This document shows positions 1-64,000 of a DNA stretch of 64,000 nucleotides, in pieces. Origin of the DNA: Aerosticca soli. Its GTDB lineage: Bacteria > Pseudomonadota > Gammaproteobacteria > Xanthomonadales > Rhodanobacteraceae. The stretch's first letter is position 1. Each line of letters begins with the position of its first letter. The position numbers and the translations under genes are program-made. The stretch is from the NCBI RefSeq assembly GCF_003967035.1, contig NZ_AP018560.1, positions 2,589,501 through 2,653,500 on the forward strand, written 5' to 3'. Under the pieces are notes generated by a model. The model saw only the letters and a program-made list of their open reading frames with translations, was not told the DNA's origin and ran no database searches.

Positions 1-1274
1 ACTGGCGCTACGTGGCGGCCTGGGGCCGCTGGTTGGTGTGGGACGGTCGGCGCTGGCGCAACGAGGAGACGCTGGCGGCCACCGACTTGATCCGCGGTGT
101 CTGCCGACACGCGGCCCTCCAGGCCGACAACCCGAAGCTGGCGGCCAAGCTGGCCACCTCCGGCACCGTCGGCGGCGTCGAACGCCTGGCTCGCGCAGAC
201 CGACGTCATGCCGCGACCACCGCCGAGTGGGACGCCGATCCCTGGCTGCTCAACACCCCAGGCGGTGTGGTCGACCTCCGAACGGGCCGCATGCGCGCGC
301 ACGACCGCGCCGACCGCATGACCAAGATCACGACTGCCACGCCTCGCGGCGACTGCCCCCGCTGGCGGACGTTCATGGCCGACGTCACCGGCGGCGATAC
401 GGCGCTGCAGAGCTATCTGCAGCGCATGGCGGGCTATGCGCTGACCGGCTCCACCCAGGAGCATGCGCTGTTCTTCCTCTACGGCACCGGCGCGAACGGC
501 AAGTCGGTGTTCGTCAACACCCTGGCCACGATCCTGGGCGACTACGCCGCCAACGCGCCAATGGACACCTTCATGGAGACGCGTACCGACCGCCATCCGA
601 CCGACATGGCCAGTCTGCGTGGGGCGCGCTTCGTGGCCTCCATCGAGACCGAGCAAGGGCGGCGCTGGGCCGAATCCAAGGTCAAGAGCCTCACGGGCGG
701 CGACAAGATCTCCGCGCGGTTCATGCGGCAGGACTTCTTCGAGTTCTGGCCGCAGTTCAAGCTTTTCGTCGCCGGCAACCACAAGCCCGCCATCCGCAAC
801 ATCGACGAGGCGATGAAGCGGCGGCTGCACCTGATCCCCTTCACGATCACCGTGCCGCCCGAGCGGCGCGACAAACACCTGCAGCAGAAGTTGCTGGCCG
901 AGCGGGACGGCATCCTGGCCTGGGCGCTGGAAGGGTGCCTGGCCTGGCAGCGCCTGGGCCGGCTCGATCCGCCGCCGCAGGTCGTGGCCGCCACCGAGGA
1001 GTACTTCGAAGCCGAGGACGCGCTGGGCCGCTGGCTGGAGGAGCGCTGCGTGCGCGAGGCCAATGCCAAGTCGCTGACGGCCGAACTGTTCACCGACTGG
1101 AAGCAGTGGGCGGAGGCCGCCGGCGAGTTCGTCGGCTCACAGCGCCGCTTCTCCGACCTCTTGATCACCCGCGGCGTCGAGAAATGGCGCAACGCCGCCG
1201 GCATCCGGGGCTTCCGTGGCGTGGGTCTCAAGCACCCGATGCAGCCCGCCTACACCCCCTATGCCGACGACTGA
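1..1274 (+). CDS. P4/D5-family primase-helicase, 3' part (gene starts left of the window)
   Basis: This is the C-terminal part of the protein encoded complete at 46542-48824; roughly the first 337 residues are off the left edge. It keeps the D5-type N-terminal helicase region and the superfamily 3 helicase with Walker A GTGANGKS. The methionine-like codon at position 12 is internal, so it is not the true start. Proteins of this family open and prime DNA for phage or plasmid replication. The gene is followed by a short inverted-repeat region and then a RuvC-like gene, as in the right-hand copy. Confidence 0.9.
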   Translation, partial: WRYVAAWGRWLVWDGRRWRNEETLAATDLIRGVCRHAALQADNPKLAAKLATSGTVGGVERLARADRRHAATTAEWDADPWLLNTPGGVVDLRTGRMRAHDRADRMTKITTATPRGDCPRWRTFMADVTGGDTALQSYLQRMAGYALTGSTQEHALFFLYGTGANGKSVFVNTLATILGDYAANAPMDTFMETRTDRHPTDMASLRGARFVASIETEQGRRWAESKVKSLTGGDKISARFMRQDFFEFWPQFKLFVAGNHKPAIRNIDEAMKRRLHLIPFTITVPPERRDKHLQQKLLAERDGILAWALEGCLAWQRLGRLDPPPQVVAATEEYFEAEDALGRWLEERCVREANAKSLTAELFTDWKQWAEAAGEFVGSQRRFSDLLITRGVEKWRNAAGIRGFRGVGLKHPMQPAYTPYADD

Positions 1275-1293
1275 ACACCCATGACCCCCTGCC

Positions 1294-1394
1294 GGACTGA
1301 CGCATCTGACGCTGTACATCGTAAGTCTCTACGCGCGTGCGCGTGCGCGCGCCTCACGGGAGTAATCGATATCGTGCGTCGGATGCGTCAGTCC
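1294..1394. promoter_or_regulatory. 13-bp perfect inverted repeat around an alternating purine-pyrimidine tract
   Basis: GGACTGACGCATC at 1294-1306 is exactly mirrored by GATGCGTCAGTCC at 1382-1394. Between them, 1330-1352 alternate pyrimidine and purine without a break, a sequence type able to adopt Z-form DNA. The region lies between the primase-helicase and the RuvC-like gene. It could be an origin-proximal structure, a regulator site or an mRNA structure; the sequence does not decide which. Confidence 0.55.
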
Positions 1395-1416
1395 CCACCG
1401 AACGAGGACTGACACC

Positions 1417-1893
1417 ATGCACACCACCCTGCTTGCCCTCGACCTGGGCACCACCACCGGCTGGGCGCTGCGCGACCGCACGGGCCGAATCACCAGCGGC
1501 ACCGAAGCCTTCAAGCCCCGACGCTTCGAAGGCGGCGGCATGCGTTTCCTGCGCTTCAAGCACTGGCTCACCGAACTGAAGGCCCACGCCGACGGGATCG
1601 ACGCGCTGGTCTTCGAGGAAGTGCGCCGCCACGTCTCGACCGACGCGGCGCACGTCTACGGCGGCTTCCTCGCCACGCTCACGGCCTGGTGCGAGCACCA
1701 CGGCATTCCCTACCAGGGCGTGCCGGTGGGCACGATCAAGAAGCACGCCACCGGCTCTGGCCGCGCCGGCAAGGACGCGGTGATGGCGGCCGTGCGTGCG
1801 CGGGGCCACGCCCCGGCGGACGACGACGAGGCCGACGCCCTGGCGCTGCTGCACTGGGCCCTCCCGCTCCACGACGCGGCGCAGGAGGACTGA
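1417..1893 (+). CDS. RuvC-like (RNase H fold) phage Holliday junction resolvase
   Basis: The 158-residue protein begins with the RuvC-type strand LALDLGTTTGWAL, whose aspartate would be the first metal ligand. VFEEVRRH supplies the conserved acidic pair and DDDEADALALLHWA the C-terminal acidic cluster. This pattern marks phage and plasmid RuvC-like resolvases that cut branched DNA in the cytoplasm. An AGGA-type ribosome site lies just upstream of ATG 1417. Its place after the primase-helicase fits the end of a replication/recombination operon. The family is clear; cutting of four-way junctions is inferred. Confidence 0.8.
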   Translation: MHTTLLALDLGTTTGWALRDRTGRITSGTEAFKPRRFEGGGMRFLRFKHWLTELKAHADGIDALVFEEVRRHVSTDAAHVYGGFLATLTAWCEHHGIPYQGVPVGTIKKHATGSGRAGKDAVMAAVRARGHAPADDDEADALALLHWALPLHDAAQED

Positions 1894-1917
1894 GATGATT
1901 GTTCCGACCCCAGGGAC

Positions 1918-1941
1918 GTCCGCCCCGGTTTCAGGGCGGAC
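1918..1941. terminator. Stem-loop between the phage-type module and the dehydrogenase pair
   Basis: GTCCGCCC (1918-1925) pairs perfectly with GGGCGGAC (1934-1941) over an 8-nt loop. No strong T-run follows on either strand. It sits 10 bases from the stop codon of the minus-strand aldehyde dehydrogenase and just after the RuvC-like gene, so it could end transcripts from both sides. It also marks where phage-type gene order stops. Confidence 0.5.
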
Positions 1942-1951
1942 ACCGCGGGGC

Positions 1952-3391
1952 CTAGCGGATGAAGAGCCGATAGATCAGCTTGTTGACGAGACCGTACGGC
2001 GGATAAGCGAAGCGCGCGCCGTTGAAGCGCGGCTTCACGTACACGCTCTTGGCGTGCGAGAAGGTCAGGAAACCCTCCTTGCCGTGATAGCGACCGATAC
2101 CCGACGGGCCGATGCCGCCGAAGGGCAGGTCGTCCTGGGCAATGTGCGAGAGCGTATCGTTGATGGAGACACCGCCCGCGTGCGTCTGCTCGAGCACCCG
2201 CCGTTGCCGCTGCTTGTCGTAATCGAAGTAGTACAGGGCCAAGGGGCGCGGATTGCGCCGCACGTACTCGAGCGCCTCGTCGAGACTGTCGTAGGGCACC
2301 ACGGGCAGCAGCGGCCCGAAGATCTCCTCCTGTCGCACCAGCATGTCTTCCGTGGTGTCGAGCAGCAGCGTGAGCGGCAGCTTGCGCACGTCCTCCAGTT
2401 TCTCGGAGGCGGGGTTGATCTCGACGATACGCGCCCCCTTCTCGCGCGCGTCGCGCAGATACCTCGTCAGACGCTCGTACTGCCGGTCGTTGACGATGGC
2501 GGTGAAGTCCGGGTTGTCGCGCAGCGTTGGGTACATGCGCGAGACCCGGCGCTGGAAGGCCTCGACGAACCCGTCCACCCGGTCCGCGGGACAGAGCACG
2601 TAGTCCGGGGCGATGCAGGTCTGCCCGGCGTTGAGCGCCTTGCCGAAGGCGATGCGCTCGGCCGCGTGATCGAGCGGGACCGTGTCCGAGACGATCGCCG
2701 GCGACTTGCCGCCGAGCTCGAGGGTGACGGGGGTGAGGTGCTCGGCGGCGGCGCGCATCACCTGCCGCCCCACCGCCGTCGAGCCGGTGAAGAGCAGGTG
2801 ATCGAAGGGCAGGCGCGTGAAGGCCTGCGCCACCTCCGCCTCGCCATGCACCATGGCGACGTGATCCTCGGGGAAGACCTCGCCCAGCATGGCCTCGAGG
2901 GTCTTGTTGGTGGCCGGGGTGAACTCGGACACCTTGATCATCGCCCGGTTGCCCGCGGCCAGCGCGGTCGCGAGCGGCTCCAGCACCAGCTGGATCGGGT
3001 AGTTCCAGGGCGCGATGATGCCCACCACCCCCAAGGGCTGGTACTGGACGAAAGCCTTGGCCGGCTGGAAAGCGGCCCCGACATGGCGCCGCTCGGGCTT
3101 CATCCACCGCCGGACGTTCTTGAGCTGGTAGTTGATCTGGCTGACCGTCGGCATGATGTCCGCGAGCATGGTCTCGTCGCGCGAACGGCAGCCGAAGTCT
3201 TCGTTGACGGCATCGGCCAGGCGCCCCTGATAGCGCAGGATCGCCGCCTTGAGCCGACGAAGGTTCTCGCGACGAACCTCGGCCGACGGCATGGGATCGC
3301 GGTCGAAGGCTCGCCGCTGGCTCTGGAAGACCTCCTGCATGCGGTCCATCTCGGACCGCGTCCGCTGGGCGTTCAGCGCCGTCACGCTCAT
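1952..3391 (-). CDS. Coniferyl-type aldehyde dehydrogenase (NAD(P)-dependent)
   Basis: This cytoplasmic enzyme of about 479 residues oxidises an aldehyde to the carboxylic acid. It shows VTLELGGKSP (catalytic Glu), the cofactor motif FTGSTAVGR and the nucleophilic Cys in NAGQTCIAPDY. PWNYPIQL and the C-terminal FLTFSHAKSVYVKPRF favour the coniferyl aldehyde dehydrogenase (CalB-like) subgroup over betaine aldehyde dehydrogenases. I chose ATG 3391 because a GGGAGG ribosome site precedes it; an in-frame codon at 3409 is less likely. It lies 31 bases downstream of the GMC dehydrogenase, so the two are probably one operon oxidising an alcohol to an acid. The substrate is not shown by the sequence. 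Confidence 0.85.
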   Translation of the reverse strand: MSVTALNAQRTRSEMDRMQEVFQSQRRAFDRDPMPSAEVRRENLRRLKAAILRYQGRLADAVNEDFGCRSRDETMLADIMPTVSQINYQLKNVRRWMKPERRHVGAAFQPAKAFVQYQPLGVVGIIAPWNYPIQLVLEPLATALAAGNRAMIKVSEFTPATNKTLEAMLGEVFPEDHVAMVHGEAEVAQAFTRLPFDHLLFTGSTAVGRQVMRAAAEHLTPVTLELGGKSPAIVSDTVPLDHAAERIAFGKALNAGQTCIAPDYVLCPADRVDGFVEAFQRRVSRMYPTLRDNPDFTAIVNDRQYERLTRYLRDAREKGARIVEINPASEKLEDVRKLPLTLLLDTTEDMLVRQEEIFGPLLPVVPYDSLDEALEYVRRNPRPLALYYFDYDKQRQRRVLEQTHAGGVSINDTLSHIAQDDLPFGGIGPSGIGRYHGKEGFLTFSHAKSVYVKPRFNGARFAYPPYGLVNKLIYRLFIR

Positions 3392-3422
3392 CGTCGTTCC
3401 TCCCGCCAATCCACAGGTTCCC

Positions 3423-5063
3423 TCACTGGGCCGCCGCGACCGCCACGGTCGCGCTCGGCTCCCGGCCGCGCTTGCGGTCCTCGAGAATCATCTCCGCGCC
3501 CTTCTCGGCGATCGCGATGGTGGGCGCGTTGGTGTTGCCGCCGACGAGCGTGGGCATGATGGAGGCGTCGATGACGCGCAAACCCTCCATTCCGCGCACC
3601 CGCAGGCGCTCGTCGACCACGGCCGAGTCGTCCTGTCCCATCTTGCACGTCCCCACGGGGTGGTAAATGGTGTTCGCCTTCCGGCGCACGAAATCCCGGA
3701 TCTCGTCGTCGCTCCGGACCCGTTCGCCGGGGAAGATCTCCGCCCCGCGGTAGGGATCGAAGGCCGGCTGAGCGAGCACCGCCCGCCCGACCTTGACCGC
3801 GCGCACCATCTTCTCCATGTCCTCCGGCGCCTCGAGGTAGTTGGGCTGGATGTGCGCCGGCTCGGCCGGGTCGGCGCTATTGAGCGAGATGTAGCCCCGG
3901 CTCTTCGGGCGGAGCTCGCAGATGTGCAGCGAATAGCCGTGGCCGAAGAGGAAGGGCAGGTTCAGGCCGTGGTTGTCGAGGCGCATCGCCGTGAGGTGGA
4001 ACTGCAGATCGGGTATGGCCTGGTCGTCGCCGCTGCGCACGAAACCGCCGGCCTCGGCGCCGTTGGTGGCGAACATGCCCTGGCGCTTGCGCAGGTACTC
4101 GAACAGCGCGAAGACCCCCTTGTACAGGGAATCCAGGGCGAACCCGTACGAGACCGCCTTGCGGCACTTGTGCACGATCATGACATCGAGGTGATCCTGG
4201 AGGTTGCGGCCGACCCCCGGCAGCGAATGCCGGACCTCGATGCCGTGCCGCCGCAGCTCCTCGGCCGGCCCGATGCCGGAGAGCATCAGGAGCTGCGGCG
4301 AGTTGATGGCGCCCCCCGAGACGATCACCTCGGCGGCGGCGCGCAGGGTCTGCCGGACCCCGCGACGCCGGAGCTCGACCCCCACCGCGCGCCTGCCCTC
4401 GAGCAGGATCCGCGTGACCAGCGCGTCGGTGACGATATCCAGATTGGGACGGCTCTCGGCCTCGCGCAGGTAGGCCTGCGCCGCGCTCCAGCGCCGGCCG
4501 TTCTTCTGGGTGACCTCGTAGAGGCCCACCCCCTCCTGCTCGGGACCGTTGAAGTCGTCGTTGCGGGGATAGCCGGCCTGCACCCCCGCCTCGACGAAGG
4601 CCTTGGAGAGCTCGTTGGGCTTGCGCAAGCGGGCGACGTTGAGCGGCCCGCCGGTGCCGTGGTATTCGTCGCCCCCGGCCTCGCGGTTCTCGGCCTTGCG
4701 GAAGTAGGGCAGCAGCTCCTCGTAGCTCCACCCCCGGTTGCCCAGCTCGGCCCAGTGGTCGTAGTCCCAGCGGTGACCGCGGGTGTAGATCATCGCGTTG
4801 GTGGAGCTCGAGCCGCCCAGGGTCTTGCCGCGCGGCCAATAGAGGCGGCGATTGTCGAGATGGGGCTGTGGCTCGGTGTAGTAGCGCCAGTTCAGCTTGC
4901 GGCTCCACATCAGCGACAGGATGCCGATCGGCGTGTGGATGAGCGGGGACTTGTCCTTGGGCCCCGCCTCGATCAGACACACCCGCACGCTCGGATCCGC
5001 GCTGAGCCGGTTCGCCAGCACACAGCCCGCCGAACCCGCGCCGACAATGATGTAATCGTACAT
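3423..5063 (-). CDS. GMC-family FAD alcohol dehydrogenase (choline dehydrogenase/AlkJ-like)
   Basis: The 546-residue flavoprotein opens with the FAD motif VGAGSAGCVLANRLS. It has both GMC signatures, TLGGSSSTNAMIYTRG and GAINSPQLLMLSGIGP, and the C-terminal YHPVGTCKMG and VGGNTNAPTIAIAEK segments that place the active-site histidine. Such enzymes oxidise primary alcohols or choline to aldehydes and pass electrons to quinones or other acceptors. Start ATG 5063 has a strong AGGAGGAGG ribosome site. With the following aldehyde dehydrogenase it forms a two-step alcohol-to-acid pathway. No choline transporter or BetI-type regulator is nearby, so a role in osmoprotection is not supported. Confidence 0.87.
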   Translation of the reverse strand: MYDYIIVGAGSAGCVLANRLSADPSVRVCLIEAGPKDKSPLIHTPIGILSLMWSRKLNWRYYTEPQPHLDNRRLYWPRGKTLGGSSSTNAMIYTRGHRWDYDHWAELGNRGWSYEELLPYFRKAENREAGGDEYHGTGGPLNVARLRKPNELSKAFVEAGVQAGYPRNDDFNGPEQEGVGLYEVTQKNGRRWSAAQAYLREAESRPNLDIVTDALVTRILLEGRRAVGVELRRRGVRQTLRAAAEVIVSGGAINSPQLLMLSGIGPAEELRRHGIEVRHSLPGVGRNLQDHLDVMIVHKCRKAVSYGFALDSLYKGVFALFEYLRKRQGMFATNGAEAGGFVRSGDDQAIPDLQFHLTAMRLDNHGLNLPFLFGHGYSLHICELRPKSRGYISLNSADPAEPAHIQPNYLEAPEDMEKMVRAVKVGRAVLAQPAFDPYRGAEIFPGERVRSDDEIRDFVRRKANTIYHPVGTCKMGQDDSAVVDERLRVRGMEGLRVIDASIMPTLVGGNTNAPTIAIAEKGAEMILEDRKRGREPSATVAVAAAQ

Positions 5064-5130
5064 CGGCCTCCTCCTCCCATGGGGTATACGGATTTAAGGA
5101 CACGCTGAACAAATCAGCATTTTACTGGAA

Positions 5131-5721
5131 ATGAGCGAGAGTGACCGCATCGTCCGGCCCGGGGCCGTCGTGACGCGCGACGTTCCGCCCCATGCGGTCG
5201 TCGCCGGGAACCCTGCACAGATCGTCGGGTACACCGATGTCGCAGCTGCGGCCACCCAGATTGCCGCATCGCGTGCCCCGGAGAACCCCGGGGCCACGCC
5301 TAGCCGCGTGCGCGGTGTCACGCTGCACAAATTACCGAAGGTGCTCGATCTCCGCGGCAATCTCACCGTCGGCGAATTCGGACGCACCCTGCCTTTCGAG
5401 GCGCGCCGCTACTTCATGGTATTTGGTGTTCCCAATGCGGAAGTGCGCGGGGAACATGCGCATCGGACGTGTCACCAGTTCCTCGTCTGTGCGCACGGCA
5501 GTCTTTCGGTCGTGGCAGATGACGGTTCTATGCGTGAGGAGTTTGTGCTAGACGATCCCAGCGTTGGTCTCCATCTTCCACCGCTGACGTGGGGGATCCA
5601 GTACAAGTACTCGCCCGACGCAGTTCTGCTGGTATTTGCATCCGAGTACTACGACCCCGCCGAGTACATTAGGGACTATGGGGAGTTTCTGGAACTTGCG
5701 GCTGCGGGGAACATTCGATGA
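5131..5721 (+). CDS. 5'-truncated WxcM/FdtA-type sugar-nucleotide protein (acetyltransferase tail + cupin)
   Basis: Residues 8 to about 35 (VRPGAVVTRDVPPHAVVAGN) are the last coils of a left-handed hexapeptide acyltransferase whose front is missing. Residues 57-196 form an FdtA/WxcM cupin, with GEHAHRTCHQFLVCAHG carrying the expected histidines. Intact relatives are two-domain proteins of about 300 residues or single cupins of about 140. They isomerise or acylate dTDP-sugars for surface polysaccharides. The present ATG lies within the former coding region, so expression is uncertain though the cupin is complete. Its stop overlaps the next start (ATGA). This is the broken edge of a sugar locus abutting the GMC gene. 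Confidence 0.75.
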   Translation: MSESDRIVRPGAVVTRDVPPHAVVAGNPAQIVGYTDVAAAATQIAASRAPENPGATPSRVRGVTLHKLPKVLDLRGNLTVGEFGRTLPFEARRYFMVFGVPNAEVRGEHAHRTCHQFLVCAHGSLSVVADDGSMREEFVLDDPSVGLHLPPLTWGIQYKYSPDAVLLVFASEYYDPAEYIRDYGEFLELAAAGNIR

Positions 5722-6518
5722 ATGTGAACACGCGCATCCGCCGCCTGACCGAGGCCTACAGTACAGAGCAGCTGCATGATGTCTTGAGCAACGCAGGCAT
5801 AGCAGGGCCACACTCATTCATTCGAGGGCTTGACGCCGACTACGACCGCGACGTACTCATCGGCCAGTGGCTGCGGCCGCTCACGGCAGCGGATGACCTG
5901 CGCTTCGTTGTGCACGTGGACCATAGCGAGGTGTGGGTCCTGGCGGAGAGGCTCCCCTGGGATTCCGAGTTCTTCGGCCTCGGAATGGCTAGGCTGAATG
6001 CGGTGGTGCGGCCGGGACGCACGGCTGCCACACGCGATGACGGTCGGGAGATGGCGCAGGCGTTGACGGCAGTCGCAGACCTGTTCAAGCAGCAGCGGAT
6101 CGACTACGTGTTTGCTGCGGTCTCGCCTGCCGATCTCCCATTGATCCGTGCAATCTCGGCCAACGGGTTCGAGCTCATCGAGACGCGCTGTCACTACCAT
6201 CGCGCCCTTTCGGGTCCACCGGCCCAGCGGTACGCCACGCGATTGGCCCGGCCTGAGGATGTGCCTTCGCTCGCGCGCGCGGCCCGCGTCATGGTCAATT
6301 CTTACGACCGCTTCCACGCCGATATCGCCATCGCTCCAGCGGCAGCTGACAGGCTCATGGAGCGTTGGGTCGAGGCATCCATTATGGATGGCTTCGCTGA
6401 TGCGACGATCGTGCCCGACGAGCCCGAGCCCGAAGCATTCTGCACAGCCCGCTATCACCGGCAGCACTGGGAGGGCTGGAAACTTCGCCTTGCCCAACCC
6501 GTACTTAGTCGCCCCTGA
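5718..6518 (+). pseudogene. GNAT-type amino-sugar N-acyltransferase (WecD/RffC-like), 3' end cut by an IS
   Basis: The 266-residue product contains LPWDSEFFGLGMARLNAVV, typical of dTDP-4-amino-4,6-dideoxygalactose N-acetyltransferases, followed by GNAT-like sequence. This suits a partner of the upstream sugar isomerase in making an N-acylated amino sugar. The reading frame runs about three codons into the IS5-type element that begins at 6508 and stops at 6518, so the native C-terminus is lost. Nothing like its 3' end appears on the far side of the insertion. Whether the product remains active is unknown. Confidence 0.7.
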
Positions 6519-8139
6519 AAAATTCATTTTCACGCCGCCCTTAGCCGCAGCTGGGCAGGGTTGGCGCCACTGGTCTCGGTTGGCCGCCGCTGGGCGAGCC
6601 ACCGGCCGATGAGGCGCACGGCCGCAATGAGGCGCAAAAAAGCTCGCCTCAAGAAGGGCACGCCCTTCTTCGTGATCATGCGCAGCAGCCAGCGGATGTT
6701 GTAGCCCGCCGCGCACAGCACCGCGTGCAGCCGGTCACCCTGCTCGCCCTTGAGATGGCACCTGTCCATGCGGTGATCCTGCTTCAAGTGCCCGATGACC
6801 GGCTCGATGGCCTGGCGGCGCTTGAGCAGCTTGCGCTCCTCGTGCGTCAGGCGCTTGATCTTGCCGCGGTGCGCCAGGCGCACATCCGCAATGTCGGCTT
6901 CCACCCCGCGGTAGCCCAGATCGGCAAACGCTGTGCTGGGCTTGATGCCAGTGTCCTGCATCAGGATGGTGGCCTGCTCAATCTGGGCTTGCAGCGTGTG
7001 GCCGTCGTAGGGGTTGCCGTGGAAGGCCCGTGCGCCCAAGATCAGGCTGTGCTTCAAGGTGCTGACAATGCCGACCTTGACGCCGAACTCGTAAGGGCAG
7101 CGGGCCTTGCCCTTGTTGATGCACTCCACCTCCGGCGCGTGCCAGGCGTAGAGCTTGCGTCCCTCTTCGGTGGCCTTGCGGTTGGCGGTTTGCGCCACGA
7201 TGCGCACAGCCTTGTTCAAGGTCTCACCGAGCGCTTCGCGTATGGCCTGCCCCAGGCGGGCAGCCTTGCGCTCGATCTCGCGCTGCAGTCTGGCCACGAT
7301 GGTGCGCTGACGCTTGATGACCCGGCGCATGCGTGCGAACTGCCGCGCGTGCGCATAGCGTCCTGCCTTGCGGCTGAGGTCTTTGCCTTCCTTGGCAAAG
7401 GTCTGCTTCAAGGCGATGCCGGCTTGCTTGGCTGCTTGCACCAGCTTGGTGCGCGCGGTCTCGAGCAAGCGGCTGTCGGTCGGGTGCGCCACCGCCTTGG
7501 GTTGTACGGTGGTGTCCACCACCACGCGCTTGAGTTCCTGCGGCTTGATGAGTCCGGTTCCCACCGCCACGTTGATCGTCTGCGCCAGGAGTTCTTCCAC
7601 CCCCTCCTCGCCCAGCAGCCGGCGAAACTTCACCAGCGTCGTGGCGTCGCACGGCCGGCGATGTTCAAAGTACGCCCGCCCCGAGAAGAACTGCCATGTG
7701 GGGGTTTCGCCCCAGCGCTCGACCACCCCTTCGTCCGACTCGTTGAAGGCGTGCTTCAGATACAGCAGCGCGATCATCACGCGCAGCGGCACGCGGGGTC
7801 GGCCTGCGTTGGACGCCCGAGCTGCGCGCACCGGAGATTCGCCAAAGAGGTCCAGATCGGGCATCGCGACACCTGCGCGCGCTTTGCGCATGAACAGGTG
7901 CGACAGCCTTGCTTCCAACTCCTGCCACGGCATGCGCGAGGTCAGCACCGCCAGCGGATGGCGCAGGTCGATCATCTGATCGAGCCGGGCGCGGAAGAAG
8001 TCCTCGGTGGCGGGGCAGGCAAACATCGAAAAACTCCCAGAAAACGGCGCATCAGACCATCAAATCTGGGGGAAATTGTACTCGCAAACAGACAATAACA
8101 CACGAAAAATCATGAGGTTATGAATATTTCAGGGGCGAC
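6508..8139 (-). mobile_element. IS5-type insertion sequence, 1,632 bp, complete
   Basis: The ends are 20-bp inverted repeats with one mismatch: GTCGCCCCTGAAAAATTCAT at 6508-6527 and its mirror at 8120-8139. The dinucleotide TA lies directly outside both ends (6506-6507 and 8140-8141), consistent with a 2-bp target duplication. One uninterrupted transposase gene fills it. The insertion sits in the acyltransferase 3' end. Confidence 0.88.
6530..8026 (-). CDS. IS5-family DDE transposase
   Basis: The 498-residue transposase has an N-terminal region (FFRARLDQMIDLRHPL) typical of long IS5-type transposases. The acidic triad appears as VVVDTTVQPKA, FADLGYRGVEAD and IEPVIGHLKQDHRMDR. Start ATG 8026 follows GGGAG by seven bases. 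The frame is intact and both terminal repeats are present, so the element should be able to move. The family call is confident; the exact subgroup is not. Confidence 0.87.
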   Translation of the reverse strand: MFACPATEDFFRARLDQMIDLRHPLAVLTSRMPWQELEARLSHLFMRKARAGVAMPDLDLFGESPVRAARASNAGRPRVPLRVMIALLYLKHAFNESDEGVVERWGETPTWQFFSGRAYFEHRRPCDATTLVKFRRLLGEEGVEELLAQTINVAVGTGLIKPQELKRVVVDTTVQPKAVAHPTDSRLLETARTKLVQAAKQAGIALKQTFAKEGKDLSRKAGRYAHARQFARMRRVIKRQRTIVARLQREIERKAARLGQAIREALGETLNKAVRIVAQTANRKATEEGRKLYAWHAPEVECINKGKARCPYEFGVKVGIVSTLKHSLILGARAFHGNPYDGHTLQAQIEQATILMQDTGIKPSTAFADLGYRGVEADIADVRLAHRGKIKRLTHEERKLLKRRQAIEPVIGHLKQDHRMDRCHLKGEQGDRLHAVLCAAGYNIRWLLRMITKKGVPFLRRAFLRLIAAVRLIGRWLAQRRPTETSGANPAQLRLRAA

Positions 8140-8302
8140 TAATTGTAATGGGGGGGCTGTCAATAGCAAGATGGCATATTGTCGCGGGGATGTATCAAAA
8201 ATGTTGCATTGGCGAGGCTGCGACGGGGGGCCGTGCATGCGGGTTACCCCCAGCGGAGCCCCCAGTGGAGTGACCCATCGGGATTGCACTCCGGGTGTAG
8301 GG

Positions 8303-8319
8303 TTGGCATACTATGCCAA
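8303..8319. promoter_or_regulatory. Perfect 17-bp palindrome upstream of parD (candidate autoregulatory operator)
   Basis: TTGGCATACTATGCCAA is a perfect palindrome centred on 8311 and ends 22 bases before the parD start, in the promoter zone. ParD and ParDE complexes of this type usually bind such a site to repress their own operon. An AAGGAG ribosome site at 8330-8335 follows. The 160 bases from the IS end (8140) to here hold no gene. Confidence 0.7.
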
Positions 8320-8341
8320 TCTTTCCTGCAAGGAGATCGTC

Positions 8342-8623
8342 ATGCCGACGCGCAATGTTGTCCTCACCGATCACCAGGCCGCGCTGGTAGAGCATTTGGT
8401 CGCCAGCGGCCGCTACCAGAACGCCAGCGAAGTGCTGCGCGAGGGCTTGCGTCTTGTCGAACAACGCGAGGCCGAGGACGCCAGCCGCCTCGAAGCGCTG
8501 CGCGCCGCCGCCAAGGCGGGCATCGCCGATATCGAAGCGGGACGCTACAAGACGTTCGATACCAAGGAATCCTTGCGCGCTCACCTGAAGGCCGTGACAG
8601 CCCAAACGCTCGCCCAAGCATGA
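8342..8623 (+). CDS. parD: ParD-type antitoxin
   Basis: The 93-residue protein begins MPTRNVVLTDHQAALVEHLV and continues with YQNASEVLREGLRLVEQREA, the ribbon-helix-helix pattern of ParD/CopG antitoxins. Its C-terminal half (residues about 45-93) is the toxin-wrapping segment. An AAGGAG site six bases upstream supports ATG 8342; longer forms in the same frame begin inside the IS. The stop overlaps the toxin start (ATGA), giving coupled translation. The pair sits at the right end of the element, where it would penalise element loss. Confidence 0.88.
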   Translation: MPTRNVVLTDHQAALVEHLVASGRYQNASEVLREGLRLVEQREAEDASRLEALRAAAKAGIADIEAGRYKTFDTKESLRAHLKAVTAQTLAQA

Positions 8624-8970
8624 GCGAGCCGTGGCGCGTTCGCCTGGCCGCCAGTGCCGAGGCCGATCTGCTCGACATCGCGGCGTGGACGGCGGAGCGC
8701 TTCGGTTCCCGGCAGGCTGGGTACTACGTCGACACCGTGACACAAGCCATCGAGGCCTTGCACGAGGGGCCCGACATCCTGGGGGCCAAAGCGAGGGACG
8801 ACATCGCGCCCGGCATTCGCACCCTGCATGTGGCGCGGCAGGGCAGAAAGGGCCGTCACTTCGTCGTGTTCCGGGTTGCCCCGGGGCGAGTCATCGAGGT
8901 GCTCCGCCTGCTTCACGACAGTATGGATCTGTCGAGGCATTGGCCGAACGATGACGCTGAAATCCAGTGA
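8620..8970 (+). CDS. parE: ParE-type toxin (RelE/ParE superfamily)
   Basis: The 116-residue protein shows RVRLAASAEADLLDIAAWTAERFG at the start, AGYYVDTVTQAIEALHEGPDI in the middle and HFVVFRVAPGRVIEVLRLLHD near the end, the ParE toxin layout. ParE proteins poison DNA gyrase and are neutralised by ParD. It overlaps parD by four bases. The frame is intact. The last gene-like sequence before the proposed attachment site lies 120 bases downstream. Confidence 0.88.
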   Translation: MSEPWRVRLAASAEADLLDIAAWTAERFGSRQAGYYVDTVTQAIEALHEGPDILGAKARDDIAPGIRTLHVARQGRKGRHFVVFRVAPGRVIEVLRLLHDSMDLSRHWPNDDAEIQ

Positions 8971-9091
8971 GACCGTGAGCAGCGGGGCTACAGCGTGCTC
9001 CTGCGGGGGCGGCGTGAAACGGACAAACGCCCGAAACTTTCCGCACTGGCCCGAAGGATTGCGCAGGGGTTTGGAAAATGAGTTCGAAATC

Positions 9092-9111
9092 GGTGGTTGA
9101 CTGCACCACCA
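9092..9111. other. Candidate element end / attachment-site core
   Basis: GGTGGT (9092-9097) and ACCACC (9105-9110) form a perfect 6-bp inverted repeat around TGACTGC. Sequence shared with the other B copy ends at 9111, one base after this structure. In each copy a different rho-independent terminator begins within about seven bases. This is where a large serine recombinase could have joined element ends. No matching left chromosomal junction is in the window to prove it. Confidence 0.5.
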
Positions 9112-9117
9112 ATACCT

Positions 9118-9147
9118 AACGCCCAACCCTCATCGGTTGGGCGTTTT
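9118..9147 (+). terminator. Rho-independent terminator at the left edge of block C
   Basis: CGCCCAACC (9120-9128) pairs with GGTTGGGCG (9135-9143), with two more A-T pairs and a TTTT run. It would stop transcripts from parDE. The 228 bases from 9148 to 9375 contain no gene I can support. Confidence 0.8.
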
Positions 9148-9375
9148 CATTTGCGGGTTCCGCGACACCATGCGGGGTTTGGCGGCGTTCCGCGTGTGCC
9201 ACGCGGTAGTGGCAGGGTGGCCGGAAGTCGCCCGGTTCGACTCTCTTTCGCCCTCTTTTCTCTCGAAATCCGCGCCAACTTCTTTGCGGAAGCGCACGCA
9301 AATGGCCTTGTGGCCCAGTGACTTGCACGTGCGTCACTGCCATCGGTTGTCCATCGTGCTTGGATGAGCAAGGCA

Positions 9376-10341
9376 TCAAGCCTGCACGGGGCTCAATGCT
9401 GCAGCACAGGGCATCGAGTACAGCCCCGGGCGCCCCTGCACGACCTGGACGAGGGCCCGGTATGCAACGAGTGGCCCTTCGGCTTCCGGCTTGCCCTTGT
9501 CGCGCGTCTTGACCTTGAACACGTCGATGGGCTTGGCGCTGTCGAGCCCGGCACGCCGCATGACCTGTTCGGCGGTGCGGGGCTCCCCCTTGAACGACCA
9601 CAGGGCCTCGAACACTGCTGCCTGAGCCTCGGTCAGCCGGATCGGGCCGTGCGGCCAGTCGGGCAGCGTGACCCAGCGGAAATCCGCCGAGAAAGGCCCC
9701 TTCACTGGCGTCGTTGGATCGCTGGCCTGCGGGTCTGGCGGCTCACCCGGCAGGCCGATGAGCGCGATGCCGCCACCGTAGAGGGTGAAGCGATCTTCCA
9801 ACGCCCACCACTGCACGCCCGGCCCGAAGGGCGCACCGCGCGTTTCGCGCGGTTTGGGTGTAATCACCCGAACGTCGCCACCGGTCACGCGCACCCGATC
9901 CAGCAGCGCTGGTTCTTGCCACAGCCTCACGATGTCGCGTGCGAGCAGCACCGGCGCGCGCCGGGATTCGCCCAGCCGCCACACGCCGTCACCAAGGTCG
10001 TCGATGCCGTCGCGGCTGTCGATCGCAAGGGCCAGGCGCAGCTTCTGGCGCAGCCAGTCCTCGTTCAACCGCAGCGCTGCGCCGTCCTGCGGCGAGACCG
10101 GCACCGGCCCGCAGTCCGGGCAGCGGCACAAGCGTCCGCCGCGCCCGTCGCCGAACACCGGCGCCCGATGCAGCGCACAATGCGGGCACAGCACGCAAGA
10201 TTGATCAGTCACGGCCGCCTGGATCGCGCGGCCCAGGTGCGGCAGCAGCGCCACCTCGCGCGGCGACAGGGTGGCGCGCAGCACCGGCATGCCCGCGGCG
10301 AACAGCCGGCAGACGAACTGCCAGCCCTCGTGTGCCGACAT
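9376..10341 (-). CDS. Unrecognised protein with two CxxC zinc-ribbon-like motifs
   Basis: I do not recognise this 321-residue protein. Near residues 45-80 it has CVLCPHC and CRCPDCG, four cysteine pairs suggestive of zinc binding, perhaps to nucleic acid. The C-terminal third (LTEAQAAVFEALWSFKGEPRT) reads like a winged-helix segment. It begins one base after the stop of the upstream unknown gene, so the two are co-translated. Both face away from an XRE/ImmA/HEPN cluster. No membrane segment or signal peptide is evident. It is single copy in the window because it lies in block C. Confidence 0.6.
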   Translation of the reverse strand: MSAHEGWQFVCRLFAAGMPVLRATLSPREVALLPHLGRAIQAAVTDQSCVLCPHCALHRAPVFGDGRGGRLCRCPDCGPVPVSPQDGAALRLNEDWLRQKLRLALAIDSRDGIDDLGDGVWRLGESRRAPVLLARDIVRLWQEPALLDRVRVTGGDVRVITPKPRETRGAPFGPGVQWWALEDRFTLYGGGIALIGLPGEPPDPQASDPTTPVKGPFSADFRWVTLPDWPHGPIRLTEAQAAVFEALWSFKGEPRTAEQVMRRAGLDSAKPIDVFKVKTRDKGKPEAEGPLVAYRALVQVVQGRPGLYSMPCAAALSPVQA

Positions 10342-10342
10342 C

Positions 10343-11578
10343 TCACGCGTCCTCGGGAGTCGTCGCCCTGACCGTGCCCGCGGCGAAGGGTGCCTCCTGT
10401 GCGCTCAAGGTCTGGCCGGGGCGCAGGATGCCGATGCGTACCAGGTAGCGCTCCAGCTGCGCTTGCAGCTTGGCATCGAACTGGTGCAGGTTGAGCCGCC
10501 CGCGGCTCGTGACCTCGATGGGCACCACGCGCGCCCGGGTGCGCCCTGGCTCGGGAGGGTAGTACAGGTTGATCTGAGCCGCCAGCACCGCCCAGCGGCC
10601 TTCCAGCGGGCCCGGCAGTTGATCGCGCAGCAGTTCATGCACCGAGCGGTGCTGACTGGCCTGCATGGCCGTGCACTCGATTTTCAGATCTCCCTCCGGA
10701 CTCAGCAGCGTGAGCGACTTCAGCTGCACCAGCGAGAAGCCGTCCTCGAACACCTCCGGCACATCGAAGCCCGTGCGCAGCGCCGACAAGTCCAGCGCCG
10801 GGGCCTTGATACGCTCGGGCGTGGCCTTCACCCCGAGCACATGCTCGGCGAAGGCCTCCACCAGCATCTGCTGCACCTTGTGACCGCCGCGCGCCAGGGT
10901 GCGCACCACGCCCGTGGCTTCGGCGTACTCCAACACCATGTGGATGTTCGGGTTGCCCACGCGCTGCTTCAACACCACGCCCTCGAACTCCAGGCGCAGC
11001 TCGGCCAGGTCTTTGACGTGCACCGTCAGCAGGTGGATGCCGGGGCTCCTGGGCACGAGATAGGCCACACAGCCCTCGCCGCACTGGCGCTCGCGCTGGT
11101 AGTAGGCCGAGATCGCTCGACGCAGACCGGCCAGTGCGGCGTCCGTCGGGATCGCAGGGCGCCGCACTCCCAAGTCGTATTGCTGCGCCTGGGCGCTGTG
11201 GTGCGCCCAGAAATCGAGATCGCTGGCGCGTTCGAACAGCGCCCGGTGCCGCACGTACAGCCAGAACGAGCGATGCAGGTCGCTCTGGCACAACGCCAGG
11301 CCCGTCACCACGGCGGGATCGGACAGCGCCGCCTCGAACATCGCCTGGCCGCCCGCGGCATCACCCAGCGCGACGCTGGCCACCAGCTCGGCCGTCAGCC
11401 GGTCGCGCGCCGAGGTGTCGCCCCACGTCATTATGGCTTCAATCACGGCCCGGTTCGGCGGCTCGTGCGGCTGTGCATCGAGCGCTGGCGGCACCGCCAG
11501 CCCATGGCTGGCGAGAAACTGGTGCAGCGTCTCATCCGGCGGCAGCGCCTGCAGCACGTCGACATAGGTCTTCTTCAT
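10343..11578 (-). CDS. Unrecognised 411-residue protein, divergent from the XRE gene
   Basis: I do not recognise this protein. It appears soluble, with an N-terminal helical part and a mixed C-terminal part. The start MKKTYVDVLQ at 11578 has an AAGGAC-type site upstream; a longer form from 11638 is less likely. It is followed immediately by the zinc-ribbon gene. It shares a 245-bp intergenic region with the XRE regulator, which contains repeated GTATCAC-like half-sites, so the XRE protein may control both directions. The D/D' junction cuts this gene: only its first 58 codons recur at 29151-29326. Confidence 0.6.
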   Translation of the reverse strand: MKKTYVDVLQALPPDETLHQFLASHGLAVPPALDAQPHEPPNRAVIEAIMTWGDTSARDRLTAELVASVALGDAAGGQAMFEAALSDPAVVTGLALCQSDLHRSFWLYVRHRALFERASDLDFWAHHSAQAQQYDLGVRRPAIPTDAALAGLRRAISAYYQRERQCGEGCVAYLVPRSPGIHLLTVHVKDLAELRLEFEGVVLKQRVGNPNIHMVLEYAEATGVVRTLARGGHKVQQMLVEAFAEHVLGVKATPERIKAPALDLSALRTGFDVPEVFEDGFSLVQLKSLTLLSPEGDLKIECTAMQASQHRSVHELLRDQLPGPLEGRWAVLAAQINLYYPPEPGRTRARVVPIEVTSRGRLNLHQFDAKLQAQLERYLVRIGILRPGQTLSAQEAPFAAGTVRATTPEDA

Positions 11579-11664
11579 CGCGTCTCGGTCCTTTCCTTGA
11601 GGTGACGTCGGAGGTCTGCTGACCGAGGCTTCGGGCACGCGGGCCGGCGACGGCTGACTGAACT

Positions 11665-11768
11665 TGTGTCACGCCAAAGTAAAGCAGCGTGATACAGCGC
11701 GATTGTGTCCCGGCCTGATCCGCTTGTCAAACTGCATGGCACATCTAGCGGCGTTTGGTATCACAGGG
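11665..11768. promoter_or_regulatory. Candidate XRE operator and promoter in the divergent intergenic region
   Basis: TGTGTCACGC (11665-11674) and GCGTGATACA (11687-11696) form an inverted repeat with one mismatch over a 12-bp spacer. A third half-site, GGTATCACAG, lies at 11757-11766, just before a TATACT -10-like hexamer at 11770-11775. No good -35 precedes it, as expected of a regulated promoter. The site sits between the 411-residue gene and the XRE gene. Confidence 0.45.
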
Positions 11769-11823
11769 CTATACTGTCGGATCGCATTCCAACACTTCCC
11801 GTGATTCGAGACGGGACATCGCC

Positions 11824-12165
11824 ATGGCTTCCGCGTTTGGATCTCGCCTGCGGCGATTCCGCGAGGCGAAGAAATTGACCCTGCAGCAGGTGGCCGACGC
11901 GGTCGGCTGCACCAAGGCTTACATCTGGGAACTGGAGATGAAGGAGGGCCAACGCCCCTCCGCCGAGCGCGTGCAGGCGCTGGCCAGGGTGTTGGGCGTC
12001 ACGATGGAAGACATCATGGGTGAGCCCATCCCCCAGGTTCCCGAGGCCAGTCCCGAGGACGTGGCCTTCTTCCGCGAGTACGCCGGGATGACGGAGGAGG
12101 AGAAGAGACGCTACCGGCAGGCGCTCGAGATCATGTTCCCCGACAAGGGCCAGGGCGGGGACTGA
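11824..12165 (+). CDS. XRE-family HTH transcriptional regulator
   Basis: The 113-residue protein has a standard XRE helix-turn-helix at residues 6-63 (RLRRFREAKKLTLQQVADAV, then KAYIWELEMKEGQRPSAERV). A C-terminal helical tail (MTEEEKRRYRQALEIMF) may mediate dimers. ATG 11824 starts the conserved domain and has a GGGAC site upstream; earlier in-frame codons are not needed. The next gene, an ImmA/IrrE-type peptidase, starts three bases after its stop, a classic pairing in which the peptidase cleaves or relieves the repressor. Confidence 0.85.
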   Translation: MASAFGSRLRRFREAKKLTLQQVADAVGCTKAYIWELEMKEGQRPSAERVQALARVLGVTMEDIMGEPIPQVPEASPEDVAFFREYAGMTEEEKRRYRQALEIMFPDKGQGGD

Positions 12166-12168
12166 CGA

Positions 12169-13089
12169 TTGGGCACCGCGTGCCACCTCACCGGTTCGAT
12201 TGCTGCCAGCCATGTCCACAAGTGGCTGCGGGCATGGTACGGCGCGGACGTGCCCGAGGCCATCGATCTCGATGTCGTGCGGCAAATGCTGCCGACCACG
12301 CCCTACGGCAAAGGGGTTCGGGAAATTCGTCCCCCGGTGCAGTTCAACGACGATGCCTTCGAGGGCATGCTGGCGCGGGATCCCGGCGACCCTGAGGTCT
12401 GGGGTATCGCCTACAACGGCACGGTCAGCCCGCAGCGCCAGCGATTCACCATCGCTCACGAGCTCGGGCACTTCATCCTGCACCGCGACCGGCAGCAGCG
12501 CTTCAACTGTGACAAGGAGAGCGTCTACTCGGGCCACGAGACGATGCGCCTGATCGAGCGCGAGGCCGACGACTTCGCCAGCAACTTGCTGATGCCCGGC
12601 GATCGGCTGCGCGAGTGGATCTCGAACGGACGCATCGATCTGCACGTCCTCAGCGCCATTGCCAAGCGCTTCCAGGTCTCGTTCGAGGCGCTGTGCATCT
12701 GCTTCATCAAGTTCACCTCGCAGCGCGCCATCCTGGTCTACTGGGACAACGGCTACGCGAAGTACGAATGGCGCAGCAGCAGCGCCGTCAGGACGCGGGC
12801 GCGCATCCGACGCACCGGCGATCCGCAAGAGCCGTTACCCGGCACGCTCGCCGCCGACGCGAGCGTCGTGCAGGCGTGGGACGGCATCGAGATGTCTGCT
12901 GCGATCTGGTGTCCGGAGGAGGCACCCTACATGAAGCTGCGTGAGTTCAAGCACAGCTACGCCTCGAGAGATCGCGTCCTGACCCTGCTGCTGTTGGAAA
13001 GCGCTGAGCCGCGCGCTTGGGATCGGGCGTGGCAGGACGGCGAGAGCTACGACCAGTTCGTCGCGAACGAGCGGTTACCGGTACGCTGA
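12169..13089 (+). CDS. ImmA/IrrE-family metallo-endopeptidase
   Basis: The 306-residue protein carries the gluzincin-type motif HELGH at about residues 97-101 (FTIAHELGHFILHRD). LIEREADDFASNLLMP follows and supplies the third metal ligand region, as in ImmA and IrrE. The start is TTG 12169, three bases after the XRE stop. Residues beyond about 190 form an extra C-terminal domain without obvious homology. ImmA-type enzymes inactivate a cognate XRE repressor when triggered by DNA damage or phage signals. Here the downstream gene encodes a HEPN-like protein, so a defence or toxin role is possible but inferred. Confidence 0.82.
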   Translation: MGTACHLTGSIAASHVHKWLRAWYGADVPEAIDLDVVRQMLPTTPYGKGVREIRPPVQFNDDAFEGMLARDPGDPEVWGIAYNGTVSPQRQRFTIAHELGHFILHRDRQQRFNCDKESVYSGHETMRLIEREADDFASNLLMPGDRLREWISNGRIDLHVLSAIAKRFQVSFEALCICFIKFTSQRAILVYWDNGYAKYEWRSSSAVRTRARIRRTGDPQEPLPGTLAADASVVQAWDGIEMSAAIWCPEEAPYMKLREFKHSYASRDRVLTLLLLESAEPRAWDRAWQDGESYDQFVANERLPVR

Positions 13090-13116
13090 ATTCAGAGCCG
13101 TCGCCGAAGATGCCCC

Positions 13117-14550
13117 ATGACTACAAATGCCCAGCGACTGAAGGACGCCCTGGAGGAGACCCTTCGGCTCCAGAGCCCAGAAAGCGAAGAATACAAGCAA
13201 TGGCTGCAAGGTCCTCGAAACTCGCCGTTTCCTCCTTCTATCCCGGCGGGAAGCAGTGGCTTCTATCCGACCACCGATCGGGCACTTGGCTGCATAACGG
13301 AGATCATCGACAACATCCGAATCAATGACGCCGCGCTTGCCCGAACTCTCAGCAGAGATGAAATGTTCAAGCGGGCGATGCTCGCGCTCGGAGCGAATCT
13401 TTCATCACTCGTTGAAGTCGCCGATGACGATGAGAGATGGAAGCAGTACCGAGAAGCCATCTCCACTGCGTTCACCGCCTCCCCGACCAGCCAGACTGTC
13501 TATGTGCCAGTGTGGCTCTTCGTCCGCCAGGAGTATGGGAGTTTCTCCGTCGGACCCGTTGAATTCGTTGATCGATCGGGATGGCTAGACAAGGTGGAAC
13601 TCCTTCGAGGTAGTCGTCCCGCATGGCGATCAGGTGTTGAAACGGCTTGGGGGCTGGCTAGCAACGATGGCGACGGCGCTGATGGTGACTGCGATCAGAT
13701 CGTCAAGTTGGCAATCCGGACGGTGACGCGCTTTGCGTCAGCAGAACAAAGAATTGCGTGTGTCGCCATTGAAGGCTTTGATGATCAAGAGGCGCAGCGT
13801 CGAGCACTGCTCGCAGCCAGAATTGCCATCGACGGCATACGGCTCCTCATCCCAGGCAGCAACAAGAAAAGGATATTCACCTCAGCCGACCACGGCCCGC
13901 CTCGCGCCATCGAGCGACTACGGCAGATGGCTGGGCACGACCTGACCGCTGGTTCAGGAATGGAAATACCAGGCGTTGGCGGAGCTCCCGGCGCAGCTCA
14001 GGAATTGATCGACGCCTCCATAGATTTCCGAAAGGCAGCCGGGAACTGCATCACGGTCGTCATCAGTCCGACGCCCGCGCAGGAAAACCTACCTGAGCTG
14101 TCTCAGCGATGGAGCAATGCCATTCACTGGTATGGTCGGGCATGCGTCTCCGACGCGGACTTCGTCGCACTGCCGATGTTTGGTTTCGCACTAGATATTT
14201 TGTGCGGTGGTAAGGAAGAGGCCGGAATTAGAAATCTGGCTTGCGCGCTCTTCGAGAAAGAGCCGGAAGACTGCGTTCGGACGGATGGGTTGACGCTCAA
14301 GGCTGCCGTGCGCAAGGTCTACGAATGGCGGTCGAAGATTGCTCATGGCTCCTTGCTGGCGGCCGACCTCATTCTTGAATCGGAGCGGGTCTTGTCCGAA
14401 AGCATCGCCAACGCAATGCTCTATCAGTACGTGATGTGTTTGGAGCAATACCGTTCAAGCGCGTCCCCCGTGGATACTGGCGAGTACTTCCTGGAGTGGC
14501 TCCGGAAGAACCCGCCGTCGACTTGGTCTCCGACACCAACCACGGCCTGA
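13117..14550 (+). CDS. HEPN-like (ApeA-type) protein, possible ribonuclease effector
   Basis: This 477-residue protein has a C-terminal helical region with WRSKIAHGS: Arg405 and His410 make the R-x4-H arrangement of HEPN ribonuclease active sites, most like the ApeA HEPN group. The N-terminal 300 residues show no domain I recognise. It starts 27 bases after the ImmA/IrrE gene and on the same strand, so the three genes are probably one operon. HEPN proteins commonly cleave RNA in abortive infection and toxin-antitoxin systems; activity here is inferred from one motif. The frame is open throughout this copy and broken in the D' copy. Confidence 0.55.
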   Translation: MTTNAQRLKDALEETLRLQSPESEEYKQWLQGPRNSPFPPSIPAGSSGFYPTTDRALGCITEIIDNIRINDAALARTLSRDEMFKRAMLALGANLSSLVEVADDDERWKQYREAISTAFTASPTSQTVYVPVWLFVRQEYGSFSVGPVEFVDRSGWLDKVELLRGSRPAWRSGVETAWGLASNDGDGADGDCDQIVKLAIRTVTRFASAEQRIACVAIEGFDDQEAQRRALLAARIAIDGIRLLIPGSNKKRIFTSADHGPPRAIERLRQMAGHDLTAGSGMEIPGVGGAPGAAQELIDASIDFRKAAGNCITVVISPTPAQENLPELSQRWSNAIHWYGRACVSDADFVALPMFGFALDILCGGKEEAGIRNLACALFEKEPEDCVRTDGLTLKAAVRKVYEWRSKIAHGSLLAADLILESERVLSESIANAMLYQYVMCLEQYRSSASPVDTGEYFLEWLRKNPPSTWSPTPTTA

Positions 14551-14651
14551 ACCAGTGGCCTTCCTCCTTTCCGCACACGCCAGCTCAAACACGTTACGCG
14601 AAGTGCCTTCGGTTTCTAGCATGAGCAGCGTTTTCCATCGGAACGCCGACC

Positions 14652-14876
14652 ATGCACGAACCCGAACCCCTCTCCCCGGCCCTCGAGGCTGATCGGCCTC
14701 GGCACGCGCACCAAGAGATCGTCGATCTGTTGGCCTGCGCCCTGCTGCGGCTGCGCGCACGCCCCTTTCCGCCGCCTGGCCGTCCCGCCACCGACAGCGA
14801 CTCGGTTGGCCTTGGCTTCTGCGGGCCACAGCGCGTGAATGCGAACCCCGATCACGCACGAGGAGTTCGCCGATGA
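14652..14876 (+). CDS. Small conserved protein of the recombinase operon
   Basis: The 74-residue product (HQEIVDLLACALLRLRARP, then LGFCGPQRVNANP) resembles small proteins that often precede DUF2924 and a serine recombinase in mobile elements. Its stop overlaps the DUF2924 start (ATGA), which supports it as a real gene. No function is known. The 101 bases upstream (14551-14651) hold no other gene and should contain the operon promoter. Confidence 0.6.
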   Translation: MHEPEPLSPALEADRPRHAHQEIVDLLACALLRLRARPFPPPGRPATDSDSVGLGFCGPQRVNANPDHARGVRR

Positions 14877-15346
14877 CGACACACGCAGGCCCCGCGGACC
14901 CGGCCACCGTCGCCGCCCGCGTCGCCCGGTTGCCCCACCTGCCGATGGACAGCCTCTGGGCGCTGTGGGACGAGTACTTCGAGGAGCGGCCCAAGCATCA
15001 CCACCGCACCTGGCTGGAGAGCCGGCTCGCCTACAGGATCCAGGAGCGCGCCTTCGGCGGATTGAAGCCCGCGACCCGCCGCAAGCTCGAGGAGATCGGT
15101 GAGACGGGCATCCTGCCACGCCAACTGCGCCGTGACGCGAGTCGGCTGCTGCCGGGCACGGTGCTCACGCGGATGTTCGACGACGTCGAGCACCGGGTGC
15201 TGGTGCGCGGGCCCAATGACTTCGAGTATCAGGGGCAGCGGTTCAAGAGCCTGACGGCGATTGCCCGCCACATCACCGGCACGCCTTGGTCGGGCCCCGC
15301 GTTCTTCGGCCTCAAGACCAAGGACGGACGGAAGGAGCCGGCATGA
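14873..15346 (+). CDS. DUF2924 protein, serine recombinase partner
   Basis: The 157-residue protein has LWALWDEYFEERPKHHHRTW near residue 30 and ends with YQGQRFKSLTAIARHITGTPWSGPAFFGL, a hallmark of DUF2924. It overlaps both neighbours by four bases. This family is almost always found just before a large serine recombinase and may be an accessory DNA-binding factor. That role is inferred from gene order. Confidence 0.85.
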   Translation: MTTHAGPADPATVAARVARLPHLPMDSLWALWDEYFEERPKHHHRTWLESRLAYRIQERAFGGLKPATRRKLEEIGETGILPRQLRRDASRLLPGTVLTRMFDDVEHRVLVRGPNDFEYQGQRFKSLTAIARHITGTPWSGPAFFGLKTKDGRKEPA

Positions 15347-16773
15347 GATCACGATGGCCCGCATCCCCGTCGACCATGCCGACGCCTGGTCCCGTCACGC
15401 CATCGAGGCGCTGTGCGGTCTACACCCGCAAGTCCACCGACGAGGGATTGGACCAGGAGTACAACAGCCTGGAGGCCCAACGCGACGCGGGGCTGGCCTT
15501 CATCGCCAGCCAACGTCATGAGGGCTGGATCGCCATCGAGGAGGGTTATGACGACGGCGGCTACTCCGGCGGCAATCTCGACCGCCCTGCGCTCAAGCGC
15601 CTGCTGGCCGACATCGAGGCCGGCAGGATCGACATCGTGGTCGTCTACAAGATCGATCGCCTCACGCGCAGCCTGGCGGACTTCGCCAAGCTGGTGGAGG
15701 TGTTCGACCGCAACGGCGTCTCCTTCGTCTCGGTCACGCAGCAGTTCAACACCACCACCTCGATGGGGCGGCTCACGCTCAACATCCTGCTGTCCTTCGC
15801 GCAGTTCGAGCGCGAGGTCACCGGCGAGCGCATCCGCGACAAGATCGCCGCCTCCAAGGCGAAGGGCATGTGGATGGGCGGCATGCCGCCGCTGGGCTAT
15901 GACGTCGTCGATCGCAAGCTCGTCGTCAACGAGCGCGAGGCCGCACTCGTGCGTGACATCTTCCGGCGCTACGCCGAGCATGGCTCGGCTGCACGGCTGG
16001 TGCGGGAGATGGCGATCGAGGGGCACACCACCAAGGCCTGGGTGACCCAAGGCGGGCGCCGGCGCACGGGCCGACCCATCGACCAGCAATACATCTTCGC
16101 GCTGCTGCGCAACCGCATCTACCTGGGTGAGATCCGCAACCACGGCACGTGGTATCCCGGCCAACACGAAGCGATCGTGCCACGAGACCTGTGGGACGCC
16201 GTGCACGCTTTCATCGAGCGCCGCAAGCAGGCGCCGCGCGAACACCGGGCCCAACACCCGGCGCTGCTCGCGGGCCTGCTGTTCGCGCCCGACGGCCAGC
16301 GCATGCTGCACACCTTCGTCAAGAAGAAGAGCGGACGCACCTACCGCTACTACGTCCCCTACCTGCACAAGCGTCGTAACGCGGGCGCGAGCCTGGCGCC
16401 GGACGCCCCAGACGTCGGCCATCTGCCCGCGGCCGAGATCGAGAACGCGGTGCTGACGCAGATCCACGCGGCGCTCTCGGCGCCGGAGGTGCTGATCGGT
16501 ACCTGGCGGGCGTGCCAGCGCCACCCGGCGGGTGCCGCCCTCGACGAAGCGCAGGTGGTGGTGGCGATGCGACGCATCGGCGACGTGTGGGCGCAGTTGT
16601 TCCCGGCCGAGCAGCAACGCATCGCGCGGCTGCTGATCGAGCGGGTCCAACTGCATGAGTACGGACTCGACATCCTCTGGCGTGAAGACGGCTGGCTGGG
16701 ATTGGGGCCCGAGATCGGCGTGCATCCCTTGGTCGACGAGTGCCGCGCGCCTGCCGAGGAGGTCTTGACATGA
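15343..16773 (+). CDS. Large serine recombinase (site-specific integrase)
   Basis: The 476-residue enzyme starts at ATG 15343, overlapping the DUF2924 stop. AVYTRKSTDEG holds the nucleophile Ser31. The resolvase domain (residues 24-165) includes GYDDGGYSGGNLDRP, VVYKIDRLTRSL and SFAQFEREVTGERIRDK. A recombinase domain (about 180-290) with IFALLRNRIYLGE and a C-terminal zinc-beta/coiled region follow. The cysteine content of the C-terminal domain is low for the family. It should integrate and excise the element by joining attP to a chromosomal site. The element end at 9111/56661 is the candidate site. Confidence 0.9.
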   Translation: MRSRWPASPSTMPTPGPVTPSRRCAVYTRKSTDEGLDQEYNSLEAQRDAGLAFIASQRHEGWIAIEEGYDDGGYSGGNLDRPALKRLLADIEAGRIDIVVVYKIDRLTRSLADFAKLVEVFDRNGVSFVSVTQQFNTTTSMGRLTLNILLSFAQFEREVTGERIRDKIAASKAKGMWMGGMPPLGYDVVDRKLVVNEREAALVRDIFRRYAEHGSAARLVREMAIEGHTTKAWVTQGGRRRTGRPIDQQYIFALLRNRIYLGEIRNHGTWYPGQHEAIVPRDLWDAVHAFIERRKQAPREHRAQHPALLAGLLFAPDGQRMLHTFVKKKSGRTYRYYVPYLHKRRNAGASLAPDAPDVGHLPAAEIENAVLTQIHAALSAPEVLIGTWRACQRHPAGAALDEAQVVVAMRRIGDVWAQLFPAEQQRIARLLIERVQLHEYGLDILWREDGWLGLGPEIGVHPLVDECRAPAEEVLT

Positions 16774-17258
16774 CCCGCTCGCCTCCCGATCCGACGCCGA
16801 ACTCCCGCCGTCGCGCGATCCGCATCGAGGTCGGCAACGATGCGCGCAGCTACGTCAGCGCAGGGCAGCGGGTGACCCTGGTGCCCCTGACGATCAAGCG
16901 GAGGCACAACCGCAAGCTCCTGATCCCGCCGACGCCCGAGTCCGCAGCCGCAGCCGCGGGCGGCCTGGATGCGCCGATGATCAAGACGCTCGGCAAGGCC
17001 TTCTACTGGAAGCGGCTGATCGACGAAGGCGTCTATCCGACGACCGCCGACCTGGCGCGCGCGCTGAAACTGGAGCCAGGCTGGGCGGCCGAGGTGCTGC
17101 GCATGACCCTGCTGGCCCCCGACATCGTCGAGGCCATCCTGGACGGGCGCCAGCCCCGCCATCTGAACCTGCAGACCCTGCGTGGCCGGCACGATCTGCT
17201 GCCCCGCGACTGGGCCGAACAGCGCCGGCTGCTGGGTTTTCCGCCACCGGCCCAGTGA
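16770..17258 (+). CDS. 162-residue protein of the recombinase operon, possible recombination partner
   Basis: The protein starts four bases inside the recombinase 3' end and ends just before an inserted IS91-type cassette. Residues about 66-140 (TLGKAFYWKRLIDEGVYPTT, ADLARALKLEPGWAAEVL) look like a helix-turn-helix. Proteins of this kind recur after serine recombinases in such operons. A directionality or accessory role is plausible but unproven. The native operon terminator may be the one now at 23993-24019, on the far side of the cassette. Confidence 0.65.
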   Translation: MTRSPPDPTPNSRRRAIRIEVGNDARSYVSAGQRVTLVPLTIKRRHNRKLLIPPTPESAAAAAGGLDAPMIKTLGKAFYWKRLIDEGVYPTTADLARALKLEPGWAAEVLRMTLLAPDIVEAILDGRQPRHLNLQTLRGRHDLLPRDWAEQRRLLGFPPPAQ

Positions 17259-17260
17259 CC

Positions 17261-17500
17261 GGCCGCACGGGTGCGGTGCAGGCGCGGCTTGCGCTGCGGA
17301 CGCTCGGTGGTGTCCTCGTACACGCCGTCGAGCCACAGCATGTGGAAGTGGATGTTGAGATTCAGCGCGCTGCCGAAGCGCTGGATCAGGGTCACCACGC
17401 CGCATTGCGCCGTATCCCGCGGCACGCCGGCCTGATCGGCAAGCCAACCGGCGATCACACGATGCACGATGCCCAGCACCGGGCCGATCGCCTCAGGCCA
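17261..17500 (-). pseudogene. IS91-family transposase, N-terminal/middle fragment
   Basis: Minus-strand codons read WPEAIGPVLGIVHRVIAGWL and then TLIQRFGSALNLNIHFHML, the region of an IS91-type rolling-circle transposase that carries the conserved histidines. The match stops at LHRTRA at the cassette edge. The continuation (TSAQLTELAG) is 6.7 kb away at 23966. The N-terminus before about 17500 is missing. Confidence 0.8.
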
Positions 17501-17640
17501 GGACCCAGTAGTTGGGCCGAGGCGCCGATGTCATCGCGGAACGGGCAGGACGGTAGATGATCGCGGTCGGCACGTCCCAGGATGGCAGATCGGTTCCAGG
17601 AATTTTCGGCGGGAATGGTGGGCGATTATGGCCGCGCATA

Positions 17641-18261
17641 TCAGTTCTCCCGGGTGTCGGTGGATACGAGAAGGTGACGTTCGAGATCGTCGAGTTTTTC
17701 CATTCGCCTCGAATTCAGGCGAACGGCGCGTTCGGTGTTCTGCGAAGGAAAGGCAGCAGCGTGCAGGACGTCCGACCGCATCGCTATCGTGAGATCGGCG
17801 ACGGCATTCATCACGCGCTCTCCGTCCCCGTCCGAGAGCGTGCCGTCAGCAAAACCGGACTGCAAGCTCTCCAGTACCTGCTCGAAGCTGGACACGACCC
17901 CTGCACTCGCGACCACAGCCAGCTTGTGGCTGAGAACACGCAGTTCATCGATCAGCTTCGCATCGTGCCTTGCGGTTTCCACGATCTCTGCGACCTTCTC
18001 GATGCAGGCCATGTAAATGTCGCATTGCTGCTGGAGGATGATGACCCTTCCTTCCTTGCGAAGCTCGAGATCGGTCTGGCGGTTGAGAAGCGCCGCGGTC
18101 AGAATGATCGTCACGACAGCGCCGAGAAAGATGAGCGTCATCTCCTGCGCGAAAGGCAGCGTGTCTTCGGCAAGATACATCGAGCGAAAAAGGAAAACGA
18201 TGCCGATGCCGAAGGCAGCGGCCGCAGCCGCAAGTGCCAAGTCAGGCAGGCGGTTCGACAT
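17641..18261 (-). CDS. Small integral membrane protein with a long cytoplasmic tail, unknown function
   Basis: The roughly 206-residue protein has two predicted membrane helices (residues about 8-28 and 40-60, including LIFLGAVVTIILTAALL). A helical, probably coiled tail of about 140 residues follows. Start ATG 18261 follows GAGG at a good distance; a GTG six bases earlier is also possible. I do not recognise the family. It lies between the IS91 fragment and a 56-bp repeat, outside the repeat-bounded bacteriocin cluster. It may be passenger DNA rather than part of the bacteriocin system. Confidence 0.6.
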   Translation of the reverse strand: MSNRLPDLALAAAAAAFGIGIVFLFRSMYLAEDTLPFAQEMTLIFLGAVVTIILTAALLNRQTDLELRKEGRVIILQQQCDIYMACIEKVAEIVETARHDAKLIDELRVLSHKLAVVASAGVVSSFEQVLESLQSGFADGTLSDGDGERVMNAVADLTIAMRSDVLHAAAFPSQNTERAVRLNSRRMEKLDDLERHLLVSTDTREN

Positions 18262-18354
18262 CAGCACCTCGCATTTTCGATATCAGGGGGCATGCACGGC
18301 TTTGCATCGGCGTCCGGCGCCTCTGCGTCCCGGTGCCGCAGGAAGATTGGCGTC

Positions 18355-18410
18355 GGGTATAGGAAGTTCAACCGCCCTTTTTTGCGAGTCTGGCAGGTAG
18401 GAAGCGGCCG
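18355..18410. repeat. 56-bp direct repeat, copy 1
   Basis: This segment, from GGGTATAGGAAGTTCAACCG to GGAAGCGGCCG, is identical to 22853-22908. Together they enclose the bacteriocin genes and an IS3 remnant. The second copy lies about 200 bases past the 3' end of the IS91-type transposase, where such elements keep their replication-start end. The repeat may therefore be an IS91 terminus. Confidence 0.85.
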
Positions 18411-18411
18411 G

Positions 18412-18772
18412 GGTATAACAACGTGCCGGAGTTCACCAGCCGCGCCTTCATCGCCTGGACGCAGCAACACGGTATCGTGCACATCCTGATCGAACCGGGC
18501 TGCCCGACGCAAAACGGCTACATCGAAAGCTTCAACGGCAAGTTCCGCGACGAGTGCCTCAACGAGCATTGGTTCATCTCGCTCGCCCAAGCTCGCGACG
18601 TCATCGCCGACTGGCGACGTGACTACAACGAGGTTCGACCTCACAGCAGTTGCGGTCGCATCCCACCAGCGCAGTTCGCCGCCAACCACCGAACACAACA
18701 ACCCAGCAACGAAGTACCCTTCAACCCCGGACTTTGCCAGTAATCACTGGTACGACCTGCGGGGGCAGGTCA
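18412..18772 (+). pseudogene. IS3-family transposase (OrfB) C-terminal remnant with right end
   Basis: The frame reads PEFTSRAFIAWTQQHGI, then PGCPTQNGYIESFNGKFRDE with the catalytic glutamate, then RRDYNEVRPHSSCGRIPPAQ. This is the last third of an IS3 integrase-type transposase. The rest is missing; it abuts the 56-bp repeat. GGGGGCAGGTCA at 18761-18772 looks like the right terminal repeat. Confidence 0.85.
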
Positions 18773-18875
18773 TATGGCGGGCACGCATCGCTCGTCGATG
18801 TCACATGGCGGCAACTGATCAGACCTTCCCTAGAAGTCACTTTTTTCTTCGAGATCGGCTTCGTCATCGCATCTC

Positions 18876-19079
18876 TCAATTTCCATCTTTCCTGTGCAAA
18901 AATATTGCTCTTGCAACCAAGGGGGCCACTATAGCCACAAAAACAAGCGCAACCAAAATTGAAAAATTATTATTTATATACATCCTCAAGAAAAAGAAAA
19001 TCATAATATCCATCATGAATATGGCAATCATCGTTCCAAGAAGCAACGCCCCAAATTTGCCTCCCGAGATCTTGTTCAT
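18876..19079 (-). CDS. 67-residue membrane protein, candidate bacteriocin immunity protein
   Basis: The protein has two hydrophobic spans (ALLLGTMIAIFMMDIMIFFF and ILVALVFVAIVAPLVARAIF) and a short basic tail ending HRKDGN. ATG 19079 has a strong AAGGAGG site. It directly follows the precursor peptide gene, from which it is separated by a strong hairpin, the usual place for an immunity gene. The local DNA is much richer in A+T than the surroundings, which suggests a separate origin. The immunity role is inferred from position and size; no family is recognised. Confidence 0.6.
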   Translation of the reverse strand: MNKISGGKFGALLLGTMIAIFMMDIMIFFFLRMYINNNFSILVALVFVAIVAPLVARAIFLHRKDGN

Positions 19080-19111
19080 GAATCCTCCTTAACAACCCTT
19101 GGAATTAAACA

Positions 19112-19141
19112 GCGCTGGCCATGTATCAACATGGCCAGCGC
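19112..19141 (-). promoter_or_regulatory. Strong intergenic hairpin after the bacteriocin precursor
   Basis: GCGCTGGCCATGT and its exact complement form a 13-bp stem around a 4-nt loop, starting 12 bases past the precursor stop codon. The T-run after it on the minus strand is weak (TGTTTAATT). It could partly stop transcription or protect the upstream mRNA, raising precursor output relative to the downstream gene. Confidence 0.6.
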
Positions 19142-19152
19142 CCACACACTCG

Positions 19153-19347
19153 CTATTTCTCAAGCAGATGGCTTGTCGCAATAAACGCGCCAGCAAGGCC
19201 AAGTCCAACAGCTCCAGCCACAAGCACAGGCGCTCCGACCAAACCCAATCCCACACCTGCTACCGTTCCAACCCAAGCCTCGGCGATATCAAGAGCCAAC
19301 ATACCACCGTTGACCTGACCAACTTCATGCATAGTCAATTCTTTCAT
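19153..19347 (-). CDS. Double-glycine-leader bacteriocin (class II microcin-like) precursor
   Basis: The 64-residue product has the leader MKELTMHEVGQVNGG, with the expected hydrophobic residues at -4, -7 and -12 relative to the Gly-Gly cut. The 49-residue core starts MLALDIAEAWVGTVAGVGLG and is rich in Gly, Ala and Val with GxxxG-like repeats, typical of membrane-active class II bacteriocins. It has no cysteine. ATG 19347 is preferred over GTG 19350 for its AAAAGGAG site, which overlaps the exporter 3' end. The exporter upstream has the matching C39 leader peptidase. Target range cannot be read from the sequence. Confidence 0.82.
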   Translation of the reverse strand: MKELTMHEVGQVNGGMLALDIAEAWVGTVAGVGLGLVGAPVLVAGAVGLGLAGAFIATSHLLEK

Positions 19348-19353
19348 CACTCG

Positions 19354-21561
19354 TCACTCCTTTTGTACGCCGGATATATCCGCCGCTCCGGCTTCAGCTT
19401 TGCCAATCGCCACATCTACGGTTTGGCAAACTTTGGCTTGCGTATCAACTAGGGCAAGCATTCTGTCCGCGCTGGCCATCGTTTCCAGCCGATGCGCAAT
19501 AATGATTCGCGTAAGCGCTAAATGCTGTATGGTGGTACTTATCAATCGCTCACGCTCCACATCCAGATGACTGGTCGCCTCGTCAAGGACCAGCAGCTTC
19601 GGTTGCCGATACAGCGCCCGCGCCAGAATCACCCGCTGCTTCTGTCCGCCAGACAGGCTGGAACCCATGTCGCCCACCAGGCTCTGGTAACCCATCGGCA
19701 TCCGCACGATGTCCTCGTGAATCGCCGCCATCTGCGCCGCCGCCACGATCCGCTCCATCGATGCCTCCGGATCGAAGAAGCTGACGTTGTCGGCGATGGA
19801 GCCGGCGAAGAGCTGATCGTCCTGCATCACCGCGCTGGCCCACTGGCGATAGGTGTCCAGGCCTAGCTTGCGGATGTCTATGCCGCCGAACAGTACTTCG
19901 CCTTCGGTAGGCTCGAGCAGACCAAGCACGATCTTCGCCAAGGTGGTCTTGCCGCAGCCGCTGGGACCGGTGATCGCCACCGACTCGCCCGCTTCGATGC
20001 GCAGGTTGCAGTGCCTCAGGATCCACGGCTCACCCTCGGCATAGCGGAAGCTGACGTTGCGCAGTTCCACGCTGGCCTCGGGAGCGGGGCCCGTCCAGGC
20101 GGTCTCGGCCCGCGGCTCCGGTGCAGTCAGGGCAACGTCCGCCACCCGTTCGGCATGCAGCCGCAGCATGCGGAAGTCCGTCCACTTGTCGACCAACCCC
20201 GCTGCCCGGCTGGTGAACTGGTCCGCGTAGGCGATGAACGCCACCAGCATGCCGGCCGAGAACTCGTTCCTGAGCGCCAACGCGGCGGCAATCCAGATCA
20301 ACGCCACCCGCCCCAGCCCGAACATCAACTGGTTGCCCAACGCGAAGGCGATGGTGAGCCGCTGGACGCCGATATCGCGGTTGGTGGCGGCGACAGTAGC
20401 GTTGGCATAGCGCGCCAGCCGCTCGTCCTGCTTGTTGGCCAGTTTGACGGGCATGGCACCGCGGATAGATTCCAGCAATTCGCTCTGCTGACGCGCGGCA
20501 TAGACGATCTGTTCCTCGCTGGCCCGACGCAGTGGCCCGAACCACAACCAGCGTGCCAAGCCATAGGCCAGGAACAGCCCCAGCACCACTAGCGTCAGCC
20601 ATGCGCTGTAGAAAGCCATCACCACCAGCGTGACCAGCGACATCAACCCGTCCAGCAGGGAACCGACGAACTGCGTGGTCAGGGTTTTCTGGATGGTCTG
20701 GATGGAGCCGAAGCGCGACACCACGTCGCCCACGTGGCGCTTCTCGAACCAGTCCAGCGGCAGCCGCATCAGGTGGCCGAACAGGTTGCCGGCCCATTGC
20801 ACGTTGAGCGTGGCGCCCAGCCAGGTCACCGCCCACGAACGCGCGGCGGTGACCAGCGCCGACAGGATCGCCAGCGCGCCAAAACCCAGACCCAGCAAAG
20901 TAAGCAGGTCGCGGTCGGCCGAGACCAGCACCTGGTCCAGTACCCATTGAAGGTAGAACGGCGCGGCCAATGCGAAAACTTCCAGCGCCAGCGCCAACAT
21001 CAGGATCTGCGCCAGCGCGGGCGCCAGGCCCTGCACCTTGCCTGTGAGCGCACGCAGCGAGACCGCCTGCCGTTCGCGCACCGGCGCGAAGTCGGCGGCT
21101 GGCGACAGTTCCAGCGCTACGCCGGTGAAATGATCGGACACCTCGCGCATGCCCAACTTGCGGACTCCGCCCGCCGGATCGTGGATAACGATGCCGCGAC
21201 GCGCGACGCGCTTGAGTACGACGAAATGGTTGAGGTCCCAATGCAGCACGCAGGGGGTGCGCAACTGCGCCAGATCGTCGAGATCCAGCTTCAGCGGGCG
21301 ACAAACGAAACCGAGCTTTCCGGCCATCTCCATCAGCCGGGCCAGGGTCACGCCCTTGAGCGAAGCGACGAAGCGCCGGCGCAAGCTGGCCAGGTCCATG
21401 TCGTGGCCGTGGTAGTTCGCCACCATCGCCAGGCAGGCCAGGCCGCATTCGGCCGCTTCCGTCTGCAACAGCATCGGCAAGCGGCGCGACCAGCCGAATT
21501 GCAGACGGGTATGTATACCCGCGCTGGCGGCCGTCGAGCTGGACTGCGCACCGTCAGCCAT
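19354..21561 (-). CDS. Peptidase-containing ABC transporter (C39 family) for bacteriocin maturation and export
   Basis: The 735-residue inner-membrane protein has three parts. An N-terminal C39 peptidase (residues 30-165) shows TEAAECGLACLAMV with Cys39, LHWDLNHFVVLKRV with His112, and Asp128. A six-helix transporter domain spans about 185-480. The nucleotide-binding domain has Walker A GPSGCGKTT near 531, signature LSGGQKQR, Walker B LLVLDEATSHLD and the switch histidine in IIIAHR. It would cut the precursor after Gly-Gly and pump the core out with the HlyD adaptor and an outer-membrane channel encoded elsewhere. It overlaps the adaptor gene by eight bases. Confidence 0.93.
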   Translation of the reverse strand: MADGAQSSSTAASAGIHTRLQFGWSRRLPMLLQTEAAECGLACLAMVANYHGHDMDLASLRRRFVASLKGVTLARLMEMAGKLGFVCRPLKLDLDDLAQLRTPCVLHWDLNHFVVLKRVARRGIVIHDPAGGVRKLGMREVSDHFTGVALELSPAADFAPVRERQAVSLRALTGKVQGLAPALAQILMLALALEVFALAAPFYLQWVLDQVLVSADRDLLTLLGLGFGALAILSALVTAARSWAVTWLGATLNVQWAGNLFGHLMRLPLDWFEKRHVGDVVSRFGSIQTIQKTLTTQFVGSLLDGLMSLVTLVVMAFYSAWLTLVVLGLFLAYGLARWLWFGPLRRASEEQIVYAARQQSELLESIRGAMPVKLANKQDERLARYANATVAATNRDIGVQRLTIAFALGNQLMFGLGRVALIWIAAALALRNEFSAGMLVAFIAYADQFTSRAAGLVDKWTDFRMLRLHAERVADVALTAPEPRAETAWTGPAPEASVELRNVSFRYAEGEPWILRHCNLRIEAGESVAITGPSGCGKTTLAKIVLGLLEPTEGEVLFGGIDIRKLGLDTYRQWASAVMQDDQLFAGSIADNVSFFDPEASMERIVAAAQMAAIHEDIVRMPMGYQSLVGDMGSSLSGGQKQRVILARALYRQPKLLVLDEATSHLDVERERLISTTIQHLALTRIIIAHRLETMASADRMLALVDTQAKVCQTVDVAIGKAEAGAADISGVQKE

Positions 21562-22825
21562 GCGCCTGCCCTCCCAACCGGTGGCCGATGCCGTACAGCG
21601 GCTCGAACACCCATTCGATCAGGCGCCGCCGTTCCATCAGAATGTCCGCCTCCACTGCCATGCCCGGCTTGACCGGCTCGGCCTTGCCGTAGGCCATGAC
21701 GCGCTGGCTGTCCAGCGCTACCTGGACCCGGTACAGCGGCTCCTTTGCCTGCTCGCCGACCAGGGCCGCCACTTCCGAGGGCGCCAGGGCGCTGCGCGAG
21801 ACGTCGTCCACGCGCCCGTACTGCTGCCCGAACTTTTGATAGGGAAATGCCTGGTAGCGCAGCACTACCCGGTTGCCCGGGGCGATGAAACCGATCGCCC
21901 GGCTGGGCACCAATAGCTGCGCCTGCAAGGTCGCGCCGGCCGGCAGCAGCGAAAGCAGCGGCTGCCCGGCGCTCACCATCTGCCCTTCCTTGAACAGCAC
22001 GGCCGACACCACCCCGTCGCGCGGCGCGCGCAGCACCACCGCTCGCGCCATCTCGTTCTGCGCCATGGACTGGAGGACGGACGCCAATTGCCGTTCGGTC
22101 TCGTTGCGCTTGGCCGCCGCTTCCAGCGGCAATTGCGAGAGTGCCTGGCGAGCGGCCTCCAGTTGCTGCCGCGTATCCAACTGCTGACGGACGAGAGCCT
22201 TGTACTGCGTCTGCGCGTCGAGCAGCGCCGTGCGCTGCTGTTGCACCTGCAAGATCGATACGTAGCCCTTGGCGGACAGCGGTTCGATGCGTTCCAGCAA
22301 TTGCCGGTTGCTGGTGACCTGCTGTTGCTGAAAATCCAGCTGGCCGGCGATCTGGTCGAGCTGGGCGCTCAACAGCCCGATCTTGGCCTTGAGCGCCGCT
22401 GCCTGCTGCTTGACCAATACCTGCTGCTCGTCCAGGTCCGAGGCCAGCCGCGTGCGCTGGATTTCGAGCTGCTGGCCCACCAAGGCGTGCGTGCTGCCGA
22501 GCGCCGCGCTGTCCTGATCGCCGGCAAGCTCGAGCAGGGCCTCCCCTGCCTTGACGGGCTGGCCGTCGCGCACGCGCAGCCGCACTACGGTACCGGCAGT
22601 GGGCGCGGCAACGTTCAACAAGCCTGCGCTGGGTACCAGCTGACCGGCCACCGTCTCGCGGCGGGTATAGGAACCGAGAAAAAGAAATAGCAGCAACGCC
22701 GTGGCGACCGACAGCGCCAAGGCCGTGAGCAGCCAGCGCGACAACGGCGCCGCCATCACGATGGAGCCCAGCCATTCCCCGCGCCGGACCTCCACGACTT
22801 CCTTGCGAAACAACGTCCCCGACAT
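21554..22825 (-). CDS. HlyD-family periplasmic adaptor of the bacteriocin exporter (CvaA-like)
   Basis: The protein of about 423 residues has one N-terminal membrane helix (LLTALALSVATALLLFLFLG). A lipoyl-like segment follows (VAAPTAGTVVRLRVRDGQPV), then a long coiled coil rich in Gln and Leu (about 100-240), a second lipoyl half (VLRAPRDGVVSAVLFKEGQM) and a beta-barrel domain. Start ATG 22825 has GGGGAG nine bases upstream; a TTG start at 22843 would add six residues. It links the C39 ABC exporter to an outer-membrane channel such as TolC. It is the first gene of the minus-strand bacteriocin operon. Confidence 0.9.
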   Translation of the reverse strand: MSGTLFRKEVVEVRRGEWLGSIVMAAPLSRWLLTALALSVATALLLFLFLGSYTRRETVAGQLVPSAGLLNVAAPTAGTVVRLRVRDGQPVKAGEALLELAGDQDSAALGSTHALVGQQLEIQRTRLASDLDEQQVLVKQQAAALKAKIGLLSAQLDQIAGQLDFQQQQVTSNRQLLERIEPLSAKGYVSILQVQQQRTALLDAQTQYKALVRQQLDTRQQLEAARQALSQLPLEAAAKRNETERQLASVLQSMAQNEMARAVVLRAPRDGVVSAVLFKEGQMVSAGQPLLSLLPAGATLQAQLLVPSRAIGFIAPGNRVVLRYQAFPYQKFGQQYGRVDDVSRSALAPSEVAALVGEQAKEPLYRVQVALDSQRVMAYGKAEPVKPGMAVEADILMERRRLIEWVFEPLYGIGHRLGGQAHG

Positions 22826-22830
22826 GCCTA

Positions 22831-22848
22831 CGTACTCCCCCAAGTACG
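22831..22848 (-). promoter_or_regulatory. Hairpin presenting the ribosome site of the HlyD gene
   Basis: CGTACT and AGTACG pair perfectly around the loop TGGGGG, whose G-run overlaps the likely ribosome site of ATG 22825. The structure lies between the 56-bp repeat and the first gene of the bacteriocin operon. It could be an operator or a translational control element. Confidence 0.4.
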
Positions 22849-22852
22849 GTTT

Positions 22853-22908
22853 GGGTATAGGAAGTTCAACCGCCCTTTTTTGCGAGTCTGGCAGGTAGGA
22901 AGCGGCCG
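22853..22908. repeat. 56-bp direct repeat, copy 2
   Basis: This segment is identical to 18355-18410. It lies immediately upstream of the bacteriocin operon and about 200 bases beyond the stop of the IS91-type transposase fragment. The 200 bases between (22909-23108) contain a doubled GGGCACAGATC and no gene. Confidence 0.85.
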
Positions 22909-23108
22909 CGCAAGCGCCGCTTTGGGCACAGATCGGGCACAGATCGGGGGTTCATGCGTGGGTTTTCGACATCGCGGGGCCACGCAGCGGCTCAGTGCGT
23001 AGCCATTTCTCACCGAATCCCGGCACAGGGCCGAGCGCAGCCCTGCGGGGTCGTGGCCGCATCGGATCGGATTCTGCTTTCGCTTCCGGTTGAGTGGCCG
23101 GCACCTCG

Positions 23109-23966
23109 TCACGCGGCCGGCGGCGGGGCGCGCGCTGCGGGCCGGTAGTGCGCTTGCTCCAGCGCGCCGTGCTTCTCGAAGTGGGCGAGGATGGCGCGGA
23201 TGGCGGTGGGTTCCTCGATGCTGGCGACGATCCGTACCGCGCCGCCGCAGTGGGCGCAGGTGGTGACGTCGATGGAAAAGACCCGCTTGAGCCGTTGCGC
23301 CCAGCTCATCGCACGGCGCTTCTGCTCGGGGCTGCGCGGCTCGTCGTGGGCGCTTGCGTCCACTGGCGCCGCATCGCCCGCAGGCCGCTTGCCGCGCCCC
23401 GATGGCGTCACCTGCGCGCGCAGATTCGCGTTCGGGGCGAATACGCCGTGGAAGCGGGTGAGATGCGCGCGTGGCGGCGGGACCAGTGCCGCCAGCTTGG
23501 CGATGAAGTCCACCGCATCCCATTCGACATGCGTGGTCCCATTGCGCCACGGCGTCTTGAGCTGATACCGCACCCTACCCTGCGATGAGATCGATAGCCG
23601 CTGCTCGCTGATCGCCGGGCGCGTGATGTAGCGGCACAGCTTTTCGAGCTTGTGGCTCTCGTGTGCTTCCGCGGCCACGCCGGCATGCAGCGAGAAGCCG
23701 CCGACCTTGCCGGCGTCGCCGTCCAGAGAACCCGCATCACCGGGTAGCGTTTTCAGGGTGACGACCTTGCGGCCAGCGTCGCGACCGGTGGCGATGCGGT
23801 AGGTGATCGAACTCATCCGCAGCGCGTCCATGCCGTCGTCGCTACCCGCGCTGTCGGACAGAAACACGGATTCGTCCTCGCCTTCCAGCCAGCCTTTGCG
23901 CGTCAGGTGCCGGCACACGCGATGCGCGATGGTGCCGGCCAGTTCCGTCAGTTGCGCCGATGTGGG
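23109..23966 (-). pseudogene. IS91-family transposase, C-terminal fragment
   Basis: Codons from TSAQLTELAGTIAHRVCRHL to the C-terminus match the latter part of an IS91-type transposase. They include KLEKLCRYITRPAISEQRLS and LTRFHGVFAPNANLRAQV, plus CAHCGGAVRIVASIE near the end. The upstream frame beyond 23966 is unrelated sequence. The missing middle is at 17261-17500. Confidence 0.85.
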
Positions 23967-23992
23967 CCGCTGACCATCCCCCTGTCCCCAAG

Positions 23993-24019
23993 AACGGCGA
24001 GCCGCGTGCTCGCCGTTTT
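23993..24019 (+). terminator. Rho-independent terminator
   Basis: AACGGCGAG (23993-24001) pairs with CTCGCCGTT (24009-24017) and runs into TTTT. It probably ended the recombinase operon before the cassette inserted, and it still insulates the early operon. Confidence 0.85.
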
Positions 24020-24038
24020 GGCATGGACGCGTGCGGAT

Positions 24039-24095
24039 TGGCGAACCCGAAGTTTGCGCGTGGTTCGCCATTGCGTCCCTCGTATGTTCGCCACC
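24039..24095. promoter_or_regulatory. Candidate operator of the early replication operon
   Basis: TGGCGAACC (24039-24047) and GGTTCGCCA (24062-24070) are a perfect inverted repeat with a 14-bp spacer. A third half-site, TTCGCCACC, begins at about 24087. The array lies after a terminator and 50-100 bases before the first early gene, where a repressor would act. An AGGAGG ribosome site precedes ATG 24145. Confidence 0.45.
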
Positions 24096-24144
24096 CGAAG
24101 CCTGCAATGACACCTGTTCCTCAACAGCGTCATAGGAGGCTTCC

Positions 24145-24408
24145 ATGCCGACAACGGCAAGCACCATCACCCGGTCGCCGGTCGATGCGATCAACGGTCT
24201 GTCTCCCGGCGATCGTCGGGTCCTCAACGAGAACGAGCTCGCGCAGCGCTGGGGCCTGAGCCCCAAGACCCTGCAGCGCTGGCGCAGCGAAGGGCGTGGC
24301 CCGCGCTACCTGAAGCTGTCCAAGCGCGTCAGCTACCCCCTGGAGTCGGTCATCGAGTTCGAGCGTGGTGCCCTGCACGACTCGACCTCCGAGCGCGCGG
24401 CGCGCTGA
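24145..24408 (+). CDS. AlpA/excisionase-like HTH DNA-binding protein
   Basis: The 87-residue protein carries NENELAQRWGLSPKTLQRWR followed by GRGPRYLKLSKRVSYPLESV, a MerR/AlpA-type winged helix pattern. AlpA-like proteins act as excisionases or as activators of prophage genes. It opens the early operon just behind the candidate operator. An excisionase role alongside the serine recombinase is possible, but such HTH proteins usually assist tyrosine integrases. Confidence 0.75.
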   Translation: MPTTASTITRSPVDAINGLSPGDRRVLNENELAQRWGLSPKTLQRWRSEGRGPRYLKLSKRVSYPLESVIEFERGALHDSTSERAAR

Positions 24409-24419
24409 AGGGGGATGCG

Positions 24420-24898
24420 ATGAGCGATTTGACCCTCTACCCCGCCGACATCGCCGCGATGTCCGTCGGCCAGCTGGCCGCGCTGCCGCCCGCCAGAAGG
24501 CGGAGATCAGCCGCAACCTCGACGAAGCGCTCGCCTGGCTCAAGCAGGCCCGCGCGAAGTTCGACGCCGCGCTGGAGGCCGCCTACGGCGAGCAGGCCCG
24601 CGCTGCACGCCTCGAGGCCGGCAAGGACTTCGGCGTCGTGCACCTGAACGACGGACCGCTGCGCGTGACGGTCGATGTCCCGAAGCGCGTGTCCTGGGAC
24701 CAGGTGCAACTGGCGGCGATTGCCCGGCGCATCGCCGCCGCCGGCGAGCGCGTCGAGGACTACCTCGATGTCGAGTACTCGGTGTCCGAGTCCCGCTTCA
24801 ACCACTGGCCCGCGGCGCTGCGCGCGCAGTTCGAGCCGGCGCGCACCGTCAAGCCCGGCAAGCCGACGTTTCGGCTGACCTTGACCTCGGAGGACTGA
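24420..24898 (+). pseudogene. Phage-type early protein, frameshifted in this copy
   Basis: The intact 159-residue version is at 42162-42641. Here one C is missing from a run near 24486, which shifts the frame after about 22 residues. The rest of the sequence matches, so this is more likely a sequence error than real decay. Confidence 0.7.
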
Positions 24899-24901
24899 AC
24901 C

Positions 24902-24985
24902 ATGCCCACCGAACTGAAAGTGAAAGAGAAGGGCCGGAATTCGATTCCGCCCCGTGTCGCCGAGCGGCTGAAGGAGGTGGCGTGA
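24902..24985 (+). CDS. 27-residue small ORF in the early operon
   Basis: The product is short and basic (MPTELKVKEKGRNSIPPRVA...). It starts three bases after the preceding stop and its own stop overlaps the next start (ATGA). Tight spacing supports translation; no function is known. Confidence 0.4.
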   Translation: MPTELKVKEKGRNSIPPRVAERLKEVA

Positions 24986-25104
24986 TGACGCCCCTTCATC
25001 CTCGTGACGTCCTTGATCTTGGCAAGCCAATGGCCGGGTTGTGCTCGGCGCGCTGTGGCATGGCATGGCGGGGCAAGCCGCGGCAAGGCCCAAGCGAACT
25101 GTGA
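24985..25104 (+). CDS. 39-residue small ORF in the early operon
   Basis: An AAGGAGG site precedes ATG 24985. The second half of the ORF runs into a GGC-rich repetitive tract, so its coding status is doubtful. No family is recognised. Confidence 0.35.
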   Translation: MTPLHPRDVLDLGKPMAGLCSARCGMAWRGKPRQGPSEL

Positions 25105-25160
25105 CTGGGCTCGGTTCGGACTGGCTTGGCGTGGCTAGGCAAGGCTGGGCCCGATGTGGC
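25053..25160. repeat. Degenerate GGC-rich repeat tract
   Basis: About 100 bases consist of five-base steps built on GGC with two variable bases (such as TGGCATGGCATGGCGGGGC). They are rich in G on the plus strand. The tract lies just before the 201-residue gene. It could be a protein-binding array, a recombination hotspot or a structured leader. Confidence 0.5.
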
Positions 25161-25190
25161 AAGGAACTTTCGATTTCTGGAGATTCGACG

Positions 25191-25796
25191 ATGAAAACCC
25201 TTTTGAGAAACGAGGATGCGCTCGGCAACGGTGCCGAGTCGGCGGTCCTGACGGGGGCGCCGTACAGCGTCCGTGTCGTCATCGAAGGCGTGGCGGACTT
25301 GTTGTTCCACCGCTGGAACTGCGAGGCCGTCGACGCCAAGGCCAAGGCCACCAAGAACAGCGCCGCCAAAAAAACCGACGACATCGAGAGCTACGTCTAT
25401 CGCGACAACCAGGGCCAGTTGTGCCTGCCCGGGGAGTATCTGCGACAGGCGCTGATCGGTGCGGCCAAGTTCAAGCAGGACCCCAGGAGTCCACGCAAAT
25501 CGGCGCAGGACATCACCAAGGCCGGCGTGGTTTCGCTCACCCACCTGGCCAGCCTGGGGACCGACCGCTGGGATTACGAAGACCGCCGCCGCGTGGTGGT
25601 GCAACGCGCGGGCGTCAATCGGGTGCGGCCTGCCATGCGTGCGGGTTGGCGCGCCGAGTTCGATCTGATGGTGGTGCTGCCCGAATACCTCGACCGTGCC
25701 TGGATCAAGGACAGCCTGGACATGGCAGGCCGACTCATCGGCGTGGGTGACTTCCGTCCCACCTTCGGCCGCTTCACGGTCGTCTCGTTCGAATGA
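25191..25796 (+). CDS. Unrecognised phage-type early protein (201 residues)
   Basis: I do not recognise a named family. The protein ends with a glycine-rich stretch, RLIGVGDFRPTFGRFTVVSF, that recalls the loop of ferredoxin-fold RAMP proteins; this is a visual resemblance only. It is co-directional with a RecA-like ATPase that starts 11 bases later and a DUF669 protein, so it is likely part of a recombination module. No membrane segment is present. The D' copy is at 42934-43539. Confidence 0.6.
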   Translation: MKTLLRNEDALGNGAESAVLTGAPYSVRVVIEGVADLLFHRWNCEAVDAKAKATKNSAAKKTDDIESYVYRDNQGQLCLPGEYLRQALIGAAKFKQDPRSPRKSAQDITKAGVVSLTHLASLGTDRWDYEDRRRVVVQRAGVNRVRPAMRAGWRAEFDLMVVLPEYLDRAWIKDSLDMAGRLIGVGDFRPTFGRFTVVSFE

Positions 25797-25806
25797 GGAG
25801 TCGGCC

Positions 25807-26661
25807 ATGCCATTGCCTATCGTGACGGCCAACGAAAGACTCGTCGAAAAACGCTGCGCCAAGGTCGCCCTCGTCGGTGCGCCCGGGGTGGGCAAGACCT
25901 CCCAGATCCGCACGCTCGATGCCGAACGCACCTTACTGGTGGACACCGAGGCCGGCGATCTGTCCATCCTCGACTGGGGCGGTGACACCCTGCGCCCGCG
26001 CACCTGGCCGGAGTTCAAGGACCTGGTGGTGTTCCTGGCAGGACCCAGCCCGAGCGCCACACCCGAGCAGGCCTTCTCGCAGGCCCACTTTGATCACGTC
26101 TGCCAGAAGTACGGCGACCCGGCGCAGCTGGCCAAGTACGACACCTACTTCGTCGATTCCTTGACCGTGCTCTCGCGGATGTGCCTGGCCTGGTGCAAGA
26201 CCCAGCCGGCCGCATTCTCCGAGAAGACCGGCAAGCCCGACACCCGGGGCGCTTATGGCTTGCTCGGCACCGAGATGATCGGCGCCCTCACGCACCTGCA
26301 GCACGTGAGGGACAAGCACGTCATCTACGTCTGCATCCTGGAAGAGAAGCTGGACGATTTCAACCGCCGCATCTACCAGCTGCAGCTCGAAGGCGCCAAG
26401 ACCTCGGCCGAGCTGCCTGGTGTGCTCGATGAAGTCATCACGCTGGCCATCTTGAAGGCCGACGACGGCACGCCATACCGCGCGTTCGTCACCGGCGCGG
26501 ACAACCCCTGGGGCTTCCCGAGCAAGGACCGCTCGGGACGGCTTGCCCCCATCGAAGAACCCCACCTCGGAAAGCTCATTGCCAAGTGCCTCGGCCGCAC
26601 TGCCGCAGCACACGCCAGCGCTTTGTCGCATTCAACCGACCTCAACGCATCCAAGGAGTGA
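25807..26661 (+). CDS. Phage RecA-like ATP-binding protein (AAA_24/Sak4-like)
   Basis: The 284-residue protein has Walker A GAPGVGKT at residues 24-31 and a Walker B-type strand (KYDTYFVDSLTVLSRM) near 115. Proteins of this group bind ATP and are encoded in phage recombination modules, where some act as single-strand annealing or RecA-like factors. It is followed three bases later by the DUF669 gene, a common partner. A role in homologous recombination during element replication is inferred. Confidence 0.8.
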   Translation: MPLPIVTANERLVEKRCAKVALVGAPGVGKTSQIRTLDAERTLLVDTEAGDLSILDWGGDTLRPRTWPEFKDLVVFLAGPSPSATPEQAFSQAHFDHVCQKYGDPAQLAKYDTYFVDSLTVLSRMCLAWCKTQPAAFSEKTGKPDTRGAYGLLGTEMIGALTHLQHVRDKHVIYVCILEEKLDDFNRRIYQLQLEGAKTSAELPGVLDEVITLAILKADDGTPYRAFVTGADNPWGFPSKDRSGRLAPIEEPHLGKLIAKCLGRTAAAHASALSHSTDLNASKE

Positions 26662-26664
26662 TCC

Positions 26665-27294
26665 ATGACCGCCTGGAACGACTTCAACGACGCCGAACAA
26701 CAGACCAGCTTCGACCTCATCCCCAAGGGCACGCTCGCCCGCGTGCGCATGACCCTCAAGCCCGGGGGCTTTGATGACCCGGCGCAGGGCTGGACCGGGG
26801 GCTACGCCACGCAGAGCTTCGAGACCGGCTCGGTGTATCTGGCGGCCGAGTTCGTGGTGCTGGAGGGCGAGTACGCCCGGCGCAAGCTCTGGAGCAACAT
26901 CGGCCTGCATTCCCCGAAGGGCCCGGCCTGGGGCCAGATGGGCCGCAGCTTCGTGCGCGCGATCCTCAACAGCGCCCGCAACGTCCATCCCCAGGACAAC
27001 GGGCCGCAGGCCGCCGCCGCGCGGCGCATCCAGGGCTTCCACGAGCTCGACGGCATCGAGTTCCTCGCCCGCATCGACGTCGAGAAGGACGGTCGCGGCG
27101 AGTTGAAGAACGTCGTCAAGAGCGCCGTCGAGCCCGACCACCCGGAGTATGCCCGCCTGATGGGCGTGCCGCCGAAGAACCCTGGCAGCGGCTCCAGCGG
27201 TGCGCCGGCGGCGCTCACCCCGCCCCGTGCGATGTCTGCGCCAGCCGCCCCGCAACCCCCCGCCGTGCCGGGTAAGCCCGCCTGGGCGCAGTGA
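26665..27294 (+). CDS. DUF669-family protein, likely single-strand DNA-binding
   Basis: The 209-residue protein begins AWNDFNDAEQQTSFDLIPKG, the typical DUF669 opening, and contains YLAAEFVVLEGEYARRKLWS. The C-terminal 40 residues are a Pro/Ala-rich flexible tail, like those of SSB proteins. Its position between a RecA-like ATPase and a nuclease supports a DNA-binding role in recombination. Confidence 0.8.
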   Translation: MTAWNDFNDAEQQTSFDLIPKGTLARVRMTLKPGGFDDPAQGWTGGYATQSFETGSVYLAAEFVVLEGEYARRKLWSNIGLHSPKGPAWGQMGRSFVRAILNSARNVHPQDNGPQAAAARRIQGFHELDGIEFLARIDVEKDGRGELKNVVKSAVEPDHPEYARLMGVPPKNPGSGSSGAPAALTPPRAMSAPAAPQPPAVPGKPAWAQ

Positions 27295-27305
27295 GAGGAG
27301 GGCCA

Positions 27306-27821
27306 GTGAAGTGCTGGGTCTGCAAACGACAGGCGCGCGGCTACGGCCACTCGGACCTTCGGCATCCGGTGGGCGATGCCCGGCGCTATCCGATCGACTG
27401 GGTGTTCTGCTCGCGGCGTTGCCAGCAGGCGTTTCACGCGCTCTACGGCCAGTGGCTGCGCGTGCAGGAAGGACGCACGTCCAAAACGGAGGTGGCCATG
27501 ATCGATCCGTCTGACGTCGAACTGGCCGCGATGAGGAAGTGCCTCAAGGCCTTCGGCGCGGCGGCAGAAAGCATCGGCTTCGACAAGCCGCTGGGCGAGT
27601 ATTCCGAGGCCGAGGCGCTCCAGGTGATCGACGCCATCGTCACCTGCTACACGGACGCGATGGTCGAGCACCACGAGGCGACCAAGTACCCGCCGGTGCG
27701 CGGGCTGAAGCGCCCGGTGTCCGATCCCTTCGCCGATCTGGAAGACGACCTGCCGTGGGAGGAGCCGAAGGCTCAAGCGCAGACGGCACGCACGGCAGCA
27801 CCCAAGGAGGCGCGGCGATGA
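27306..27821 (+). CDS. DUF6511-type zinc-motif protein
   Basis: The 171-residue protein starts at GTG 27306. CWVCKRQARGYGH and VFCSRRCQQAFH form two cysteine pairs, a small treble-clef-like zinc site. The rest is acidic and helical. I associate this pattern with DUF6511 proteins of phage early regions; function is unknown. Its stop overlaps the next start. Confidence 0.65.
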   Translation: MKCWVCKRQARGYGHSDLRHPVGDARRYPIDWVFCSRRCQQAFHALYGQWLRVQEGRTSKTEVAMIDPSDVELAAMRKCLKAFGAAAESIGFDKPLGEYSEAEALQVIDAIVTCYTDAMVEHHEATKYPPVRGLKRPVSDPFADLEDDLPWEEPKAQAQTARTAAPKEARR

Positions 27822-28564
27822 TGGACTTCAACGCCTCCAAGAGCCTGTCGGGTCAGATCACGGCGCTGATCGACGCCGGGCTGCAGCAGTCTCGCGCGGC
27901 GCAGCCTCGCCGCACCTACCTGGGCGCCTCGCGCCTCGGGGTCGCCTGCGAGCGCGCGCTGCAGTACGAGTTTGCCGACGCCCCGGTCGATCCGGGTCGC
28001 GAGACCGACGGCCGCCTGCTGCGCGTCTTCGATCGCGGCCACGTCATCGAGGACTGCATGGTCGGATGGCTGCGCGCGGCGGGCTTCGAGTTGCGCACGC
28101 GCGACGACGCGGGGGAGCAATTCGGCTTCTCGGCGCTCGACGGGCGCCTGCAGGGCCACGTCGATGGGGTGCTCGTCGCCGGGCCCGACCTGGGGTTCGG
28201 TTGCGGCTACCCGGCGCTGTGGGAGAACAAGTGCCTGGGCGCCAAATCGTGGCGCGAGTTGGAGAGGCACCGACTCGCGGTGGCCAAGCCGGTCTACGCC
28301 GCGCAAGTGGCGCTCTACCAGGCCTACCTGGGGCTGCACGCGCACCCGGCGCTGTTCACGGCGGTGAACGCCGACACGATGGAGATCCACGCCGAGCTGG
28401 TGCCGTTCGATGCGGCGTTGGCGCAGCGCATGTCCGACCGGGCCGTGAAGGTCATCACGGCCACCGAGGCGGGCGAACTGCTGCCGCGCTCGTTCTCCGA
28501 TCCCACCCATGTCGAGTGCCGGATGTGCCCGTGGCAGGACCGGTGCTGGAGGGCTGCGGCATGA
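27818..28564 (+). CDS. PD-(D/E)XK nuclease, Cas4-like
   Basis: The protein of about 248 residues has LQGHVDGVLV supplying the catalytic Asp and ALWENKCLG supplying the E-x-K. It also has cysteines near residue 45 (LGVACERAL) and at the C-terminus (CRMCPWQDRCW), the layout of iron-sulfur Cas4/RecB-type exonucleases. It would resect DNA ends for the RecA-like and DUF669 proteins. ATG 27818 or 27821 are both possible; the former overlaps the preceding stop. No CRISPR array is present, so a spacer-acquisition role is not suggested. Confidence 0.8.
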   Translation: MMDFNASKSLSGQITALIDAGLQQSRAAQPRRTYLGASRLGVACERALQYEFADAPVDPGRETDGRLLRVFDRGHVIEDCMVGWLRAAGFELRTRDDAGEQFGFSALDGRLQGHVDGVLVAGPDLGFGCGYPALWENKCLGAKSWRELERHRLAVAKPVYAAQVALYQAYLGLHAHPALFTAVNADTMEIHAELVPFDAALAQRMSDRAVKVITATEAGELLPRSFSDPTHVECRMCPWQDRCWRAAA

Positions 28565-28815
28565 ACGAGACACCACTGCACCCGGTGCTCGGGGAGCGCC
28601 TGATCGACGCACGCGAGGCGGCACTGGCGCTCAATCTGCCGCACTACTGGCTCACGCACGCGAAGGAGCGCCGGCGTCTGCGCCTGCCGCACTACCGGGT
28701 GGGCAAGCTGCTGCGTTTCAAGCTCTCCGAACTGATGGCGTGGATGGAGGAACGTCAAGCCCTGCTCACGGCCGACGCAGTGCACGAGGAGGAGGCGGAT
28801 GCTGGACTTCAATGA
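28561..28815 (+). CDS. Small HTH protein of the early operon
   Basis: The 84-residue protein (GERLIDAREAALALNLPHYW, then HYRVGKLLRFKLSELMAWME) resembles AlpA/MerR-type helix-turn-helix proteins. It overlaps the nuclease stop by four bases and the primase-helicase start. A regulatory or replication-initiator role is possible. Confidence 0.7.
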   Translation: MNETPLHPVLGERLIDAREAALALNLPHYWLTHAKERRRLRLPHYRVGKLLRFKLSELMAWMEERQALLTADAVHEEEADAGLQ

Positions 28816-29150
28816 CCCGCGCCCGTGCCCGAGATCCCGGCGTCCGAGCGCCGCGAGGCCCTGCGCGCCGCGCTGCTCGCGAGGCTGGAAGCGGTGCTGT
28901 TCTCGCTGTTCCCGCCGGTCGGACGCGCCGCGGCAAGTTCGTCATCGGCGACGTGCTCGGCAGCCCGGGCGACAGCCTGGAGGTCGTGCTCGACGGCGAC
29001 AAGGCGGGGCTCTGGACCGACCGTGCCACCGGCGACGGCGGCGATGTGTTCCACCTGATCGGCGCTCACTTCGGCGTGGACGTGCAGGGCGACTTCGCCC
29101 GCATCCTCGACCTGGCCGAGGACCTCGTCGGCCGTGCCCCCACGGCCCCG
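28799..29150 (+). pseudogene. Primase-helicase 5' fragment, frameshifted and cut by the D/D' junction
   Basis: This is the start of the gene that is intact at 46542-48824. Single bases are missing near 28806 and 28917, and the sequence jumps at 29150 into antisense of the 411-residue gene. It cannot make the enzyme. Confidence 0.85.
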
Positions 29151-29326
29151 TCGCGCGCCGAGGTGTCGCCCCACGTCATTATGGCTTCAATCACGGCCCG
29201 GTTCGGCGGCTCGTGCGGCTGTGCATCGAGCGCTGGCGGCACCGCCAGCCCATGGCTGGCGAGAAACTGGTGCAGCGTCTCATCCGGCGGCAGCGCCTGC
29301 AGCACGTCGACATAGGTCTTCTTCAT
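29066..29326 (-). pseudogene. Chimeric ORF across the D/D' junction
   Basis: The first 58 codons are those of the 411-residue unknown gene (MKKTYVDVLQ...). After 29151 the frame continues into antisense of the primase-helicase gene and stops at 29066. It is a product of the join, not a likely functional gene. Confidence 0.85.
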
Positions 29327-29412
29327 CGCGTCTCGGTCCTTTCCTTGAGGTGACGTCGGAGGTCTGCTGACCGAGGCTTCGGGCACGCGGGCCGGCGACG
29401 GCTGACTGAACT

Positions 29413-29516
29413 TGTGTCACGCCAAAGTAAAGCAGCGTGATACAGCGCGATTGTGTCCCGGCCTGATCCGCTTGTCAAACTGCATGGCACATCTAGCGGC
29501 GTTTGGTATCACAGGG
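29413..29516. promoter_or_regulatory. Candidate XRE operator, D' copy
   Basis: Second copy of the half-site array at 11665-11768, offset by 17,748, unchanged. Confidence 0.4.
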
Positions 29517-29571
29517 CTATACTGTCGGATCGCATTCCAACACTTCCCGTGATTCGAGACGGGACATCGCC

Positions 29572-29910
29572 ATGGCTTCCGCGTTTGGATCTCGCCTGCG
29601 GCGATTCCGCGAGGCGAAGAAATTGACCCTGCAGCAGGTGGCCGACGCGGTCGGCTGCACCAAGGCTTACATCTGGGAACTGGAGATGAAGGAGGGCCAA
29701 CGCCCTCCGCCGAGCGCGTGCAGGCGCTGGCCAGGGTGTTGGGCGTCACGATGGAAGACATCATGGGTGAGCCCATCCCCAGGTTCCCGAGGCCAGTCCC
29801 GAGGACGTGGCCTTCTTCCGCGAGTACGCCGGGATGACGGAGGAGGAGAAGAGACGCTACCGGCAGGCGCTCGAGATCATGTTCCCGACAAGGGCCAGGG
29901 CGGGGACTGA
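29572..29910 (+). pseudogene. XRE regulator, D' copy, frameshifted
   Basis: One base is missing from each of three runs (near 29704, 29779 and 29884) compared with 11824-12165. The HTH start is intact but the rest shifts frame. Loss in homopolymers suggests sequence error. Confidence 0.8.
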
Positions 29911-29913
29911 CGA

Positions 29914-30832
29914 TTGGGCACCGCGTGCCACCTCACCGGTTCGATTGCTGCCAGCCATGTCCACAAGTGGCTGCGGGCATGGTACGGCGCGGACGTGCCC
30001 GAGGCCATCGATCTCGATGTCGTGCGGCAAATGCTGCCGACCACGCCCTACGGCAAAGGGGTTCGGGAAATTCGTCCCCCGGTGCAGTTCAACGACGATG
30101 CCTTCGAGGGCATGCTGGCGCGGGATCCCGGCGACCCTGAGGTCTGGGGTATCGCCTACAACGGCACGGTCAGCCCGCAGCGCCAGCGATTCACCATCGC
30201 TCACGAGCTCGGGCACTTCATCCTGCACCGCGACCGGCAGCAGCGCTTCAACTGTGACAAGGAGAGCGTCTACTCGGGCCACGAGACGATGCGCCTGATC
30301 GAGCGCGAGGCCGACGACTTCGCCAGCAACTTGCTGATGCCCGGCGATCGGCTGCGCGAGTGGATCTCGAACGGACGCATCGATCTGCACGTCCTCAGCG
30401 CCATTGCCAAGCGCTTCCAGGTCTCGTTCGGCGCTGTGCATCTGCTTCATCAAGTTCACCTCGCAGCGCGCCATCCTGGTCTACTGGGACAACGGCTACG
30501 CGAAGTACGAATGGCGCAGCAGCAGCGCCGTCAGGACGCGGGCGCGCATCCGACGCACCGGCGATCCGCAAGAGCCGTTACCCGGCACGCTCGCCGCCGA
30601 CGCGAGCGTCGTGCAGGCGTGGGACGGCATCGAGATGTCTGCTGCGATCTGGTGTCCGGAGGAGGCACCCTACATGAAGCTGCGTGAGTTCAAGCACAGC
30701 TACGCCTCGAGAGATCGCGTCCTGACCCTGCTGCTGTTGGAAAGCGCTGAGCCGCGCGCTTGGGATCGGGCGTGGCAGGACGGCGAGAGCTACGACCAGT
30801 TCGTCGCGAACGAGCGGTTACCGGTACGCTGA
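29914..30832 (+). pseudogene. ImmA/IrrE peptidase, D' copy, frameshifted
   Basis: Two bases are missing near 30430 relative to 12169-13089, after the HELGH active site. The N-terminal two thirds and the C-terminal part lie in different frames. Confidence 0.8.
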
Positions 30833-30859
30833 ATTCAGAGCCGTCGCCGAAGATGCCCC

Positions 30860-32292
30860 ATGACTACAAATGCCCAGCGACTGAAGGACGCCCTGGAGGA
30901 GACCCTTCGGCTCCAGAGCCCAGAAAGCGAAGAATACAAGCAATGGCTGCAAGTCCTCGAAACTCGCCGTTTCCTCCTTCTATCCCGGCGGGAAGCAGTG
31001 GCTTCTATCCGACCACCGATCGGGCACTTGGCTGCATAACGGAGATCATCGACAACATCCGAATCAATGACGCCGCGCTTGCCCGAACTCTCAGCAGAGA
31101 TGAAATGTTCAAGCGGGCGATGCTCGCGCTCGGAGCGAATCTTTCATCACTCGTTGAAGTCGCCGATGACGATGAGAGATGGAAGCAGTACCGAGAACCA
31201 TCTCCACTGCGTTCACCGCCTCCCCGACCAGCCAGACTGTCTATGTGCCAGTGTGGCTCTTCGTCCGCCAGGAGTATGGGAGTTTCTCCGTCGGACCCGT
31301 TGAATTCGTTGATCGATCGGGATGGCTAGACAAGGTGGAACTCCTTCGAGGTAGTCGTCCCGCATGGCGATCAGGTGTTGAAACGGCTTGGGGGCTGGCT
31401 AGCAACGATGGCGACGGCGCTGATGGTGACTGCGATCAGATCGTCAAGTTGGCAATCCGGACGGTGACGCGCTTTGCGTCAGCAGAACAAAGAATTGCGT
31501 GTGTCGCCATTGAAGGCTTTGATGATCAAGAGGCGCAGCGTCGAGCACTGCTCGCAGCCCAGAATTGCCATCGACGGCATACGGCTCCTCATCCCAGGCA
31601 GCAACAAGAAAAGGATATTCACCTCAGCCGACCACGGCCCGCCTCGCGCCATCGAGCGACTACGGCAGATGGCTGGGCACGACCTGACCGCTGGTTCAGG
31701 AATGGAAATACCAGGCGTTGGCGGAGCTCCCGGCGCAGCTCAGGAATTGATCGACGCCTCCATAGATTTCCGAAAGGCAGCCGGGAACTGCATCACGGTC
31801 GTCATCAGTCCGACGCCCGCGCAGGAAAACCTACCTGAGCTGTCTCAGCGATGGAGCAATGCCATTCACTGGTATGGTCGGGCATGCGTCTCCGACGCGG
31901 ACTTCGTCGCACTGCCGATGTTTGGTTTCGCACTAGATATTTGTGCGGTGGTAAGGAAGAGGCCGGAATTAGAAATCTGGCTTGCGCGCTCTTCGAGAAA
32001 GAGCCGGAAGACTGGCGTTCGGACGGATGGGTTGACGCTCAAGGCTGCCGTGCGCAAGGTCTACGAATGGCGGTCGAAGATTGCTCATGGCTCCTTGCTG
32101 GCGGCCGACCTCATTCTTGAATCGGAGCGGGTCTTGTCCGAAAGCATCGCCAACGCAATGCTCTATCAGTACGTGATGTGTTTGGAGCAATACCGTTCAA
32201 GCGCGTCCCCCGTGGATACTGGCGAGTACTTCCTGGAGTGGCTCCGGAAGAACCCGCCGTCGACTTGGTCTCCGACACCAACCACGGCCTGA
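30860..32292 (+). pseudogene. HEPN-like protein, D' copy, multiply frameshifted
   Basis: Five single-base length changes (near 30950, 31196, 31556, 31942 and 32013) break the frame that is open at 13117-14550. Confidence 0.8.
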
Positions 32293-32393
32293 ACCAGTGG
32301 CCTTCCTCCTTTCCGCACACGCCAGCTCAAACACGTTACGCGAAGTGCCTTCGGTTTCTAGCATGAGCAGCGTTTTCCATCGGAACGCCGACC

Positions 32394-32618
32394 ATGCACG
32401 AACCCGAACCCCTCTCCCCGGCCCTCGAGGCTGATCGGCCTCGGCACGCGCACCAAGAGATCGTCGATCTGTTGGCCTGCGCCCTGCTGCGGCTGCGCGC
32501 ACGCCCCTTTCCGCCGCCTGGCCGTCCCGCCACCGACAGCGACTCGGTTGGCCTTGGCTTCTGCGGGCCACAGCGCGTGAATGCGAACCCCGATCACGCA
32601 CGAGGAGTTCGCCGATGA
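32394..32618 (+). CDS. Small conserved protein of the recombinase operon, D' copy
   Basis: Same as 14652-14876 with constant offset 17,742; the frame is intact and again overlaps the DUF2924 start. Confidence 0.6.
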   Translation: MHEPEPLSPALEADRPRHAHQEIVDLLACALLRLRARPFPPPGRPATDSDSVGLGFCGPQRVNANPDHARGVRR

Positions 32619-33088
32619 CGACACACGCAGGCCCCGCGGACCCGGCCACCGTCGCCGCCCGCGTCGCCCGGTTGCCCCACCTGCCGATGGACAGCCTCTG
32701 GGCGCTGTGGGACGAGTACTTCGAGGAGCGGCCCAAGCATCACCACCGCACCTGGCTGGAGAGCCGGCTCGCCTACAGGATCCAGGAGCGCGCCTTCGGC
32801 GGATTGAAGCCCGCGACCCGCCGCAAGCTCGAGGAGATCGGTGAGACGGGCATCCTGCCACGCCAACTGCGCCGTGACGCGAGTCGGCTGCTGCCGGGCA
32901 CGGTGCTCACGCGGATGTTCGACGACGTCGAGCACCGGGTGCTGGTGCGCGGGCCCAATGACTTCGAGTATCAGGGGCAGCGGTTCAAGAGCCTGACGGC
33001 GATTGCCCGCCACATCACCGGCACGCCTTGGTCGGGCCCCGCGTTCTTCGGCCTCAAGACCAAGGACGGACGGAAGGAGCCGGCATGA
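32615..33088 (+). CDS. DUF2924 protein, D' copy
   Basis: Encodes the same 157 residues as 14873-15346. Confidence 0.85.
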   Translation: MTTHAGPADPATVAARVARLPHLPMDSLWALWDEYFEERPKHHHRTWLESRLAYRIQERAFGGLKPATRRKLEEIGETGILPRQLRRDASRLLPGTVLTRMFDDVEHRVLVRGPNDFEYQGQRFKSLTAIARHITGTPWSGPAFFGLKTKDGRKEPA

Positions 33089-34515
33089 GATCACGATGGC
33101 CCGCATCCCCGTCGACCATGCCGACGCCTGGTCCCGTCACGCCATCGAGGCGCTGTGCGGTCTACACCCGCAAGTCCACCGACGAGGGATTGGACCAGGA
33201 GTACAACAGCCTGGAGGCCCAACGCGACGCGGGGCTGGCCTTCATCGCCAGCCAACGTCATGAGGGCTGGATCGCCATCGAGGAGGGTTATGACGACGGC
33301 GGCTACTCCGGCGGCAATCTCGACCGCCCTGCGCTCAAGCGCCTGCTGGCCGACATCGAGGCCGGCAGGATCGACATCGTGGTCGTCTACAAGATCGATC
33401 GCCTCACGCGCAGCCTGGCGGACTTCGCCAAGCTGGTGGAGGTGTTCGACCGCAACGGCGTCTCCTTCGTCTCGGTCACGCAGCAGTTCAACACCACCAC
33501 CTCGATGGGGCGGCTCACGCTCAACATCCTGCTGTCCTTCGCGCAGTTCGAGCGCGAGGTCACCGGCGAGCGCATCCGCGACAAGATCGCCGCCTCCAAG
33601 GCGAAGGGCATGTGGATGGGCGGCATGCCGCCGCTGGGCTATGACGTCGTCGATCGCAAGCTCGTCGTCAACGAGCGCGAGGCCGCACTCGTGCGTGACA
33701 TCTTCCGGCGCTACGCCGAGCATGGCTCGGCTGCACGGCTGGTGCGGGAGATGGCGATCGAGGGGCACACCACCAAGGCCTGGGTGACCCAAGGCGGGCG
33801 CCGGCGCACGGGCCGACCCATCGACCAGCAATACATCTTCGCGCTGCTGCGCAACCGCATCTACCTGGGTGAGATCCGCAACCACGGCACGTGGTATCCC
33901 GGCCAACACGAAGCGATCGTGCCACGAGACCTGTGGGACGCCGTGCACGCTTTCATCGAGCGCCGCAAGCAGGCGCCGCGCGAACACCGGGCCCAACACC
34001 CGGCGCTGCTCGCGGGCCTGCTGTTCGCGCCCGACGGCCAGCGCATGCTGCACACCTTCGTCAAGAAGAAGAGCGGACGCACCTACCGCTACTACGTCCC
34101 CTACCTGCACAAGCGTCGTAACGCGGGCGCGAGCCTGGCGCCGGACGCCCCAGACGTCGGCCATCTGCCCGCGGCCGAGATCGAGAACGCGGTGCTGACG
34201 CAGATCCACGCGGCGCTCTCGGCGCCGGAGGTGCTGATCGGTACCTGGCGGGCGTGCCAGCGCCACCCGGCGGGTGCCGCCCTCGACGAAGCGCAGGTGG
34301 TGGTGGCGATGCGACGCATCGGCGACGTGTGGGCGCAGTTGTTCCCGGCCGAGCAGCAACGCATCGCGCGGCTGCTGATCGAGCGGGTCCAACTGCATGA
34401 GTACGGACTCGACATCCTCTGGCGTGAAGACGGCTGGCTGGGATTGGGGCCCGAGATCGGCGTGCATCCCTTGGTCGACGAGTGCCGCGCGCCTGCCGAG
34501 GAGGTCTTGACATGA
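33085..34515 (+). CDS. Large serine recombinase, D' copy
   Basis: Encodes the same 476 residues as 15343-16773, including Ser31. If the duplication is real the element carries two recombinase genes per unit, which would be unusual. Confidence 0.88.
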   Translation: MRSRWPASPSTMPTPGPVTPSRRCAVYTRKSTDEGLDQEYNSLEAQRDAGLAFIASQRHEGWIAIEEGYDDGGYSGGNLDRPALKRLLADIEAGRIDIVVVYKIDRLTRSLADFAKLVEVFDRNGVSFVSVTQQFNTTTSMGRLTLNILLSFAQFEREVTGERIRDKIAASKAKGMWMGGMPPLGYDVVDRKLVVNEREAALVRDIFRRYAEHGSAARLVREMAIEGHTTKAWVTQGGRRRTGRPIDQQYIFALLRNRIYLGEIRNHGTWYPGQHEAIVPRDLWDAVHAFIERRKQAPREHRAQHPALLAGLLFAPDGQRMLHTFVKKKSGRTYRYYVPYLHKRRNAGASLAPDAPDVGHLPAAEIENAVLTQIHAALSAPEVLIGTWRACQRHPAGAALDEAQVVVAMRRIGDVWAQLFPAEQQRIARLLIERVQLHEYGLDILWREDGWLGLGPEIGVHPLVDECRAPAEEVLT

Positions 34516-35000
34516 CCCGCTCGCCTCCCGATCCGACGCCGAACTCCCGCCGTCGCGCGATCCGCATCGAGGTCGGCAACGATGCGCGCAGCTACGTCAG
34601 CGCAGGGCAGCGGGTGACCCTGGTGCCCCTGACGATCAAGCGGAGGCACAACCGCAAGCTCCTGATCCCGCCGACGCCCGAGTCCGCAGCCGCAGCCGCG
34701 GGCGGCCTGGATGCGCCGATGATCAAGACGCTCGGCAAGGCCTTCTACTGGAAGCGGCTGATCGACGAAGGCGTCTATCCGACGACCGCCGACCTGGCGC
34801 GCGCGCTGAAACTGGAGCCAGGCTGGGCGGCCGAGGTGCTGCGCATGACCCTGCTGGCCCCCGACATCGTCGAGGCCATCCTGGACGGGCGCCAGCCCCG
34901 CCATCTGAACCTGCAGACCCTGCGTGGCCGGCACGATCTGCTGCCCCGCGACTGGGCCGAACAGCGCCGGCTGCTGGGTTTTCCGCCACCGGCCCAGTGA
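34512..35000 (+). CDS. 162-residue recombinase-operon protein, D' copy
   Basis: Same product as 16770-17258. Confidence 0.65.
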   Translation: MTRSPPDPTPNSRRRAIRIEVGNDARSYVSAGQRVTLVPLTIKRRHNRKLLIPPTPESAAAAAGGLDAPMIKTLGKAFYWKRLIDEGVYPTTADLARALKLEPGWAAEVLRMTLLAPDIVEAILDGRQPRHLNLQTLRGRHDLLPRDWAEQRRLLGFPPPAQ

Positions 35001-35002
35001 CC

Positions 35003-35242
35003 GGCCGCACGGGTGCGGTGCAGGCGCGGCTTGCGCTGCGGACGCTCGGTGGTGTCCTCGTACACGCCGTCGAGCCACAGCATGTGGAAGTGGATGTTGA
35101 GATTCAGCGCGCTGCCGAAGCGCTGGATCAGGGTCACCACGCCGCATTGCGCCGTATCCCGCGGCACGCCGGCCTGATCGGCAAGCCAACCGGCGATCAC
35201 ACGATGCACGATGCCCAGCACCGGGCCGATCGCCTCAGGCCA
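35003..35242 (-). pseudogene. IS91 transposase N-terminal/middle fragment, D' copy
   Basis: Same as 17261-17500. Confidence 0.8.
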
Positions 35243-35382
35243 GGACCCAGTAGTTGGGCCGAGGCGCCGATGTCATCGCGGAACGGGCAGGACGGTAGAT
35301 GATCGCGGTCGGCACGTCCCAGGATGGCAGATCGGTTCCAGGAATTTTCGGCGGGAATGGTGGGCGATTATGGCCGCGCATA

Positions 35383-36003
35383 TCAGTTCTCCCGGGTGTC
35401 GGTGGATACGAGAAGGTGACGTTCGAGATCGTCGAGTTTTTCCATTCGCCTCGAATTCAGGCGAACGGCGCGTTCGGTGTTCTGCGAAGGAAAGGCAGCA
35501 GCGTGCAGGACGTCCGACCGCATCGCTATCGTGAGATCGGCGACGGCATTCATCACGCGCTCTCCGTCCCCGTCCGAGAGCGTGCCGTCAGCAAAACCGG
35601 ACTGCAAGCTCTCCAGTACCTGCTCGAAGCTGGACACGACCCCTGCACTCGCGACCACAGCCAGCTTGTGGCTGAGAACACGCAGTTCATCGATCAGCTT
35701 CGCATCGTGCCTTGCGGTTTCCACGATCTCTGCGACCTTCTCGATGCAGGCCATGTAAATGTCGCATTGCTGCTGGAGGATGATGACCCTTCCTTCCTTG
35801 CGAAGCTCGAGATCGGTCTGGCGGTTGAGAAGCGCCGCGGTCAGAATGATCGTCACGACAGCGCCGAGAAAGATGAGCGTCATCTCCTGCGCGAAAGGCA
35901 GCGTGTCTTCGGCAAGATACATCGAGCGAAAAAGGAAAACGATGCCGATGCCGAAGGCAGCGGCCGCAGCCGCAAGTGCCAAGTCAGGCAGGCGGTTCGA
36001 CAT
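35383..36003 (-). CDS. Membrane protein with cytoplasmic tail, D' copy
   Basis: Same product as 17641-18261. Confidence 0.6.
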   Translation of the reverse strand: MSNRLPDLALAAAAAAFGIGIVFLFRSMYLAEDTLPFAQEMTLIFLGAVVTIILTAALLNRQTDLELRKEGRVIILQQQCDIYMACIEKVAEIVETARHDAKLIDELRVLSHKLAVVASAGVVSSFEQVLESLQSGFADGTLSDGDGERVMNAVADLTIAMRSDVLHAAAFPSQNTERAVRLNSRRMEKLDDLERHLLVSTDTREN

Positions 36004-36096
36004 CAGCACCTCGCATTTTCGATATCAGGGGGCATGCACGGCTTTGCATCGGCGTCCGGCGCCTCTGCGTCCCGGTGCCGCAGGAAGATTGGCGTC

Positions 36097-36152
36097 GGGT
36101 ATAGGAAGTTCAACCGCCCTTTTTTGCGAGTCTGGCAGGTAGGAAGCGGCCG
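36097..36152. repeat. 56-bp direct repeat, copy 3
   Basis: Same sequence as 18355-18410; with 40595-40650 it encloses the second bacteriocin cluster. Confidence 0.85.
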
Positions 36153-36153
36153 G

Positions 36154-36514
36154 GGTATAACAACGTGCCGGAGTTCACCAGCCGCGCCTTCATCGCCTGG
36201 ACGCAGCAACACGGTATCGTGCACATCCTGATCGAACCGGGCTGCCCGACGCAAAACGGCTACATCGAAAGCTTCAACGGCAAGTTCCGCGACGAGTGCC
36301 TCAACGAGCATTGGTTCATCTCGCTCGCCCAAGCTCGCGACGTCATCGCCGACTGGCGACGTGACTACAACGAGGTTCGACCTCACAGCAGTTGCGGTCG
36401 CATCCCACCAGCGCAGTTCGCCGCCAACCACCGAACACAACAACCCAGCAACGAAGTACCCTTCAACCCCGGACTTTGCCAGTAATCACTGGTACGACCT
36501 GCGGGGGCAGGTCA
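36154..36514 (+). pseudogene. IS3 transposase remnant, D' copy
   Basis: Same as 18412-18772. Confidence 0.85.
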
Positions 36515-36617
36515 TATGGCGGGCACGCATCGCTCGTCGATGTCACATGGCGGCAACTGATCAGACCTTCCCTAGAAGTCACTTTTTTCTTCGAGATCGG
36601 CTTCGTCATCGCATCTC

Positions 36618-36821
36618 TCAATTTCCATCTTTCCTGTGCAAAAATATTGCTCTTGCAACCAAGGGGGCCACTATAGCCACAAAAACAAGCGCAACCAAAA
36701 TTGAAAAATTATTATTTATATACATCCTCAAGAAAAAGAAAATCATAATATCCATCATGAATATGGCAATCATCGTTCCAAGAAGCAACGCCCCAAATTT
36801 GCCTCCCGAGATCTTGTTCAT
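36618..36821 (-). CDS. Candidate immunity membrane protein, D' copy
   Basis: Same 67 residues as 18876-19079. Confidence 0.6.
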   Translation of the reverse strand: MNKISGGKFGALLLGTMIAIFMMDIMIFFFLRMYINNNFSILVALVFVAIVAPLVARAIFLHRKDGN

Positions 36822-36853
36822 GAATCCTCCTTAACAACCCTTGGAATTAAACA

Positions 36854-36883
36854 GCGCTGGCCATGTATCAACATGGCCAGCGC
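36854..36883 (-). promoter_or_regulatory. Hairpin after the bacteriocin precursor, D' copy
   Basis: Same 13-bp stem as 19112-19141. Confidence 0.6.
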
Positions 36884-36894
36884 CCACACACTCG

Positions 36895-37089
36895 CTATTT
36901 CTCAAGCAGATGGCTTGTCGCAATAAACGCGCCAGCAAGGCCAAGTCCAACAGCTCCAGCCACAAGCACAGGCGCTCCGACCAAACCCAATCCCACACCT
37001 GCTACCGTTCCAACCCAAGCCTCGGCGATATCAAGAGCCAACATACCACCGTTGACCTGACCAACTTCATGCATAGTCAATTCTTTCAT
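36895..37089 (-). CDS. Double-glycine-leader bacteriocin precursor, D' copy
   Basis: Same 64 residues as 19153-19347; the identical leader and core give no sign of divergence after duplication. Confidence 0.82.
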   Translation of the reverse strand: MKELTMHEVGQVNGGMLALDIAEAWVGTVAGVGLGLVGAPVLVAGAVGLGLAGAFIATSHLLEK

Positions 37090-37095
37090 CACTCG

Positions 37096-39303
37096 TCACT
37101 CCTTTTGTACGCCGGATATATCCGCCGCTCCGGCTTCAGCTTTGCCAATCGCCACATCTACGGTTTGGCAAACTTTGGCTTGCGTATCAACTAGGGCAAG
37201 CATTCTGTCCGCGCTGGCCATCGTTTCCAGCCGATGCGCAATAATGATTCGCGTAAGCGCTAAATGCTGTATGGTGGTACTTATCAATCGCTCACGCTCC
37301 ACATCCAGATGACTGGTCGCCTCGTCAAGGACCAGCAGCTTCGGTTGCCGATACAGCGCCCGCGCCAGAATCACCCGCTGCTTCTGTCCGCCAGACAGGC
37401 TGGAACCCATGTCGCCCACCAGGCTCTGGTAACCCATCGGCATCCGCACGATGTCCTCGTGAATCGCCGCCATCTGCGCCGCCGCCACGATCCGCTCCAT
37501 CGATGCCTCCGGATCGAAGAAGCTGACGTTGTCGGCGATGGAGCCGGCGAAGAGCTGATCGTCCTGCATCACCGCGCTGGCCCACTGGCGATAGGTGTCC
37601 AGGCCTAGCTTGCGGATGTCTATGCCGCCGAACAGTACTTCGCCTTCGGTAGGCTCGAGCAGACCAAGCACGATCTTCGCCAAGGTGGTCTTGCCGCAGC
37701 CGCTGGGACCGGTGATCGCCACCGACTCGCCCGCTTCGATGCGCAGGTTGCAGTGCCTCAGGATCCACGGCTCACCCTCGGCATAGCGGAAGCTGACGTT
37801 GCGCAGTTCCACGCTGGCCTCGGGAGCGGGGCCCGTCCAGGCGGTCTCGGCCCGCGGCTCCGGTGCAGTCAGGGCAACGTCCGCCACCCGTTCGGCATGC
37901 AGCCGCAGCATGCGGAAGTCCGTCCACTTGTCGACCAACCCCGCTGCCCGGCTGGTGAACTGGTCCGCGTAGGCGATGAACGCCACCAGCATGCCGGCCG
38001 AGAACTCGTTCCTGAGCGCCAACGCGGCGGCAATCCAGATCAACGCCACCCGCCCCAGCCCGAACATCAACTGGTTGCCCAACGCGAAGGCGATGGTGAG
38101 CCGCTGGACGCCGATATCGCGGTTGGTGGCGGCGACAGTAGCGTTGGCATAGCGCGCCAGCCGCTCGTCCTGCTTGTTGGCCAGTTTGACGGGCATGGCA
38201 CCGCGGATAGATTCCAGCAATTCGCTCTGCTGACGCGCGGCATAGACGATCTGTTCCTCGCTGGCCCGACGCAGTGGCCCGAACCACAACCAGCGTGCCA
38301 AGCCATAGGCCAGGAACAGCCCCAGCACCACTAGCGTCAGCCATGCGCTGTAGAAAGCCATCACCACCAGCGTGACCAGCGACATCAACCCGTCCAGCAG
38401 GGAACCGACGAACTGCGTGGTCAGGGTTTTCTGGATGGTCTGGATGGAGCCGAAGCGCGACACCACGTCGCCCACGTGGCGCTTCTCGAACCAGTCCAGC
38501 GGCAGCCGCATCAGGTGGCCGAACAGGTTGCCGGCCCATTGCACGTTGAGCGTGGCGCCCAGCCAGGTCACCGCCCACGAACGCGCGGCGGTGACCAGCG
38601 CCGACAGGATCGCCAGCGCGCCAAAACCCAGACCCAGCAAAGTAAGCAGGTCGCGGTCGGCCGAGACCAGCACCTGGTCCAGTACCCATTGAAGGTAGAA
38701 CGGCGCGGCCAATGCGAAAACTTCCAGCGCCAGCGCCAACATCAGGATCTGCGCCAGCGCGGGCGCCAGGCCCTGCACCTTGCCTGTGAGCGCACGCAGC
38801 GAGACCGCCTGCCGTTCGCGCACCGGCGCGAAGTCGGCGGCTGGCGACAGTTCCAGCGCTACGCCGGTGAAATGATCGGACACCTCGCGCATGCCCAACT
38901 TGCGGACTCCGCCCGCCGGATCGTGGATAACGATGCCGCGACGCGCGACGCGCTTGAGTACGACGAAATGGTTGAGGTCCCAATGCAGCACGCAGGGGGT
39001 GCGCAACTGCGCCAGATCGTCGAGATCCAGCTTCAGCGGGCGACAAACGAAACCGAGCTTTCCGGCCATCTCCATCAGCCGGGCCAGGGTCACGCCCTTG
39101 AGCGAAGCGACGAAGCGCCGGCGCAAGCTGGCCAGGTCCATGTCGTGGCCGTGGTAGTTCGCCACCATCGCCAGGCAGGCCAGGCCGCATTCGGCCGCTT
39201 CCGTCTGCAACAGCATCGGCAAGCGGCGCGACCAGCCGAATTGCAGACGGGTATGTATACCCGCGCTGGCGGCCGTCGAGCTGGACTGCGCACCGTCAGC
39301 CAT
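37096..39303 (-). CDS. C39 peptidase ABC exporter, D' copy
   Basis: Same 735 residues as 19354-21561. Confidence 0.93.
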   Translation of the reverse strand: MADGAQSSSTAASAGIHTRLQFGWSRRLPMLLQTEAAECGLACLAMVANYHGHDMDLASLRRRFVASLKGVTLARLMEMAGKLGFVCRPLKLDLDDLAQLRTPCVLHWDLNHFVVLKRVARRGIVIHDPAGGVRKLGMREVSDHFTGVALELSPAADFAPVRERQAVSLRALTGKVQGLAPALAQILMLALALEVFALAAPFYLQWVLDQVLVSADRDLLTLLGLGFGALAILSALVTAARSWAVTWLGATLNVQWAGNLFGHLMRLPLDWFEKRHVGDVVSRFGSIQTIQKTLTTQFVGSLLDGLMSLVTLVVMAFYSAWLTLVVLGLFLAYGLARWLWFGPLRRASEEQIVYAARQQSELLESIRGAMPVKLANKQDERLARYANATVAATNRDIGVQRLTIAFALGNQLMFGLGRVALIWIAAALALRNEFSAGMLVAFIAYADQFTSRAAGLVDKWTDFRMLRLHAERVADVALTAPEPRAETAWTGPAPEASVELRNVSFRYAEGEPWILRHCNLRIEAGESVAITGPSGCGKTTLAKIVLGLLEPTEGEVLFGGIDIRKLGLDTYRQWASAVMQDDQLFAGSIADNVSFFDPEASMERIVAAAQMAAIHEDIVRMPMGYQSLVGDMGSSLSGGQKQRVILARALYRQPKLLVLDEATSHLDVERERLISTTIQHLALTRIIIAHRLETMASADRMLALVDTQAKVCQTVDVAIGKAEAGAADISGVQKE

Positions 39304-40567
39304 GCGCCTGCCCTCCCAACCGGTGGCCGATGCCGTACAGCGGCTCGAACACCCATTCGATCAGGCGCCGCCGTTCCATCAGAATGTCCGCCTCCACTGC
39401 CATGCCCGGCTTGACCGGCTCGGCCTTGCCGTAGGCCATGACGCGCTGGCTGTCCAGCGCTACCTGGACCCGGTACAGCGGCTCCTTTGCCTGCTCGCCG
39501 ACCAGGGCCGCCACTTCCGAGGGCGCCAGGGCGCTGCGCGAGACGTCGTCCACGCGCCCGTACTGCTGCCCGAACTTTTGATAGGGAAATGCCTGGTAGC
39601 GCAGCACTACCCGGTTGCCCGGGGCGATGAAACCGATCGCCCGGCTGGGCACCAATAGCTGCGCCTGCAAGGTCGCGCCGGCCGGCAGCAGCGAAAGCAG
39701 CGGCTGCCCGGCGCTCACCATCTGCCCTTCCTTGAACAGCACGGCCGACACCACCCCGTCGCGCGGCGCGCGCAGCACCACCGCTCGCGCCATCTCGTTC
39801 TGCGCCATGGACTGGAGGACGGACGCCAATTGCCGTTCGGTCTCGTTGCGCTTGGCCGCCGCTTCCAGCGGCAATTGCGAGAGTGCCTGGCGAGCGGCCT
39901 CCAGTTGCTGCCGCGTATCCAACTGCTGACGGACGAGAGCCTTGTACTGCGTCTGCGCGTCGAGCAGCGCCGTGCGCTGCTGTTGCACCTGCAAGATCGA
40001 TACGTAGCCCTTGGCGGACAGCGGTTCGATGCGTTCCAGCAATTGCCGGTTGCTGGTGACCTGCTGTTGCTGAAAATCCAGCTGGCCGGCGATCTGGTCG
40101 AGCTGGGCGCTCAACAGCCCGATCTTGGCCTTGAGCGCCGCTGCCTGCTGCTTGACCAATACCTGCTGCTCGTCCAGGTCCGAGGCCAGCCGCGTGCGCT
40201 GGATTTCGAGCTGCTGGCCCACCAAGGCGTGCGTGCTGCCGAGCGCCGCGCTGTCCTGATCGCCGGCAAGCTCGAGCAGGGCCTCCCCTGCCTTGACGGG
40301 CTGGCCGTCGCGCACGCGCAGCCGCACTACGGTACCGGCAGTGGGCGCGGCAACGTTCAACAAGCCTGCGCTGGGTACCAGCTGACCGGCCACCGTCTCG
40401 CGGCGGGTATAGGAACCGAGAAAAAGAAATAGCAGCAACGCCGTGGCGACCGACAGCGCCAAGGCCGTGAGCAGCCAGCGCGACAACGGCGCCGCCATCA
40501 CGATGGAGCCCAGCCATTCCCCGCGCCGGACCTCCACGACTTCCTTGCGAAACAACGTCCCCGACAT
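39296..40567 (-). CDS. HlyD-family adaptor, D' copy
   Basis: Same product as 21554-22825, with the same ribosome-site hairpin at 40573-40590. Confidence 0.9.
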   Translation of the reverse strand: MSGTLFRKEVVEVRRGEWLGSIVMAAPLSRWLLTALALSVATALLLFLFLGSYTRRETVAGQLVPSAGLLNVAAPTAGTVVRLRVRDGQPVKAGEALLELAGDQDSAALGSTHALVGQQLEIQRTRLASDLDEQQVLVKQQAAALKAKIGLLSAQLDQIAGQLDFQQQQVTSNRQLLERIEPLSAKGYVSILQVQQQRTALLDAQTQYKALVRQQLDTRQQLEAARQALSQLPLEAAAKRNETERQLASVLQSMAQNEMARAVVLRAPRDGVVSAVLFKEGQMVSAGQPLLSLLPAGATLQAQLLVPSRAIGFIAPGNRVVLRYQAFPYQKFGQQYGRVDDVSRSALAPSEVAALVGEQAKEPLYRVQVALDSQRVMAYGKAEPVKPGMAVEADILMERRRLIEWVFEPLYGIGHRLGGQAHG

Positions 40568-40594
40568 GCCTACGTACTCCCCCAAGTACGGTTT

Positions 40595-40650
40595 GGGTAT
40601 AGGAAGTTCAACCGCCCTTTTTTGCGAGTCTGGCAGGTAGGAAGCGGCCG
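40595..40650. repeat. 56-bp direct repeat, copy 4
   Basis: Same sequence as 22853-22908. Confidence 0.85.
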
Positions 40651-40850
40651 CGCAAGCGCCGCTTTGGGCACAGATCGGGCACAGATCGGGGGTTCATGCG
40701 TGGGTTTTCGACATCGCGGGGCCACGCAGCGGCTCAGTGCGTAGCCATTTCTCACCGAATCCCGGCACAGGGCCGAGCGCAGCCCTGCGGGGTCGTGGCC
40801 GCATCGGATCGGATTCTGCTTTCGCTTCCGGTTGAGTGGCCGGCACCTCG

Positions 40851-41708
40851 TCACGCGGCCGGCGGCGGGGCGCGCGCTGCGGGCCGGTAGTGCGCTTGCT
40901 CCAGCGCGCCGTGCTTCTCGAAGTGGGCGAGGATGGCGCGGATGGCGGTGGGTTCCTCGATGCTGGCGACGATCCGTACCGCGCCGCCGCAGTGGGCGCA
41001 GGTGGTGACGTCGATGGAAAAGACCCGCTTGAGCCGTTGCGCCCAGCTCATCGCACGGCGCTTCTGCTCGGGGCTGCGCGGCTCGTCGTGGGCGCTTGCG
41101 TCCACTGGCGCCGCATCGCCCGCAGGCCGCTTGCCGCGCCCCGATGGCGTCACCTGCGCGCGCAGATTCGCGTTCGGGGCGAATACGCCGTGGAAGCGGG
41201 TGAGATGCGCGCGTGGCGGCGGGACCAGTGCCGCCAGCTTGGCGATGAAGTCCACCGCATCCCATTCGACATGCGTGGTCCCATTGCGCCACGGCGTCTT
41301 GAGCTGATACCGCACCCTACCCTGCGATGAGATCGATAGCCGCTGCTCGCTGATCGCCGGGCGCGTGATGTAGCGGCACAGCTTTTCGAGCTTGTGGCTC
41401 TCGTGTGCTTCCGCGGCCACGCCGGCATGCAGCGAGAAGCCGCCGACCTTGCCGGCGTCGCCGTCCAGAGAACCCGCATCACCGGGTAGCGTTTTCAGGG
41501 TGACGACCTTGCGGCCAGCGTCGCGACCGGTGGCGATGCGGTAGGTGATCGAACTCATCCGCAGCGCGTCCATGCCGTCGTCGCTACCCGCGCTGTCGGA
41601 CAGAAACACGGATTCGTCCTCGCCTTCCAGCCAGCCTTTGCGCGTCAGGTGCCGGCACACGCGATGCGCGATGGTGCCGGCCAGTTCCGTCAGTTGCGCC
41701 GATGTGGG
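40851..41708 (-). pseudogene. IS91 transposase C-terminal fragment, D' copy
   Basis: Same as 23109-23966. Confidence 0.85.
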
Positions 41709-41734
41709 CCGCTGACCATCCCCCTGTCCCCAAG

Positions 41735-41761
41735 AACGGCGAGCCGCGTGCTCGCCGTTTT
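41735..41761 (+). terminator. Rho-independent terminator, D' copy
   Basis: Same stem-loop and T-run as 23993-24019. Confidence 0.85.
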
Positions 41762-41780
41762 GGCATGGACGCGTGCGGAT

Positions 41781-41837
41781 TGGCGAACCCGAAGTTTGCG
41801 CGTGGTTCGCCATTGCGTCCCTCGTATGTTCGCCACC
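41781..41837. promoter_or_regulatory. Candidate early-operon operator, D' copy
   Basis: Same TGGCGAAC half-site array as 24039-24095. Confidence 0.45.
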
Positions 41838-41886
41838 CGAAGCCTGCAATGACACCTGTTCCTCAACAGCGTCATAGGAGGCTTCC

Positions 41887-42150
41887 ATGCCGACAACGGC
41901 AAGCACCATCACCCGGTCGCCGGTCGATGCGATCAACGGTCTGTCTCCCGGCGATCGTCGGGTCCTCAACGAGAACGAGCTCGCGCAGCGCTGGGGCCTG
42001 AGCCCCAAGACCCTGCAGCGCTGGCGCAGCGAAGGGCGTGGCCCGCGCTACCTGAAGCTGTCCAAGCGCGTCAGCTACCCCCTGGAGTCGGTCATCGAGT
42101 TCGAGCGTGGTGCCCTGCACGACTCGACCTCCGAGCGCGCGGCGCGCTGA
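41887..42150 (+). CDS. AlpA-like HTH protein, D' copy
   Basis: Same 87 residues as 24145-24408. Confidence 0.75.
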   Translation: MPTTASTITRSPVDAINGLSPGDRRVLNENELAQRWGLSPKTLQRWRSEGRGPRYLKLSKRVSYPLESVIEFERGALHDSTSERAAR

Positions 42151-42161
42151 AGGGGGATGCG

Positions 42162-42641
42162 ATGAGCGATTTGACCCTCTACCCCGCCGACATCGCCGCG
42201 ATGTCCGTCGGCCAGCTGGCCGCGCTGCCGCCCGCCCAGAAGGCGGAGATCAGCCGCAACCTCGACGAAGCGCTCGCCTGGCTCAAGCAGGCCCGCGCGA
42301 AGTTCGACGCCGCGCTGGAGGCCGCCTACGGCGAGCAGGCCCGCGCTGCACGCCTCGAGGCCGGCAAGGACTTCGGCGTCGTGCACCTGAACGACGGACC
42401 GCTGCGCGTGACGGTCGATGTCCCGAAGCGCGTGTCCTGGGACCAGGTGCAACTGGCGGCGATTGCCCGGCGCATCGCCGCCGCCGGCGAGCGCGTCGAG
42501 GACTACCTCGATGTCGAGTACTCGGTGTCCGAGTCCCGCTTCAACCACTGGCCCGCGGCGCTGCGCGCGCAGTTCGAGCCGGCGCGCACCGTCAAGCCCG
42601 GCAAGCCGACGTTTCGGCTGACCTTGACCTCGGAGGACTGA
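42162..42641 (+). CDS. Phage-type early protein, intact copy (159 residues)
   Basis: The full frame reads through the site that is shifted at 24486. The N-terminal half is helical (AEISRNLDEALAWLKQARAK), and the C-terminal half contains LNDGPLRVTVDVPKRVSWDQ and RIAAAGERVEDYLDVEYSVS. I do not recognise a named family, but the location between an HTH gene and a recombination module suggests a DNA-metabolism accessory role. It starts 11 bases after the HTH gene and ends three bases before the 27-residue ORF. Confidence 0.7.
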   Translation: MSDLTLYPADIAAMSVGQLAALPPAQKAEISRNLDEALAWLKQARAKFDAALEAAYGEQARAARLEAGKDFGVVHLNDGPLRVTVDVPKRVSWDQVQLAAIARRIAAAGERVEDYLDVEYSVSESRFNHWPAALRAQFEPARTVKPGKPTFRLTLTSED

Positions 42642-42644
42642 ACC

Positions 42645-42728
42645 ATGCCCACCGAACTGAAAGTGAAAGAGAAGGGCCGGAATTCGATTCCGCCCCGTGT
42701 CGCCGAGCGGCTGAAGGAGGTGGCGTGA
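42645..42728 (+). CDS. 27-residue small ORF, D' copy
   Basis: Same as 24902-24985. Confidence 0.4.
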   Translation: MPTELKVKEKGRNSIPPRVAERLKEVA

Positions 42729-42847
42729 TGACGCCCCTTCATCCTCGTGACGTCCTTGATCTTGGCAAGCCAATGGCCGGGTTGTGCTCGGCGCGCTGTG
42801 GCATGGCATGGCGGGGCAAGCCGCGGCAAGGCCCAAGCGAACTGTGA
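42728..42847 (+). CDS. 39-residue small ORF, D' copy
   Basis: Same as 24985-25104; its second half again lies in the GGC-rich tract (42796-42903). Confidence 0.35.
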   Translation: MTPLHPRDVLDLGKPMAGLCSARCGMAWRGKPRQGPSEL

Positions 42848-42933
42848 CTGGGCTCGGTTCGGACTGGCTTGGCGTGGCTAGGCAAGGCTGGGCCCGATGT
42901 GGCAAGGAACTTTCGATTTCTGGAGATTCGACG

Positions 42934-43539
42934 ATGAAAACCCTTTTGAGAAACGAGGATGCGCTCGGCAACGGTGCCGAGTCGGCGGTCCTGACGGGGG
43001 CGCCGTACAGCGTCCGTGTCGTCATCGAAGGCGTGGCGGACTTGTTGTTCCACCGCTGGAACTGCGAGGCCGTCGACGCCAAGGCCAAGGCCACCAAGAA
43101 CAGCGCCGCCAAAAAAACCGACGACATCGAGAGCTACGTCTATCGCGACAACCAGGGCCAGTTGTGCCTGCCCGGGGAGTATCTGCGACAGGCGCTGATC
43201 GGTGCGGCCAAGTTCAAGCAGGACCCCAGGAGTCCACGCAAATCGGCGCAGGACATCACCAAGGCCGGCGTGGTTTCGCTCACCCACCTGGCCAGCCTGG
43301 GGACCGACCGCTGGGATTACGAAGACCGCCGCCGCGTGGTGGTGCAACGCGCGGGCGTCAATCGGGTGCGGCCTGCCATGCGTGCGGGTTGGCGCGCCGA
43401 GTTCGATCTGATGGTGGTGCTGCCCGAATACCTCGACCGTGCCTGGATCAAGGACAGCCTGGACATGGCAGGCCGACTCATCGGCGTGGGTGACTTCCGT
43501 CCCACCTTCGGCCGCTTCACGGTCGTCTCGTTCGAATGA
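42934..43539 (+). CDS. Unrecognised 201-residue early protein, D' copy
   Basis: Same product as 25191-25796. Confidence 0.6.
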   Translation: MKTLLRNEDALGNGAESAVLTGAPYSVRVVIEGVADLLFHRWNCEAVDAKAKATKNSAAKKTDDIESYVYRDNQGQLCLPGEYLRQALIGAAKFKQDPRSPRKSAQDITKAGVVSLTHLASLGTDRWDYEDRRRVVVQRAGVNRVRPAMRAGWRAEFDLMVVLPEYLDRAWIKDSLDMAGRLIGVGDFRPTFGRFTVVSFE

Positions 43540-43549
43540 GGAGTCGGCC

Positions 43550-44404
43550 ATGCCATTGCCTATCGTGACGGCCAACGAAAGACTCGTCGAAAAACGCTGC
43601 GCCAAGGTCGCCCTCGTCGGTGCGCCCGGGGTGGGCAAGACCTCCCAGATCCGCACGCTCGATGCCGAACGCACCTTACTGGTGGACACCGAGGCCGGCG
43701 ATCTGTCCATCCTCGACTGGGGCGGTGACACCCTGCGCCCGCGCACCTGGCCGGAGTTCAAGGACCTGGTGGTGTTCCTGGCAGGACCCAGCCCGAGCGC
43801 CACACCCGAGCAGGCCTTCTCGCAGGCCCACTTTGATCACGTCTGCCAGAAGTACGGCGACCCGGCGCAGCTGGCCAAGTACGACACCTACTTCGTCGAT
43901 TCCTTGACCGTGCTCTCGCGGATGTGCCTGGCCTGGTGCAAGACCCAGCCGGCCGCATTCTCCGAGAAGACCGGCAAGCCCGACACCCGGGGCGCTTATG
44001 GCTTGCTCGGCACCGAGATGATCGGCGCCCTCACGCACCTGCAGCACGTGAGGGACAAGCACGTCATCTACGTCTGCATCCTGGAAGAGAAGCTGGACGA
44101 TTTCAACCGCCGCATCTACCAGCTGCAGCTCGAAGGCGCCAAGACCTCGGCCGAGCTGCCTGGTGTGCTCGATGAAGTCATCACGCTGGCCATCTTGAAG
44201 GCCGACGACGGCACGCCATACCGCGCGTTCGTCACCGGCGCGGACAACCCCTGGGGCTTCCCGAGCAAGGACCGCTCGGGACGGCTTGCCCCCATCGAAG
44301 AACCCCACCTCGGAAAGCTCATTGCCAAGTGCCTCGGCCGCACTGCCGCAGCACACGCCAGCGCTTTGTCGCATTCAACCGACCTCAACGCATCCAAGGA
44401 GTGA
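43550..44404 (+). CDS. RecA-like ATP-binding protein, D' copy
   Basis: Same product as 25807-26661. Confidence 0.8.
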   Translation: MPLPIVTANERLVEKRCAKVALVGAPGVGKTSQIRTLDAERTLLVDTEAGDLSILDWGGDTLRPRTWPEFKDLVVFLAGPSPSATPEQAFSQAHFDHVCQKYGDPAQLAKYDTYFVDSLTVLSRMCLAWCKTQPAAFSEKTGKPDTRGAYGLLGTEMIGALTHLQHVRDKHVIYVCILEEKLDDFNRRIYQLQLEGAKTSAELPGVLDEVITLAILKADDGTPYRAFVTGADNPWGFPSKDRSGRLAPIEEPHLGKLIAKCLGRTAAAHASALSHSTDLNASKE

Positions 44405-44407
44405 TCC

Positions 44408-45037
44408 ATGACCGCCTGGAACGACTTCAACGACGCCGAACAACAGACCAGCTTCGACCTCATCCCCAAGGGCACGCTCGCCCGCGTGCGCATGACCCTC
44501 AAGCCCGGGGGCTTTGATGACCCGGCGCAGGGCTGGACCGGGGGCTACGCCACGCAGAGCTTCGAGACCGGCTCGGTGTATCTGGCGGCCGAGTTCGTGG
44601 TGCTGGAGGGCGAGTACGCCCGGCGCAAGCTCTGGAGCAACATCGGCCTGCATTCCCCGAAGGGCCCGGCCTGGGGCCAGATGGGCCGCAGCTTCGTGCG
44701 CGCGATCCTCAACAGCGCCCGCAACGTCCATCCCCAGGACAACGGGCCGCAGGCCGCCGCCGCGCGGCGCATCCAGGGCTTCCACGAGCTCGACGGCATC
44801 GAGTTCCTCGCCCGCATCGACGTCGAGAAGGACGGTCGCGGCGAGTTGAAGAACGTCGTCAAGAGCGCCGTCGAGCCCGACCACCCGGAGTATGCCCGCC
44901 TGATGGGCGTGCCGCCGAAGAACCCTGGCAGCGGCTCCAGCGGTGCGCCGGCGGCGCTCACCCCGCCCCGTGCGATGTCTGCGCCAGCCGCCCCGCAACC
45001 CCCCGCCGTGCCGGGTAAGCCCGCCTGGGCGCAGTGA
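44408..45037 (+). CDS. DUF669 protein, D' copy
   Basis: Same product as 26665-27294. Confidence 0.8.
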   Translation: MTAWNDFNDAEQQTSFDLIPKGTLARVRMTLKPGGFDDPAQGWTGGYATQSFETGSVYLAAEFVVLEGEYARRKLWSNIGLHSPKGPAWGQMGRSFVRAILNSARNVHPQDNGPQAAAARRIQGFHELDGIEFLARIDVEKDGRGELKNVVKSAVEPDHPEYARLMGVPPKNPGSGSSGAPAALTPPRAMSAPAAPQPPAVPGKPAWAQ

Positions 45038-45048
45038 GAGGAGGGCCA

Positions 45049-45564
45049 GTGAAGTGCTGGGTCTGCAAACGACAGGCGCGCGGCTACGGCCACTCGGACC
45101 TTCGGCATCCGGTGGGCGATGCCCGGCGCTATCCGATCGACTGGGTGTTCTGCTCGCGGCGTTGCCAGCAGGCGTTTCACGCGCTCTACGGCCAGTGGCT
45201 GCGCGTGCAGGAAGGACGCACGTCCAAAACGGAGGTGGCCATGATCGATCCGTCTGACGTCGAACTGGCCGCGATGAGGAAGTGCCTCAAGGCCTTCGGC
45301 GCGGCGGCAGAAAGCATCGGCTTCGACAAGCCGCTGGGCGAGTATTCCGAGGCCGAGGCGCTCCAGGTGATCGACGCCATCGTCACCTGCTACACGGACG
45401 CGATGGTCGAGCACCACGAGGCGACCAAGTACCCGCCGGTGCGCGGGCTGAAGCGCCCGGTGTCCGATCCCTTCGCCGATCTGGAAGACGACCTGCCGTG
45501 GGAGGAGCCGAAGGCTCAAGCGCAGACGGCACGCACGGCAGCACCCAAGGAGGCGCGGCGATGA
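45049..45564 (+). CDS. DUF6511-type zinc-motif protein, D' copy
   Basis: Same product as 27306-27821. Confidence 0.65.
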   Translation: MKCWVCKRQARGYGHSDLRHPVGDARRYPIDWVFCSRRCQQAFHALYGQWLRVQEGRTSKTEVAMIDPSDVELAAMRKCLKAFGAAAESIGFDKPLGEYSEAEALQVIDAIVTCYTDAMVEHHEATKYPPVRGLKRPVSDPFADLEDDLPWEEPKAQAQTARTAAPKEARR

Positions 45565-46307
45565 TGGACTTCAACGCCTCCAAGAGCCTGTCGGGTCAGA
45601 TCACGGCGCTGATCGACGCCGGGCTGCAGCAGTCTCGCGCGGCGCAGCCTCGCCGCACCTACCTGGGCGCCTCGCGCCTCGGGGTCGCCTGCGAGCGCGC
45701 GCTGCAGTACGAGTTTGCCGACGCCCCGGTCGATCCGGGTCGCGAGACCGACGGCCGCCTGCTGCGCGTCTTCGATCGCGGCCACGTCATCGAGGACTGC
45801 ATGGTCGGATGGCTGCGCGCGGCGGGCTTCGAGTTGCGCACGCGCGACGACGCGGGGGAGCAATTCGGCTTCTCGGCGCTCGACGGGCGCCTGCAGGGCC
45901 ACGTCGATGGGGTGCTCGTCGCCGGGCCCGACCTGGGGTTCGGTTGCGGCTACCCGGCGCTGTGGGAGAACAAGTGCCTGGGCGCCAAATCGTGGCGCGA
46001 GTTGGAGAGGCACCGACTCGCGGTGGCCAAGCCGGTCTACGCCGCGCAAGTGGCGCTCTACCAGGCCTACCTGGGGCTGCACGCGCACCCGGCGCTGTTC
46101 ACGGCGGTGAACGCCGACACGATGGAGATCCACGCCGAGCTGGTGCCGTTCGATGCGGCGTTGGCGCAGCGCATGTCCGACCGGGCCGTGAAGGTCATCA
46201 CGGCCACCGAGGCGGGCGAACTGCTGCCGCGCTCGTTCTCCGATCCCACCCATGTCGAGTGCCGGATGTGCCCGTGGCAGGACCGGTGCTGGAGGGCTGC
46301 GGCATGA
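45561..46307 (+). CDS. Cas4-like PD-(D/E)XK nuclease, D' copy
   Basis: Same product as 27818-28564. Confidence 0.8.
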   Translation: MMDFNASKSLSGQITALIDAGLQQSRAAQPRRTYLGASRLGVACERALQYEFADAPVDPGRETDGRLLRVFDRGHVIEDCMVGWLRAAGFELRTRDDAGEQFGFSALDGRLQGHVDGVLVAGPDLGFGCGYPALWENKCLGAKSWRELERHRLAVAKPVYAAQVALYQAYLGLHAHPALFTAVNADTMEIHAELVPFDAALAQRMSDRAVKVITATEAGELLPRSFSDPTHVECRMCPWQDRCWRAAA

Positions 46308-46558
46308 ACGAGACACCACTGCACCCGGTGCTCGGGGAGCGCCTGATCGACGCACGCGAGGCGGCACTGGCGCTCAATCTGCCGCACTACTGGCTCACGC
46401 ACGCGAAGGAGCGCCGGCGTCTGCGCCTGCCGCACTACCGGGTGGGCAAGCTGCTGCGTTTCAAGCTCTCCGAACTGATGGCGTGGATGGAGGAACGTCA
46501 AGCCCTGCTCACGGCCGACGCAGTGCACGAGGAGGAGGCGGATGCTGGACTTCAATGA
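46304..46558 (+). CDS. Small HTH protein, D' copy
   Basis: Same product as 28561-28815; here it overlaps the start of the intact primase-helicase gene. Confidence 0.7.
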   Translation: MNETPLHPVLGERLIDAREAALALNLPHYWLTHAKERRRLRLPHYRVGKLLRFKLSELMAWMEERQALLTADAVHEEEADAGLQ

Positions 46559-48824
46559 CACCGCGCCCGTGCCCGAGATCCCGGCGTCCGAGCGCCGCGA
46601 GGCCCTGCGCGCCGCGCTGCTCGCGAGGCTGGAAGCGGTGCTGTTCTCGCTGTTCCCCGCCGGTCGGACGCGCCGCGGCAAGTTCGTCATCGGCGACGTG
46701 CTCGGCAGCCCGGGCGACAGCCTGGAGGTCGTGCTCGACGGCGACAAGGCGGGGCTCTGGACCGACCGTGCCACCGGCGACGGCGGCGATGTGTTCCACC
46801 TGATCGGCGCTCACTTCGGCGTGGACGTGCAGGGCGACTTCGCCCGCATCCTCGACCTGGCCGAGGACCTCGTCGGCCGTGCCCCCACGGCCCCGGCGCC
46901 CAAGCGCCGCAAGGAGACTCCGGTCGACGACCTGGGTCCCGCCACCGCCAAGTGGGACTACCTCGACGCTCAGGGGCGGCTGCTCGCCGTCGTCTACCGC
47001 TACGACCCGCCCGGGCGCAAGAAGGAGTTCCGGCCCTGGGACGCGCGCCGCCGCAAGATGGCTCCGCCCGAGCCGCGGCCGCTGTACAACCAGCCGGGGA
47101 TCCAGGACGCCGCCCAGGTCGTGCTGGTCGAGGGCGAGAAATGCGCCCAGGCCTTGATCGAGATCGGGATCGTGGCCACCACCGCGATGCACGGGGCCAA
47201 CGCCCCGGTGGACAAGACCGACTGGACGCCGCTGGCTGGCAAGGCCGTGCTGATCTGGCCCGACCGCGACAAGCCGGGCTGGGAGTACGCCGTGCAGGCG
47301 GCCCAGGCGATTCTGTCGGCGGGCGCGAAGACCTGCCACATCCTCTACCCACCCGAGGAAGCCGCCGAGGGCTGGGATGCGGCCGATGCCGTGGCCGAGG
47401 GCTTCGACGTCGCGGCCTTCCTCGCCCACGGTCCGCGTGTGCAGGTGCATGACATCGCGGACCCCGGCGAGCCGGTGATCGGCGCGGATGAATCGGTGTG
47501 GGGCACCGAAGATGCCCTGGCGCTGGCCTTCACCCGGCGCTACCACCGCGACTGGCGCTACGTGGCGGCCTGGGGCCGCTGGTTGGTGTGGGACGGTCGG
47601 CGCTGGCGCAACGAGGAGACGCTGGCGGCCACCGACTTGATCCGCGGTGTCTGCCGACACGCGGCCCTCCAGGCCGACAACCCGAAGCTGGCGGCCAAGC
47701 TGGCCACCTCCGGCACCGTCGGCGGCGTCGAACGCCTGGCTCGCGCAGACCGACGTCATGCCGCGACCACCGCCGAGTGGGACGCCGATCCCTGGCTGCT
47801 CAACACCCCAGGCGGTGTGGTCGACCTCCGAACGGGCCGCATGCGCGCGCACGACCGCGCCGACCGCATGACCAAGATCACGACTGCCACGCCTCGCGGC
47901 GACTGCCCCCGCTGGCGGACGTTCATGGCCGACGTCACCGGCGGCGATACGGCGCTGCAGAGCTATCTGCAGCGCATGGCGGGCTATGCGCTGACCGGCT
48001 CCACCCAGGAGCATGCGCTGTTCTTCCTCTACGGCACCGGCGCGAACGGCAAGTCGGTGTTCGTCAACACCCTGGCCACGATCCTGGGCGACTACGCCGC
48101 CAACGCGCCAATGGACACCTTCATGGAGACGCGTACCGACCGCCATCCGACCGACATGGCCAGTCTGCGTGGGGCGCGCTTCGTGGCCTCCATCGAGACC
48201 GAGCAAGGGCGGCGCTGGGCCGAATCCAAGGTCAAGAGCCTCACGGGCGGCGACAAGATCTCCGCGCGGTTCATGCGGCAGGACTTCTTCGAGTTCTGGC
48301 CGCAGTTCAAGCTTTTCGTCGCCGGCAACCACAAGCCCGCCATCCGCAACATCGACGAGGCGATGAAGCGGCGGCTGCACCTGATCCCCTTCACGATCAC
48401 CGTGCCGCCCGAGCGGCGCGACAAACACCTGCAGCAGAAGTTGCTGGCCGAGCGGGACGGCATCCTGGCCTGGGCGCTGGAAGGGTGCCTGGCCTGGCAG
48501 CGCCTGGGCCGGCTCGATCCGCCGCCGCAGGTCGTGGCCGCCACCGAGGAGTACTTCGAAGCCGAGGACGCGCTGGGCCGCTGGCTGGAGGAGCGCTGCG
48601 TGCGCGAGGCCAATGCCAAGTCGCTGACGGCCGAACTGTTCACCGACTGGAAGCAGTGGGCGGAGGCCGCCGGCGAGTTCGTCGGCTCACAGCGCCGCTT
48701 CTCCGACCTCTTGATCACCCGCGGCGTCGAGAAATGGCGCAACGCCGCCGGCATCCGGGGCTTCCGTGGCGTGGGTCTCAAGCACCCGATGCAGCCCGCC
48801 TACACCCCCTATGCCGACGACTGA
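46542..48824 (+). CDS. P4/D5-family primase-helicase, complete
   Basis: The 760-residue replication protein has a TOPRIM-like primase part at about 190-260, with VVLVEGEKCAQALIE and the acidic VLIWPDRDKPGWEYA. A D5-type N-domain follows at about 330-470. The superfamily 3 helicase has Walker A GTGANGKS at about 499-506 and FKLFVAGNHKPAIRNIDEAM as the B/C motif region. A winged-helix-like C-terminus completes it. ATG 46542 has an AGGAGG site and lies inside the HTH gene end. It would unwind and prime the element's own DNA. The D'/B block boundary runs through this gene, yet the frame is continuous, so this arrangement is the native one. Confidence 0.9.
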   Translation: MLDFNDTAPVPEIPASERREALRAALLARLEAVLFSLFPAGRTRRGKFVIGDVLGSPGDSLEVVLDGDKAGLWTDRATGDGGDVFHLIGAHFGVDVQGDFARILDLAEDLVGRAPTAPAPKRRKETPVDDLGPATAKWDYLDAQGRLLAVVYRYDPPGRKKEFRPWDARRRKMAPPEPRPLYNQPGIQDAAQVVLVEGEKCAQALIEIGIVATTAMHGANAPVDKTDWTPLAGKAVLIWPDRDKPGWEYAVQAAQAILSAGAKTCHILYPPEEAAEGWDAADAVAEGFDVAAFLAHGPRVQVHDIADPGEPVIGADESVWGTEDALALAFTRRYHRDWRYVAAWGRWLVWDGRRWRNEETLAATDLIRGVCRHAALQADNPKLAAKLATSGTVGGVERLARADRRHAATTAEWDADPWLLNTPGGVVDLRTGRMRAHDRADRMTKITTATPRGDCPRWRTFMADVTGGDTALQSYLQRMAGYALTGSTQEHALFFLYGTGANGKSVFVNTLATILGDYAANAPMDTFMETRTDRHPTDMASLRGARFVASIETEQGRRWAESKVKSLTGGDKISARFMRQDFFEFWPQFKLFVAGNHKPAIRNIDEAMKRRLHLIPFTITVPPERRDKHLQQKLLAERDGILAWALEGCLAWQRLGRLDPPPQVVAATEEYFEAEDALGRWLEERCVREANAKSLTAELFTDWKQWAEAAGEFVGSQRRFSDLLITRGVEKWRNAAGIRGFRGVGLKHPMQPAYTPYADD

Positions 48825-48843
48825 ACACCCATGACCCCCTGCC

Positions 48844-48944
48844 GGACTGACGCATCTGACGCTGTACATCGTAAGTCTCTACGCGCGTGCGCGTGCGCGC
48901 GCCTCACGGGAGTAATCGATATCGTGCGTCGGATGCGTCAGTCC
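48844..48944. promoter_or_regulatory. Inverted repeat and alternating tract, right copy
   Basis: Same structure as 1294-1394. Confidence 0.55.
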
Positions 48945-48966
48945 CCACCGAACGAGGACTGACACC

Positions 48967-49443
48967 ATGCACACCACCCTGCTTGCCCTCGACCTGGGCA
49001 CCACCACCGGCTGGGCGCTGCGCGACCGCACGGGCCGAATCACCAGCGGCACCGAAGCCTTCAAGCCCCGACGCTTCGAAGGCGGCGGCATGCGTTTCCT
49101 GCGCTTCAAGCACTGGCTCACCGAACTGAAGGCCCACGCCGACGGGATCGACGCGCTGGTCTTCGAGGAAGTGCGCCGCCACGTCTCGACCGACGCGGCG
49201 CACGTCTACGGCGGCTTCCTCGCCACGCTCACGGCCTGGTGCGAGCACCACGGCATTCCCTACCAGGGCGTGCCGGTGGGCACGATCAAGAAGCACGCCA
49301 CCGGCTCTGGCCGCGCCGGCAAGGACGCGGTGATGGCGGCCGTGCGTGCGCGGGGCCACGCCCCGGCGGACGACGACGAGGCCGACGCCCTGGCGCTGCT
49401 GCACTGGGCCCTCCCGCTCCACGACGCGGCGCAGGAGGACTGA
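48967..49443 (+). CDS. RuvC-like resolvase, right copy
   Basis: Same product as 1417-1893; here the upstream primase-helicase is complete. Confidence 0.8.
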   Translation: MHTTLLALDLGTTTGWALRDRTGRITSGTEAFKPRRFEGGGMRFLRFKHWLTELKAHADGIDALVFEEVRRHVSTDAAHVYGGFLATLTAWCEHHGIPYQGVPVGTIKKHATGSGRAGKDAVMAAVRARGHAPADDDEADALALLHWALPLHDAAQED

Positions 49444-49467
49444 GATGATTGTTCCGACCCCAGGGAC

Positions 49468-49491
49468 GTCCGCCCCGGTTTCAGGGCGGAC
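49468..49491. terminator. Stem-loop after the RuvC-like gene, right copy
   Basis: Same stem as 1918-1941. Confidence 0.5.
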
Positions 49492-49501
49492 ACCGCGGGG
49501 C

Positions 49502-50941
49502 CTAGCGGATGAAGAGCCGATAGATCAGCTTGTTGACGAGACCGTACGGCGGATAAGCGAAGCGCGCGCCGTTGAAGCGCGGCTTCACGTACACGCTCTT
49601 GGCGTGCGAGAAGGTCAGGAAACCCTCCTTGCCGTGATAGCGACCGATACCCGACGGGCCGATGCCGCCGAAGGGCAGGTCGTCCTGGGCAATGTGCGAG
49701 AGCGTATCGTTGATGGAGACACCGCCCGCGTGCGTCTGCTCGAGCACCCGCCGTTGCCGCTGCTTGTCGTAATCGAAGTAGTACAGGGCCAAGGGGCGCG
49801 GATTGCGCCGCACGTACTCGAGCGCCTCGTCGAGACTGTCGTAGGGCACCACGGGCAGCAGCGGCCCGAAGATCTCCTCCTGTCGCACCAGCATGTCTTC
49901 CGTGGTGTCGAGCAGCAGCGTGAGCGGCAGCTTGCGCACGTCCTCCAGTTTCTCGGAGGCGGGGTTGATCTCGACGATACGCGCCCCCTTCTCGCGCGCG
50001 TCGCGCAGATACCTCGTCAGACGCTCGTACTGCCGGTCGTTGACGATGGCGGTGAAGTCCGGGTTGTCGCGCAGCGTTGGGTACATGCGCGAGACCCGGC
50101 GCTGGAAGGCCTCGACGAACCCGTCCACCCGGTCCGCGGGACAGAGCACGTAGTCCGGGGCGATGCAGGTCTGCCCGGCGTTGAGCGCCTTGCCGAAGGC
50201 GATGCGCTCGGCCGCGTGATCGAGCGGGACCGTGTCCGAGACGATCGCCGGCGACTTGCCGCCGAGCTCGAGGGTGACGGGGGTGAGGTGCTCGGCGGCG
50301 GCGCGCATCACCTGCCGCCCCACCGCCGTCGAGCCGGTGAAGAGCAGGTGATCGAAGGGCAGGCGCGTGAAGGCCTGCGCCACCTCCGCCTCGCCATGCA
50401 CCATGGCGACGTGATCCTCGGGGAAGACCTCGCCCAGCATGGCCTCGAGGGTCTTGTTGGTGGCCGGGGTGAACTCGGACACCTTGATCATCGCCCGGTT
50501 GCCCGCGGCCAGCGCGGTCGCGAGCGGCTCCAGCACCAGCTGGATCGGGTAGTTCCAGGGCGCGATGATGCCCACCACCCCCAAGGGCTGGTACTGGACG
50601 AAAGCCTTGGCCGGCTGGAAAGCGGCCCCGACATGGCGCCGCTCGGGCTTCATCCACCGCCGGACGTTCTTGAGCTGGTAGTTGATCTGGCTGACCGTCG
50701 GCATGATGTCCGCGAGCATGGTCTCGTCGCGCGAACGGCAGCCGAAGTCTTCGTTGACGGCATCGGCCAGGCGCCCCTGATAGCGCAGGATCGCCGCCTT
50801 GAGCCGACGAAGGTTCTCGCGACGAACCTCGGCCGACGGCATGGGATCGCGGTCGAAGGCTCGCCGCTGGCTCTGGAAGACCTCCTGCATGCGGTCCATC
50901 TCGGACCGCGTCCGCTGGGCGTTCAGCGCCGTCACGCTCAT
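49502..50941 (-). CDS. Coniferyl-type aldehyde dehydrogenase, right copy
   Basis: Same product as 1952-3391. Confidence 0.85.
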   Translation of the reverse strand: MSVTALNAQRTRSEMDRMQEVFQSQRRAFDRDPMPSAEVRRENLRRLKAAILRYQGRLADAVNEDFGCRSRDETMLADIMPTVSQINYQLKNVRRWMKPERRHVGAAFQPAKAFVQYQPLGVVGIIAPWNYPIQLVLEPLATALAAGNRAMIKVSEFTPATNKTLEAMLGEVFPEDHVAMVHGEAEVAQAFTRLPFDHLLFTGSTAVGRQVMRAAAEHLTPVTLELGGKSPAIVSDTVPLDHAAERIAFGKALNAGQTCIAPDYVLCPADRVDGFVEAFQRRVSRMYPTLRDNPDFTAIVNDRQYERLTRYLRDAREKGARIVEINPASEKLEDVRKLPLTLLLDTTEDMLVRQEEIFGPLLPVVPYDSLDEALEYVRRNPRPLALYYFDYDKQRQRRVLEQTHAGGVSINDTLSHIAQDDLPFGGIGPSGIGRYHGKEGFLTFSHAKSVYVKPRFNGARFAYPPYGLVNKLIYRLFIR

Positions 50942-50972
50942 CGTCGTTCCTCCCGCCAATCCACAGGTTCCC

Positions 50973-52613
50973 TCACTGGGCCGCCGCGACCGCCACGGTC
51001 GCGCTCGGCTCCCGGCCGCGCTTGCGGTCCTCGAGAATCATCTCCGCGCCCTTCTCGGCGATCGCGATGGTGGGCGCGTTGGTGTTGCCGCCGACGAGCG
51101 TGGGCATGATGGAGGCGTCGATGACGCGCAAACCCTCCATTCCGCGCACCCGCAGGCGCTCGTCGACCACGGCCGAGTCGTCCTGTCCCATCTTGCACGT
51201 CCCCACGGGGTGGTAAATGGTGTTCGCCTTCCGGCGCACGAAATCCCGGATCTCGTCGTCGCTCCGGACCCGTTCGCCGGGGAAGATCTCCGCCCCGCGG
51301 TAGGGATCGAAGGCCGGCTGAGCGAGCACCGCCCGCCCGACCTTGACCGCGCGCACCATCTTCTCCATGTCCTCCGGCGCCTCGAGGTAGTTGGGCTGGA
51401 TGTGCGCCGGCTCGGCCGGGTCGGCGCTATTGAGCGAGATGTAGCCCCGGCTCTTCGGGCGGAGCTCGCAGATGTGCAGCGAATAGCCGTGGCCGAAGAG
51501 GAAGGGCAGGTTCAGGCCGTGGTTGTCGAGGCGCATCGCCGTGAGGTGGAACTGCAGATCGGGTATGGCCTGGTCGTCGCCGCTGCGCACGAAACCGCCG
51601 GCCTCGGCGCCGTTGGTGGCGAACATGCCCTGGCGCTTGCGCAGGTACTCGAACAGCGCGAAGACCCCCTTGTACAGGGAATCCAGGGCGAACCCGTACG
51701 AGACCGCCTTGCGGCACTTGTGCACGATCATGACATCGAGGTGATCCTGGAGGTTGCGGCCGACCCCCGGCAGCGAATGCCGGACCTCGATGCCGTGCCG
51801 CCGCAGCTCCTCGGCCGGCCCGATGCCGGAGAGCATCAGGAGCTGCGGCGAGTTGATGGCGCCCCCCGAGACGATCACCTCGGCGGCGGCGCGCAGGGTC
51901 TGCCGGACCCCGCGACGCCGGAGCTCGACCCCCACCGCGCGCCTGCCCTCGAGCAGGATCCGCGTGACCAGCGCGTCGGTGACGATATCCAGATTGGGAC
52001 GGCTCTCGGCCTCGCGCAGGTAGGCCTGCGCCGCGCTCCAGCGCCGGCCGTTCTTCTGGGTGACCTCGTAGAGGCCCACCCCCTCCTGCTCGGGACCGTT
52101 GAAGTCGTCGTTGCGGGGATAGCCGGCCTGCACCCCCGCCTCGACGAAGGCCTTGGAGAGCTCGTTGGGCTTGCGCAAGCGGGCGACGTTGAGCGGCCCG
52201 CCGGTGCCGTGGTATTCGTCGCCCCCGGCCTCGCGGTTCTCGGCCTTGCGGAAGTAGGGCAGCAGCTCCTCGTAGCTCCACCCCCGGTTGCCCAGCTCGG
52301 CCCAGTGGTCGTAGTCCCAGCGGTGACCGCGGGTGTAGATCATCGCGTTGGTGGAGCTCGAGCCGCCCAGGGTCTTGCCGCGCGGCCAATAGAGGCGGCG
52401 ATTGTCGAGATGGGGCTGTGGCTCGGTGTAGTAGCGCCAGTTCAGCTTGCGGCTCCACATCAGCGACAGGATGCCGATCGGCGTGTGGATGAGCGGGGAC
52501 TTGTCCTTGGGCCCCGCCTCGATCAGACACACCCGCACGCTCGGATCCGCGCTGAGCCGGTTCGCCAGCACACAGCCCGCCGAACCCGCGCCGACAATGA
52601 TGTAATCGTACAT
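50973..52613 (-). CDS. GMC-family alcohol dehydrogenase, right copy
   Basis: Same product as 3423-5063. Confidence 0.87.
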   Translation of the reverse strand: MYDYIIVGAGSAGCVLANRLSADPSVRVCLIEAGPKDKSPLIHTPIGILSLMWSRKLNWRYYTEPQPHLDNRRLYWPRGKTLGGSSSTNAMIYTRGHRWDYDHWAELGNRGWSYEELLPYFRKAENREAGGDEYHGTGGPLNVARLRKPNELSKAFVEAGVQAGYPRNDDFNGPEQEGVGLYEVTQKNGRRWSAAQAYLREAESRPNLDIVTDALVTRILLEGRRAVGVELRRRGVRQTLRAAAEVIVSGGAINSPQLLMLSGIGPAEELRRHGIEVRHSLPGVGRNLQDHLDVMIVHKCRKAVSYGFALDSLYKGVFALFEYLRKRQGMFATNGAEAGGFVRSGDDQAIPDLQFHLTAMRLDNHGLNLPFLFGHGYSLHICELRPKSRGYISLNSADPAEPAHIQPNYLEAPEDMEKMVRAVKVGRAVLAQPAFDPYRGAEIFPGERVRSDDEIRDFVRRKANTIYHPVGTCKMGQDDSAVVDERLRVRGMEGLRVIDASIMPTLVGGNTNAPTIAIAEKGAEMILEDRKRGREPSATVAVAAAQ

Positions 52614-52680
52614 CGGCCTCCTCCTCCCATGGGGTATACGGATTTAAGGACACGCTGAACAAATCAGCATTTTACTGGAA

Positions 52681-53271
52681 ATGAGCGAGAGTGACCGCAT
52701 CGTCCGGCCCGGGGCCGTCGTGACGCGCGACGTTCCGCCCCATGCGGTCGTCGCCGGGAACCCTGCACAGATCGTCGGGTACACCGATGTCGCAGCTGCG
52801 GCCACCCAGATTGCCGCATCGCGTGCCCCGGAGAACCCCGGGGCCACGCCTAGCCGCGTGCGCGGTGTCACGCTGCACAAATTACCGAAGGTGCTCGATC
52901 TCCGCGGCAATCTCACCGTCGGCGAATTCGGACGCACCCTGCCTTTCGAGGCGCGCCGCTACTTCATGGTATTTGGTGTTCCCAATGCGGAAGTGCGCGG
53001 GGAACATGCGCATCGGACGTGTCACCAGTTCCTCGTCTGTGCGCACGGCAGTCTTTCGGTCGTGGCAGATGACGGTTCTATGCGTGAGGAGTTTGTGCTA
53101 GACGATCCCAGCGTTGGTCTCCATCTTCCACCGCTGACGTGGGGGATCCAGTACAAGTACTCGCCCGACGCAGTTCTGCTGGTATTTGCATCCGAGTACT
53201 ACGACCCCGCCGAGTACATTAGGGACTATGGGGAGTTTCTGGAACTTGCGGCTGCGGGGAACATTCGATGA
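52681..53271 (+). CDS. 5'-truncated WxcM/FdtA-type protein, right copy
   Basis: Same remnant as 5131-5721. Truncation in both copies shows it happened before the block was duplicated. Confidence 0.75.
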   Translation: MSESDRIVRPGAVVTRDVPPHAVVAGNPAQIVGYTDVAAAATQIAASRAPENPGATPSRVRGVTLHKLPKVLDLRGNLTVGEFGRTLPFEARRYFMVFGVPNAEVRGEHAHRTCHQFLVCAHGSLSVVADDGSMREEFVLDDPSVGLHLPPLTWGIQYKYSPDAVLLVFASEYYDPAEYIRDYGEFLELAAAGNIR

Positions 53272-54068
53272 ATGTGAACACGCGCATCCGCCGCCTGACC
53301 GAGGCCTACAGTACAGAGCAGCTGCATGATGTCTTGAGCAACGCAGGCATAGCAGGGCCACACTCATTCATTCGAGGGCTTGACGCCGACTACGACCGCG
53401 ACGTACTCATCGGCCAGTGGCTGCGGCCGCTCACGGCAGCGGATGACCTGCGCTTCGTTGTGCACGTGGACCATAGCGAGGTGTGGGTCCTGGCGGAGAG
53501 GCTCCCCTGGGATTCCGAGTTCTTCGGCCTCGGAATGGCTAGGCTGAATGCGGTGGTGCGGCCGGGACGCACGGCTGCCACACGCGATGACGGTCGGGAG
53601 ATGGCGCAGGCGTTGACGGCAGTCGCAGACCTGTTCAAGCAGCAGCGGATCGACTACGTGTTTGCTGCGGTCTCGCCTGCCGATCTCCCATTGATCCGTG
53701 CAATCTCGGCCAACGGGTTCGAGCTCATCGAGACGCGCTGTCACTACCATCGCGCCCTTTCGGGTCCACCGGCCCAGCGGTACGCCACGCGATTGGCCCG
53801 GCCTGAGGATGTGCCTTCGCTCGCGCGCGCGGCCCGCGTCATGGTCAATTCTTACGACCGCTTCCACGCCGATATCGCCATCGCTCCAGCGGCAGCTGAC
53901 AGGCTCATGGAGCGTTGGGTCGAGGCATCCATTATGGATGGCTTCGCTGATGCGACGATCGTGCCCGACGAGCCCGAGCCCGAAGCATTCTGCACAGCCC
54001 GCTATCACCGGCAGCACTGGGAGGGCTGGAAACTTCGCCTTGCCCAACCCGTACTTAGTCGCCCCTGA
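53268..54068 (+). pseudogene. GNAT amino-sugar acyltransferase cut by the IS, right copy
   Basis: Same as 5718-6518. Confidence 0.7.
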
Positions 54069-55689
54069 AAAATTCATTTTCACGCCGCCCTTAGCCGCAG
54101 CTGGGCAGGGTTGGCGCCACTGGTCTCGGTTGGCCGCCGCTGGGCGAGCCACCGGCCGATGAGGCGCACGGCCGCAATGAGGCGCAAAAAAGCTCGCCTC
54201 AAGAAGGGCACGCCCTTCTTCGTGATCATGCGCAGCAGCCAGCGGATGTTGTAGCCCGCCGCGCACAGCACCGCGTGCAGCCGGTCACCCTGCTCGCCCT
54301 TGAGATGGCACCTGTCCATGCGGTGATCCTGCTTCAAGTGCCCGATGACCGGCTCGATGGCCTGGCGGCGCTTGAGCAGCTTGCGCTCCTCGTGCGTCAG
54401 GCGCTTGATCTTGCCGCGGTGCGCCAGGCGCACATCCGCAATGTCGGCTTCCACCCCGCGGTAGCCCAGATCGGCAAACGCTGTGCTGGGCTTGATGCCA
54501 GTGTCCTGCATCAGGATGGTGGCCTGCTCAATCTGGGCTTGCAGCGTGTGGCCGTCGTAGGGGTTGCCGTGGAAGGCCCGTGCGCCCAAGATCAGGCTGT
54601 GCTTCAAGGTGCTGACAATGCCGACCTTGACGCCGAACTCGTAAGGGCAGCGGGCCTTGCCCTTGTTGATGCACTCCACCTCCGGCGCGTGCCAGGCGTA
54701 GAGCTTGCGTCCCTCTTCGGTGGCCTTGCGGTTGGCGGTTTGCGCCACGATGCGCACAGCCTTGTTCAAGGTCTCACCGAGCGCTTCGCGTATGGCCTGC
54801 CCCAGGCGGGCAGCCTTGCGCTCGATCTCGCGCTGCAGTCTGGCCACGATGGTGCGCTGACGCTTGATGACCCGGCGCATGCGTGCGAACTGCCGCGCGT
54901 GCGCATAGCGTCCTGCCTTGCGGCTGAGGTCTTTGCCTTCCTTGGCAAAGGTCTGCTTCAAGGCGATGCCGGCTTGCTTGGCTGCTTGCACCAGCTTGGT
55001 GCGCGCGGTCTCGAGCAAGCGGCTGTCGGTCGGGTGCGCCACCGCCTTGGGTTGTACGGTGGTGTCCACCACCACGCGCTTGAGTTCCTGCGGCTTGATG
55101 AGTCCGGTTCCCACCGCCACGTTGATCGTCTGCGCCAGGAGTTCTTCCACCCCCTCCTCGCCCAGCAGCCGGCGAAACTTCACCAGCGTCGTGGCGTCGC
55201 ACGGCCGGCGATGTTCAAAGTACGCCCGCCCCGAGAAGAACTGCCATGTGGGGGTTTCGCCCCAGCGCTCGACCACCCCTTCGTCCGACTCGTTGAAGGC
55301 GTGCTTCAGATACAGCAGCGCGATCATCACGCGCAGCGGCACGCGGGGTCGGCCTGCGTTGGACGCCCGAGCTGCGCGCACCGGAGATTCGCCAAAGAGG
55401 TCCAGATCGGGCATCGCGACACCTGCGCGCGCTTTGCGCATGAACAGGTGCGACAGCCTTGCTTCCAACTCCTGCCACGGCATGCGCGAGGTCAGCACCG
55501 CCAGCGGATGGCGCAGGTCGATCATCTGATCGAGCCGGGCGCGGAAGAAGTCCTCGGTGGCGGGGCAGGCAAACATCGAAAAACTCCCAGAAAACGGCGC
55601 ATCAGACCATCAAATCTGGGGGAAATTGTACTCGCAAACAGACAATAACACACGAAAAATCATGAGGTTATGAATATTTCAGGGGCGAC
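54058..55689 (-). mobile_element. IS5-type insertion sequence, right copy
   Basis: Same element and target as 6508-8139, so it was carried by the block duplication rather than by a second transposition. Confidence 0.88.
54080..55576 (-). CDS. IS5-family DDE transposase, right copy
   Basis: Same product as 6530-8026. Confidence 0.87.
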   Translation of the reverse strand: MFACPATEDFFRARLDQMIDLRHPLAVLTSRMPWQELEARLSHLFMRKARAGVAMPDLDLFGESPVRAARASNAGRPRVPLRVMIALLYLKHAFNESDEGVVERWGETPTWQFFSGRAYFEHRRPCDATTLVKFRRLLGEEGVEELLAQTINVAVGTGLIKPQELKRVVVDTTVQPKAVAHPTDSRLLETARTKLVQAAKQAGIALKQTFAKEGKDLSRKAGRYAHARQFARMRRVIKRQRTIVARLQREIERKAARLGQAIREALGETLNKAVRIVAQTANRKATEEGRKLYAWHAPEVECINKGKARCPYEFGVKVGIVSTLKHSLILGARAFHGNPYDGHTLQAQIEQATILMQDTGIKPSTAFADLGYRGVEADIADVRLAHRGKIKRLTHEERKLLKRRQAIEPVIGHLKQDHRMDRCHLKGEQGDRLHAVLCAAGYNIRWLLRMITKKGVPFLRRAFLRLIAAVRLIGRWLAQRRPTETSGANPAQLRLRAA

Positions 55690-55852
55690 TAATTGTAATG
55701 GGGGGGCTGTCAATAGCAAGATGGCATATTGTCGCGGGGATGTATCAAAAATGTTGCATTGGCGAGGCTGCGACGGGGGGCCGTGCATGCGGGTTACCCC
55801 CAGCGGAGCCCCCAGTGGAGTGACCCATCGGGATTGCACTCCGGGTGTAGGG

Positions 55853-55869
55853 TTGGCATACTATGCCAA
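55853..55869. promoter_or_regulatory. parDE palindrome, right copy
   Basis: Same 17-bp palindrome as 8303-8319. Confidence 0.7.
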
Positions 55870-55891
55870 TCTTTCCTGCAAGGAGATCGTC

Positions 55892-56173
55892 ATGCCGACG
55901 CGCAATGTTGTCCTCACCGATCACCAGGCCGCGCTGGTAGAGCATTTGGTCGCCAGCGGCCGCTACCAGAACGCCAGCGAAGTGCTGCGCGAGGGCTTGC
56001 GTCTTGTCGAACAACGCGAGGCCGAGGACGCCAGCCGCCTCGAAGCGCTGCGCGCCGCCGCCAAGGCGGGCATCGCCGATATCGAAGCGGGACGCTACAA
56101 GACGTTCGATACCAAGGAATCCTTGCGCGCTCACCTGAAGGCCGTGACAGCCCAAACGCTCGCCCAAGCATGA
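55892..56173 (+). CDS. parD: ParD-type antitoxin, right copy
   Basis: Same product as 8342-8623. Confidence 0.88.
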   Translation: MPTRNVVLTDHQAALVEHLVASGRYQNASEVLREGLRLVEQREAEDASRLEALRAAAKAGIADIEAGRYKTFDTKESLRAHLKAVTAQTLAQA

Positions 56174-56520
56174 GCGAGCCGTGGCGCGTTCGCCTGGCCG
56201 CCAGTGCCGAGGCCGATCTGCTCGACATCGCGGCGTGGACGGCGGAGCGCTTCGGTTCCCGGCAGGCTGGGTACTACGTCGACACCGTGACACAAGCCAT
56301 CGAGGCCTTGCACGAGGGGCCCGACATCCTGGGGGCCAAAGCGAGGGACGACATCGCGCCCGGCATTCGCACCCTGCATGTGGCGCGGCAGGGCAGAAAG
56401 GGCCGTCACTTCGTCGTGTTCCGGGTTGCCCCGGGGCGAGTCATCGAGGTGCTCCGCCTGCTTCACGACAGTATGGATCTGTCGAGGCATTGGCCGAACG
56501 ATGACGCTGAAATCCAGTGA
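56170..56520 (+). CDS. parE: ParE-type toxin, right copy
   Basis: Same product as 8620-8970. Confidence 0.88.
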   Translation: MSEPWRVRLAASAEADLLDIAAWTAERFGSRQAGYYVDTVTQAIEALHEGPDILGAKARDDIAPGIRTLHVARQGRKGRHFVVFRVAPGRVIEVLRLLHDSMDLSRHWPNDDAEIQ

Positions 56521-56641
56521 GACCGTGAGCAGCGGGGCTACAGCGTGCTCCTGCGGGGGCGGCGTGAAACGGACAAACGCCCGAAACTTTCCGCACTGGC
56601 CCGAAGGATTGCGCAGGGGTTTGGAAAATGAGTTCGAAATC

Positions 56642-56661
56642 GGTGGTTGACTGCACCACCA
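56642..56661. other. Candidate right attachment junction (element/chromosome)
   Basis: Same inverted repeat as 9092-9111. After 56661 the sequence differs from block C and continues into chromosome-like DNA. Confidence 0.5.
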
Positions 56662-56664
56662 TCC

Positions 56665-56694
56665 AAGGGCCCGCATAGTCTCGGGCCCTTTTTC
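56665..56694 (+). terminator. Rho-independent terminator at the chromosome side of the junction
   Basis: AAGGGCCCG (56665-56673) pairs with CGGGCCCTT (56682-56690) and is followed by a T-run. It may be the native terminator of whatever chromosomal gene was the integration target. Confidence 0.88.
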
Positions 56695-56775
56695 TTGCCT
56701 GAAATCAACCACGTGGTGCCGGGTTTCCCGCCACCTGTGCTGTGGGCGGCCTTGCCGGAACGGCCATCATCGGCC

Positions 56776-56979
56776 ATGGGGCTGACCGTGTCCGACGCTG
56801 TGCGCATCCTGCTCAAGCGCGTGGTGAACGAACAGGCCTTCCCGTTGGAGTTGAAGGTGCCCAACGCCCAGACCCGCGCGGCGATGGAAGAAGCCCGCGC
56901 CATGGCCAAGGCGCGCACCGCCCGTTATGACTCCGCCGATGCCCTGATCGATGACCTCGAAAAAGCCCGCCAGCAATAG
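56776..56979 (+). pseudogene. RelB/DinJ-type antitoxin, 5'-truncated
   Basis: MGLTVSDAVRILLKRVVNEQ and the tail SADALIDDLEKARQQ are the typical middle and end of RelB/DinJ antitoxins. The usual first 20 or so residues, which form the DNA-binding strand, are absent upstream in this frame. The ATG used is internal to the family alignment. It overlaps the following toxin remnant. Confidence 0.75.
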
Positions 56980-57269
56980 GCGGGCTGCGCCGCCCAAGGC
57001 GGGCGACCACACCAAGACTTTCCTCAAAGATTGGGAACGCCTCTCGCGCTCAGGCCGATAGGACCTGAAGCGCCTGAAGGTGCGCAATGCTGCTGCTCAT
57101 TGGCAACGACGCGCCGCTGAGCCCCGAATGGCTGGACCACCCGCTCGAGGGCGATTGGGTAGACCACCGTGAATGCCACATCGGTGGCGACTTTCTTCTG
57201 ATCTACCGCTTGGATGGAAACGCCATCGTCTTTGTGCGTGCGGGCACGCATTCTGAATTGTTCGAAGAA
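56951..57269 (+). pseudogene. YafQ/RelE-type toxin, inactivated
   Basis: The frame from ATG 56951 reads KTFLKDWERLSRSGR and then meets TAG near 57058. After a frameshift the rest continues as MLLLIGNDAPLSPEWLDHPL and LIYRLDGNAIVFVRAGTHSE, the YafQ core. Stop plus frameshift make it non-functional. The bases from 57270 to 57436 hold no gene I can support. Confidence 0.8.
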
Positions 57270-57436
57270 GGTTTCAGGCACGCCGTAACCACCTGCCGCT
57301 GCGCGGCCCCGTCAGTCGGCAGCGGCCCCGCTGGAACCGGAGCTGGCTCATACGCCATGACCGGCCAGCGGGTTTTGCGATCCGCATGCGCCGTGGCAGC
57401 GCGCAAGCAACGAGCTCACCGCCAACGGCGTGATCT

Positions 57437-58507
57437 TCAAAGCTCGGTATAACCCTCGGGACCGGGGGTATAGAAGGTGCGCTCGTCGGGGGTCTTGAGC
57501 GGCGCGCCGGTGCGCAGGCGCTCGACGAGGTCCGGGTTGGCGATGAACGGGCGGCCGAAGGCGACGAGGTCGCAGCGACCGGTGGCCAGGTCGGCATTGG
57601 CACGCGCGGCGTCGTAACCGCCGGAGAGGATGTAGCGATGCTTGAAGACCTCGCGCAGCCGGGTCTTGATCGTCATCGGCACTTCCGGCGCGCCCATCGA
57701 GCTGTGATCGACGATGTGCAGGTAAACCAGGCTGATGTCGCTGAGTTCCTGGGCCAGTCGCACGTAGAGCGCGTCGGTGTCGGCATCCGGCTGCATGCCG
57801 TTGAACACGCCATAGGGCGAGATACGCATGCCTACGCGGTGGGCGCCGATCGCCGCCGCCGCGGCGCGGGCCACCTCGACGGCGAACCGGATGCGGTTCT
57901 CGATACTGCCGCCCCAGCGGTCGTCGCGCTGGTTGGATGCGGTGTTCAGGAACTGATCGATGAGGTAGCCATTGGCGCCATGCAGTTCGACGCCGTCGAA
58001 CCCGGCTTCGATGGCGTTGCGGCAGCCTTGCGCGAACTCCTCGATGGCGGCGGCGATGTCCGCCTCGCTCATCGCGCTGGGCGTGGGATAGGGCTGCATG
58101 CCCTGGGTGTCGGTCCAGATCTCGCCGGGCGCCGCGATCGCGGAGGGCGCGAGCAGCCTGGCCCCGGGCGGCAGGTTGGCCGGATGGCCGACGCGTCCGG
58201 TGTGCATGAGCTGGACGAAGATGCGGCCCGCGCCGGCATGCACCGCCTGGGTGACCTGACGCCAGCCGGCGACCTGGGCGGGCGAGAAGATCCCCGGAAT
58301 GCGGGGATAGCCCAGACCGTTGGGAGAAGGCGAAGTGCCCTCGGCAACGATCAGGCCGGCCGCCGCGCGCAGCCCGTAATACCTGGCCATCAGCTCGTTG
58401 GGCACGTTGCCGATGGCGCGTGAGCGGGTCATCGGCGCCATCACGATGCGGTTCTTGAGCTCGATGCCACCGAGCTCGATGGGAGTGAACAAGGGCTGTG
58501 CCTGCAT
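57437..58507 (-). CDS. Old Yellow Enzyme family alkene reductase (NemA-like)
   Basis: The 356-residue FMN enzyme shows LFTPIELGGIELKNRIVMAP at the start. AGFDGVELHGANGYLIDQFL carries the His/Asn substrate pair, and DRWGGSIENRIRFAVEV and DLVAFGRPFIANPDLVERL bind FMN. Such enzymes reduce activated alkenes, nitro compounds and nitrate esters with NAD(P)H. ATG 58507 has a GAAAGGA site. It is divergent from the twin peptide genes, separated by 152 bases that must hold both promoters. Confidence 0.9.
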   Translation of the reverse strand: MQAQPLFTPIELGGIELKNRIVMAPMTRSRAIGNVPNELMARYYGLRAAAGLIVAEGTSPSPNGLGYPRIPGIFSPAQVAGWRQVTQAVHAGAGRIFVQLMHTGRVGHPANLPPGARLLAPSAIAAPGEIWTDTQGMQPYPTPSAMSEADIAAAIEEFAQGCRNAIEAGFDGVELHGANGYLIDQFLNTASNQRDDRWGGSIENRIRFAVEVARAAAAAIGAHRVGMRISPYGVFNGMQPDADTDALYVRLAQELSDISLVYLHIVDHSSMGAPEVPMTIKTRLREVFKHRYILSGGYDAARANADLATGRCDLVAFGRPFIANPDLVERLRTGAPLKTPDERTFYTPGPEGYTEL

Positions 58508-58659
58508 CGGTCGATCCTTTCAGGGAGAAGGGGCAGCGAAGCTTAGCCCAGCCGACCTCGACCGGCGCCGCGGTGGCCACGCCGACGGCTGTCAGGGGGC
58601 GGTGTTACATTCCCGGTCGCTCATTTCGAGCAAATGTCAAGCCTCAAAGGGGAAAAGCC

Positions 58660-58842
58660 ATGTCCAAACAGATCCGCCGTTCCGCCGCTCTGCTCGTCGC
58701 CGTCGCGGCCTTCGCGTTCTCCACGATGCCCGGCGCCGCCGTCGCCAACACGAGTGGCCAGGCCGCCATCCAGACCGTCAAGTACGTCAGTGTCATCGCA
58801 ACCAAAAAGAAGTGCGACCCGATCGAATGCAGCTCGCACTGA
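58660..58842 (+). CDS. Small secreted peptide 1 with conserved two-cysteine C-terminus
   Basis: The 60-residue precursor has an N-terminal signal peptide (basic SKQIRRS, hydrophobic AALLVAVAAFAF, likely cut after AVA near residue 29). The mature part is about 31 residues and ends VSVIATKKKCDPIECSSH. A strong AAAGGGGA site precedes ATG 58660. The last 18 residues are identical to those of the next gene although the rest differs. No family is recognised. A secreted signal, antimicrobial or metal-binding peptide are possibilities; none is shown. Confidence 0.7.
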   Translation: MSKQIRRSAALLVAVAAFAFSTMPGAAVANTSGQAAIQTVKYVSVIATKKKCDPIECSSH

Positions 58843-59088
58843 CGCCGTTAGCGAACCCATCTTTCGAAAGTCCATTCGACAGGAGTAACGCCATGCACAA
58901 GCACGCCCTCAAGTCCGCCGTCGCCGTCCTCGCCCTGACCCTCGCCCTGGGCGCCCATGCCACAGGCGTCGCGCAAACGACCGCAGCCAAGGCCGAACGC
59001 TTCGAGCGCACCGCGGCCGGCACCCATGCCGTCAGTGTCATCGCAACCAAAAAGAAGTGCGACCCGATCGAATGCAGCTCGCACTGAC
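58785..59088. repeat. 59-bp identical repeats encoding the shared peptide C-terminus
   Basis: 58785-58843 and 59030-59088 are identical, 245 bases apart, and cover the last 18 codons, the stop and one further base of both small genes. The sequence on either side is unrelated, so the identity ends abruptly. Confidence 0.92.
58893..59087 (+). CDS. Small secreted peptide 2 with conserved two-cysteine C-terminus
   Basis: The 64-residue precursor has a signal peptide (HKHALKS, then AVAVLALTLALGAHA, likely cut near residue 23) and a spacer rich in Ala, Thr and charged residues. It ends with the same VSVIATKKKCDPIECSSH. AGGAG lies seven bases before ATG 58893. It follows peptide 1 by 50 bases on the same strand, so the two are probably co-transcribed. 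It ends 14 bases before the stop of the convergent MASE1 sensor gene. Confidence 0.7.
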   Translation: MHKHALKSAVAVLALTLALGAHATGVAQTTAAKAERFERTAAGTHAVSVIATKKKCDPIECSSH

Positions 59089-59101
59089 AGCGAAGCGGCT
59101 T

Positions 59102-60733
59102 TTACCGCCAGGCGTCCATCGACATGGCATCGTCGCCGGCCGCCTGGCGGGGATCGAGCAGCACGATACGAATGCGGCTGGCCGTACCGGTACGACGCAT
59201 GTCCAGCCCACCCTCGAAGACCCGAGCGCGATCATGCAACGCATCCAGGCCCAGTCCGCTGGTCAGCCGGGTCAGCCGCGGCAGCAGCGCTTCCCAGCGC
59301 ACGCGCTTGAGACGCGCGTCATGGCCTCGTCCATGGATACACAGCATGACCCACCGGCGGCCTTGGCGCGTACCGCTGCGCACACGCACATGGACTTCGC
59401 TCACTTCCCGGCGCGAACAGAGGAAGGTCACCGCTTCGTTGCTCAACCGGTACACGGTGAGATGGACTGCCGGTGAGAGACGTCCGAGCGATTGGCCGCT
59501 GAAATCGCACCAATAGGCGATGCCGGCCTGCCCGAGCAGGCGCGCCAGGACGCCTTCGCGCAGCGCGCCGACGAGGCCGCGTTCACGCCAGACCTGCGGA
59601 TACAGGCTGTCGGCCAGGAAGTACATGTGCTCCTGGGCTGCGACCGCCTGGCGGTGATAGCCGCGCTCGTCGGTGTCCGGAAGCAGATGGCGCAAGCGAC
59701 CGATCAACTGTCCGTAGGTGGTCTGCACCGATTCACGGGCCTGTTCGAGCGCCAGCGAGGCCTGCTGCAACTGCATCTCGCCGATCAGCACGTTGCGCTG
59801 CGCCAGCGCCAGGGTCGCGCGGGCCTGGTCGTGACCCTGGCGTTCGCGGCGCAGCAAGGCCCCCATCCGGGCGCCGAACAACAGCATCGTGCTGATGGTG
59901 AAGGCGATGAACACCTGCGCCACCAGCGTGCCATAGTCATAGCGCGCGGGCATGGTCAACACCACTGCGATGCTGGCCGCGGTACCGCCCACGGCGGCCC
60001 CGCGCCAACCGTGGCGCAAGGCCAGCCAGACCACCGGGAAGAACATGGCCATGCGCGCGAGCTGCTCGAGTTCCGGCGGCGCCACGCGGGCAAGCCAGAC
60101 CAGCGCGAGCAGACTCGGCAACAACAGGCCGATCGCGGCCCGGAACAGCGGACTGCGGGACAGGCGCGAAACCCATGCGCGCCATGGGCTGCGCGGACAT
60201 TCCTGGTAGGCGATGAGCACCAGCGGGACTACGGTGAGCGCACCCAGATAGTTGCCGAGAAACCAGCGGCCGATCAGCAACGGGTAGTGCAAGGCTGGAT
60301 AATCGGATGGCAGCCGGGCAGCCAGCAGCACCGCCGTATTGCTCAAAGTCCACACCACCGACACCAGCAAGGTGCACAGCAGCAGCACGCCCATGTCGAC
60401 CTCGCCGCCCTTCGTGAACAAGCGCAGGCGTTCGCGGCACAGGTAGGCCACCGGCATGGCAAGGGCGATCGGCGGGATCAGTACGAGCAGCGACCACAGC
60501 CAGCCGAAATCGGGCAGGCAATCCAGGCTGAGCTGGGCGAGCGGCAGCAGTTCGCCGACCACCAGGGCAGGCCAGTAGCGATAGGGCACCAGCAGCAATG
60601 CGCCCAGGCGCAGGCCGACGAAGAGCAACCAGTGTGAAAACGACCATTCGCGCAACACGCAAAAGCCGATGGCATAGGCCACCGCCACTGCCGCCTGCTG
60701 CAACCAGGATGCCCCCTTTCCGTCCCTGCGCAT
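59102..60733 (-). CDS. MASE1-domain membrane sensor with degenerate kinase-like C-terminus
   Basis: The 543-residue inner-membrane protein has about eight to ten membrane helices in residues 1-300, the MASE1 sensory arrangement. A coiled segment (ATLALAQRNVLIGEMQLQQA) follows. The C-terminal region resembles NarX/UhpB-type kinases: YRLSNEAVTFLCSRREVSEV stands at the N-box and GLGLDALHDRARVFEGGLDM at the G-box. A clear phospho-accepting histidine motif is not evident, so catalysis is doubtful. It converges on the twin peptide genes. No response regulator lies beside it. Confidence 0.75.
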   Translation of the reverse strand: MRRDGKGASWLQQAAVAVAYAIGFCVLREWSFSHWLLFVGLRLGALLLVPYRYWPALVVGELLPLAQLSLDCLPDFGWLWSLLVLIPPIALAMPVAYLCRERLRLFTKGGEVDMGVLLLCTLLVSVVWTLSNTAVLLAARLPSDYPALHYPLLIGRWFLGNYLGALTVVPLVLIAYQECPRSPWRAWVSRLSRSPLFRAAIGLLLPSLLALVWLARVAPPELEQLARMAMFFPVVWLALRHGWRGAAVGGTAASIAVVLTMPARYDYGTLVAQVFIAFTISTMLLFGARMGALLRRERQGHDQARATLALAQRNVLIGEMQLQQASLALEQARESVQTTYGQLIGRLRHLLPDTDERGYHRQAVAAQEHMYFLADSLYPQVWRERGLVGALREGVLARLLGQAGIAYWCDFSGQSLGRLSPAVHLTVYRLSNEAVTFLCSRREVSEVHVRVRSGTRQGRRWVMLCIHGRGHDARLKRVRWEALLPRLTRLTSGLGLDALHDRARVFEGGLDMRRTGTASRIRIVLLDPRQAAGDDAMSMDAWR

Positions 60734-60894
60734 CTTCCGCCCCCTCGAAAAAAGCCAGGATGTCGACCCGCGGCCTTGCGGTCGCGGGCCTCACTATAGC
60801 GCGCCCGCTCCATGGATGAAGTCCACCGCGCCAGGAGCGACGCAGGATCACTTGACCGCCATGTTCAGCCTCGGCGGCGGCGCCCTTTCGCCCT

Positions 60895-62697
60895 TCAGTC
60901 GGCGGGAAAGACGGCCAGGAAGGCCCGGCCGTAACGCTCGAGCTTGGCGCTGCCGACGCCCGGAATACGCGCGAGTTCGGCCATGTCGCGCGGCCGGGCG
61001 TGCAGCATGGCCAGCAGCGTGGCGTCGTGGAAGATCACATACGGCGGTACGCCCTGCTCCCGCGCCAGTTGCAGGCGCAGCGCGCGCAAGGCTTCCCATA
61101 GCGGCTGCTCGTGGGCGGCCAGACCGAGCTGCGCGTGTCCGCCGGCGACCGCACGGTGCCGGCGCGACGGCACGGCGCGGGCATCGCTGCGCATGCGCAC
61201 CGTCTGCTCGCCCTTGAGCACCGCCCGGCTGGCGGCAGTCAGGCGCAGGGTGCCGAAGCCCTCGGCATCCGCCTCGAGCAGGCCGGCGGCGAGCAGCTGA
61301 CGGAACACCGAGCGCCAGCCGCGCTCATCGAGGTCGGCGCCGATGCCATACACGGAAAGCCGGTCGTGGCCGAGGGTGCGCAGACGCGCATCGTCCGCGC
61401 CGCGCAGGATGTCGATCACATGACCGGCACCGAAGCGCTGGCCGCTGCGGTAGACCGCCGACAGCGCCTTGCGCGCCGGCACGGTGGCATCCCAGGTGCC
61501 CGGCGGATCGAGGCAGTTGTCGCAGCGACCGCACGGGCCGCGGTAGTACTCGCCGAAGGCGCCGAGCAGCAGTTCGCGCCGGCAGCGCGTGGTCTCGGCG
61601 TAGGCCAGGAGCGCTTCCAGCTTCTGCCGTTCGACGCGCTTGCGCGCGTCGGCCGATGCGGACTGGGCGATCATCTGGCTCATCGTCACCACGTCGGCGA
61701 GGCCGTAGATCATCCACGCCTCGGCCGGCAGCCCGTCGCGGCCGGCGCGGCCGGTCTCCTGGTAGTAGCCCTCCATCGAGCGCGGCAGATCCAGGTGCGC
61801 GACGAAGCGCACGTCGGGCTTGTCGATGCCCATGCCGAAAGCGACCGTGGCCACCATCACCACGCCGTCCTCGCGCAGGAAACGCTGCTGGTTGGCCGCG
61901 CGCGTGGCCGCGTCGAGCCCGGCGTGGTAGGGCAGCGCCTCGATGCCGGCGGCGGCGAGCCAGGCGGCGGTCTCGTCCACTTTCCGGCGGCTCATGGCGT
62001 AGACGATGCCGGCCTCGCCGCGATGGTCGTCGAGAAAACGCATGAGCTGCGCGCGTGGGTCGTGCTTGAGCGCCACGCGGTAGCGGAGGTTGGGCCGGTC
62101 GAAGCTGGCGAGGAAACACCGCGCCCGCTCGAGCGCAAGGTACTCGGCGATTTCCTCGCGGGTGCGCGCGTCGGCGGTGGCGGTGAGCGCGATGCGCGGC
62201 ACCTGCGCGAAACGCTCGTGCAGCACGGTCAGCGCGCGGTACTCGGGGCGGAAGTCGTGTCCCCATTGCGACACGCAATGCGCCTCGTCGATGGCGAACA
62301 GCGCCACCTCGATGCTTGCCAGCAGCTGCAGGAAGCGCGCGGTGAGCAGCCGTTCCGGCGCCACGTAGAGCAGGTCGAGCTCGCCGGCCAGCAGGCGCCG
62401 CTCGACCTCGCGCTGCGCATCCGCGCCGAGCGCGGAGTTGAGGCAGGCCGCGGCCACGCCGGCCGCCGCGAGCGCCTCGACCTGGTCCTGCATCAGCGCG
62501 ATCAGCGGCGACACCACGATGCCGGTGCCGGGCCGCAGCAGCGCGGGAATCTGGTAGCAAAGGGACTTGCCGCCGCCGGTGGGCATCAGCACCAGCGCAT
62601 CGCCGCCGGCGAGCAGATGCTCGACGATCGCCTCCTGCTCGCCGCGGAAGGCGGGATAGCCGAACACACGGCGCAGGGTCTCGCGCGCGGGCGACAT
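60895..62697 (-). CDS. recQ: ATP-dependent DNA helicase RecQ
   Basis: The 600-residue helicase has Walker [13 protein letters not shown], the DEAH box [15 protein letters not shown], and motif VI within [15 protein letters not shown]. The zinc-binding RQC cysteines appear as [10 protein letters not shown] and [11 protein letters not shown]-terminal HRDC domain ([20 protein letters not shown]) completes it. It unwinds DNA 3' to 5' in recombination and repair. It starts eight bases after the stop of the upstream FUSC gene, so the two are co-transcribed. The 161 bases between it and the MASE1 gene hold no gene. Confidence 0.95.
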
Positions 62698-62704
62698 GCG
62701 CGCC

Positions 62705-64000
62705 TCAGCCCGGCGCCGGCAGCGCCGCCGGCACCGAATGATCGGCCGGAAACAGGTTCCGGCGCAGGCTGGTCAGCGCCAGCAGCGCCGGTTCGTCGAC
62801 CGGCAACGTGGCGGCGATCCGGGCCAGGCAGGCGTCGATGGCCTGGCGCAGCGCCGGCGGCGGCGCGGCGGTGGGCGTGCGCTCCAGGGTCTGGTAATAG
62901 GCGGCCACCTGCCCGATCAGCTCGCGCATCGCGGCCGCCGAGGCGGCATCGGCCTTGCGGCTGGCCTGATGCAGCTCGAGCAGTGCGCCGCCGACCATGA
63001 GATCGCGCAGGGCCTCGGCCGGCTGCGGGCCCGGCGCGGCCGCCATGCGCAGCACCAGCAGGCCGATGCGATGGATCATGCGGCTGCGCCAGCGCAGCTG
63101 CTCGCGCGGCGACAGGTAGCGCATGCGGGCGATGTCGCGCCGGCCCGCCGCGAGCGTGCGGCGCACCAGCCCGTCCAGCCACAGAAAGCGGGTCACGCTG
63201 ACCATCAGCATGGCGAAGTAGATGCCGGTCAGGGTGGCGATGCCGGCATTGAGGTAAAGCTCGAAATCGGTGTGGAAGGTGCGGTCGACGATGCTCGGGC
63301 TCATCACGCCGACGACGAAATTGAAGCCCATCGCGCTGAACCGCGGCATCGCCATCATCAATCCGCTGGCCAGGAGCGCCGGGGCGAAGGCCAGCACCAT
63401 GGCGCCGAAGTCGCTGATCGCGGGCAGGATCAACACCACGTACAGCGCACCGAGCAGCAACCGCAGGAACACGCCGACGAACTTGTTCTTGAGCATCTGC
63501 GCCGGGTTGGGCGTGGCCGAATAGACCGAAAAATACACCCCGGCCATCATCGCCGCGCTGTAGCCCTGGGTCCAGCCCGACTCGATCCACAAGGCATTGC
63601 CGACCAGCAGCGTGACCGCCACCGCCAGCGCGGCACCGGCGGCACCGCGCAGGTCGCGCTCCATCGGCCGCCACGCGCTGCCGCCGGCCGCCGCGGACAC
63701 GAAGCCGCGGCTGAAACCGCTGGCGGCGGCCTGGCGATAGCGCAGGATGGCGCCCTTGAGGCGGATCAGCTCGGCGATCCGCTCGAGCAGGTTGCAAAGC
63801 AGCGCCTCGCGCCAGCCCGGCGGGGCATCGAGCACCGGGCGCAAGGCGGCGGCGCGCGCGAGCAGGGGTTCCATGGCGGCAAGCTGCGCGGCCGGATCCT
63901 CGCCGGCGGCGAACCAGTCCCGGGCCTCGTCCATGAAGGCGCGCACCGGCGCGGGCAATCCGCCGAGGGCGACGAGTTCGGCGCTGCGGTCGGCCACCGC
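62705..64000 (-). CDS. FUSC-family membrane protein (aromatic acid efflux-like), 3' part
   Basis: The visible 430 or so residues contain a block of membrane helices (such as [20 protein letters not shown]) followed by a cytoplasmic helical tail ([16 protein letters not shown]). This is the C-terminal half of an FUSC/AaeB-like transporter. Family members have about 650-750 residues, so the N-terminus lies beyond position 64000; the GTG at 63997 is unlikely to be the start. Such proteins export aromatic carboxylic acids or similar compounds. Confidence 0.75.

Follow-up and report, generated by a model that had tools for sequence, protein, structure and literature searches.

Does the locus at positions 18876–22825 of the Aerosticca soli chromosomal stretch analysed here make a peptide antibiotic, and in what genetic setting does it lie? 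The window, the whole stretch of 64,000 nucleotides, contains at this position a four-gene cassette on the minus strand that encodes, in operon order, an adaptor, a C39 peptidase-exporter, a 64-residue precursor and a 67-residue two-helix membrane protein. A sequence-only reading had described it as a compact bacteriocin cassette; its place and gene content, with all four genes on the minus strand, were correct to the base.

21554–22825, minus strand: HlyD-type periplasmic adaptor (membrane fusion protein), 423 residues, from matches to TIGR01843 and HlyD_3
19354–21561, minus strand: C39 peptidase-containing ABC exporter (PCAT), 735 residues, from matches to Peptidase_C39, ABC_membrane and ABC_tran
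19153–19347, minus strand: precursor peptide, 64 residues, with leader MKELTMHEVGQVNGG and a 49-residue cysteine-free Gly/Ala-rich core, from the leader profile and a sub-threshold match to Bacteriocin_IIc
19111–19142, minus strand: 14-bp hairpin in the gap between the precursor gene and the candidate immunity gene, z = -5
18876–19079, minus strand: candidate immunity protein, 67 residues, two hydrophobic helices, from its hydrophobic segments, a structure model and its position

The reading frames of the exporter and the adaptor overlap by 8 bp, and the precursor ATG lies 6 nt past the exporter stop, with AAAGGAG upstream of it. The gene for the 67-residue protein is preceded by AAGGAGG and is separated from the precursor gene by 73 nt. 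The hairpin in this gap is likely to be an mRNA end or a partial terminator.

The exporter contains a C39 peptidase domain (Peptidase_C39, E 7.5e-35) in which the triad C39, H112 and D128 is intact. The spacing of these residues, 73 and 16, equals that of the CvaB triad, C32/H105/D121 (PMC9746304). The ATPase motifs are found at positions 532 (Walker A), 636 (signature LSGGQ) and 656 (Walker B), and residues 29–707, nearly the whole length, align to PCAT1, a solved bacteriocin exporter (4ry2, E 1.6e-94). No homologues of the exporter were found in viral contigs. The adaptor matches Pfam HlyD_3 above the cut-off of that family (E 4.5e-18, 66.4 bits); it also matches TIGR01843 type_I_hlyD with an E value of 5.8e-45, yet its 154 bits fall below the curated cut-off of 208.65. 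Homologues of the adaptor, up to 90% identical, adjoin the exporter in relatives. The claim that an outer-membrane channel is absent is true of the cassette itself but not of the genome, which has 18 TolC-type (OEP) domain matches over the cut-off elsewhere.

The double-glycine leader of the precursor, MKELTMHEVGQVNGG, is not due to chance. When 4360 start codons in the window, and 30 shuffled windows, were scored with a profile built from 30 leaders of relatives, this leader reached 34.6 bits, compared with 13.7 for the next distinct site in the window and a shuffle maximum of 15.0. The core that follows NGG runs from MLALDIAE to LLEK and has 49 residues, 19 of them Gly or Ala, and no cysteine; in this, and in its place between the exporter and the small membrane protein, the sequence agrees with what had been described. 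Pfam Bacteriocin_IIc (PF10439) matches the precursor with 19.0 bits and E 0.0014, below its curated cut-off of 27.1 bits, and Microcin V (PF17508, MccV) with 12.1 bits and E 0.29, below its cut-off of 27. The structure predicted for the precursor together with 26 relatives consists of two helices, at low confidence (pLDDT 56).

The earlier statement that neither the core nor the 67-residue protein matches anything named holds after searches of family profiles, plasmids, phages and genomes. No relatives of the precursor were found in 72,556 plasmids, 50,697 phages, 234 same-family genomes or a genome collection of ~85,000 species. A single weak match in one genome (G198, E 0.006) lies inside a 207-residue frame and was dismissed as chance. 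A search for additional cargo in the organism's own genome, using the precursor profile, returned only three identical precursor copies. The 67-residue protein has two hydrophobic segments and a predicted two-helix structure (pLDDT 76), and family profile searches gave it no named family. No credible relatives were present in 399 same-order genomes; a weak match inside a 281-residue frame was discarded. Its gene directly follows that of the precursor, a position shared with small membrane reading frames of some relatives, and its length falls within the 51–216 residues of microcin immunity proteins. By position and helices it is a candidate immunity protein.

Of 232 same-family genomes, 77 encode relatives of the exporter, with identities up to 89%. 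The nearest, from Fulvimonas soli (89%), is accompanied by different cargo. Both short precursors with a GG leader and small membrane reading frames are strongly enriched past the exporter. In a set of 42 relative loci, the 900 nt downstream of the exporter contain a short GG-leader reading frame in 20, versus none of 42 on the opposite strand, and a small membrane reading frame lies downstream of the exporter in 10, versus 1 of 42 in the control. In one of them (L052) a CPBP/Rce1-like membrane protein is encoded downstream of the exporter; membrane proteins of this type are known from bacteriocin immunity. Loci of Fulvimonas, Frateuria, Dyella, Rhodanobacter and relatives resemble the present one in an exporter 64–89% identical, an adjoining adaptor and the same leader type, with Gly/Ala-rich cores in many and a nearby small membrane reading frame in some. 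They are unlike it in that every core differs from the present one. The cores of the relatives also each differ, and the best match to the present core is no better than E 0.6; among 26 of their precursors, Bacteriocin_IIc was matched in 4 (at E 0.05) and MccV in 3. Sequence comparison shows that the histories of cargo and exporter are mismatched. Both homology and GC content break within the last codons of the exporter, which indicates that the exporters were kept while the cargo was exchanged. Related exporters with unrelated cargo across the family could be mined for narrow-spectrum antibiotics.

Because every part that can be tested in the sequence is present and the arrangement recurs in relatives, we regard the cassette, with considerable though not full confidence, as an operon for a class II bacteriocin or microcin, the type with a double-glycine leader; killing and immunity, as well as expression, cleavage and target, we infer from the genes. 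The earlier bacteriocin reading is borne out to the extent that leader, C39 exporter, adaptor and two-helix membrane protein are all present and recur in relatives with different cargo. The precursor would be cut after NGG by the N-terminal C39 peptidase of the exporter, and the 49-residue hydrophobic Gly/Ala-rich peptide would be exported via exporter and adaptor in combination with a TolC-type channel whose gene lies elsewhere. The peptide would most likely enter the inner membrane of related bacteria as a helical hairpin and depolarise it, while the 67-residue two-helix protein in the inner membrane of the producer would block the cell's own toxin. Exporter and adaptor would then form a conserved platform of the Rhodanobacteraceae, and the toxin-immunity pair an exchangeable cargo at the 3' end of the exporter gene. 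Very probably the four genes together serve to produce, export and resist a peptide antibiotic that is new but of a familiar general type. The few double-glycine bacteriocins on record from Gram-negative bacteria would thereby gain an orphan toxin-immunity pair.

A secreted double-glycine peptide could instead have a non-killing role, in signalling, biofilm formation or autolysis, with the small membrane protein as receptor or regulator. There are precedents: RaxX of Xanthomonas travels by the same type of export (PMC6637879), the gonococcal Nap double-glycine peptides do not kill competitors and have a role in autolysis (PMC11798529), and cyanobacterial biofilm peptides also belong here (PMC4997328). 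We consider such a role improbable, as signals are usually conserved, whereas diverse cargo with conserved exporters, linked small membrane reading frames and, at one locus, a CPBP-type neighbour are typical of toxin-immunity arms races. The list of reading frames shows no kinase or receptor gene in the cassette. RaxX-RaxSTAB, from the same bacterial order, is similar in that a C39 exporter cuts and exports a GG-leader peptide; RaxX is sulfated and resembles plant hormones, and the present cassette has no sulfotransferase (PMC6637879).

In gene order the cassette corresponds to described systems, mcbABCI of Moraxella catarrhalis and the class II microcins. In mcbABCI, mcbC has been demonstrated to kill and mcbI to protect (PMC2761928). 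Compared by description, the two loci run alike, from adaptor and exporter to a short precursor with a GG leader and a short immunity gene, and in both the precursor core and the immunity protein are without relatives; a further likeness is that mcbABCI is plasmid-borne in some strains. In contrast to the present 73-nt gap with a hairpin, the mcb precursor (77–101 residues) and immunity (74 residues) genes overlap, and the present cassette lies on an ISCR insert within a chromosomal element (PMC2761928). Class II microcins of the MccV/CvaC type share the GG leader, the PCAT Cys/His/Asp triad at CvaB spacing, a membrane fusion protein, a TolC encoded elsewhere and a small inner-membrane immunity candidate. 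The present core, however, is short and cysteine-free and resembles MccV only weakly (E 0.29), the immunity candidate is encoded after the precursor and not before it, and the locus lies outside the Enterobacterales. None of the modification genes that mark class IIb, siderophore-modified microcins was found among the reading frames of the cassette.

The cassette is situated on an insert bounded by ISCR/IS91-type sequence.

17267–23964: 6.7-kb insert with the cassette, missing from a sibling element; homology to G053 jumps from 17266 to 23965, where the sibling is continuous
17270–17446, minus strand: other ISCR transposase fragment (NF052416, E 3.9e-33), joined to the 23109–23975 half in a relative
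18355–18410: left copy of a 56-bp direct repeat, left over from the ISCR end that the right copy also represents
18423–18743, plus strand: IS3-family (IS476-like) transposase, 3' fragment, from family and sequence matches
22853–22908: right copy of a 56-bp direct repeat; it forms the outermost stretch of the 3' (oriIS-side) end of an element of ISCR/IS91 type
23109–23975, minus strand: ISCR clade Ia transposase, C-terminal part (residues 224–509; NF052416, E 1.4e-190)

The two 56-bp repeats are perfect. A promoter duplication or a target-site duplication was ruled out as their origin, since the repeat equals an ISCR-type element end in other genomes. A 208-residue gene at 17641–18267 was dropped as a member of the system; it has no family match and lies on the far side of an ISCR end.

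The distance from the upstream ISCR end to the ATG of the adaptor, the first gene of the operon, is 27 bp, so the native promoter was probably lost. No sigma-70-like promoter was matched on the minus strand upstream of the adaptor, and expression is therefore not assured. The operon may even be silent, moved by ISCR insertion, severed from its promoter and carried as passenger DNA, which is compatible with the bacteriocin reading of its genes; insertion sequence fragments flank it on both sides. We consider silence unlikely, but a serious possibility, given that the reading frames and ribosome sites of all four genes, and the catalytic motifs, have been preserved intact without any difference among the three copies. 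Some ISCR ends, moreover, bear outward promoters.

Three identical copies of the cassette are present within a phage-like element of ~29.8 kb that is repeated in tandem at tRNA-Phe. One of the copies lies about 7–11 kb left of the start of the window; the others are in the following units.

9106–29154: unit B (truncated) of the element, bearing the cassette at 18876–22825
36097–40650, minus strand: identical second copy, in unit C, with precursor at 36895–37089 and candidate immunity gene at 36618–36821

The join between repeats B and C has the look of a misassembly, which makes the copy number uncertain. It lies at a non-homologous point within the primase gene. The copies differ little, mostly by single-base indels that crowd into the 2.9 kb following that point. 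All or part of the array could have arisen in assembly, for instance from an excised circle, which would equally give the A/B junction, plus one chimeric junction. On the other hand, the A/B join and the two ends in the chromosome are exact and make biological sense (tRNA-Phe CCA end), and tandem integration is known for elements of this kind. The chances are evenly balanced, and the matter affects the copy number only. The sequence-only reading described neither the 56-bp repeats and the hairpin nor the larger setting: a cassette present in three copies, its tandem element, the insert between ISCR sequences and a native promoter that has probably gone.

Taken as a bacteriocin cassette, the locus suggests a wider picture, which we put forward tentatively and rate at somewhat less than even. 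The Rhodanobacteraceae would share machinery for bacteriocin export, and recombination in the 3' end of the exporter gene would replace the attached toxin-immunity pair, giving rise to a large, nearly uncharted set of Gly/Ala-rich membrane-active peptides. Here the cassette would have been taken up by a circular ISCR molecule, put into the tRNA-Phe element and multiplied by tandem integration. ISCR ends are better known for moving antibiotic-resistance genes, and their linkage to a bacteriocin cassette suggests a route for the spread of such cassettes.

All four genes of the cassette lie on the minus strand, exactly where the sequence-only reading had placed them.

Features of the cassette (window positions)
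21554-22825, minus strand: adaptor
19354-21561, minus strand: exporter, overlapping the adaptor by 8 bp
19153-19347, minus strand: precursor, starting with an ATG 6 nt past the stop codon of the exporter, with a good ribosome site
19111-19142, between the precursor and the 67-residue gene: 14-bp hairpin (z = -5 against shuffles)
18876-19079, minus strand: 67-residue membrane protein, candidate immunity protein, with a good ribosome site

No more than a weak T-run comes after the hairpin. Hairpins in this position may commonly govern how much toxin message is made relative to immunity message.

The exporter contains C39, membrane, and ATPase domains, and residues 29-707 align with PCAT1 (4ry2). 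Its residues C39/H112/D128 have spacings of 73 and 16, identical to those of the CvaB triad C32/H105/D121 (PMC9746304). It is therefore a processing exporter rather than one of the HlyB type. Thirty leaders from relatives, none from the window, were used to make a position profile, against which the precursor leader reaches 34.6 bits. Of the window's 4360 start codons, the second-best distinct site scores 13.7 bits, and the top score over 30 shuffled windows is 15.0 bits.

Matches to the exporter occur in 77 of 232 same-family genomes (E < 1e-100), including Fulvimonas, Frateuria, Rhodanobacter, Dyella, Luteimonas, and other genera. The precursor has no relative among 72,556 plasmids, 50,697 phages, 234 same-family genomes, or a genome collection of ~85,000 species, and the 67-residue protein has none among 399 same-order genomes, in agreement with the initial impression that neither the core nor its partner could be matched to a named bacteriocin. 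Forty exporter loci were fetched, and the DNA downstream of the exporter was examined. A leader of the type M-x-x-L-T/S-x-x-E-I/V-x-x-V-S/N-G-G recurs there; the cores behind it are for the most part rich in Gly/Ala, and each is unlike the others. Using a strict caller on the 900 nt downstream of the exporter, an ORF with a double-glycine leader was found on the exporter strand at 20 of 42 loci, as opposed to 0/42 on the opposite strand, 4/74 in segments 3-3.9 kb away, and 0/210 in shuffles. For small membrane ORFs without a leader, the corresponding counts are 10/42, 1/42, 2/74, and 1/210. At one locus (L052), the neighboring gene encodes a membrane protein resembling CPBP/Rce1 (E 7.2e-11), a type known from bacteriocin self-immunity. 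Two further loci (L048 and L060) carry exporter-linked double-glycine peptides downstream with a threonine-rich core between two cysteines, e.g. GCSTTTTTTKNPDGSTTTTKTKEC; this type of cargo is unusual, and L048 has two instances. A C-terminal LPANVYG motif is shared by double-glycine peptides of L045 (5924-6121) and of L072, where the gene follows the exporter.

DNA similarity to relatives spans the adaptor and exporter and ends at query position ~3210-3377 (window 19616-19449), within the final 30-90 exporter codons. At the same break, the GC content drops from 0.66 to 0.52, and then to 0.37 in the candidate immunity gene. The closest exporter, from Fulvimonas soli, is 89% identical, yet its cargo differs. 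The F. soli peptide is 84% identical to a relative at a Frateuria locus, whereas the exporters of that pair share merely 73%. The break and the mismatched F. soli cargo thus suggest, from a small number of cases, that cargo and exporter have different histories. In F. soli, a second double-glycine peptide, of the LPANVYG type, lies with a hydrophobic protein between adaptor and exporter.

The gene order of the cassette equals that of mcbABCI of Moraxella, for which killing and immunity have been demonstrated (PMC2761928), and from this order we infer cleavage, killing, and protection. The exporter and adaptor, together with a TolC-type protein (the rest of the genome offers 18 OEP domain matches), would export and cleave the precursor. 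The hydrophobic core, modeled with low confidence as two helices (pLDDT 56), would insert into the membrane, and the 67-residue protein, also modeled as two helices (pLDDT 76), would give protection. A non-killing role of the peptide is possible, with the gonococcal Nap peptides as a precedent (PMC11798529). The leader, processing exporter, adaptor, and TolC-type proteins expected of class II are all present, and the scores for Pfam Bacteriocin_IIc and MccV stay below the curated cut-offs. The cassette is predicted to work in the manner of class II microcins or of a Moraxella-type bacteriocin; it is placed in this broad kind and in no named Pfam family. Although systems of this type are well known, the core and candidate immunity protein are new; the mobile setting is unusual and in part uncertain.

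A sibling element in genome G053, 95% identical nearby, is gapless where homology skips from window position 17266 to 23965, and it contains none of the cassette genes. A 6.7-kb insert (17267-23964) therefore brought the cassette in. At each end of the insert lies part of an ISCR clade Ia transposase of the same kind (left, residues 164-222; right, 224-509), and in another genome the two parts are continuous. Most simply, a circular molecule carrying an ISCR would have opened within the transposase gene and then joined the element. The cassette is flanked by 56-bp repeats, which are the termini of ISCR elements of this type. Because one of them lies 27 bp upstream of the adaptor ATG, the operon has probably lost its native promoter, and transcription would need to start in the ISCR end, where a simple scan found no sigma-70-like site before the adaptor. 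Between two ISCR remnants, a 208-residue membrane protein of unknown family is encoded at 17641-18267 (minus strand).

The assembly contains three copies of the 4554-bp cassette region, 100% identical to one another, and all lie in a tandem array of a phage-like ~29.8-kb element whose units are nearly identical.

Cassette copies, array, and units (window positions unless stated)
-11454 to -6901 (genome C1 2578047-2582600): cassette copy outside the window
18355-22908 and 36097-40650: cassette copies inside the window
Genome C1 about 2568799-2646161: array, from exactly the CCA end of tRNA-Phe (GAA) to window 56661
1-9111: window part of unit A, which is complete
9106-29154: unit B, cut
29147-56661: unit C, without its left end

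The att core is CCACCA, at the 3' end of the tRNA-Phe, which was recognized by eye in a fetched stretch (L012) beyond the two given to ARAGORN. Among the products of the element are a serine recombinase, DUF2924, a Sak4-like ATPase, and a P4-type primase, and it has further phage-like genes. Units A and B meet in a precise end-to-end joint, as would be expected from tandem integration or an excised circle. The junction of B and C is non-homologous and lies inside the P4-type primase gene, and most single-base indels between copies fall in the 2.9 kb after it (29147-32014). This junction is therefore possibly an assembly error, and the true copy number may be anywhere from one to three. At the left end of the element, the genes at 10343-11638 and 9376-10341 (both minus strand) have no Pfam or NCBIfam match; the former matches phrog_37634, of unknown function. 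To the right of the array, a 59-bp perfect direct repeat occurs at 58785-58843 and 59030-59088, the copies 245 bp apart.
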